DNA of 64,000 nucleotides from Hybos culiciformis (lineage: Eukaryota; Arthropoda; Insecta; Diptera; Hybotidae), in NCBI GenBank assembly GCA_964007475.1, contig OZ023273.1:62065108-62129107 (forward strand). The letters run 5' to 3'. The notes below the pieces were generated by a model that did no database searches, was not told the DNA's origin, and was given only the letters and a program-made list of their open reading frames with translations. A program made the position numbers and the translations under genes. The first letter of the stretch is position 1, and every line of letters starts with the position of its first letter. This document shows positions 1-64,000 of the stretch, in pieces.

Positions 1-610
1 AGTTTGTTCTACTTTTTTTCAGTTTTCTCCAGTTTTGTATTTTTTTCGTTTAAACCAACCTTTTTTAGGAGTTTTTGGTCTTTATAAAAAAAAAATTTTT
101 TTAAGTTAAATTTTGAGAAAAAAATTATTTTCGAAAAGTCTACTTTTTCAACTTTTTTTGTGGGCATCGCAGAAATTTTCGAAAGATGCATTTTGAAGGG
201 CATTTGGGAGTAGTTAATTTTAGCTTTTTAGGTTTTGGCGATAAAATAAAGGAGAGAGCCAAAAAACTCCTTTGAAATTCCAAAAAACAGGCCAAAATTG
301 CTATTTTTCGCGTTTTTGACCTGTTTTTTGGATTTTCAAAGGCGTTTTTTGACGCTCTCCTTTATTTTATCGACAAAACCCAAAAAGCTAAAATTAACTA
401 CTCCCAAATGCCCTTCAAAATGCATCTTTCGAAAATTTCTGCGATGCCCTTAAAAAAAGTTGAAAAAGTAGACTTTTGGAAAATAATTTTTTTCTCAAAA
501 TTTAACTTAAAAAATTTTTTTTTTTATAAAGACCAAAAACTCCTAAAAAAGGTTGGTTTAAACGAAAAAAATACAAAACTGGAGAAAACTGAAAAAAAGT
601 AGAACAAACT
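1..610. repeat. Foldback (palindromic) element with ~295-bp arms
   Basis: Bases 1 to about 295 are the reverse complement of about 316 to 610, with only scattered mismatches and a short asymmetric centre near 300-315. The arms begin AGTTTGTTCTAC and end GTAGAACAAACT. The two similar 64-residue open frames at 9-203 (-) and 408-602 (+) are simply the same arm read on each strand, so they are not genes. The left edge coincides with the window edge, so a longer arm or a target-site duplication cannot be excluded. It looks like a young MITE or foldback insertion, because the arms have hardly diverged. The family is not recognised. Confidence 0.85.
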
Positions 611-2880
611 CAAAAAAAAAAACCCGTACGAGGTCTTATGATGCAGGGCTCGTATACTGTATTAAGTAAGAAGACGTTTTGTTCAAGATACATAATAGCG
701 ATGGACATTTTTTCAGTGCTTAAGTTCACGTCAAAAATTTATTAAAAAAGGGAAAAAAGGAAAGAAAGGAAAGAAAGTACATATATTTTAACTCGTTTGA
801 AATGTGATTTTTTGAAAATTTTCATCAGCCATTGGCTCAGCCATTGGCTGGATCATTGTTGTCACTCCAAAAATTAAAAAAATACAAAAAAAAAACTAAT
901 TAATTAATTATTGAATGTTCAGACAAAAAGTTCTTAAACTTTGTTAATAAATTTCATAGAATTTTTTCCTGAATGTCGATATTGGATTGATTTTCACGCT
1001 TGGAAATTTTAAGCATAATTTTCATCGTTTAGTTTAAAAGTTATTTCCGCTTCCGGGAAAGAAAATAAAAAATAAATAATTTTTTTTATAATTTCAATTG
1101 ATGCCATTGATAATAGAGGATCTTAAAGGTGTTAAAACAATCGATTTAGGCAAGTGAAAATGTGTAATAAACAAAAAATTTTGATTTAATTTTTAGGTAA
1201 TTTGCTTGAATCGATACTTTTTTTTTTTGTCGTAGCGTAAACAATTTTTTTTTGTATATTATTGGATAATTCTAAATGCTAAACAAATTAATCGACGAAT
1301 TTACTACACGGCGATTCGCCGTAGTATTGAAAATGTTACGTGACGTCCGTTTTTTTTTTTATAAATGCTTTTATTCTTACATTACGTAATGTAAAAATAT
1401 TACATAATGCAATATTTTTGGTCACTGAATACACACTATGAGCTCTTCAAACGTCGGGTATTAGTTTCAAATACAATTATATCTAAACTTATGTGTACAT
1501 TGCATTGAAATTTATTTTATTTGATGTTGATATAAAAATAATCTAATCACTAGTTTATCTTACCTCTATTTGCAGAATCTCTCCATATCAACAATTTTAT
1601 GTGCACATTTAATTATTATATTTAAGATAAGATTTCCAAAAGAAAACAGAATAAAATCTAATAATGCGTGGCAATTTTATTTGTTTTTATCATCCGCAAT
1701 AAAAATTTGCAGTAAAAAAGTATACATTGTAGGATAAAATATTAAAGAATTATTCTTATACATGATTATTAAAAAATTAATCTCATTACATGCATATTTA
1801 TATTCATTTAATTAGGTTCTTACATTAGCTAAATATTTTTTTGATGATCATTATATATTGTAAAAAATTCCGACTTGTGGGTTTTTATACATATTGATGT
1901 AAGTATAAACTTACAAAACCACATATGTATCAAAAGAACTCGACACACCCTATCTAGAAAAACCCTACTCTATCGCTTTGTAACTAGCATTTGATACTCT
2001 ATTCCCAGCACCCAAATTTTTCTTTGAATGCGATACTACACTACTGTTAGGGTTCTGGAGGGACATTGAAAATTTGAATAAAATGAGACCTTGTTAAAAT
2101 TTTATTATTTTAATACTAAATTCATTAATAAAACAAATTTTACAGTTTGTTATAAGTACATATAATGCAATGTACATTTAACTTCTATATATAATATCAG
2201 TGGCACACGTTATTATATTATTTTTTTATGTACATAATTTTGATTATTTTTCATAATATTGCTGTTGATAACTTCAATTAGATAAGAATTTTTCTGATAA
2301 CATTTTATGTTTTATTTTATTTAATGATTATGCAGAATTAAAAAAAAAACTTTCATTGTGGATTTTCAGTTATAAGTATCTATGAGTATATAACAAACAT
2401 ATATAACTTTAATGTTTATAACAAAATACGACCTTGTCGAAAGCAAATCAAAATGACGTTTTAAATTTTTATAAGGTTTTCTTTATTATATTCACCTCCT
2501 ACGGCTACGACAGTTCGTAAAAGGTATTTGATTGACTAATAAAGTTTATAATAAATTAAATTAAATTTTTGAACAATTCGCATTTTTCAAAATAAAAAAA
2601 AATAGTTTTTGGCTGAACTGGAAACCATAATAGACTCTTACCGTTCGTCTAACTAAATTACATTATATTATACATTTTTGAGTATCTTTCTTGTTCATTA
2701 GGTTAAAAAAAATAGCTGAACTAGAGTACCTTTTATTGGATGTACCAATAATTTTTCAATTGAATTACGACATTCTTTTGTAATACTTAAGTTTATTCCA
2801 TAATTTGATATCATATTTATTAGATTTTATTATTAGGACTCATAATTATTATTTTCCAATTTTTTTGTTTCAGATATTTG
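611..2880. other. Upstream region of ABCC gene 1, no gene seen
   Basis: A+T-rich DNA with no convincing coding frame. The start codon at 2881 lies seven bases after a pyrimidine tract and CAG (acceptor ending at 2873), so a non-coding 5' exon of the downstream ABCC gene probably lies in this stretch, but I cannot place it. A short palindrome, TTACATTACGTAATGTAA, sits near 1377, and a duplicated CAGCCATTGGCT motif near 828-850. Nothing else stands out. Confidence 0.5.
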
Positions 2881-10524
<7,644 letters not shown>

Positions 10525-13500
10525 TTTTTTTTTTTTTTTTTTTTTTTTTTGTTATTTAATTAGAATAAAATACAATATATAAAATAAATTTATTGTTATT
10601 TACATTTATATACACATTAATGTTGTGTATATATAAATTTTGTTTTAAATGAAACTTAGGTACAATTATTTATAATATTATTAGTGCAGATGCAGATGCC
10701 TTTGTATCTGCAATTGTTATTCTTTTGTAATAAATTTTTTTCTATCATTAAATAATTTATTTGCATTTATTATCTTAAAAGTTTTGCAACAATATTGCAG
10801 TTTTCTCGATTTTTATCCTGAAGCGTTGGCTGGGCAATTACAATATTACTAAATAGAATCAATATCTTTATTAGTAACTTAAAATTAAAATTAAAAACAT
10901 CGAAAATAAACCACAATTTTCCATATTCATATTTTTTTCTCTGCAAACATTTACTATTTACATTGGTATATTTTATAGATTTTGAATATAATAATATTTA
11001 AGGCCGGTTTCCACGATCCAAGTACACTTTGTCCAAGTCGACTTGGACGCTCTTTTTGATCGTGTAAACAGGGTGTCAAAGTCAACTTGGACAAAGTAGC
11101 CACATCAGAATTGAGTTGGACACTGCTCTACTTAATTTGATCAAAGTTGTGTATTTGTAAAAAAAAAATAATAATAAAAAAAAATTTTTTTTATTCTGAC
11201 AAATTTTTTTAATTATTTAAAATTTTAATTTAAAATAATAAAAAAATGAGTAAAAAATTAATTAATAAAAGAAAAATAAAGTGGACTGATCGGGAAAACG
11301 TCCAGTTCATGGAACTGTATAAAGCAAATTTTTTGTATTCATCAAAGTAACTTCAAAGTAAAAAGTTGGTTTAAAGTAACTTGGTCCAAGTGACTTGGAT
11401 CAAAGAAAATTTGATGAAGAAAATATTTTTTTTCTAATTTTTTATTATTATCATTTAAATACTTTACAGTCAGTACATTAGGCTGAGTCAGAATTAAAAA
11501 AAATAATGGATTTTCGTTCACTACTTACTACTTATTTAAAACAGAAATATAAAAAGCAATTGTATCGAATAAGGATTAAAATAAATAAAGTAAATAATTA
11601 TGTGTATCGCTATCAATTTTTATGGGAATGTATAGATATATTTTTTTTTAATAAAACATTAGAAATTAGTTGGCTTACTGGCATATTTAATTTCTATTTT
11701 TTACCACCAATCTATTTAAGAAAATCGCTGTAAAAAAAATTAACAGAAATCATAAATAAAGTATTCTTGCCGACCACAAAACGTATAACTTAATTCTTTT
11801 AATGATATTTGTAGAACATAATTGTTTACAATATATTTTAGCATTAAAAGAATTAAAATCTATTAAATAGTTCAGTAGTTACAAGAATTTTGGTGCCGGA
11901 CGGACAGACGGATATTTAATGAAAACAAGTTATTTTTAATTTTTTTCTTTACATCATTAAATACCATTCTTTCAGAACACAATAGTACATATATCGATTA
12001 AATCTAATAAATAAATATTTTTAATTAAATATTGCTGAAGATTATGTTATTTACATACTTTTTTGAACAAAAGATTTCCTATTTTATTTTGAAATTATCT
12101 CACAGGAATTAGTAATTTCTTTATTTGTTTCTTTTTTGTTGTGGTATTGATGGACGACGGACACAACGACAATCTCATCAAAAATAATTGTTATTATTTA
12201 TATGTTGCTTTTTTCCCCCAAAAAAATTAAATGAAAAACAATTAGTTTTTCAGATACACTGAAAGTATTAAGATCGTTTAAATAAACATTTAAGAACTAA
12301 AATAGTATTTTAATTATTATTTAATTCTTTATTAAATAAATAACAAGGATTTATATCTTAATAATATTGAATTAGACGAAAATTTAATTTGAAAAATTTG
12401 TTATTTGTTATTAAAAGGAGATATTGAGAATAAAATTAATTTTATTTGTGTGGTTTGTGATATTTTTTTTTTTTTAATTTTATTCATTTCAAAAAATTAG
12501 TAAGTAGAAAATTATTTGAGTTTAATAACAATTTGCTTTTACTTTTTATCTTACTTATATTCTTTAAAAAAAAATTAATGAAATACTCAATACAACATAT
12601 TAAGGAAGAAAATTCGTGTTCCTGCAAATTAAAAAAATATTATTGAACTAAATAATAGTTTTTGTTTCACACTTTTAATACTATAAAATCTAAATCGAGT
12701 AAAATACTGTCACTGTGTCATGTTTAAAATTTTAAATATATGTATAAGGTGCAAATACATAACTACAAAATATGTATTATAATATATGATATTTATTGAA
12801 AATAAATGTGACGATTGAATTTCACGTGCATCGCAGGTATATTACAAATATAATAAAAAATGTTAAAAAAAAAATTTCTGAGACTGATTTCATCATATAT
12901 TTCGATCAAAATTAGACGAAATATTATTTATTTTTTGCCAAAAAACAAAATATTTGATATTTAGCAAGGATTGGCTTCAAATTAATAAAAAAACAATGCA
13001 CAGTTTAGAGCTGATTTAAAACTTAACAATTCCACAAACTGAGAGGAAACTCTGCTTAAACTGAACCAACCTAACTCCATTTAATTGTTTAAAATAAATT
13101 TTGTGCGTAATATTTATGTTCCCGTATTTCCCCTGTATACACACATTTAGGGATTGTTTATTATTGTTATTATTGAAATTTGAAGAAAAAAAACCTTTTT
13201 TCGAATCATTTGCAAAGCGTATAGCCCAAAAGAAAACATAGTTTCACATTTCATTTCAGTGATAATTTTGTTCTCTATTATCGAATGTAGTATTATTATT
13301 GAACTGGAGAAGAAGAATTAGAAAAATAAATTTCCTATAAAAACAAGAATTTTTGGTTTTTAAGGGGAACATATTGTGTTAGATTATTATTATTTTTTTT
13401 ATCAATAAATTTAAAATAGTATTAATGCTATTTGGGTTTAAAAAAAATATGCTTGTTTAAAAAGAATCCCAGATGAGAACAATATATTCCTTTTTAGTAA

Positions 13501-15081
13501 AATATTTGAAAATTTTATATGTATTATATTTCTACTCTGAATACAAATAGAAATAAAGTTGTATAAATCGAAGAAGAAAAGTAAAAATATATTATCGACT
13601 ACCATAAGATTTGTTTACATTTTAGTCTTTTGTTTGAGACTAATATAACATTATGTAAAATAAAATCCTCAAAATAAAATCCAAGAAAAATATTGACTTA
13701 AGTAAGCGTGATATATTTTTTCTGATCTTTGTATATGTTATTCTTTTCTATATGATGACGGTAAATTAATTTTATAGACTTTTAGAACGGGTTTGCTTCG
13801 AATTGATAATATATATATATTATCTAGTATATATGTACTAACTATATAAATATAACATTACTTAATATAATTACTCTGCAATAATTTTTGTATACTGTTT
13901 AATGCATTAATAATCAATATAGCAAGGACAACAATATTGCAAGGATTATAAATTAAATAAAAATTATGTATCTTTCTTGATAATTACATAGAAATAAAGT
14001 CGAAATTATAGAAATTTAATATTTTAAATTATTTTTTTAATAAACATCTTTAGTAAGTCACATTTAACATTGATACAAGGCTCTGCTATTACTACAACAT
14101 TATATCTAATAAATAAAGTGATTTATTTGATGTAAATAAATAACGTATTTTATACGAAAGATAGAGTTAGTACCAAAGTTTCAACAATAAGCTGATATTA
14201 TGTGCCCTTTTTTACGCCTTTTTGCATATACTGCATATATATATATTTATATTTTTTTTATTATATAATCAAAACCGGATTACAGAAAAATAATATATAC
14301 CTATTTTTAATTTAAAATAGCCAGCATAAATGACATTTTGAGAATAGTAAAAAAATTGTTATACACTCGATGATGAATTGATATTATTAAAATAATAGAT
14401 TATGATTTCTTTTATTATTAGGTTCTCATTGAAAATGACATTGAAAAATAATTGCTTATCAATTTCAGATATTTTAATGAGAAAATAGTTTCTTTCATAT
14501 CGCTATTTGAATTAAATAGATACATACATAAACCTATTATTATATGTTCTTAAATAATCAAATCAACCCAAATAAAAATATTGAAATCAAAAATTGTAAT
14601 AGACATAAACAATTTGTATTATATATAAAAATCAAATAATACAGGATCGAATATAAAATTAATATAATCAACCGATAAACGGAAAAAACGAAAATTTCAT
14701 ACCAAACCGTAACGATGTTTTCGAGACAGGAAAAAATTCAAATTAAGCTTTATAAAGATTAATTTACGTTTAACAGAACTATAATTACTTAACATCATGC
14801 ATTCAAAATAACAAGAAAATATGAAAATAAGTTAAATTCATGGAACGTAAAAACCTTACGAAAATACTATTCTCCTATCGATCGTAACTCATAATAACCC
14901 TCCTGTTTCTTATTTTTTGCTGTGAATATCGATGTCAATTGTTCTAAATTTATTAGCCTATGGCCTATCTAAAATGATATTTAATTTTTATAATGCAATT
15001 ATGTTTTTGTCAAATATTGTTATCATAAATTTTCTTCAGGTAGGTACTTTTATTTTTAATTTTTTTTTCTCAACAGCTTTA
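10525..15081. other. Spacer between the two ABCC genes
   Basis: The first copy's stop codon is followed directly by about 25 T's (10525-10550), then AATAAA-like motifs near 10563 and 10584 that could serve for polyadenylation. The rest is A+T-rich with no gene I recognise. It contains a degraded inverted-repeat relic at about 11002-11404. The 75-codon open frame at 11506-11733 has no recognisable domain. A GGACGGACAGACGGA motif near 11897 recurs near 36360. The second ABCC gene's ATG follows a splice acceptor (CAG ending at 15076), so its 5' UTR exon may also lie here. Confidence 0.5.
11002..11404. mobile_element. Probable decayed DNA-transposon relic (possibly PIF/Harbinger-like)
   Basis: The segment opens with GGCCGGTTTCCACGATCCAAG followed by repeated CCAAGT/ACTTGG motifs. 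It closes with ACTTGGTCCAAGTGACTTGG, giving inverted similarity between the ends. Between them a short frame from 11247 starts MSKKLINKRKIKWTDRE and stops after about 34 residues. The basic start and K-W-T-D pattern recall the Myb/MADF-type accessory protein of PIF/Harbinger elements, but this is only suggestive. No target-site duplication was found. Confidence 0.35.
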
Positions 15082-23892
<8,811 letters not shown>

Positions 23893-24319
23893 AGTATTTG
23901 AGAATAAAATTAATTTATAATTAATATCAATAATATACTTTTACTGTATGTATCTGTACATAACATTATATTAATAATATAAATAAAATATATTAAATGA
24001 TTTATAAATCTAAACTCTACTCTTTATTTCAATGTTGTCTTTATTTCAATGTATTTATTGATCCTTAAATGGATTCTTACTTCGAATATTATTTGTCTAG
24101 TCTAGTCTTAAAGATTCATATCATAGGCAATCACATCAAATTAGAAAAAAATTGAGAAGTAGTAGGAGTTTGAATAAAATAAAACAAAAATATTTTTTTG
24201 TTGTTGTGCTTAAAAATATTTTGTATCTATGTGGTGAAATTGAGTTCCAACTAAACAAGGTTTCCATAGTTCAATGAATGAAGTACACCACCAGTGTACC
24301 AACAACTTGTTTTGTAATT
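23893..24319. other. 3' flank of ABCC gene 2
   Basis: A+T-rich sequence after the stop codon, with AATAAA-type motifs near 23904 and 23982 that could direct polyadenylation. No coding feature is seen before the retrotransposon relic. Confidence 0.4.
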
Positions 24320-25210
24320 TCAGTTTAACTCCATTGATTCAATCTTATCAACGATATGGGCTTGATTATAATCGTCAGAAAGTTGAAGTAGAAGACATTG
24401 GATTGGAAAGTTGTGCATGTTCAGTCTATTCGAAAAAAAGGCGATAAATGCGATCCCTCTAACTTCAGGCCCATTGCTCTTACTTCTATTCTTTCCAAAG
24501 TAATGGATCCCCCCATTAACAATAAGGTTAAAAAATACCTACAATGCAACAAATTGCTAAGTGACCAGCAATATGGTTTTCGTACGAATAGATCGACTAG
24601 TGACCTGATGACATGCTTATCCCACAAACTCAAAGCCAGTCTTCACAACTCCGGTGAGGCTTGTGTTGTTGCTTTGGATATAGCTAAGGCTTTCGATCAA
24701 GTGTGGCACTCGGCCTTGATTTCTAAAGTCAAATCAATGGGTTACCAAACCCAAGCAATCACCAAACCACCAGCTCTTTAGCATCTCTTAACCGTCGCAA
24801 TGCAGGCGCACTTTCTATTTTTTAAAAATATCTAGTTGGAATATCTAGTGTTCCCTGGAAATAAAGGCCCTACTTCCTCTACTACAAATATTTTCACGTC
24901 AAACAAGTACCGCCTCAACGTCACACACATATTCCGTCAAAAATCCCAGATGTATGAGCTTCGGAGATTCGTTTTCAGTTCGCACCTCGAGAATGTGGAA
25001 TGCTCTTCCATCAAAATTGTTCCCGACAGCTGGCGGATGTTTGATTTACGACTTGCGCCGCTTTAAGATGAGCTTAAATGATTACCGCCTAACTGTCCCA
25101 CTTTTTAATCCCGTCTAAACTTCCTATCCCCATTACCAAATCCATACTTCTTTAAGTATAAAAGGTATCCCACCTACTGATTTGGTAACTTTAATAAATA
25201 AAAAAAATTA
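24320..25210 (+). mobile_element. Non-LTR retrotransposon relic: reverse transcriptase and C-terminus, broken
   Basis: The frame at 24398-24781 reads as the N-terminal part of a Jockey/CR1-type reverse transcriptase: a GDK-DPSNFRPIALTS motif, DQQYGFRTNRST, and then VALDIAKAFDQVWH, the first catalytic-Asp block. The YADD block and most of the palm are missing. About 24890-25110 resembles the element's C-terminal tail in shifted frames (for example CLIYDLRRFKMSLNDYRL). The 3' end runs into AATAAATAAAAAAAATTAAA near 25190-25212. It is 5'-truncated, internally deleted and frameshifted, so it is dead. Placement within the Jockey/CR1 group is approximate. Confidence 0.85.
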
Positions 25211-25251
25211 AAGTCGATGAATTAATCATGGGATTTTTTTAATAAATCAAC

Positions 25252-26398
25252 CATAGGCGCCCGCAGGATTTTTTCTAGGGGGGGGGCAAGAAAAATTTTT
25301 TAAAAAGCTTATAAATATGTTTTTCTTCAACGATGAATATAAAAAAAATGTGTTGAGAATTGAGTTACATGTATCTTATATGAATCTTTTCTTTTTAAAA
25401 GTAAAAAATAACAATCATAAATTAACATTTTTAATAAACGAATTCACTTGCTGGATTAGATAATAAAAAACAAAAAAAAAAAAAATATACAATACATATA
25501 CTCGTATAAAGAAAAAAAAAACCAGATACCTTCCGAATCGTTCCAAAACTTTCAGTAACTCGCCAATTAGAAGAAAAACAAAACCAACGAAGATATTTTA
25601 GACGTAGTTTATGCACGTATGCGACATAAAAAAGACACATTATATGAAACTTTTTGAGGCGTATTATACTCAAACACGTAAATTGAACTTCTCCGGCGTA
25701 AAAGTTAAAAAATGAATCTTTTATATTTATACATCATAGATATTTCTACACCATAGATATTAAGAAATGCAATTGCTTTATTTTTTTGTAACTAACAGTT
25801 ATTTTTTTTTGTAACTGAACGATGATTTTTTTTTTTACGTCGCGTGGCGTAGTTTCGTAAACTCGCGTGAACTACTTCGACAATGTCTCTATCATAAAAG
25901 TAACCAGAAAAGGAATTCTTTTTTCATAAATGTGTTGCTCTTGACTAAGCGAAATATGAAAAAGGAATATCTGGAATTCCGTGCATTTAGAAATTCCAAA
26001 ATTTATAAATATTTTTGTATTTTTACCCGTGACTCAAAAATCGAAAAATTTGAAAAAAAAAAAAAAAATTTAATAATTTATTTAAAACAATTTAAATACT
26101 GCATGACATAAAAATCTGAAAAAATTAAAATCTAAAATTTCTAATTTAAATGTTCTCAAAATTTCTTAGCGCATTAAAAAAGTAAAATTTAAGATCAAGC
26201 AAGGGTTCTTATAAAAAAGTTATTGTGCGAGATAATAAGTTTTTTTTTTCGTTTGAAAAATGACAAACATTCTAATATTATTTAAATTAAAATCGTGTTT
26301 CTAATTTGTACGAGTTTAGTGTTTAGGTCTCATCGCTGATTAAGTTTTATTTTCTTCATCAACGCCCCCCTTGCCCCCCCCCCCTCCGGGCGCCTATT
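25252..26398. mobile_element. hAT-like TIR element with CATAGGCGCC ends
   Basis: The left end is CATAGGCGCCCGCAGG followed by a G-run and CAAG. The right end is CTTG, a C-run, then CCGGGCGCCTATT, the inverted counterpart. Flanks read AAATCAAC (25244-25251) and TAATCAAC (26399-26406), an 8-bp duplication with one mismatch. The interior is A+T-rich without a transposase frame. The family is inferred from TIR form and TSD length. Confidence 0.8.
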
Positions 26399-26767
26399 TA
26401 ATCAACCCTTTACTTTATAAATAAAAAAATATTAAAATTCACATTATGAATAAATCATGATGATTATATTATATATTTGATGTATTGTGCTTTAAAAATT
26501 TAAATACTTTGGTATTGAGTACTAGTAATCTGGGTTGTAAAAGTTCAAATACTTTCGATATTCAAATACAAAGTATTTGTTTTTGAAAAAATAATCAATA
26601 CTTTTCTTAGAAAAGAATTGTATTTAAAAAAGTATATTAATTACAAAGTAATTGTATTTAAAAACTAATCAATACTTTTGTCAAAAATGAATTGTATTTA
26701 GCAAAGGTATTCGAGAAAGTTTTGATTTTTTACAACACATTATACATCCATAAATATTCTCAGTTAT
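26399..26767. repeat. Segment with degenerate TACTTT/GTATTT repeats
   Basis: Between two DNA elements, about 26505-26730 contains many imperfect repeats of AAATACTTT and GTATTTAAAAA in both orientations. It may be the remains of another transposon end, but no boundaries or duplications could be fixed. Confidence 0.35.
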
Positions 26768-26776
26768 GACTACAAT

Positions 26777-27337
26777 TATGTGACCATACGTACCACATTA
26801 CGTGGTACAGTCCCAATTTTTAAGAAAGCGTCCCACATTGCCATTTGTACCACATTTTGTACCACATTTTCCTCGCCAGCTAATTTTTGTAGCATATTGC
26901 TTTGGTCTGGTGATCATTATATATGGAGCTCTCAAAAACACAATTAACAATATTCACATCTTTTGTAAAATTGGTTTTTACAATAAGCATAGCTTTTAAT
27001 GTTTCGATAAAAGCTATGCTTATTGTAAAAACCAATTTTACAAAAGATTGTGAATATTGTGATACATTTTACTCAAATATTATAAAAAAATTGAGCTCTA
27101 AAAAAAAATCAATTCTGCCGAAAAATATTTGTAAGCTGCATTTGTAAGTTTTTATTATATTATTTTAGTCAGATGAATTGTTGACAATATTTTTTTTATA
27201 TTTAGGTAGTTATTTAAAATAATTCTTTATTTTTTTCTATTTAAAATAAATATGGATTATAAAAATTTTAAATATATATGTTTACAATTTTTACACCCGC
27301 TGTACCACCTTGACCCAATAGAAATCTGGTCACTTTA
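26777..27337. mobile_element. 561-bp non-autonomous DNA element with 9-bp TSD and an internal hairpin
   Basis: The direct repeat GACTACAAT (26768-26776 and 27338-27346) flanks the segment. The ends are TATGTGACCATA on the left and TCTGGTCACTTTA on the right, roughly inverted around GTGACCA. Just inside the left end are repeated GTACCACATT motifs. In the middle, 26947-26998 and 27008-27060 form a nearly perfect inverted repeat of about 52 bp around a nine-base loop, differing by one inserted base. There is no transposase frame. The 9-bp duplication suggests a MULE-like or related superfamily, although 8 bp (hAT) plus one chance match is possible. Confidence 0.75.
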
Positions 27338-27346
27338 GACTACAAT

Positions 27347-30300
27347 GACCTGCTTTAAATTGTTCAAAAATTTCGTTGCTATCGGCTAATTTTCATTTCA
27401 TTAAAAATTATTGTGATAAACATTTTTAATAGAGATAGCTGGACATTCACACAATATTTTTGAAAACAAAATTATTGTAGGAATAAATATTATTGACAGA
27501 AATTATTTTAAATACAGTGTTTTTGTGTTGCATTTAGTTTTTTTTTTTTTTTAATAATTGATTGTGGCAAAAATTCTTAAAATAATTGAAAAGTCAACAA
27601 AAAATTAATAAAAAAATACTTAAAATTAACCTTCATATCAGCAAATGACTTCCAAAATTATATTCTTCCGAATCAAGTGTACAACTGAAGATCTTTCAGA
27701 ATTTCTAAACATCTACATTTCATATCTAGAAATTAATTTTTTTTTTTTTTTAATTTATGGAAAATGGTTCGAGAAATCGATTTTAATAAAATTAAAAAAA
27801 AATACCTACATGTAGATATTACTAATTTAACACAGCAAAACTTTAAATTTGTAATTGTAAATATGTACTGTTATATAGATTGGAAAAAAATTTAAAGTTT
27901 CAGTAAAATTAACTGATTAATTTACAATCAAACATTATATACAATATAAATTCATATGTTTACTACATTTCGATAACGTTGCACCTATATTCTGTTTAGT
28001 AGAAAACAAAATAAATCAGATGAGAGACAAAATCAATTTGATTATAGCAACCTACATATACTTTACAAAAGTTATCAAAATCTTATAAATAATTTTTAAG
28101 AATATAATTTTAATTACAAATTTCATTCAGATATTAATAAAAGTATAAAATGTAATACAAACAAACACGATCATTTTTTAAGCAGAATAATTTTGAATTT
28201 TTATCTTTAATGGTTGTTGATACCCTGCACGACTCTTTCATATCAGTTCACTTCCGTTATTTATATTTGTTGCTTATCAGTTATAATTATTACTATTACA
28301 TACATATGAAAGTCTTCAACAAAAGAACCCTAAAAAAGAGTTTAATTTATGTATAGTAATCTGTTATTCCTAGAAAATTTTCAATCTTAAACTAATTATT
28401 AAAAAAAAAAATAGATAGTTTATGTACTCCTTCGAAAAAAGTAAAATTACTTAGTAACTTTTATTCCTTTAAAAATCACTTCACTGAATGATCAGTGTCA
28501 AATTAACATAATATTTACTAATTATTAGATTTATCTAATGAATTTTATATTAAGTCAATCCTCATTTTTAAATTTAGAATTCAGACAATTAAGAGCTCTC
28601 ACTGCAAAAAATTGGTCTTAGTTTTGCTTTGATTGTATGGTTAATTCAATTTGCACTGAAGTGATTTTTTGATATGTTAGAGAATATTGAAGTGGTTCCA
28701 GGGTGAATGAGCCGGATATTTTAAATTTTAAGTTTTTTGGCTCAAATTGATTGGCCTTGGAAAAACTTTAACATATTTACTGAGATTGTGAAATAAAGGA
28801 AACAGATAATAAAAAAAATTTTCTAAATTTTTTTTCCAGTAATATATTTTCTTCGAGTAAAATAATTTTTAAAATCCATTCATTTGAACCAATGTTAAGA
28901 ATGTTGTGCGAGGCTAACTCTTATGGGGAAATAAATTTTTGGTTTTAATATTGAAAAAGAGAATTTAATGCCTCGGTAAGTTATTTGGTCCGTGGAGTCG
29001 TGGTGAATAAGCTTCTATAGTATAATCTTTAATGTATCATATTTTATTTTATAAGTATTGCATCCATTATAATGTAGATCTCGTGATATCATCGTTTTAA
29101 ACATTATATTCAAACTTATTTCTCATACTATATGACAATAATTCTTTATAATTCGCGACCTTATACCTACTTTGTTATTAAGTTCTTTTTTGAAGATTGT
29201 TTTCTCTACTATTATGTTAATTTAAATTTAATAAAGAATATATTTAGATTTTAGTCAGTAAGTTAATTGTAATCTGAGCTTGGCTTAAGCTATAATAAAA
29301 AGTAATAAAAAAATATAATACAATACAACAAATCTAATGTAAAATGTAATATATGTAACAAATGTAATAATAAATAGTTATGTGCGTTAGTTAACACAAT
29401 ACAAAAAAATAATTAATATTTATAAATACATAATTACTTATATTTATATATAAACAATTAAAATTTTATTATTGTACATACATTATTCATATATTCTGGA
29501 AATAATGTTACTTATATAAAAAAATAAAAAAAATAAAGCCATTAATGCATATCGATGCTCATAATTTAGTATTCAAACGAAAGTTCAAAAATAATTTATA
29601 TTTTACCGTCGTAGAAGTATATTGAAAAATCAATCAGTCAGTCAGCACAATACGCAAGTTTAAATGTACATTTTCAAAGTTGTCAAAAAGGATTTGAGTA
29701 AGAGATTAATTTTCTACTGGTCATCAGAGATAGTGTTTAAACGACAGAGAATACTTTTATAGATTTTTTTTTTTAGAATACAAAGAATAGAATATCAAGG
29801 ATTTATCCCTCTCTTATTATGCTACCAATTTCTGATTTAAAAAAAATGATTTTAATTAAAATAATAACAAATAAACACGATGTTATTCCTATGGTTAAGA
29901 GAAACTCGAATTATTTTTATGATTTTCTTGATTTTTTTTTGTTAATCTTATACTAATTTTAAAAAATTTAGTGCAATGCAATGCACTTGCATATATAAAT
30001 AAATAAAATTTTATTAATTACCTTAAAGCTTAAATTAAACTTCACTTTAAAAAAATGTAGACCTATGTAAAAAAAAAAAAAATGCTCTCCAAATAGACAA
30101 CATATTGCAAAAAATCATAGCAACATAATATAGCAAGCACTCTAATAAGAGTCCAATAGAAATATTCTTTAGAAGAAACTCTTCGATGGTTTTTTATTTT
30201 TTTCTCTTATAAAAATAATCAAATTACATTTATTTTAAATGTAGTTCTCGGCTTCATCTTTATGTTTTTCCTTTTTCTCATAATTGTGTGATATGTATGT

Positions 30301-30522
30301 AGGTATGGTAGATACATGCTTTTTAAAATGAATGAACTGTATGAGTATATCATATCAACTGTGTGTGATCTTACAAGGGTTGCCATATGTATATATTTTT
30401 TTCAATTAAGATGTTTGTAAACTTATTACATTGATGATTTAATTCATAACTTATATAATATGGCTTATATATTATGAATAACCCATAAACTTGAGGATAA
30501 TCATATAAATTTTTTTCCAAAA
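27347..30522. other. Gene-poor A+T-rich spacer
   Basis: No open frame with recognisable domains, no RNA gene and no clear transposon boundary was found. Homopolymer A and T runs are frequent. Confidence 0.4.
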
Positions 30523-30530
30523 CTAATTAC

Positions 30531-30923
30531 TAGAATCTCTGTTTCTCGCCTGTGTCATTTCTCGTCGAGACAAGACTTCTCGACCAAATTCCTTCGAGAT
30601 CTCGAGAAATCTCGAGAAATGTATTTTATTTATAAAAATATATAGTGAACCTGATTTCTTTAACCGTTGTCAAAATTAAATTTAAATATCCTGAAATTTA
30701 GAACAATTTAAATAATGATTTTATTTTTTATCACCAGAAAACCGTACTACGTACTAGATTTAAGATATTTTTATAAATAATTTTACAAAAATTCGTTAAA
30801 ACCAAATTTTTTTGTATGCTAGTCTCGGCGAGAAGGAGCATCATTTCTCGACGAGACGAGATATTAAAAAAATGACACTCTCGTGAGAAATTTCTCGCGA
30901 GAAATCTCGAGACAGAGACTCTA
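30531..30923. mobile_element. hAT-like MITE with TAGARTCTCTG ends
   Basis: A 393-bp segment starts TAGAATCTCTGTTTCTCGCC and ends GAGACAGAGACTCTA, giving imperfect inverted ends. An exact 8-bp duplication, CTAATTAC, lies at 30523-30530 and 30924-30931. The subterminal regions are dense in TCTCG/CGAGA motifs in both orientations, which are typical transposase-binding-type repeats. No coding frame. Confidence 0.88.
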
Positions 30924-30931
30924 CTAATTAC

Positions 30932-33500
30932 TATTTATATTGATTGAACGCAATAGGATAAAGATAATTAAAGAAAAATAGAGAAGATCTCAGGATTCGA
31001 ATAGCAAATGTTTATAAAATTAAATGGATTTATAAATTATTATAAATGTTGGGTACCTCGGGTCGTAAATTTTAATTTTTTTTAAGTTGATTATTGCAAA
31101 CTAAACCTTTTCAACTAGGCTTACGAATATAGCAATTTTTCTCCTTTATTTTTAAATCCGTTTTCTAACATAAAAAAAATAATTCTATTGTAACATAAAA
31201 CATAATTATTAAAATACAAATTTAACTCATTTGTATAACAAATACATTAATATAATATTGCATTGGTAACCCTTGTTTTACTCAATTCTTGAATAACGAA
31301 CTAAAGATCCCGATTTAGTTACGTGCAACATATAAGACCAAGAAGTTGTAAATATCTTAACCGGTTGTTGTTGTTTTTTTTTCTGTTCAAATTTTTGTAA
31401 TTAGAAAAAAAAGATACAAAAAAAAATTATTATTTATTTCCAAGAAATAATGTATTTTATTTATTAACAAAATAATAATTATACATAAAAAAAAAATAAA
31501 AATAAAAAATTTAATTATAATTTAAAAAATAAAAAATTTAGGTAAAGAAAAAAAACTTATGTTTTAAAAAAAATTTCATTCAAATTTATCACTCTTAATA
31601 AAAATCAAAATATTTCAAATTTCCATATGCTTTCCTCTATATTTATATACATATGTACCTACTTAAAACAAAATTAAATATCATCTCTATACTAATATCT
31701 GGAAATAATTAAAAAAAAAAAAAAAAATTTAAAAAAGAAAAAAGTGCATATTATATGAATCAAAAAAAATAAAAAATTCAAACAAAAAAAAAAAAAAATT
31801 TGTAAAGTATCTGAATTTTCAATGAAATCTTAAAGAATTAAAACAAAAAAGAAAAAAGATACTGCAATAAAAAAAAGTTGTGGTAATAAAATGAAAAAAA
31901 AAAGATACTATTTTTATGGTCTACGAACTCTCAATTTCAATAAAATCTGGATTTTAAAGAAAAAAAATATTTATTTATATATAAGTTTGATTTGATGCGC
32001 TGCATGGTCTTTGATGGCCATAAGTTGAACAAAAATTTGTATTTTTTTTTTCTTCTAATTGCTTAGAAATTATTTTATGACTGACGTATTATAGGCGGGT
32101 GGCTTAAAAGTATATTAATAATAATCAATTTCAGCAGTTTTTTTATTTTTTTGATGATATATGATTTTTTTTAATCTAAATTTTTATATAATGTTCGCAA
32201 TTCACATGGATTTTTTTTTTTGACGGAAATTATACAAGAAATTTTCTATATACTCTATATACTTATAAAAATATGTTCGTTATCTGATTCAATTTTTGTA
32301 TTTATTAAACAAAAAAAAAAATTATAATAATTATGTTAATTTTTCAAAAATTAATTGTGGAGAAAGAATAAAAAAAGCGCACTTGATGAAAATTAACATT
32401 CTGAAGACATTATAAGTAGACTATATAAATTCATTATGTGCCAATTTAAATATTAAAAGCTTAAGGAATTCGCAACACAATTTTATATGATAGCAAATAC
32501 TATAAATTTGTCATCAATAAATAAATAATTAAATAATTATTAGAAATATTTATTTCGCTTGCCCACAAAAAAGGTTTTCTATAATAAAATTTTCAACAAA
32601 GGATAACAATCATTGAAATCAAACTGAATTAAATGGGGTCAATAGAAATGCAAAGAATTTATAGTTATTTAAGAATCCGCTACGACTTAAGTTGTCTTTA
32701 AATTGAAATAGACTGTTCATAGGAATATGCTCTAATTCTTTTATAAATAAACTGATCTTTATAAGTGAAAACGATTTTTAAATATAAAAAACGTTCCGAG
32801 AACGTGAGCCACGTGCTTTTTCAAATTTGGTAACAAAAATCCAAAATCGGTTTCAAAAATCTGATTTAAAAAAAATAAAAGTAAAAATGATCTGTTTCCA
32901 TTTTTACTTTTATTTTTTACCATTACATTAGCCGGCCTATTTTTTTTTTTTTATTGTATTAGAATTTAAAGGAGATTTTGTATATAAAACATATATATAG
33001 TATAATAATATGTATGTTTTGATTTAATCGTAATTCAATCTTATAAATTTGTAAATATGTTATATCTCAAATGATTTCGATTAAAGAATTTTTCAAAATC
33101 ATAAATGTAATTTTATTGTGAGGCAAATTGCAAACAATGCGATCATAAAATAGAAATAGAAAAAATTAAAAATTATAATTTTAAATAAACATTAAATTTA
33201 TGGTAATTTATAAAACAAATATTTAACATATGTACGTACATATAAAAATAAAATAAAATTTAGAGATGATAAGAAAGCTTTAAGCTTATATCATATTTTT
33301 TAAAAAATGTATCCATAAAAATGAAAAAAAAAAGTTCAGTACTTTGTTTCAAACGTTTTTCACCTTACATGCTCGAACCATTCACTAAGTATGATAACAA
33401 TACATATATAAATTACATGAAATTTAGCTAACGTTTTAATGCATACAAAATTCCAAATGCGAAAATGTTTATATAAAAATAAAAATTCAAATCTTTCGAA
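30932..33500. other. Gene-poor spacer with poly(A)/poly(T)-rich tracts
   Basis: Very A+T-rich, with many A-runs between 31380 and 31920. No gene or mobile-element boundary recognised. Confidence 0.4.
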
Positions 33501-33979
33501 AACAAAGTTAAGAAGACTTTCTAATTGTTGACGAATGTCAGTTATGTATTATTATTTTTGAAGTTTAACTTCTTTAGCGAGGTATTGTTAAAAAATTTTG
33601 TAAGGAAATAGGGGAAAAAAGAAGACAGAATATAGGATGTCCTGAGTGACGAAAAGTAAAGCCACAACGCTGCAAAATAGGGGTAATAACCACAGAATAT
33701 AGTATGTAAAAAGTAAAAACAAATATAAAAGCAGGGAAATATAAGACGTTGTAGCCTGTAGCATGCAGCATGTAGCATGTATTTACGAAAATAAAATAGC
33801 TATACTACACACACATAACAAAATACTAATGATGTGTGGAAAGCAAAAAACAAAAAAAAAAAACCATATAGAATTAAAAAATTGTACAATAACAGAATTA
33901 AAGATCAACTGATTTTGTTGTTAATATTTATTTAGTTTATTTCCTTTTCGAATTAGTGAAATTCTATCATATGAAACAG

Positions 33980-35340
33980 AAATGCTTTTTGTCTGTTTGT
34001 CTGTTCCGAATACGCTCCTAAACCGCTCAGCCGATCGTTTTCAAGCTTACACCATTTCTTTGTCTATTTTAAAATTTGATTGGCCTCCTACCTAGCGACC
34101 TGCCCTGAGGGCCCACTTCAAAAGTTCGTCCGATTTCATTCAAATTTGGTATGTAAAAAGAGGAACTGATTACACACAAATTTCGTAACAAAAAATTTAT
34201 TTCCGATTTCAATCAAATTTGGTACGTAAAAAGAGGAAATGATTACAAAGAATTTCATTCAAATTTTGTAAATAAAAAGAGGAAACGATTAAACACGCAA
34301 TTTTCGTAACAAAAAATTGATTGATCCTACCCAGCGACCACCACTGGGGGCGGACTAGGGAATGCATTATTTTAAAAAAATTAATTCCGGATTTTCAGAA
34401 TTGTCTTGAAATGAAATCCGGAATTCCGGTTTATTATATAAAATTTAAAATATATTAAAAAATTAAATTAAATTATTCTTGAACATAAATAATAGTGTAT
34501 TTAGTTCAAAACATTAAAATTATAACAAATTAAATTATGAAATATTTTTTATTAAAATAAAATTTTATACTTTTCAATAAACCGAAAGTAATAAACTGAA
34601 TGGAAAAATAAAACTTTGAAACACAAAGTATCCAATGTTTTATCATTGAGTTTTAATCAAATTTTTATTGAAAATGTTTCTGTTAATAAGTTATATTAGA
34701 GAGTTTCCAAAAGTGTTCCTCGGGGGCCCCCCCTTGATCTCAAAATTTAATTTCACTTCGAATTCCAAATAAATCACTGAACTCGGAACTCCATCTTATT
34801 TTGTTAATGTTGATTAATATGAAAAAAAGTTTTATGTATTTGCAGACTTGCGATAGCTACTTAGATTTAAATTTTTGTGAATTTTAATGCTTTATGCCTA
34901 AATAATAAAAGAAAATAAACAATTAGTCAAAATTCCCGCCAGTAAAAGTTCTACCAAATTCGAAAAATTCGGAATATAGCATTTTGAATTCCGAATTTTT
35001 TGAACTTCCGGAATTCCGGAATCCGAAAATCCGGTTTTGCATTCCCTAGGGCGGGCTTCTAAAGTTCTTCCGATTCCATTCAAATTTGGTAAATAAAAAG
35101 AGGTAACGATTAAACACATAAATTTTGTAACAAAAAATTGATTGATCCTACCCAACGACTTCTTAAGTTCGTCCGATTTCATTCAAATTTGGTACGTAAG
35201 AAATAATAAAAATTACGTAAGAAAAAATTTAGCCCCCTCTTACACTTACAAAAGTAAATCAGTCAGAGTCCGTAGCAAAATAAATATTTGCAAGTAAATA
35301 AAGAAGTTAAACTTCTTTCGTGAGCTTATATGAGGATGAG
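33980..35340. repeat. Tandem array of ~100-bp units, interrupted by a hAT-like MITE
   Basis: Units carrying TTTCATTCAAATTTGGTA followed by AAAAAGAGGAAAYGATTA and CGTAACAAAAAATTGATT repeat at about 34130-34330 and resume at about 35065-35210, on either side of the insertion at 34356-35048. The array starts with TCTGTTTGTCTGTTCCGAA near 33995. It is followed by AAGAAGTTAAACTTCTTT (about 35302) and a GATGAGGCTCACAC motif (about 35335), which recurs in inverted orientation near 48490-48550. It seems to be a dispersed repeat family of unknown class. Confidence 0.7.
34356..35048. mobile_element. hAT-like MITE inserted in a tandem array
   Basis: The ends are TAGGGAATGCA on the left and TTGCATTCCCTA on the right. 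Flanks are GGGCGGAC (34348-34355) and GGGCGGGC (35049-35056), an 8-bp duplication with one mismatch. Inside the ends are CCGGAATTCCGG-type motifs on both sides. The flanking array units continue across it, which confirms insertion. Confidence 0.85.
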
Positions 35341-35349
35341 GCTCACACA

Positions 35350-36769
35350 TATTTTTTTTAACTTTCCGAATAACTTTTTCCACATCAGATTATAAGTAGT
35401 ATAAGCTAAATATGTTTAATTGAAAAAAGGAGGCTATGTCTAAAAATTTAATTTTCTTGCTTCTAGGTTTACAGAACCTATAAATTCCTGATTAAAACGT
35501 TGAAATTCGAAAAAAAATTTTAGGCAAAAACAGTAAATATAAATTTTATAAAAATATTTTTTAATTTTTTATGAACGCGTTCCGTTTTCGTCTTTCTCCG
35601 TTGTTCTGACAATGTTGGCGTCCAACTGGACAATTAAAAAAAAAAAAAAAAAATTAACGAAAAGGCAACGAATTTAAGAAGAAATCTAATTATATTCTAA
35701 AAATAGCCAGGATGCTAGGTAATAAAAATGTATTCAGATTTAATTAAAGTTGAGTACACATAATATGTTTAAACCTATTTTAAATTATATACGAAACGAA
35801 CATACAACTATTACTATTTATATTTTTGTTCATTTATTTATTTACATAATCATTTCATCCTTTGATCTTTGACATTTGTAAAAAACCTTAAAAGTAATAA
35901 CAAAACTAATCGTACTGGATTAAGTGTTTAATGTGTTATCCAAGAATGCAAGCGAGCCGACCTATGGCAGCATTACTGTACGGGCCCGTTTTCGATTTTG
36001 ATTTAAGATACTTTAATTTTAAGTCATAATAAGGTTTTGAAAGTATTTTAAGATTTCTCTAATGATATATCAATACCATTTAGATTTTCAGATTAAGTCC
36101 AACATCCTTGAGCTACAACTTTTTTTTCAGTTTCTCTAATCGACATCTATGATCTATCTACCCATATACGAATTTTCATTAGAATACGTTTAAATTTTTA
36201 TAAATTTTAAAGTTATTAAAATTTTAAAATGAAAATTATTTAGACGAAATAATAGAATCTCAACTTTCAGTACAGGTGAAAGTGTACGAGATTGGCATGT
36301 TTTTGGATATAAAAAATAAAAACCGACTGGCTCATAAGTTAAAAGTCTTTTAGTGGCGGACGGACAGACGGACGAACATTTAATGAAAACATATAAGTAC
36401 ATAGTCCGTTTTTCATTTTTAATGGAAAACAGTCTAAGAAACAAAAGACCTAAACTCTACCGAAAGATTTAACTGATATATGACTCAATTGACAGTAACA
36501 ACAAATCCAGCGTTCTCACCTCTCGAAAATAAAATATTTCAATGTTTAAGCGATAAGAAAGCTCTAATAGATTTTTTACACATGAAAGCAAAAGAAACGC
36601 CTGTAACGCCAGGTGAAACGAAAACTATATTCCATCCCAAAAATAATAATTAAAAAAGATATTCTTTCTAGAGAAAAGAAAATTTTAATTTCTAAATCTC
36701 CAATATTGTAGTATTATAGTACGGCTTATATTCTCGAAAAAGTTGCTGAAAAACAACAATAGCAGAATC
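35350..36769. other. Spacer without recognised gene
   Basis: A+T-rich sequence. The only notable motif is GGCGGACGGACAGACGGACG near 36354-36373, similar to one near 11897. An A-run lies at 35638-35653. Confidence 0.35.
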
Positions 36770-37140
36770 GAGAGAAAATTTTTATCAAGAAATTATCATA
36801 TAACCACGCCCATGTACTGAAATTGCTCGACAGTAATAAATGCAGGAAATGCGAAGCCGCTAATCAGGTAGAAAGGTTAGAGCACTTAATCTGTCACTGC
36901 CCAGCACTAGCAAGATCCAGAAGGGACCCGCTAGGTAGCTATCACATCAAAGACTTCAAAACTTAAACAAAGAAACCTAATTTAGTTTGTGCAAAGGACT
37001 GGAATTTTTAACACAATAAAATCTGTTCCACAACCTTAATCATTCGGGGAGGATTTTTGTCGGTGGTACCACTATGGACCCTAAGGGTCGATGTACGGCC
37101 GTATGGGCCGCCGCCACCCTAACCTATCCTTACCTAACCT
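36770..37140 (+). mobile_element. Non-LTR retrotransposon 3' end (C-terminal zinc-binding segment and 3' UTR)
   Basis: A frame through about 36800-36960 reads CRKCEAANQVERLEHLICHC, followed by PALARSRR. This is the Cys/His cluster found at the C-terminus of R1/I/Jockey-type non-LTR polyproteins. It ends with stops and is followed by a relatively G+C-rich 3' tail (GGTACCACTATGGACC, GGGCCGCCGCCACC) and repeated CCTAACCT/TACCTAACCT at about 37118-37140. It is a 5'-truncated dead copy. Confidence 0.75.
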
Positions 37141-38529
37141 CTTTGATAGTTATTACGGAAAAGTTCAAAAAACGAACTCAAACAACGCAATGGTCTTTTA
37201 TACCTGCTTCATAAGTATTGTAGCTTGTTATGCAAAAAAAATTAATATTTCGCATAAAAATAATTAAACTAATTGAATTTAAATATTTTTTTTTTTTAAT
37301 TTATCATAAAATTAATAAGCTAGGGAAAAAAACAGTTTAAAATGGTAGTCGGATCACGACCAAACACTACAATTCTATTAACAAACCTTAACAAAGTTAG
37401 AACAAAGAAGCATATAGTAAATTTTAATTTTATTATTTTCAGTTGTTTTTTAAATAAATTTCCTCAATTGTTTTTCAATTCTGCTTTAAAATACGAGCAA
37501 TAAAATTTATAAATTTTTTGTATTATTTGTTTTAAAATTTTTTTGTATATAATTATGATCTTCCTGATAAACTATGTACAATGTATAAACATAAAGTGTG
37601 TAAATTTATGAATACATGTATTATACTTAGAATTGTACACATTATATTGAAAAAAAAGGTGATGTTGCGAAAAATTAATGCGATATGATTTATATGATAA
37701 GCTTTAAAAAAAATATAGATTTTGTTTTAAAGAATTTGGAATACAAAATGATGGAATAAAATATAATTTTCAGTTAATTTTTTTTTAACAGCGGTCAAAT
37801 CAGAAGTTGCTCGCTAGTATATGTGATGTACTTAATAAAGTTAAATTGTATTCCGCAAATATTTGTACCGTTTAGATTTTAGGAGGTAGGCAAGTCAAAA
37901 AGGATAATCAAGGCAATATTTTCTTCCATTAATATTTTTCCAGCAATATTTTTTTTTTTAACTTTTAACTTTTATATTTTTGATTTAGTCTTATTTCTTT
38001 TGTGCATTTCAAAGATTTGCATCATTTTTCGGGGATTTCAGAATGTGAATTCGAATACGTATCAGTAAATTATTAAATTAAATACTGGACCATAAGGTAC
38101 AAATAAATTAATGAACATAAGGTACAAACAAATAAATAAATGAAACGAAATTAATTAACTGTTCAGCGTTTTTTTCTTATACATACATATAATGTTATGA
38201 AAAAAGTATAACAACATGCAGGCCTGCATTAATAAACTGATAAAACTGTAAAAACTGATAAGGGATAAAAACTATATTGGTGTTTAAGATAGTTTCTAGT
38301 CTTTAAGATAGTTTCTAAGATAATTTATATAGATAGATAGACTTCTTCGCATACCACACGATATACAATTTCAATACCAAGCTATCATAAAATATTAATT
38401 TTATTATTTGGATTAATTTTTTTTTGTATGGAAATTTGGAATTTAATGGTAATTTTTGTTTTCGTTTTTAATTTAAATGAATATTTTTATATTTTAGCTG
38501 CCGATGTGCCATAAAATTTAACTTGAAAA
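37141..38529. promoter_or_regulatory. Upstream region of laminin beta-1
   Basis: A+T-rich sequence between a retrotransposon tail and the laminin start codon. No TATA box or initiator can be singled out with confidence. The region just before the ATG contains TTTTAGCTGCCGATG near 38496-38509, which could be a splice acceptor for a 5' UTR exon. Confidence 0.3.
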
Positions 38530-41500
38530 ATGTTAAAAATAACAATATTTCTTTTATTTATATATTTAATTCAAGGTAAGTACAACCAAAATTATTTAAA
38601 TACCACACTAAAAATTTATTGAATTATTCCCTGATTGCCACAGATAGGATAGAAATTAATGAGGAAAATAAAATTTATTAAGAATCGCATTACCAGTTTT
38701 AAAATTCTTTTTTAAGAAATACATATAAATAGAAATAGATTGTTCATATGAATGCTCCTACCTCCATTATAAATGAACTGAATTTAAAAGCCAAAAGACG
38801 TTTCAAATTTAGTCACAAAAAGCCAAAATCATCCTCTAAAATTGAAGTTGCACCTAACATTCTCTTGTGGTATAGAACCACAAATATTTATTTGTAAATG
38901 TAAAAGTTGGAAAAGCTACCTAAAACTATTATTCACTAAGTTAGCCGGCCACAATTTTTATAATTTTTTTTATTTTATTAGAATTTGAAAGAAATATTTT
39001 TTCATACATTTTTCGTCATTTTTTTTTAATTTGAGCACGCTTTAGAACTTCAATTAAAGCGAAATCAAAGTGTTTTAATAAACTTGAGATTGCGAATATG
39101 AGGACTGCATACTGAACTGAAATAAGTTAATTATATTGGAATATAATATTTAATAAAAAATGCCTTTTTCGAGATAAAAAAATCAAAGATATTTTGAATT
39201 CAAGATATTTTTATCTTAATATTTTGTTCTCATATGCCCACATTAGTGAAAACTAAAATAAAACTTCTTTCTGAAAATTTGAAGTAATAACAAAAACAAA
39301 AATTACATCATTTTTATTACCTCACCTAACAATTATTTTAATTACAGAATATGTTGTAGCACAACAACGCTATCCACAGCATTCCCCTCCTAGACGAGGT
39401 GATTATTCCCGGCATAGAGAATTGCCAAAAAGTAAGTGAATTATATTTGATATAAACAGTGCGTATTACCTACTCAAGTATATATATGTTTTTAAATGTT
39501 TAAAATAGATAAATGCTAGGTATTGTAATTTAAATATAAATTCGTTAACAAATGCATTATATATACATAAAGTTCAGCGAAGATGTTTAGAACGCAAATC
39601 TGTGATGCTTTGCGATAACAAATAAGGATCTTGTCTTCGTTATAAAGTACCTATTTCTTTAATATATTTATGTAAGAAAAAATCGTTTTTTTTTCCTAGA
39701 ATATCCCCCTAGAGTTCATCCGTGTGAACATAGTTCATGTTACCCTGCAACAGGAAATTTACTGATTGGCAGAGAGAATCGTCTCACAGCATCATCGTCA
39801 TGTGGTCTTTATGGCCCAGAACGTTTTTGTATTGTCTCTCATTTAGAAGAAAAAAAATGTTTTTTGTGTGATACAAGCCCAGAAACAGCAAATGATCCAT
39901 TAAAAAATCATAGAGTCGGTCAAATAATCTATGCCACAAAACCTGGGTAAGTTAAAAAAAATTCAAATTAATAAAAAGAAATTTGACAAAGAAGGTCTAA
40001 TTTTTTAGAACTTTACATCCTTCTTGGTGGCAGTCAGAGAATGGGAAACAAAATGTAACAATCCAATTAGACCTTGAGGCTGAATTCCATTTCACTCATT
40101 TAATTATTGTATTTTCAACATTTCGACCTGCTGCAATGTTAATAGAGAGGTCTTATGATTTTGGAAAAAGTTGGCACGTCTACAGATATTTCGCTCATAA
40201 TTGTCAGGAGTCATTTCCAAATGTTTCAACAGTATTGCAAGATATTACTGATGTTGTTTGTGACAATAGATATTCTAATGTTGAACCATCAAAAAATGGT
40301 GAAGTAATATTCAGAGTTCTACCTCCAAACATGAAAGTTGAAAATCCGTATGCACAGCACGTTCAAAATATGCTCAAGATGACAAATTTGAGAATTAATT
40401 TTACCAAATTACATAATTTAGGTGATACGCTTTTAGATGATCGACAAGAAATTCAAGAAAAATATTACTATGGCATAAGTAACATGGTTGTCAGAGGGTC
40501 CTGTTCTTGTTACGGACATGCATCGCGATGTTTACCATTAGACGGTGCGAACGTCAATGAATATGACATGGTACATGGGCGATGTGAATGTACTCACAAC
40601 ACAAAAGGTTTAAATTGTGAGGAATGTGAAGATTTTTTTAATGATTTACCATGGAAGCCGGCTTTAGGAAAACAAACTAATGCTTGCAAACGCTGTAATT
40701 GCAATAATCATGCGACAAGTTGTCACTTTAATCAAGCAGTTTATAACCACTCAGGAAGTGTAAGTGGTGGAGTTTGCGATAATTGTCAACATAACACACA
40801 AGGGCAGCATTGTGAAGAGTGCATACCATTCTTTTACAGAGATCCCAATCAAGATATACAAAGTCCACACGTATGTCGGTCTTGTGATTGTGATCCTCAT
40901 GGATCACTAGATGCTGGCATATGTGATTCAATAAGTGATCCGGAAAACGGAATTGAAGCTGGGGCTTGTCATTGCAAACAAAACGTTAAAGGTAGACGAT
41001 GTGATACTTGCAAGGACGGAACTTGGAACTTAGATCCAAATGATCCGTTAGGATGTTTAAACTGCACTTGTAACACATTGGGAACTGTTGATAATTCCGG
41101 TTGCAATATGTTTTCTGGTGAATGCATTTGTAAACGCTTGGTAACTGGTAAAGACTGTAATCAGTGCTTGCCAGAGACATATGGTTTATCGAAGAGTCAA
41201 GACGGTTGTGCAATGTGCGAATGTGATCCTGGTGGTTCTTTGGATAATTTTTGTGACGTATTTAGTGGGCAATGTAAATGTAGGTCACATATGCACGGAA
41301 GAACCTGCAATATACCTACGCAGTTATATTTTGTTCCTTCTCTTCACATGGTTTATGAAGCAGAGTCTCCAGAAGTTACTGAATGTCTATCATTTTCTTC
41401 ATTTGGAGTAAGTTGAAATATTTCAAACAATAATGCATCAAAATAATTTTTTCTTTTTAAGAATTGTACAGTAATACCTTATCAACCACCAATTGATAGA

Positions 41501-44500
41501 GAACCCGAATGGACAGGACCAGGTTACACACGAGTACCCGAGGGCTCTGAATTAGAAGTAACAGTAGATGGCGTACCAACAACTATGACTTATGATATTG
41601 TGGTAAGATACTTAACACAAACAAGAGGTGATTGGGAAGATGCTCGAATAACAATTATACGTCCAGAGGAATTTGATCCAAATGGAATATGCGCAAATTC
41701 GTATCCAAGCACTGAACAAAGGGTACCTTTTAATCTGCCAGAGCACCAAACTTATGTTGTAGCTTTGAATAATGTTTGCTTGGAACAAGGCAAAATGTAC
41801 AAATTCAAAATACATTTTGAGAGGCACCGCAGCAATGAAGATAACCCAGCTGCACAAATCCTTATAGATTCAGTAAGTTCATTACCTAGTCAAGATTAAT
41901 TAACTTTTTTAATTATCACACCATAACTCTCACGAAATATGGGAGTTTTGACACAAAGCCATTAACCATTATGACAGAACTCTTATTTCAATAAATGGCA
42001 TAATTTCTAAAAAAAGTCACAACGATATTTCGGTGATGTGGAAGTTATGACATAATGTCATATCTCCCACTCAAAAAATGATACAAGTCCCATTTAATTT
42101 CTATGTCCTCTTAAAGAAAATATTAAAACAAGAATTTAGTGCAGGATACTTAAAAATAATGTACGAATAATGTACGACGTAATTACATATAATAAGTTAA
42201 AAAGAATAATTTATAAAATAATTATACAATTGATAAACATATCTTAAAGCAAAAGAAAAATTACATATTGTAAATAATTTTAATGGGCATGTGATCGATA
42301 TGTTGTATTTAGTACCATAGAATTTAGATCACTAAATGGAATATTATATGCGTCAATACACATGCAATCATTTAGATGCGTCAGCGTAAATAATGAAATC
42401 ATTTAGATGCATCAGCGTGAATAATGAAATCATTTAGATGCATCAGCGTAAATAATGAGAACATCTCACAATATTTCAATACAGACAAATACCAACAAAA
42501 AATGAAAAAAAAAATGTGTATATCAACTTTTGTTTTTTTTTTTGCATTGCAAATGTATAGACTGCAACTACCTCTCACATGCACATTAAAACAGTATATA
42601 AGATATGTTAACAAAATTTGTTATACAACTCGTTTTGTATTTACACAAAAACACATAGACACTTGTCAATTTATATCACTTGACCTAACGGTCTCGTTAT
42701 ATAAGTATTGACTCGTGTCAATGTGTTTTTGTGTATACAGAACTCGTAATTAATAACAAATTTAGTTAACATATATAATAATCTACTATTTGCTTCAATT
42801 TAAACAACTTTTCTTTTGCTTTTATAGATAAAAAATTAAAATTTAATTATATATATATTAATAATATTAATACGTGATTTTCTTTCCGTGTCAATTCTGG
42901 CTTTATTTCGTAACCAAATTGAACATTTTTTTTTTTATGAAAAGATGACAAGTAGGTAGTACAAGTTTTATAGAAATTTCTTTGTGAACAAAAAAGTTGT
43001 CTTCCGCGTTTAATTAATTTTAAATTGTTTTTTCTGCTACAAAAACAAATATATGAACATTGTTCCGTCGAAATCATAGTCGATTAAAAAGTATCTCGAT
43101 TACTAGTAAAATTAAAAATATACAATTTAAAGAACATTTGGATCGAACTTCAAATCTCAAAATGACTCAAAGAACCATGGCCATAAAATTATTTATAACC
43201 ATAAAAATATTAACAATAATAATAATTTCAAATCATAGCTCAAACTAAAGTGTATATTAATTTTTTTTTTAAAGTAGGAATCGTCGTATACTTTATTTCA
43301 ACCCTCGAACTTTTTCTTCTTTATTTCAAATCTCAGACTAAAAATTTTAAATGAAGCAATGATTAAGATCATAATCGAAAGCTTATCTCTGGAATCACTA
43401 GATAAATTTACTTCCTTTATTGTTATTCTAATTGAAACATTCATGAACCCAACTGATATTTATACTTTTATTACAGTTAGCATTAATTCCACGAATTGAA
43501 GTTACACCAATATTTAAGAATGATCCAATGGGTGAAACTAGGCGCAGAGAATACATGGAACTTGGATGTAATCAGACCTATTACGATGTCAATTATGATA
43601 CTAAAACGCATCCTCAGTGCAAAGATTATTTAAACACAGTAAGTATTTATGTTTTCGATGGAGCAACACCGTGTAATTGTAATCCCACTGGATCAAAAAG
43701 CAAGCAATGTGATCAATTCGGCGGACATTGTCATTGTAAAACAAACGTAGTAGGAAGACAGTGTGAAAAATGTGCACCGGGAACATATGGGTTCGGACCA
43801 GAAGGTTGTAAAGGTACATAAAAATTAGAAGTCATATAAAGTTTTGTTTGGAAACAACTTTAAAACAATTTATGTTTCATTGTAGCATGTGATTGTGACA
43901 GCATAGGATCTAGAGACAACGATTGTGACCTAAAAACAGGACAATGTAATTGCCATCCCAATACATATGGCCGTGAATGTAATCAATGTCAGCCAGGATT
44001 TTGGGACTTCCCAAACTGTCAAATGTGCCAGTGCAATGGCCATGCACATTCCTGTGATTCTAGAACAGGGAACTGCTTAAATTGTATGGATTTCACTAAT
44101 GGTTACAATTGCGATACATGTGTAGAAGGATATTACGGTAACCCATTACTGGGAAGTGAAATTGGCTGCCGGCCATGTCGTTGCCCAGATACGTTGCAAT
44201 CAGGACATTCACATGCCGACATATGTAAATTAGATTATGGCACAAACGATATGATTTGCTATTGTAAAGAAGGATATTCTGGATCAAGATGTGACATTTG
44301 CGCAGACAACTATTTTGGTAATCCTGAGGAGCCAGGTGGTATTTGTCAAAAGTGTAATTGTAGCAATAACATTAATTTATATGAAGTCAATAATTGCGAT
44401 GGAAAATCTGGTCAATGTCAAAAATGCTTATTTGATACAACTGGAGATCACTGCGAGTTCTGTAGAGATGGTTTCTATGGCAACGCTTTGTTGCAGAATT

Positions 44501-47500
44501 GTAGACGTTGCGACTGTAACATTTTGGGAACAAATTCTACAATTCAATATTGTAATAGAATAACTGGACAATGCCCGTGTTTAGCTAATGTCCAAGGATT
44601 AAGATGTGACGAATGTAAAACTAATCATTGGAAAATTGCAAGCGGAGAAGGATGTGAACCATGCGATTGTGACGCCAATGGAGCAGAATCGGATCAATGT
44701 AATCCGGTACGGTTATATAAAGTATGTATTAGTGAAAATTATATTTTTTATTTATTTTTTTAGTACGAAGGGCAATGCTTATGTAGGGAAGGTTTCGGAG
44801 GTAGAAAATGCGACCAGTGCCAATCAAATTATTGGGGAAACCCGAATGTAGAATGTTACGGTTCGTTTTTTAAATCGTTGAATATTAAAGTGTTAACACA
44901 ACATTATATTTTTAATTTTTAGAGTGTAAATGTGATCCGTACGGTTCAGCCAATTCCCAATGTAATCGAGAAACTGGAGAATGTGTTTGCCATCAAGGAA
45001 TCGGAGGATACAAATGTGATCAATGTGCCCGTGGCTATCTCGGTGAAGCACCATATTGTTCACCATGTGGTGAATGCTTCGATAACTGGGATGACATTCT
45101 GAGAGAATTAGAGGCAGAAACTAAAGAAACAATTGAACGAGCTAAACAAATAAAAATTGTTGGGGCCACGGGGGCATACACAGCTGACTTTACATCAATG
45201 GATTCGAAATTGAAATCGGTACAGCAGCTTCTCGATAATACCACTATTAGTGCTTCAGATATAACTAATTTAGAGACAAGAGTAGAATCATTAAAAAAAT
45301 CTTTAAAAGATTCTCAACAAGAGCTACAGGAAGCTGAAAGTATTTTAACAGAAGTCCATTCAAATGTCAGTTTATCTACAGCGCAATTAGATAATCTAAG
45401 AAATCAAACAGAGTATGTTCGAAATTTCTCTAATCAACTGAAAGAAAATGGAACTCAACTTCAAGAATCAAATATAGAAGGAGCATTAACATTTACCAGA
45501 GAGGCTCTACAAAGAACTGAGGCATTATCTGGTGTCCACGAAGAAGCTCAACAACATAGTGAAAATGCTGAACGTCAGTGCAAAAGAACTGAAGTTTCAG
45601 TTAATCGTAATAAAGATGATTTTAAGCAATTGTTAATTCAAAATGATGACACTCTTAGAGATTATGGAATTCAACTTAACCTTTTGAGAGATAATTTACC
45701 AGATTTAAATAATAATATATGTGATAAACGTGGTAACCCTTGTGACAATATATGTGGAGGGGCAGGTTGTGGAACATGTGGTGGTTTATCTTGTGAAAAA
45801 GGAGCTCTCACTAGGGCAGAAAAAGCCCTAAAAGTAGCCAAAGAGGCTGAAGATGAAATTAGAAACAAAAAAGAAGATGCTGATAATATAATTCGTTCAT
45901 TTTCACAAGCAAAAACCAATGCATCAGAGGCCTACGAACGAGCTCATGAAGCATTCGAAGATGCTAAACGATACTTAAATCGCACAAACGAATATATAAC
46001 AATCGGTGATGAATTGGTTTCTGAATTAAATAATATTATTACAAACACTACAGCTTCACCAGATGAAATCAGAGATTTAGCAGAGAAAACATTGGCTCTT
46101 GACCTTCATTTGAATCCTGATGCAATTAATAAATTAGGGACTCAAATAAATGTTGCAGTGTCTTCATTACAAGACGTTGAACAAATTATACATAACACAC
46201 GTTTTGATTTGGACAAAGTAGAAAGATTGAAGCAAAAAGCTAATGAAACAAAAAATCGTGCAGACGAAATTTTGAATACAGCAAATTCAGTTGTAAAAGC
46301 GTTGAATGAAGCAGATACTGCTCAAGCTAAAGCACATAATGCAATCAAACAAGCAAACAGTGATATAGCTTTAGCCAAAGAAGATTTAGATAAGGTAAAC
46401 TTAAAATAATACAATTGAAATTCTTGAAATAATAATTATGCATTACAAATTCTAGATCGACCACGAAACTACAGAAGCTCAACAACCAGCTAATAAGACT
46501 AGCGAACAAGTTAATCAACTTATTAGGAAATTAAACAGATTACAGAAAAATATAGTTCAAAAGGAAATCGATGCAAAAGATATAAAAAATCGAACATTAC
46601 TAGTTCGAGAATCGGCTAGCAATGCTCACGAGTTAGCATCCAAGGTAAAATACAATTACATATTTGTTTTATTATTTTTTTCAAGTGAACTTATTTATTT
46701 AGCTGAAGAATAAATATGGTACTGCAAATGATTCATTGATAATTAAAGCCAGAACCTCAGAAACAGCACGTGAGAGAGCTCAACAATTGCTTCAAAGAGC
46801 TTCAAAAATTACTATTGGAACAAGCGAACAACTTAAAGAGTTGAAAGGCAAGTACAAAATGCTAGCGTTAATTACCAACTGAATCTGAGAACTTTATATT
46901 GTAATATTTTTTGTGTGTTTCAAACATTATAAAAAAATGTAGTTTCAAATTACTTAAGAACAGGCAGAAAAGTCAAATGAAATTAACAAACTGCGAAAAT
47001 GCAAAAAGATGTACTCCCTAGGACGGATCCAACAAATATTGTTACTTTTTCAACATTCTACTTATTTGGGTCAAAATAAATATTAATTGTAGCTATAACT
47101 TCAATGACCATTTTTCTGAGGTATTTTCAATATGTTTTCAATTCTTGTTGTTGCAAAAATAAAGAATGTTTCTATTTAGTTCGTTCGTTCATTAGTTTAA
47201 CTTTACTTTTATAAATAGCTTAAAATTTATAAGAAGAAACAATTTTCCAGAAATAAAAACATTAGGTATAATTATTATAATATAGTCTTAAATCAAAAAG
47301 AATAATTAGTTTATTTAGCTAAATTAAATAAAGAGGGCTTTCCAGCTCACTAATAACTATTAAACTGCCGATTTCACTCGTTTGAATGCGAAACATGTTC
47401 ATGTTCTTCACTTAAGCGAAACGACGAGATTGGATAGTTACAAAAGTAGTAGGCATCAACTGATCAAGATTAAAAAGGATTAATGCTAAAAAAGATAACG

Positions 47501-47734
47501 GCACGAAAAAATATTAAAAAAAATTTATTTTTTCTATTAGTTTTGTTGAGTAGATAGATGGTTTCTATTTTGAATTTTTTTGTTACTTTTCTAGATATGA
47601 AAGATGTGTATCTTACGAAAGAAGCTGAATTAGAAAAACTAAATGATACAATTACCCAATTAAATGTTCAAATGGATCAATATTTAGAGACAATAACACA
47701 TCAAGCCGAATATTATCGCCAATGTACTTCCTAG
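38530..47734 (+). CDS. LanB1: Laminin subunit beta-1, 12 exons
   Basis: Secreted basement-membrane glycoprotein chain that trimerises with laminin alpha and gamma chains. Inferred exons: 38530-38575, 39348-39431, 39700-39946, 40009-41407, 41462-41872, 43477-43813, 43886-44706, 44764-44860, 44923-46394, 46456-46644, 46703-46847, 47595-47734. Total is about 1795 aa, close to the Drosophila length. Exon 1 encodes a hydrophobic signal peptide ([15 protein letters not shown]). Next come the laminin N-terminal domain ([20 protein letters not shown] to about MVVRGSC), a first block of Cys-rich LE repeats, the domain IV-like region in exons 4-6, a second LE block (exons 6-9), and a long coiled coil broken by the beta-chain Cys-rich loop [17 protein letters not shown]. 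It ends YYRQCTS, with the C-terminal Cys expected for an interchain disulphide. Exon 11 uses a GC donor. No lesion is seen. Confidence 0.95.
42363..42460. repeat. 31-bp tandem repeat in laminin intron 5
   Basis: Three copies of a unit starting ATCATTTAGATGCRTCAGCG and ending TAATGAA, with one or two substitutions between them. Confidence 0.85.
42596..42780. mobile_element. Imperfect hairpin (MITE-like) in laminin intron 5
   Basis: The left arm TATATAAGATATGTTAAC pairs with GTTAACATATATAATA on the right, and the arms continue inwards through AAATTTGTTAT, ACTCG and TACACAAAAACACATAGACA with their complements. Arms are about 70 bp around a 40-bp middle. It resembles a small palindromic MITE. 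No duplication could be told apart from the arms. Confidence 0.65.
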
Positions 47735-48685
47735 TTTTATTCATAGTTTTTAAATTTAATCAAAACTTATGTTTAGAAAACCTAGTTACATAAGATTCCA
47801 AACTAATACATACTTCAATTTAGCTCTTAAATGAAGTATTAGACAAAATACTTAAACAAAATACTTTAAACTAAAGATTAAAAAAATAATTTTTAATATA
47901 TTTTTATTTATAATAAAAAAAAGTGTTTTATTGAATTGAAAATGTTAAAAAAAATCTGCTGAAAATATTATGAATTCAAATGCTAAAAAAGGGTTCCATG
48001 GTTCATTCGTCATCAGATTCTTTTTAATTCCTTTTCATGGACGCCTAACCGTCTTAAGCCTAACAATCAAATATTAACTTCCGAGATGATCGCTATCTGT
48101 ATATATATATTCTTGACATAACTAACAATACTAGTTCGAAAATAATTGAAAAATTTGGACAAATACTAACTCAAACTATCGAACAATTTATAAAATTGCG
48201 CATTCAAATCTATGGTTTTCTATTGGATGAACCAAATAATATAGTTTTAGCTTTTTTGCTATAAAATAAGACCACAAACACATACAGTTTGTATAAAATC
48301 CTTATTATAACAATGCATATATATAACTTGCAAATTTTTTAATTATACCTAACATAATAAATTAAGATTAGATAATTATATTTGTTTAAAGTAGTTCAAG
48401 TTGAGGTAACTTACACTCAAGTTAAAATAAATTAAAAAAAAAATAAATTAAAAAATTTTAAATTTGCACATAATTTTAATTTTAAATAAATCTCGTGTGA
48501 GCCTCATCCACATAAGCTAACTAAGTTAAACTTCTTAGTTATTTGCAACAATTACATATTAACCTGGTAATATATTTTTGTCTAGAATGGAGGATATTAT
48601 GTACATTAATGTCGGTGATATTTGTGTTATATAGATATTTATTTATTTATTTATTTATTTATTTATTTTCGTTTAATTCAAACTA
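47735..48685. other. 3' flank of laminin beta-1
   Basis: Possible polyadenylation motifs (AATAAA-like) occur near 47912. Around 48495-48550 lies the inverted copy of the GTGAGCCTCATCC/AAGTTAAACTTCTT repeat seen near 35300. A (TTTA)n microsatellite occupies about 48639-48668. No gene. Confidence 0.5.
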
Positions 48686-50673
48686 CAGGGTTCCCTTTTT
48701 TTTTTAGATTCATTTTCCCTGACTTTCCCTGATTTTCCAGAGAAAAAAATTTTTTTTTCCAGAACTAATCAATCAGTTTTAGAAAATTTAACAAAAAATT
48801 TTTTTTTGTCTGTATACAATTATTTACATATATGTACATATCGTCGCTCAGAATTTAAATGTCGTATGTAGATTTCGTCAATTTTAGGATTATGATAATT
48901 TCTTAAAGTTTTCGAGGTTGAATTTTCTTTTGCCGCAATCAGTTTTTTTATTTGGCTATTAGTTTTTGAGATATTTAACTTCTATTTTGTTGTACGTATC
49001 ATAAAAGAAACATTTTGAGGGAATAATTGTTGTATGTGTTGAATTTTTGCTACATTCGACAAATATGGATATAAAAATATATATAATTTTTTTATTTTTA
49101 TTTTTTGTCGTATGCATACAAAATTTTAAACGATGGTATTTGCGGTGTGAAATAAGTATTGTATTAAGAAAAAAATAATTTTTTTAAATAAATAACAGAA
49201 GAGTTTATATAATTTTTATCAAAAAATATATAAATTGTTTAAAAAAAAATATGAACATTTAAAGGCATGGAACGATCAACTTTATCAAAATCACCTTTTT
49301 TAAAAGGGTATGTTATAATTTATAAATAGTGTTATAGACAGTTACTTAAAAAGTAAGGAAATCGGTAGTCGTGTCACCCTCGTGAAGAAACTGAAAGATC
49401 TCGACTACACAGATGTCAATTTAAAAATTTTAAAACCAACAGCTTCAGTGTTTTAAACTATTTCCTATTTAAAAGAAGGAACATTTTTACCAACAAATTC
49501 CGTTCACCAAATGCAAGTTTGTAATGTATCAACAAAAAACTTTGAAAGTATCATAATAAAAAAAGCAAAAGAAGAGAATTTCAAAATCGTTGATTTGAAT
49601 TAAAGTAATGGACGATTTAAGAGATTTCAACAGCGTTATAAAATCAGAATTAAAAGTTGCAAAAAAAACAAAAAATCATCCGAAAAGTTGATGGATTTAA
49701 AATGCATGGTAGGTATTCCTTTTTTTTTTTAAGAATTAAGAATTAAGAATAGTTTAATCCCACTATTTAACTATGATTAGTATTTATGCCTTTTATTATT
49801 ATAAAACTTTATTTTTATTTTCAGATTTTCTAATTAATTAAGCAATCGCCCGTAAAATGATAACATTTTTTTTTTGAAAATGACTGAAAGTGCAGATTTG
49901 AAAATTAACTTGTATTGAAACCAACTTTCGATTGAATTTTCGGAATTGCTATAAAAAGTTTTAGTAGAATGTTATTTGATTACTTTAATTTATCTAAAAC
50001 TTTGATTAGTTTTTCTGTTAAGACTATTAGTGGATATTTTTTTCATTTTTATTAACGACCGTTGAAAGTATTTTAAAGTTATTGATTGTTATTTTTTAAA
50101 GTATTGATTGAAAATGTTAAATTGTTTATTAAAATTTTTTAAGAAATGTTTGATTGAATATTATTTATTTTAATAAAATAAAAATTTTTTATCAGAAAAT
50201 ATTTTTTAATTCATTATTTCTAAAAGAGACCTTGCAATCTTTGTACAAAAATTCTAATTATCTAGAACAAAATGTTGATATACAACAAAATTTTCTAAGA
50301 AGAAGAATTTCAAAATTGATTTGTCGTATGTCAGCATTTACTGAATAAAAAAGTGTAAAACTTCTTGTTACAACATACAAATTTCGAGGCAAATTAAAAA
50401 TTTCTTCATTACTAATTCACTGAAACTATTTAAAAATTTGCATATTTAAAAATTTGAATTACTTACTTTACATTTCTTTAAAAATTTTTTACACCACCAA
50501 TGATAAATTTTATTTTTAAATTTTAGAAGACGATTTTCCAGAAATTTGTCACTTTTGGTTAAAACTCCCTGACTTATCTTAAAACGCTCTTGTTTTCCAT
50601 GACTTTCCCTGACTGTTTTCGTTTTCCCTGACTTTCCAGGTTTCCCAGATTTTCCAGAGAAAGGGGAACCCTG
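48686..50673. mobile_element. 2-kb TIR DNA transposon relic (CAGGGTTCCC ends)
   Basis: It starts CAGGGTTCCC and ends GGGGAACCCTG, with the pentamer AACTA directly outside both ends (48681-48685 and 50674-50678). Both subterminal regions repeat TTTCCCTGACTTTCC and TTTTCCAGAGAAA motifs in inverted arrangement. The interior around 49330-49700 has coding character but is interrupted: a frame reading VTLVKKLKDLDYTDVNLK and later FLPTNSVHQMQVCNVS contains stops. I do not recognise this protein. It may be a degraded transposase or a captured sequence. A hAT-like origin is plausible from the CAG end, but the duplication is shorter than the usual 8 bp. Confidence 0.7.
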
Positions 50674-50678
50674 AACTA

Positions 50679-51129
50679 TTATAAAAAAAAAATGATAATT
50701 AGTCTTTGAAATGTCGCTTGATTTTTTATCCTATTTAAAGTGGGAATCGCATACCAATAAAAAGTGCAAAGCATTACAAAACCAAAATTACCATTATTTT
50801 TTCAACTCTAACTAATAAGGAAAAATTTAAAAAATTAAAAAAAAAACCTTGCGTAAAAAATATAATTTTTGACGAAACCTCTTTCAAAAAACGAAATGAA
50901 AACAAACTAATCAAATTAAAATTTTTATTTATACTTGCTTACTTGATACCATATAAATGATACACAAAGAAATTTTTAGAAAAGTTAAAGACTTATATTA
51001 AAATAAATTTTAAATTAATTCCATAAATTTTTTATTTTGCATTGCGCTTTAAAAATGTGATTACGACATACTGAAAAGTAAAACATATTAATTAGCTTTT
51101 GAAAATGTTTTTCACATAACATTGTAAAC
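50679..51129. other. Intergenic region downstream of eIF6
   Basis: A+T-rich region between the transposon and the eIF6 stop codon. It is the 3' side of eIF6 (minus strand). Nothing else is recognised. Confidence 0.4.
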
Positions 51130-54100
51130 TTACGCTTCGATTAATGATGCTCGAAGTTTCGTAGACACACTTGCTGGCTGTGCTTGATTTAATTTGAAAA
51201 CGCTTTCAATAACTGAAATTTCTGTTGCTGTTGTACTCATTCCACAAAAGGCAGCCCAATCGTTAACGACCATACCAGCTGCAAGCACTTCACTACCTCT
51301 ATTAACTGTACCGGAAACAAGTGGGACTTGTAGCAGTAATGAGAGCTCATCTAAATCTTGTGTTGTAGTTTTAGGATGAACTAAGCCACCTTGATTGCTT
51401 AGTACTGTATATGAGCCTACTAGAGTATTTCCTGCAACAGCTTGCCTAAAAACTTCAACGTCCAGAGTGTCACCAATAATTTCTTCAGTTTCCTTGAAAT
51501 AATTAAGCAATGTGTTTCATTATTGGGTAAAATAAAATTAGATTCTACTAGAAATTTCAATTTAATTCATGTTTTAATAAAATCGTTGATCATTTGTTTA
51601 AGATGCAATATATTATATTTCTGATTAAAATTCTCTTTCTTTTTTATGAAAATTTTCAAATTTACATATTCATTGTTGAAAACATTATAAGTAAATTATA
51701 AAATATGTATGTCTATAAATATATTTTCGCTAAATTTTTGGTAATTATACAGAATTTAATTCCGGAGTACTTTTGAGTAGCTTTTGGTTCTTGATATAAT
51801 TATATATAATAGATGTATTTTTTCGAAAGCCTTTGTATTTTAATGTATGGCTTGGAGTCCTTAAAATGCCTTCAAAAGTTTTACCATTAAAGCTTCTTAA
51901 AATTATTTATTAAATTGATGGTTTTTATTCAATAAATTTAAAAAATACTAAAATTGATTTTTGATCATAATTCGCATTTTTTCCCAGACCCTATCAACCT
52001 ATCAAAGAAATTACCAAAATATGTGCAGCGATATTATCATCTTTTCTGGAAAAACTGATAAACAAGTAATTTAATGTAAGAGTAGCAACGGCCTCAATAA
52101 AAAATCATTCCCATTCAGAAATCCGAAGATAGAACAAATTAATTACATTAATTAATAACAATTTTATCATTATTTTCAAAATATTCGAAGTAAAAACCAT
52201 AGCTAAAAGAAATATATATAAATAATTCGCCTACTTAATATAAAGAAGCTGAATCTGAGCATATTGGAAACATTAATGAACAATTACCTAAATAAAATAT
52301 ACAATTGGGCTAGCAATAATTTTAACAAAACCGAAATCATAATTTTTCAATATTAAATGCAATACTTCGAATATAATTAAGTATAACAGTAATTGAATCA
52401 GTCAACATTTTTTCATATCTTGCATTAAACAGCGATCAAATCTAAGCATTTTTTTTTTATTAAATTCCAAACAATTAAAAAAAATAATTACTACTCTGTG
52501 TTTGTTAATTAAATACAAACAATATTCTTTCCCCTGTTTTTAGGACAACATTTGATTATTAAATGGAAGAAAATACAGAGATTACAAAATAAAGCTTAAT
52601 TATCCCACTCAGAATAAATATATAATGAACTGAAAGCACAAGACAACTACAACATCTTCTAAGAGAAAAAATCCTAAACCCGTCAGGATTTAGAATTAAA
52701 TCGTTGGTTTTTACAAGATACCGGAAGATACCGGAAGATATGAAATTATAAGGTTAAAAACGATTTAAAGTAAAAATAAAAAAATTTGTTAGCAAGAAGA
52801 TACAATGAAGTACAACGTCGTCGCCTTCAAGAAATACTTAATTAATACTTAATTAATCATAAAATTTCCATATTCCCATCCGAACATATCGCAAGCGAAT
52901 AGTTTATCGAATCATAAAAACTTATTACATCAGTAAACGTTTTCCGTTGAAGAAACCGAAACACTGTCTTCGCAGCAATTAGAGGCCCAAGTAACTTGAA
53001 TTGCTTAATTTATGTCTAGTCCATATTTACCTTATCTATGTCCGGATGTACAAGGGCAACATAATCATTGCATGCAACGACATTGCCTAATGCCGACAAT
53101 CTTTCTTCAATTCGTTGCACTTTAACTTGATCCGGTAAACTATTTCGAATGTGTTGTAATTCTACATCTGTTGTTGAACTGGGCACTAATAATCCATTTT
53201 TATTTCCGACTATTAATCGACCAATAATTCTGCAACCACCAATACTGGTATGAATTACTGGAATGGTTTCTGCCAATTCAGCTTCAAAAACGCTTAAAAA
53301 AATAAAAAATACATAAATGAAATGTTGTTATGTGTAATTTTACAATTAGAAGTTTTTCACTCTTCAATTACTAGGTAGGTTGTGTTAGGTTGTAACAGAT
53401 CGGGAATGTCCAGATTCCCTTGCTGTTAGGCCTATTGGACCGTTGTACAACCCTACTCGATGGACCATTCCACACCTTTTACAAACCTAATTATTCTCAG
53501 ACCTGTAAAAATTATTTCCCAAATATTCTTACCCCTCTGGCTCGTATCGTTTGGTACTGACAGAGCACGTGAAGAACTGTTTCCGGCTTCTCTCCAAATT
53601 CCCGTATCGACTCACCCCCTCCCGGAACTCGTGGTTCCTGGAAAAGTGAAAGTAGTCACAGGTTAGTCTTATCAAGACTTATTACCTGTTTAGACTTCCC
53701 CTTTACCTTATTACTAAGTGAGCCGAAACCCCGAACTCTAAATCCCACAATATTAAAATTAAGAACAAAATTTCATAAATTATCAAAAAATGAATTTTAG
53801 GCTTCGCAAAAACACAAAACAGCTCGGTATAAGGAAAATTTTCGATTCTTAGATAAAAATCGGCAACGGAAAATAGTTATATATAGGCCTAGGAACCTAT
53901 CTAGGTACTTAAAATATTTAAATAAATTTGGACCTTTAAATGGATTTTGGTTTGTTGATTGTGTGCCTAGGTAAGTCAAGGGAGATGGTAATCAACTTAC
54001 GTTACGAGTTACAACACCAATTAATTAGGTAGTTACGTTAACTTTTCAACTTTTTATTATGAAAGTAATAGTAGGTAGGTATACCTACCTTCTTTCTTTT

Positions 54101-54609
54101 AAATTGATGGTGACTGGAATTTCTTTTTCGTTTTGTCGAAATTCAATTTCTAAATAACTAATTGATTTTTTTAAGATGATGATTCATAATGATAATTTCA
54201 TTGAAAAAGTAATTAATACCTACATGATTGTTTAATTAATATATAGGCAGGTGCCTATATCGAATTAATTAATTCGATCAGATTGAAACCTACACATAGG
54301 ATAGGAAAACTCATGAAGGAACAAACGAGAGAAATAAAATTGATTAAAATATTTCGACATGATAATACTATCATCAACAAGGCAAATCCAACATAACCTA
54401 TCATTATCATCATCTTTTAGAAAATTACACCAACCTCGAACGAAAGTTAAGAATGTGAGCTTAAAATTTACAAATAAAAAAAATCATTGGTAGGTACCTT
54501 ACCTGTAAAATGTTTCAGCTCCGCCGATTGCAACCAAACAATATGAGTTAGTTAATTTGCTGAACACACCAATATCATCGTTATTTTCAAACTGAACTCT
54601 TAGAGCCAT
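51130..54609 (-). CDS. eIF6: Eukaryotic translation initiation factor 6, 3 exons
   Basis: eIF6 is the anti-association factor that binds the 60S ribosomal subunit. It is needed for 60S biogenesis in the nucleolus and prevents premature joining to 40S. Inferred minus-strand exons: 54609-54503, 53292-53031, 51492-51130 (107 + 262 + 363 nt). They encode 243 aa, against about 245 in other animals. The protein begins [20 protein letters not shown]. It contains [29 protein letters not shown] and [19 protein letters not shown], ending in [10 protein letters not shown] and [14 protein letters not shown]. These repeated motifs belong to the five-fold propeller fold of the family. Introns are GT-AG. 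Intron 1 holds a retrotransposon fragment. No disabling mutation is seen. Confidence 0.95.
53375..53700 (-). mobile_element. Non-LTR retrotransposon 3' fragment in eIF6 intron 1
   Basis: On the minus strand a frame reads [16 protein letters not shown] and then [13 protein letters not shown], which is the Cys/His-type C-terminal segment of R1/I/Jockey-like elements. Downstream on that strand come a stop-rich, less A+T-rich tail (CAACGGTCCAATAGGCCTAA) and a terminus ACAACCTAACACAACCTACC. It is a short dead fragment from a different family than the copy at 36.8 kb. Confidence 0.7.
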
Positions 54610-55299
54610 TTTTAACCTTTTCTTTTGTTAAAAATAATATAAAACGTAAAATTTATTAATTTCTCCACAAAAAACTAGAATCAAAACAATATTAACAAAA
54701 GGAAGGAAACGGAACGGAGCAAAATGGATGGATTTTGAAATTTGAATGATGATAATGTTATGTCAAAAAAGAAACTGCCATGCCAAGTGCCGAATCCCCA
54801 TCATGTGCTACCACAAACCACAGCTTACTTTGTTAAATTTATATAATTATGCCGGAATTAAACTCGAAGTAAATGACTGGCGTAGCACCACTAGCTGTTC
54901 TGATTTTTGTACACAGTATCAATATTAGCAACTGCATAATACATATTTATCAAATAAAATTCAAAATTATTCAAATGAGCTACAAATATTAAACTAAAAT
55001 AGTTTTCATATCTATGTTCACCACACCTGGCAATTGAATTTTTTTTCCTTAAGAAAAGGAAAACAATAAGTAAGTCAAAGTTGTTGTTGTTTAACTGTCA
55101 AAATGTACCCCCCCAAGTTTCACCACGAAAAAACCATATTATAGTTTTCCGTTATACGAAAAAATGTGAGTTTTTTTAATTAATATTGCAATCGGAAACT
55201 ACATTTTCAATTTTCAACACGCACTTCTTACCACAACGTCAATCACGTTTCTTTTATCCGTTGTTTATGTTTATATCTAATTAACCTATCTGAAAAAAT
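54610..55299. promoter_or_regulatory. Upstream region of eIF6 (minus strand)
   Basis: Sequence 5' of the eIF6 start codon. No TATA box or other element can be named. A short frame at 54746-54928 has no recognisable domain. Confidence 0.3.
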
Positions 55300-55854
55300 G
55301 GTACCGTAAAAACCGTTTTTCTATGTTATTATTTTATTTATATTTAAGCAAATTTACTGAAAATGAAGATATTAATTTTATCTATTTTTCGTAAAAAGAA
55401 CTTTTTAAAAATATTTTCAAATAACTAAGAAAATTGAATTTATTTTTTTTTTGATATCTGAAAAATTTCATTACTTCACAAAATTATTTTTTTGTTTCTT
55501 TTTCATTACGTTTCCTACCTATCATAATATTTTTTTACGATACCTTTCCTGTCAAAAATTTTTTTTTTGTTTTTTTTATATTTTTTGCAGTTGATTTTTT
55601 ACTTAGATAAAAATTAGATATACATGAAGCTAGCCAAAGAAATTGCATAAACCCAGCCAAAGATCGTTGCGCAACGTTCTTCAAAAAAATTGTTTTTTTT
55701 TATTTTAAACCTTTTAAGGTCTTAAAATCAATAATTTTAACTAAAATAAGATGTTTTTGATCATTTTGGATCAAAAAAATTAATAATCCAGTACAAAAAA
55801 GTAGTTTTTGTCAAGGATATATTTTTACTCACATGGAAACCTTCCGTTACCCTG

Positions 55855-56100
55855 CGTGGCCATCGAAGCCACTTTGTTGGAAGTTGGACTGTACTCTAGC
55901 CCACACTTCCCCATCATTAAGATTTCATTATCAGTTGGAAGTTCTATAAAATTCCAAGAAAACTTTTTTTTTTTCATATTTTTGATAGAAACCCCCACTT
56001 TTAGTCCGTGGCCATCGACGCCACTTTGCTGGAAGTTGGGCTGTACTCTAACACACACTTCCCCATCATCAGGATTTCAATATCAGTTGAAAGTTCTATA
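55855..56100 (-). repeat. Subrepeat array in left TIR, 2 copies
   Basis: Two tandem ~150-bp units, in inverse orientation to the five-copy array of the right TIR. The 97-codon frame at 55808-56101 is an artefact of this repeat. Confidence 0.85.
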
Positions 56101-56367
56101 AAATTCCCTTTTAATCCCAAATCCTGGATTGAAAAAAAGGTTTCCTGATTTGTTGCTTGGTCGTTGCATGATTTTTTTTGGTTAGCATTAAAGAGTCAAC
56201 TTTTTTTGTTATTGTCTTCTTTAAATGACATTCCAATTTACTTGTCAGTTTCTTTGTTTATTTACATTTGAAAAATTAAATAATAAATTGAAATAGTTTT
56301 AATCTTTTAATTTTTAATTCCATTGAAAAAAAATTTTTAAATTTGAAATTAACGTCAACACCATTTT

Positions 56368-56950
56368 TAGCAAAAATTCAAGACGATGATGAAACTACAA
56401 ATAAAACATCAATGTCGGATTTCGAACTGGATGAAGTCGATTTAATCGAATGTCTATTGAGGACCAAATATAATACAAAGAATATAGTAAATACGGAATT
56501 TTAAATTTATTTTAATTATTTTATATTTATCTTTTTTTATTTGATTTTAGTTATATTTTTGATACATTGAAACTATCAGACAACACTGTAGTTATATCAT
56601 GTTCTAAAATATTAATTCGTATTGCCCGAACGAATAAAGATAGTGCATTTAAAATTGTCTCTAATCAGGGCTTGATGAATTGTCTTTTTGAAAATTTCCT
56701 ACCACCATTAGATAAAATTGGTAATTTTTATATTATGAACATTATGATTGATACTAATAGTTAATAAATATTTTTTTGTTTAATAAATCCGAATAAGACA
56801 GAAGCTGATATGTATCATTTTCCACAATATCTTTTGCTGAAATTATTTCGGGTGTTAATGGCACAACACATTTCGATTTGCATAAAATTATCATCGACAG
56901 ACCTAATTGATAGAATAAACAGTTACTTATTCCCAAATCATGATATTCAG
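56368..56950 (+). pseudogene. RPAP1: RPAP1-like gene fragment captured inside a transposon
   Basis: Three exon-like blocks in one orientation. About 56370-56487 encodes a stretch including FELDEVDLIECLLRTKYN. About 56552-56721 encodes KLSDNTVVISCSKILIRIAR and then QGLMNCLFENFLPP. About 56796-56950 encodes EADMYHFPQYLLLKLFRVLM, ending before a GTAAAT donor. This order (ILIRIAR, FENFLP, KLFRVL) matches my recollection of the C-terminal helical part of RNA polymerase II-associated protein 1, whose normal length is over 1000 aa. Intron-like sequences with TTTTAG or AATAAG acceptors separate the blocks, so the source was genomic DNA, not mRNA. It has no start and no continuation, and is certainly not a whole gene. 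The family call needs a protein search. Confidence 0.6.
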
Positions 56951-57237
56951 GTAAATAGTTCCAGAAATTAAGACTAGAAAAACGAGCTTAATTTTGATTT
57001 ATTTCATCAGAATTCTGAGAATGTTGAATTTTGTGTACACTATTCTAAAGGAACTCTGCTTCCAGAAATTTATTAAAAGTATAAAATGATACGTTATATT
57101 TATATTGTCAAATTTATCCATGAGAAAAAAGAATACATTTTCAATTATAGTATTTTCTTATATTAACTGACGGTAAAGAATTGACAACGTAAACTTTTAC
57201 TAATGCTGTCTAAATTGAAATTTTTATATCGTTTTAG

Positions 57238-58330
57238 GCCAAAATCAAGTCACAATTATGAAAAAAAAACTGCCCTTATTGTTTTCGAAATATATATTAG
57301 AAAAAATGTGGTCAATCAGAAATTGTGCTTTAATTGATATGAAAGTTGAATTCGGCGTAGATGAAAATGGTTAGTACCAAAGTTAATTTTTAACGAGCAT
57401 TAAATGAGCTTTGCATTCAAATTTCTAAGAAGATTTTTCAATAGAGAAACTCTTCGTTTATTAAAGTTTTTCGAGGAACAATAACTAAAGACAAAATGAT
57501 TTTCAAGATATTTAAAAGATATCTACTAGCATTCTTTCACTTATTTGATAATAAAATTATCTTTTTCGTTATAGAAATAAATTTTATGCTAATGATTTCT
57601 GACCGTCTAGTTAATTAATATTTTTGACCAACTCTACATATAATCATTATTTTTTAATGCTTAATTTTATTTTTTTTTTTCAAAAGATTTCTAGGACAGC
57701 TTTTATTAGCTGATATTATTGATTCAGGTTCATGGCATCTTTGGCCATCCGGTGATAAACGATTGATGTTTATCGTAATCCAAGTGAAGTTACTTCATCT
57801 GATTTAGATACAGTTATGAAAAATTTCCATTGCGTTTCCGATCAAATGGATAATATTATTCCAAAAGGAAACGATCATTCGGTTGTTATAATGATGGGAT
57901 CTGATTCTGAATATTGTGAAAAAATTCTAAAATATTGTACAAATTTTGGTATTAATCGGCACATAAATCTACTAAAGATACATTGAGAATTATGCAAGAA
58001 TACGAAGGTACTGTGAGTCAACTTATTTTTATTGGTGCTGCAGGACGATCAAATGGCTTGGGACAGTTTTATCTGGTAATACAACATATCCAGTTATTAA
58101 TTCATCACCTGTTAATAATGATAATATTGAACAAGATATTTGGTCTAGCTTGAATGTACCATCTGGTTTGGGATGTGTTACTGCTCGTTATCGAGAAACG
58201 GCTGCATTAAATGTAGCTCAAATTTTGAGTTTAACTAATTATGTTATATGGGGAACATTGCGTGTGAATCAATTGAAACATCTTGTAAATATTTTCAATG
58301 TCGACGAACTTGTTAGTTCTTTTTTATATT
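57238..58330 (+). pseudogene. PAICS: PAICS C-terminal fragment, frameshifted, captured inside a transposon
   Basis: PAICS is the bifunctional purine enzyme with SAICAR synthetase (N-terminal) and AIR carboxylase (C-terminal) domains. Here the match starts late in the synthetase domain (RNCALIDMKVEFGVDENG, 57325-57368). It continues after an intron with [20 protein letters not shown] (about 57698-57757), then the carboxylase part: VVIMMGSDSEYCEKILKYC, AAGRSNGLG, NTTYPVINSSP and DIWSSLNVPSGLGC, up to about 58314 before a GTTAGT donor. At least four breaks are visible: near 57300, 57770 (short deletion), 57960 (loss around the AHK motif) and 58060. The N-terminal two-fifths is absent from the window. 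It is a non-functional captured fragment. Confidence 0.85.
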
Positions 58331-60228
58331 TTTTTTTAATAATTATGCATTTATATACTTTATAAAATCATGAAAATAATAAAATTTAAAATGTTTTCTC
58401 TTTAATTGTTGATTTTTTTGAGCTTATTTGTGTATACTGTAAGTTAGAAAATGTGACTGTTTCAAAATGAACACAATTTCTTCTAAAATAATAGTCCCAA
58501 TTTCTAAAAGACTTTTGCACTGGAGAAATAAACAATGACAGAATAGCAGTAGTTTTTAATAAATTCACTCAAAACAATAAAATTAAAGGGACTTATTTAA
58601 CTTTTAAAATCAACGGCTACATAAATGATTTCTAGTTTTCAACAATATTTATTATATAGAAAAACTTTTTTTAAAAACCAGCTTTTATATCCTTTTGTAA
58701 CCCATAACAATAAATAAGGACAGAAAAATTTAATTTAAACATAATTTTTTAACTTAGAATAATAAACAATAATATCTCTGGAGGAAATTATTTAATTTTT
58801 TATTCTTGATCAAGGATATACAACTAATATGAACTCCGTTACGAATGACCTAAAAATACAATATTAACGTTAAATCAAAGGTACAACGAAAGCAGGGCAT
58901 TTTAAAGCTATTTCTAGTCTAAACGATGAAGAGAGATGTATGATAATTTCACTAATCCAGAAGTTAGCTTTTATTTTTATTGGCGAACAATTTTTTGTTA
59001 GTCTGATTTGTAAAGAAATTTTATTAAAGACTATTTAATAATTTTGCATTGAACAAAACAAAATTTGACCATGGTTTGTTTATAAAAATATCCAATCCAA
59101 ATAAATTTTTCTTATTTAAAAAAAAAAATCTTAAGAACCAGAATTTATTGTCGCCACGTTCAGATAAGAATAGAAAAACTTTTTAGAATTTGAAAATTTT
59201 ATCTTTTAAAATAAATATATATAAGTATATTATAATATTAATATTGTATTTCCAATAAAAAAGATATTCAATATAATATTGAAATTTATGTACAATTTTC
59301 ATCAGATTGTTGGCCTTGCACTTTATTTTTCAGTTCATATGAATTCATACAAAATTTGCCTTAAAGGTAACATTAAAAATAACAATCAGGGTTGCGGAAT
59401 GGCGCCTGCCTTCTGTTGAGCGAAATTTAAAGTTAAATAATTTGTTTTTCCAGTCGATTTACAGTACTTTTAGGCTCTTAGACATAAATGGTTCTAAAAA
59501 GAAGTTTTGCGACTTTGCTTGATGTATATGCAATAAAATCTTTTATGGATGCGAAAAGTGGAACTAGAAATGGACGCATCGTATATGATGTTAGAAAATT
59601 ACCTTACATGTTGTTTCCATATTTACTCAAATTTCTAAAATTTTTCTATTAAATAAAAAATATTATCTTGTAGATACTAATATTGAATATACTTATTAAT
59701 ATTGAATATATGCATAATTAATTTCTCCAATAAATTAATGATAACAAAGTAGATACGAAGCTACTGAACTATTTAAAAAAGATCAAAAAGTGAACAATAC
59801 TAAATACACGAGAAGTCAAAATGCAAAAAATGGTAATTTTGAACTGTTTCTTATATTTCTAAGGAAAATTTCAACACTTTCTTTCATCGCAGTGCAGCAG
59901 CAGTATTAAAGGTTCTAAAATTATTTTTTTTTGTTTCAGAAAATTCTACAACTTGGCATTAAATAAATTTCTGGAAAACAATTTTTCTCAAAATTCATCT
60001 TGAGAAATTTTTTTTTTAAACTCGAAAAATTAATCATTTCTATAATTTGCACACTTGTATGTAATACAGAATATGAAGATCAATTTTATGCACGTAAAAT
60101 ATAGGCAATTCTCAAAAAAAACTTTAAATAACATTTATTGGATATGAATAATTATACATGTGGGGGATATTTCTGAAAGGGAGGCGTCAGAAAAAATGAT
60201 GTTCATATCACCTTATGGTACTTTAGGA
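58331..60228. other. Uncharacterised filler inside the Pack-type element
   Basis: Mostly A+T-rich. One short frame at about 59491-59652 (starting MVLKRSFATLLDVYAIKSFM, about 54 codons) has a less biased composition than its surroundings and might be a further captured exon, but I recognise no family. Confidence 0.3.
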
Positions 60229-60712
60229 CCCGTGGACTCAGAATATAATTGTCGTTATATACGCAAATGCCATCTAGTCTGAAAAATGCAACTGAACTTT
60301 TTTTTTTTAAATCCGGTTTTTGAAATTTTCTCCATAGCGGTAATTCCAAAATCCCTGATTTCCTTTTGCAGAAGGATGTTGTTCTAATTACTTTTTTTAA
60401 AAAAGTTCTCACAACTTTCTCCTTTTGTAAAAATCAAGTTTTGGATAGATTCATTTGCCGTTTCATAAACATAAGGTAAAAAGGTGCAATAGACAAACAA
60501 GGATATAATCGCAATTTACTCCGAAGTCCTTAAAGATTTTTAAATTTTTTTTGGTAAATTTGTACAATTTTATTATCTATATTTAAAAAAAATCAAGGAT
60601 TTCAAAATTGCAAAAAACCGATTTTTCAAAAAAAAAAATTCAATTGCATTTTTCGTCCATTATATGGCATTTTCTGGTATAACGACATATGTATTCGAGT
60701 CCATTTAAACTT
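60229..60712. mobile_element. Foldback MITE nested in the Pack-type element
   Basis: About 60229-60365 (GTGGACTCAGAATATAATTG, ATGCCATCTAGTCTGAAAAA) is the imperfect reverse complement of about 60580-60712 (ATTATATGGCATTTTCTGG, GTATTCGAGTCCAT). Arms are about 130 bp with a 210-bp spacer. No duplication is clear. Confidence 0.7.
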
Positions 60713-61019
60713 TTTATTATTTTATATTCTAGAAAGCTTTATTAAAAAAAACATTTGTTTTGTGATTTATATTTTAATTTTATGGAATTAAAAATTAAAA
60801 GATTAAGAAAGACGATTTCAAATCATTATTTAATTTTTCAAATGTAAATAAAAAATAAACAAAGAAACTGACAAAAAAATTGGAATGTCATTTAAAGAAG
60901 ACAATAACAAAAAAAGTTGACTCTTAAATGCTAACCAAAAAAAATCATGCAACGCACAAACAACAAATCAGAAAACCTTTTTTCAATCCAGGATTTGGGA
61001 TTAAAAGGGAATTTTATAG

Positions 61020-61745
61020 AACTTTCAACTGATAATGAAATCTTAATGATGAGGAAGTGTGGGCTAGAGTACAGCCCAACTTCCAGCAAAGTGGCGTCGA
61101 TGGCCACGGACTAAAAGTGGAGGTTTCTATCAAAAATATGAAGAAAAAAAAAGTTTTCTTGGAATTTTATAGAACTTCCAACTGATAATGAAATCTTAAT
61201 GATGAGGAAGTGTGGGCTAGAGTACAGCCCAACTTCCAGCAAAGTGGCGTCGATGGCCACGGACTAAAAGTGGAGGTTTCTATCAAAAATATGAAGAAAA
61301 AAAAAGTTTTCTTGGAATTTTATAGAACTTCCAACTGATAATGAAATCTTAATGATGAGGAAGTGTGGGCTAGAGTACAGTCCAACTTCCAGCAAAGTGG
61401 CGTCGATGGCCACGGACTAAAAGTGGAGGTTTCTATCAAAAATATGAAAAAAAAAAGTTTTCTTGGAATTCTATAGAAGTTTCAACTGATAATGAAATCT
61501 TAATGATAGGGAAGTGTGGGCTAGAGTACAGTCCAACTTCCAGCAAAGTGGCGTCGATGGCCACGGACTAAAAGTGGAGGTTTCTATCAAAAATATGAAA
61601 AAAAAAAAGTTTTCTTGGAATTTTATAGAACTTCCAACTGATAATGAAATCTTAATGATGGGGAAGTGTGGGCTAGAGTACAGTCCAACTTCCAACAAAG
61701 TGGCTTCGATGGCCACGCAGGGTAACGGAAGGTTTCCATGTGAGT
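61020..61745 (+). repeat. Subrepeat array in right TIR, 5 copies
   Basis: Five head-to-tail units of about 150 bp, starting near 61021, 61174, 61326, 61477 and 61627, each with AACTGATAATGAAATCTTAA, GTGTGGGCTAGAGTACAG and GGCGTCGATGGCCACGGAC. The unit nearest the terminus differs (CTTCGATGGCCACGCAGGG), as does the corresponding unit of the left TIR. Confidence 0.9.
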
Positions 61746-62129
61746 AAAAATATATCCTTGACAAAAACTACTTTTTTGTACTGGATTATTAATTTTTTTG
61801 ATCCAAAATGATCAAAAAGATCTTATTTTAGTTAAAATTATTGATTTTAAGACCTTAAAAGGTTTAAAATAAAAAAAAAAAATTTTTTTGAAGAACGTTG
61901 CGCAACGATCTTTGGCTGGCTTTATGCAATTTCTTTGGCTAGCTTCATGTATATAAAAATTAGCTGTGAATAGGTTTCCGGAACATTCCTCCAAAAATTA
62001 CTTTACTGTGGTAAGCTATAAACAACGCATTACTATTATTTCTATGATGCTCACAGCGAAAAAATAAATTTTATTCAACACACTTCCTGATTTTATAAAA
62101 AAAATCTTGTTTTATTTATACCCTTTCTG

Positions 62130-62902
62130 CACTGGCAATACAAAGACGTCTCAAATCAGTCTTTTGAAAAAGTTGTACACACGGCCAAAATCATTTTTTT
62201 GTACTTACTTTTGACAGAAAAAAAAATGTTTCATTGTTTAGGAATTTAATGTTATTTTTGTTTTTATTTTTTTGAGAGACATAAGTGTAACCACCATGAA
62301 ATAATTAATTCAAGGCACAAAAACCACAAATAATAACAACCTACAAGCTACAAAGCGACAAAGTATGTATTTTTAATGCCTTGAGCACAGCTAATACCGC
62401 AAAGCAATTTTTGAAGGAATGTTCCGGAAACCTGTTCACAGCTAATTTTACCTGAAAGCAAAAAAATCAACTGCAAACAACTGCTTATGTTTTTTTTATA
62501 ATATGATTGTGACAGAAAAATGCAGCAAAACCAAATTTCGATGCAAAAGAAACGCTGTGAAAAAGAAACAAAAAAATTATTTTGTGACGTAGTCAATTCT
62601 ATCTGGAGCAAAAAAAAAATAAATTCAGTTTTCTAATTAATTATGAAATAATTTTAAGAAATTCTTTTTACAAAAAATCAATAAAATTAATATCTTTCGT
62701 TTTTCATAATTTTTATTTAAAATAAATAAGAAATAACGCAGAAAATCGGTTTTTACGGTAGCTCAAAATTGCTTTGCGGTATTAGCTGTGCTCAAGATAT
62801 AAGTCTTCTTTCGGTTCTTGCGATTTTTTTTATATGGCAAAAGACGGAAGAGAGCTGAAAGAAAGACGTCTTTCGCAAGAGCCGATATTAAGACTGCCAG
62901 TG
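62130..62902. mobile_element. Possible TIR element with CACTGGCA ends enclosing a smaller element
   Basis: CACTGGCAATACAAAGACG at the left and its rough inverse (AAGACGTCTTTC ... GACTGCCAGTG) at the right bracket the repeat at 62380-62796. The shared end motif is short and no duplication is visible, so this is tentative. Confidence 0.35.
62380..62796. mobile_element. MITE-like element, intact sister of the split copy
   Basis: Starts CTTGAGCACAGCTAATACCG and ends with the inverse, CGGTATTAGCTGTGCTCAAG, giving about 30-bp TIRs (CAAAGCAATTTT included). The interior aligns on the opposite strand with 55300-55617 plus 61955-62013, without the 6.3-kb insertion. No coding frame and no clear target-site duplication. 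Confidence 0.8.
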
Positions 62903-63241
62903 CCGAAACGCTAATTTAATATTTAATTCCATTTTTACTTTTATTTTTTTGTATTCCTATATCGCACGAGAATGTTTGGCGAAACCTCATTTTAAGTTTG
63001 AAAAGTTAATCCTACATTAATGATACCAAATAAGATATTTTTTATTTTTTTAAGAATAGATTTTAATTCTCGTACAAATTGATTTATTGTAATTAAAATA
63101 ACTATTGACAAGCTCTAAAGATTTTAGAACCTAATTTGAAAAAAAGTAGGTATGCTTCATTTTTTGGGACGTCTTTTAGTTTAGAGCTTTAAAAATTCAG
63201 CCCAAATCTGTCGTGTTTTAAGTTAGTTACAGTTATTATGT

Positions 63242-63568
63242 AGTAAACACAATTGGGGCGACAGCAACAACGACAGCGATAGCGACTATAAAAAAAAATA
63301 GAAACCATATATTTGTATGAGAATGAACACAATTGAGACGACTGGCGACAAACTACATTGTCGCCTGACGACAAATTAAAAATGTTTTTATTTTGTCGCC
63401 GGTGTCAACGACAACCATATATTTTTTTTATTTTTTTTTCTATTTGTTGATTTTTTTTTGTTTATTTATTCGTCGCCGTCGCCGTAATTGTATTCACTCA
63501 GTGATATCGCTCTCGTTGTCGTTGTAGTCGTCGTTGCATCCGTCGTTGTCGCCCCAATTGTGTTTACT
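63242..63568. mobile_element. MITE with AGTAAACACAATTGGGGCGAC ends
   Basis: A 327-bp segment whose left end, AGTAAACACAATTGGGGCGA, recurs inverted at the right (GCCCCAATTGTGTTTACT). Subterminal CAACGACAGCG/CGTCGTTGTCG repeats are abundant on both sides. No target-site duplication could be identified, so the superfamily is open. Confidence 0.75.
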
Positions 63569-64000
63569 CTTTCAAGCATTATAATGATAAACAATAGAGC
63601 AAAGTTTGCATGCCTGGCTTCTATTTAATTTGAACTAATAAGTTTGGATACTTATGTATAAATTTTGAATGTACTAAAAAGTTAAATAAATAAAATTTAA
63701 AAATTATCGTTTTTTTTAATTCCATCTGTGAAAAAAAAAAATTTGGTTTCTCTGCACAGTTAAATTTTGCGAGGTTCAAGCTTGTCAGTTAATTTGAGTA
63801 TAACTCTGGTACTAAAATATGATTTAAATTATTCAACTGAAATAGGAGCCGAATCAAAGCGTTAGACTGCCGCCGATAATTTTCAAACAATTTAATTTCC
63901 AAAAATTAATTTAGCTTTAATGGTGAAATTGGTGAATTTTGAAGAACTATCAAAACTGGAAGGAAGGAAAGGAAAAAAAATTCTCCATATTTCTAAGGTT
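63569..64000. other. End of window, no feature
   Basis: A+T-rich sequence with no gene or repeat boundary recognised. Confidence 0.4.

Follow-up and report, generated by a model that had tools for sequence, protein, structure and literature searches.

Probable origin of a gene-carrying insertion in Hybos culiciformis by internal deletion of a 26.6-kb Mutator/Foldback-type transposon

Is the insertion at 55618–61954 of the window (the whole 64,000-nucleotide stretch of Hybos culiciformis DNA analyzed here, C1:62.07–62.13 Mb) a complete gene-capturing transposon, the remnant of a larger one, or a broken repeat patched with host DNA? The element is 6.3 kb long; one tip reads ATATACATGAAG... from 55618, and the other is the reverse complement of this and ends at 61954. 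It is flanked by an exact 9-bp target-site duplication, AAAAATTAG, at 55609–55617 on the left and 61955–61963 on the right. The left terminal inverted repeat (TIR; ~717 bp, 55618–56334, plus strand) holds ~1.8 copies of a 153-bp subrepeat, as estimated from 55833–56107, and the right TIR (~1184 bp, 60771–61954, minus strand) holds 4.7 copies, at 61008–61717. Long, unequal arms of tandem units are the structure of a Foldback element. The outer blocks of the two arms match at 481 of 497 positions as aligned by BLAST, 490 bp of which belong to the element, and the inner parts match at 466 of 514, with gaps. The longest interior frame is a PAICS fragment of 129 codons; no transposase lies inside, and an Rfam search of the window gave no match. 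A first-pass annotation had reported the long inverted ends, the tandem subrepeats and the 9-bp duplication, all of which we confirmed to the base, and its boundaries for the element were exact. It had not recognized the element as the remnant of a larger one. Its assignment to an insect agrees with a laminin search, in which the best hit was from a sand fly (78%).

Two 26.6-kb copies, A and B, were found in the same genome. Their 30-base tips are identical to those of the window element, their interior is common to all three, and they have their own exact 9-bp duplications, TACTTGGTC and AAGTCCGAG. All three complete copies thereby carry an exact and different duplication, of a length within the range of MULEs (8–11 bp, mostly 9). 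A and B are 96.9–99.6% identical, gap-free, over four blocks. The window copy and A are 99.6–99.8% identical in the left arm (99.6% over 712 bp) and in the three main blocks of the interior; in the right-arm blocks the figure is 97.3–98.5%. Absent from the window copy are A 4566–19536 (15.0 kb), about A 20933–24226 (3.3 kb), and ~32 bases near A 3712–3742. At the first of these gaps, a 14.97-kb internal deletion relative to A, window position 59366 corresponds to A 4565 and 59364 to A 19534, and the junction (59364–59367) has AAG at both edges. The segment that follows (59364–60761, plus strand) is 99.8% identical to A 19534–20932. It also resembles C2:26.126 Mb and C392:265 kb, and contains, at 60233–60703, a dispersed 471-bp palindromic repeat with many short matches in the genome.

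These alignments indicate that the window copy derives from the 26.6-kb element by internal deletion. The right end is simple in the window and rearranged in both A and B, so neither A nor B in its present form was the source of the window copy. We place at about 0.87 the probability that the window contains a copy, non-autonomous and shortened by internal deletion, of a large Mutator/Foldback-type DNA transposon. One instance of the 6.3-kb form was seen in the genome. The first-pass annotation had anticipated a multi-copy family and a partner with the same ends and a transposase gene; A and B are two more copies with the same tips, and both have a transposase-like gene. Its concern that the TIRs might be independent insertions is answered by the two copies that pair the same tips around related interiors, and its concern that other copies might lack 9-bp repeats by the duplication at each of the three.

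The transposase-like gene of the large copies has an open frame of 1399 codons in one copy and is interrupted in B and in C27. Trimmed to 1013 residues, the ORF had Peptidase_C48 as its sole Pfam match (1.3e-9). A 1392-residue reading matched zero Pfam families at E up to 1, a search of NCBIfam gave no match, and no transposase model in Pfam or NCBIfam, MULE included, fits. A protein database search, in which the ~8,000 candidates sharing most words were scored, returned a single relative, P0121; searching with the ORF–P0121 pair alignment, over ~8,000 candidates chosen likewise, returned none. The two proteins are 31% identical and conserve a D / D / C-C-x-H / E pattern, with the second D 72 residues on and the E 230 past the second D. 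P0121 has a YqaJ recombinase domain, a weak ZSWIM RNaseH-like match (0.055) seen in P0121 only, and a PHD match (0.0012) below the Pfam cut-off. The copy A ORF ends in a Cys-rich finger, recognized by eye and without a Pfam match. An AlphaFold model of the catalytic region, built from two sequences, had a pLDDT of 36.7 and was not used. At least 55 matches to the ORF occur in the genome (33 of 1249 candidates scored), and viral contigs contained no relative of the transposase or of the RPAP1 fragment described below.

Long TIRs occur in Polinton-, P/Galileo- and Mutator-type elements, and the large form might be virus-like and self-synthesizing (Polinton type) or a P/Galileo-type foldback instead of Mutator-type. 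The absence of a MULE model match for the ORF and the YqaJ domain of P0121 lean this way. So does one frame with a DNA_pol_B_exo1 score of 0.016, but that score is sub-threshold and the same frame matches RPAP1_N at 1.1e-8. No capsid or accepted polymerase was found in seven of the ten copy A frames of at least 90 codons (six scanned directly with Pfam, the PAICS frame via its window counterpart). Members of the P superfamily (Galileo) have a 7–8-bp duplication and a THAP domain, whereas the duplications here are 9 bp and neither the scanned large-copy frames nor P0121 gave a THAP match in Pfam. The C48 domain, moreover, is present in some MULEs. For arthropod MULEs, the cited part of one survey gives a D–D spacing of 60–76 and a D–E distance of up to 214 (PMC13359780); the spacing of 72 fits the former, whereas the distance of 230 exceeds the latter. 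We consider a Polinton or P/Galileo identity improbable and retain Mutator-type as the probable assignment.

The interiors of the large copies contain unspliced genomic DNA from four host loci: RPAP1, the 3′ flank of bin3/MEPCE, PAICS and DNA ligase 3 (LIG3). As in Pack-MULEs and Pack-TIRs, the parental loci remain elsewhere, on C2 or 60 Mb off on C1. The RPAP1 middle part (56341–57011, plus strand) has exons near 56380–56490, 56550–56720 and 56800–56950, with limits set by eye from the frames. Its gap-free identity to host RPAP1 (L046, C2:43.02 Mb) is 96.0% over 671 bp in copy A and 95.9% over 691 bp in the window. This fragment alone matched nothing in Pfam or PDB; its identity follows from the collinear host gene and from a separate large-copy segment that matches the 5′ part of the same host stretch, where RPAP1_N is found in the element's frame. 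Next comes a piece from immediately 3′ of a bin3/MEPCE-like methyltransferase gene (57017–57170, plus strand), identical in copy A to L048 (C2:71.6865 Mb) at 148 of 151 bases; the adjacent host gene matches Pfam Bin3 (1e-25).

The 3′ half of PAICS (57171–58531, plus strand) aligns with host PAICS (L045, C2:53.163 Mb) at 93.1% gap-free identity across exon, intron, exon and 3′ flank. Its joined fragments match the solved PAICS structure 4ja0 in PDB (1.7e-65), and Pfam detects SAICAR_synt (6.7e-5) and AIRC (6.9e-10). A DNA-ligase-3 downstream piece (58636–59366, plus strand) is 94% identical to host LIG3 (L049, C1:2.562 Mb). The ligase match of copy A extends over 4.15 kb into exons for the zinc finger, N-terminal and catalytic C-terminal parts, and in the large copies 3850 of 3993 aligned LIG3 bases are identical to the host. 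Overall identity to host is 92–93% for PAICS, 96% for LIG3, 89–96% for RPAP1 and 98% for bin3; dating by these values was dropped, since the pieces differ among themselves and host rates are not known. The Pack-type reading of the first-pass annotation is thus supported, and extended by the 26.6-kb copies and four parental loci. RPAP1 and PAICS, both decayed, had been correctly recognized as unspliced, genomic captures, for PAICS now borne out by the aligned intron, but the bin3/MEPCE flank and DNA ligase 3 had been overlooked. That PAICS and RPAP1 might simply flank the site is contradicted in this genome by their positions on C2 (53.16 and 43.02 Mb).

An alternative source for this cargo is gap filling independent of transposition, in which an old TIR element at this site suffered a break that host DNA then patched. 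Tan et al. inferred such a process for most single-copy animal Pack-TIRs, in the part of their study cited here (PMC8277862). Microhomology and filler at some joins are in keeping with it (CAT is common to the TIR/RPAP1 join, and short filler lies at RPAP1/bin3), as is the single copy of the 6.3-kb form. Yet the cargo order RPAP1 / bin3 / PAICS / LIG3 is repeated at two other sites with other 9-bp duplications, so the cargo moved after capture. Gap filling is refuted for the whole cargo and has little remaining probability, although it may still describe the first entry of each piece. The distribution of the pieces speaks for a stepwise history: in the stretches retrieved, the RPAP1 piece also occurs on C27, on C505 and at two places on C452, and PAICS was found only in the window, A, B and the host (40 of 313 candidates scored). 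C27 carries the 5′ part of the ligase and is without A 2178 to 8603. We rejected it as a pre-capture state, since the 5′ exons of the ligase are there and its structure resembles that of a deleted copy.

Alternatively, cargo such as ligase 3 might be retained for its benefit to the element instead of riding as passenger DNA. Copy A does have exons for all three ligase parts, and 235 codons of the last ligase frame remain open in both A and B; but the frame stops there, whereas the host frame reaches 390. The ligase exons are gone from the window copy, C27 has lost the segment noted above, PAICS has suffered deletions and lost its frame, and cargo in a second family (RME-8, below) is decayed. 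Useful cargo seems very unlikely. Unrelated repeats nested by chance, with segmental duplication, might be expected in this repeat-rich region, where the element sits inside an older palindromic repeat (outer arms 55302–55617 and 62442–62760, 73%), but this is refuted by the tips, exact 9-bp duplications and interior common to three complete copies.

For the Mutator/Foldback-type element, we envisage the following. The 1399-residue protein would be its transposase, acting on the long arms and cutting with a 9-bp stagger. While the element was being repaired or replicated, template switching could have brought in host DNA, one piece after another. The short window form may be the product of a microhomology-type deletion, and any mobility it has would depend on the large form. 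The CAT and filler at the joins and the AAG at the window deletion count in favor of this reading too.

Related transposases are numerous in the genome. At eight loci (seven if two contigs are alleles), a transposase is flanked on both sides by copies of a second gene, which face outward and lie 14–31 kb apart; this gene is small and coiled-coil/Arg-Gly-Tyr-rich. The eight are C402 (two places), C487, C2:29.85, C1:75.78, C390, C1:81.2 and C499. The part of one of them that was read holds RME-8 in decayed, unspliced form, and four of the eight have this RME-8 DNA in common. The RME-8 fragment had no real match in PDB, and its parent locus likely lies on C2. The evidence slightly favors an expanded lineage of giant Mutator/Foldback-type transposons, 14–31 kb or more in size, built on one recurring plan. 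They would have a transposase with a C48 domain, a second gene that often forms an outward-facing pair and, downstream of the transposase, a zone for cargo, where different families accumulate unspliced pieces of different host genes (RPAP1, bin3/MEPCE, PAICS and LIG3, or RME-8). Such a lineage would amount to an animal gene-shuffling system that is self-contained, encodes its own transposase and also sheds short non-autonomous cargo carriers. Parents, partial relatives, a shortened derivative and two near-identical 26.6-kb insertions are present in one assembly, so the order of capture, the part played by microhomology and the cost of a large size can be tested directly in a single animal genome.

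Gene-capturing TIR elements are already known, animals included. FB/NOF elements have long TIRs with tandem subrepeats and 8–10-bp duplications, a structural likeness to the present element. In the cited part of PMC8277862, insect reference genomes yielded no Pack-TIR, and none of the survey's reference genomes a Pack-MULE; flies had one Foldback family, a polymorphic one. That family of Pack-MULEs, Ssk-FB4 of Drosophila melanogaster, is a Foldback/MULE-like case of animal gene capture and resembles our element in its repeat-bearing Foldback TIRs of several hundred bp, 9–10-bp duplications that differ among several copies, and a host gene taken as genomic DNA (PMC8277862). The first-pass annotation had proposed an undescribed gene-shuffling system should the family be multi-copy and capture different genes; a relative did capture a different gene, RME-8, but this kind of capture has precedent. 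Ssk-FB4 carries one gene, and FB4 is described there as non-autonomous with no known transposase (PMC8277862), whereas the present element has DNA from four host loci, 26.6 kb and its own transposase-like gene.

Plant Pack-MULEs likewise move TIR-bounded host gene pieces as a unit; in the cited part of a review they are reportedly no larger than the 7-kb full-length element, mostly 1–2 kb, and moved in trans, and transposition efficiency drops beyond ~6 kb of cargo (PMC6431247). The Ising TE of Drosophila also moves large DNA between foldback ends, but as hundreds of kb between foldback transposons (PMC6431247), whereas here one family-specific tip pair encloses assembled pieces. Tetris shares the long TIRs with tandem subrepeats and 8–10-bp duplications, with no captured genes or known transposase in the cited description (PMC4079207). 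Arthropod MULEs and Rehavkus have 9-bp duplications, some with long TIRs; Rehavkus has a PHD zinc finger in its transposase and a minisatellite near the 3′ TIR (PMC13359780, PMC6446971). In our element the subrepeat array is within the arm and a Cys-rich finger is recognized by eye. Complete arthropod MULEs, in the cited part of their survey, span 1.4–10.0 kb with single ORFs of up to 1136 aa (PMC13359780). At 26.6 kb, and with a transposase-like gene of 1399 codons that includes a C48 domain, the multi-gene element exceeds the sizes given there.

The element at window 55618–61954 is bounded on both sides by an exact 9-bp duplication (AAAAATTAG), at the limits read in the first-pass annotation. 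The long inverted ends with tandem subrepeats described there are likewise present. Its outer arms (terminal inverted repeats, TIRs) match at 481 of 497 bases aligned by BLAST, 490 of these bases being element, and its inner arms at 466 of 514. A 153-bp subrepeat occurs in both arms; the left arm has ∼1.8 copies of it and the right arm 4.7. The longest frame found in the interior has 129 codons and is PAICS, so this copy is without a transposase. The element is real and its kind, a Pack-type transposon, was correctly called; the whole is larger than had been supposed. A 471-bp palindromic repeat lies inside it (60233–60703), with >20 partial copies genome-wide at 71–83%. The host site is an older palindromic repeat (55302–55617 and 61964–62760) whose outer arms show an inverse match of 73% over ∼320 bp; window 61956–62449 is self-complementary at 59%, and a 32-bp stretch (62380–62411) is found again inverted at 62765–62796. 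Elsewhere in the window are two tandem ABC-transporter genes of multidrug-resistance-protein type (4890–10524 and 14932–23892; by eye from frames, with Pfam on one frame), a short frame resembling a non-LTR retrotransposon reverse transcriptase (24398–24781; by eye), and, at 40136–46409 and 51130–53276, a laminin beta-1-like gene, whose best match at 78% is in Phlebotomus papatasi, and an eIF6 gene on the minus strand.

The TIR search proposed at first pass was run with the left arm against the host's own genome (342 Mb, 509 contigs) and gave at least 57 matches, from 27 candidates scored. Paired tips ∼26.6 kb apart were found at two places: copy A (C1:76371742–76398338; 26,597 bp; duplication TACTTGGTC) and copy B (C1:79564527–79591206; 26,680 bp; duplication AAGTCCGAG). 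The tips of the window copy, A and B are identical over 30 bases, and all three complete copies carry an exact 9-bp duplication, different for each. Contigs C452 (with a tip near each of its two ends, within ∼10 kb) and C27 (tip missing) hold incomplete copies, and diverged pieces lie at C1:91.69, C2 and C3. Of C505 (1–8000, stretch L018) and C1:72.77 Mb (stretch L015), one has a left-type arm and the other an arm of right type; because they have a common flank (97.7% over 1.4 kb), they are perhaps two alleles of one insertion, the element differing by inversion or rearrangement.

The window copy is related to A and B but shortened. Against A, its three main interior blocks are 99.6–99.8% identical, its left arm 99.6% and its right-arm blocks 97.3–98.5%. 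It is missing A 4566–19536 (14.97 kb; AAG is common to both edges of the join), ∼A 20933–24226 (3.3 kb) and ∼32 bases near A 3712–3742. Its right arm has a simple form, whereas the right end of A and B is rearranged, built from a right arm that is truncated, ∼1.4 kb, and an arm of left type; therefore neither A nor B in its precise present form gave rise to the window copy.

The RPAP1-like and PAICS fragments recognized at first pass both match host loci on C2. For RPAP1, A 1508–2178 is 96.0% identical, gap-free, to C2:43.02 Mb, and the 5′ part of this host stretch matches A 21570–24263, on the other strand near A's other arm, at 89–94%; Pfam finds RPAP1_N there (1.1e-8). Later RPAP1 exons come next at the host locus, as judged by eye; Pfam on two of their frames gave no confirmation. 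The host stretch contains two tandem copies separated by an N gap, which may be an assembly duplication. Within the captured RPAP1 5′ part, ∼0.8 kb of A (22790–23587; C1:76.394 Mb) is absent from B and has CTGATGAG at either edge; it was apparently inserted afterwards, with a duplication of 8 bp. For PAICS, exon, intron with splice borders, exon and 3′ flank align to C2:53.163 Mb (93.1% gap-free), in agreement with the earlier proposal of unspliced genomic capture; the element's version has deletions and has lost its reading frame. Among the matches listed for PAICS DNA (40 of 313 candidates scored), only the window, A, B and host appear.

Two captured genes is, however, too low a count. A bin3/MEPCE piece matches DNA just 3′ of the host gene (Pfam Bin3, 1e-25) at 148 of 151 aligned bases, and a LIG3 (DNA ligase 3) piece matches C1:2.562 Mb at 3,850 of 3,993; in the fetched host stretch, the match ends upstream of A 7940. 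Ligase frames in A give zf-PARP (1.6e-10), DNA_ligase_A_N (7e-8, 3.3e-4 and 0.057) and the catalytic end (1.5e-14; 1.8e-65 against solved DNA ligase 3). Scoring of all five candidates found the ligase end only in A and B, at the host locus and in a single distant ligase. A further 3-kb segment, A 17986–20877, in which no named gene was found, is 85–89% identical to C2:26.126 Mb.

At the joins between pieces, CAT is common to both sides of TIR/RPAP1, ∼six filler bases lie beside a shared TTATTTCA at RPAP1/bin3, bin3 and PAICS have at most one base in common, and some tens of unassigned bases separate PAICS from LIG3. In different copies the RPAP1 piece ends within ∼14 bases, followed by different continuations. 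Few as they are, the joins are compatible with template switching during repair or replication of the element, the route suggested for Pack-TIRs of animals (PMC8277862). C27, in which RPAP1 is joined to the ligase 5′ part, therefore appears to be a form shortened by deletion rather than an ancestor.

Copy A has a stop-free frame of 1,399 codons, interrupted in B and C27. Pfam assigned no family (E up to 1) to a 1,392-residue reading, and found Peptidase_C48 (1.3e-9) in the last 1,013 residues. Among roughly 8,000 protein-database candidates scored, its sole relative is a metagenome protein, P0121 (1,479 aa; 4.6e-52), with a strong YqaJ-like nuclease (6e-16), a PHD finger below cut-off and a weak RNase-H-like domain. 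Aligned, the two have in common a D, a D 72 residues on, C-C-x-H, and an E 230 after the second D. From this residue pattern, its place in the element and the 9-bp duplications, we call it a putative transposase. The partner sought at first pass exists in that A and B have the same tips and A an open transposase-like frame, but no curated transposase model matches it.

The transposase-like genes form a lineage rather than a single family: the A frame has at least 55 genomic matches, 31–100% identical (33 of 1,249 candidates scored). A second gene in A (137 codons; by eye, coiled-coil then Arg-Gly-Tyr rich) has 32 (69 of 69 scored), one copy being in A and two, in the same direction, in C27. 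Comparison of the two match lists, taking loci with a putative transposase between minus-strand and plus-strand second-gene copies, gave eight where it is enclosed by an outward-facing pair 14–31 kb apart: C402 (18.7 kb) and C487 (18.7 kb), apparently the same element; C2:29.85 Mb (30.9 kb); a second place in C402 (19.7 kb); C1:75.78 (15.7 kb); C390 (16.9 kb); C1:81.21 (16.1 kb); and C499 (14.3 kb). In C402, a 3-kb part of the DNA between the putative transposase and the distal second-gene copy holds collinear RME-8/DNAJC13 N-terminal exons (PF19432; 2.1e-16, 2.3e-5 and 0.012), with an intron kept and with stops and frameshifts. This DNA recurs (40 of 631 candidates scored) in C487 and C2:29.855 (100%), C499 (97% in part) and C274 (96%), and is common to four of the eight paired loci. 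An 83% match confined to about the RME-8 part, at C2:99.285 Mb, is the likely parent. The host genes carried thus differ from family to family, with RME-8 cargo read at one of the eight loci, versus RPAP1, bin3, PAICS and LIG3 in A and B, as the suggestion of a multi-copy system capturing different genes had anticipated.

Among the titles and abstract openings listed for open-licence papers, which in two of the lists covered 20 of 247 and 12 of 30 papers, we found no precedent for an animal foldback element with a transposase and several genes. Of the 370 Pack-TIRs that PMC8277862 counts across 100 animals, none comes from its insect references; Ssk-FB4, in fly populations, is described there as a Pack-MULE. 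The main text of PMC8201860, on an aphid MULE, contains none of 'captured', 'Pack-MULE' or 'gene fragment'. According to PMC6431247, Pack-MULEs on record remain within 7 kb, and complete arthropod MULEs in the survey of PMC13359780 span 1.4–10.0 kb, the longest of their TIRs being 1,193 bp. The D–D spacing of the copy A frame (72) lies within that survey, whereas its D–E distance (230) exceeds the largest there, 214.
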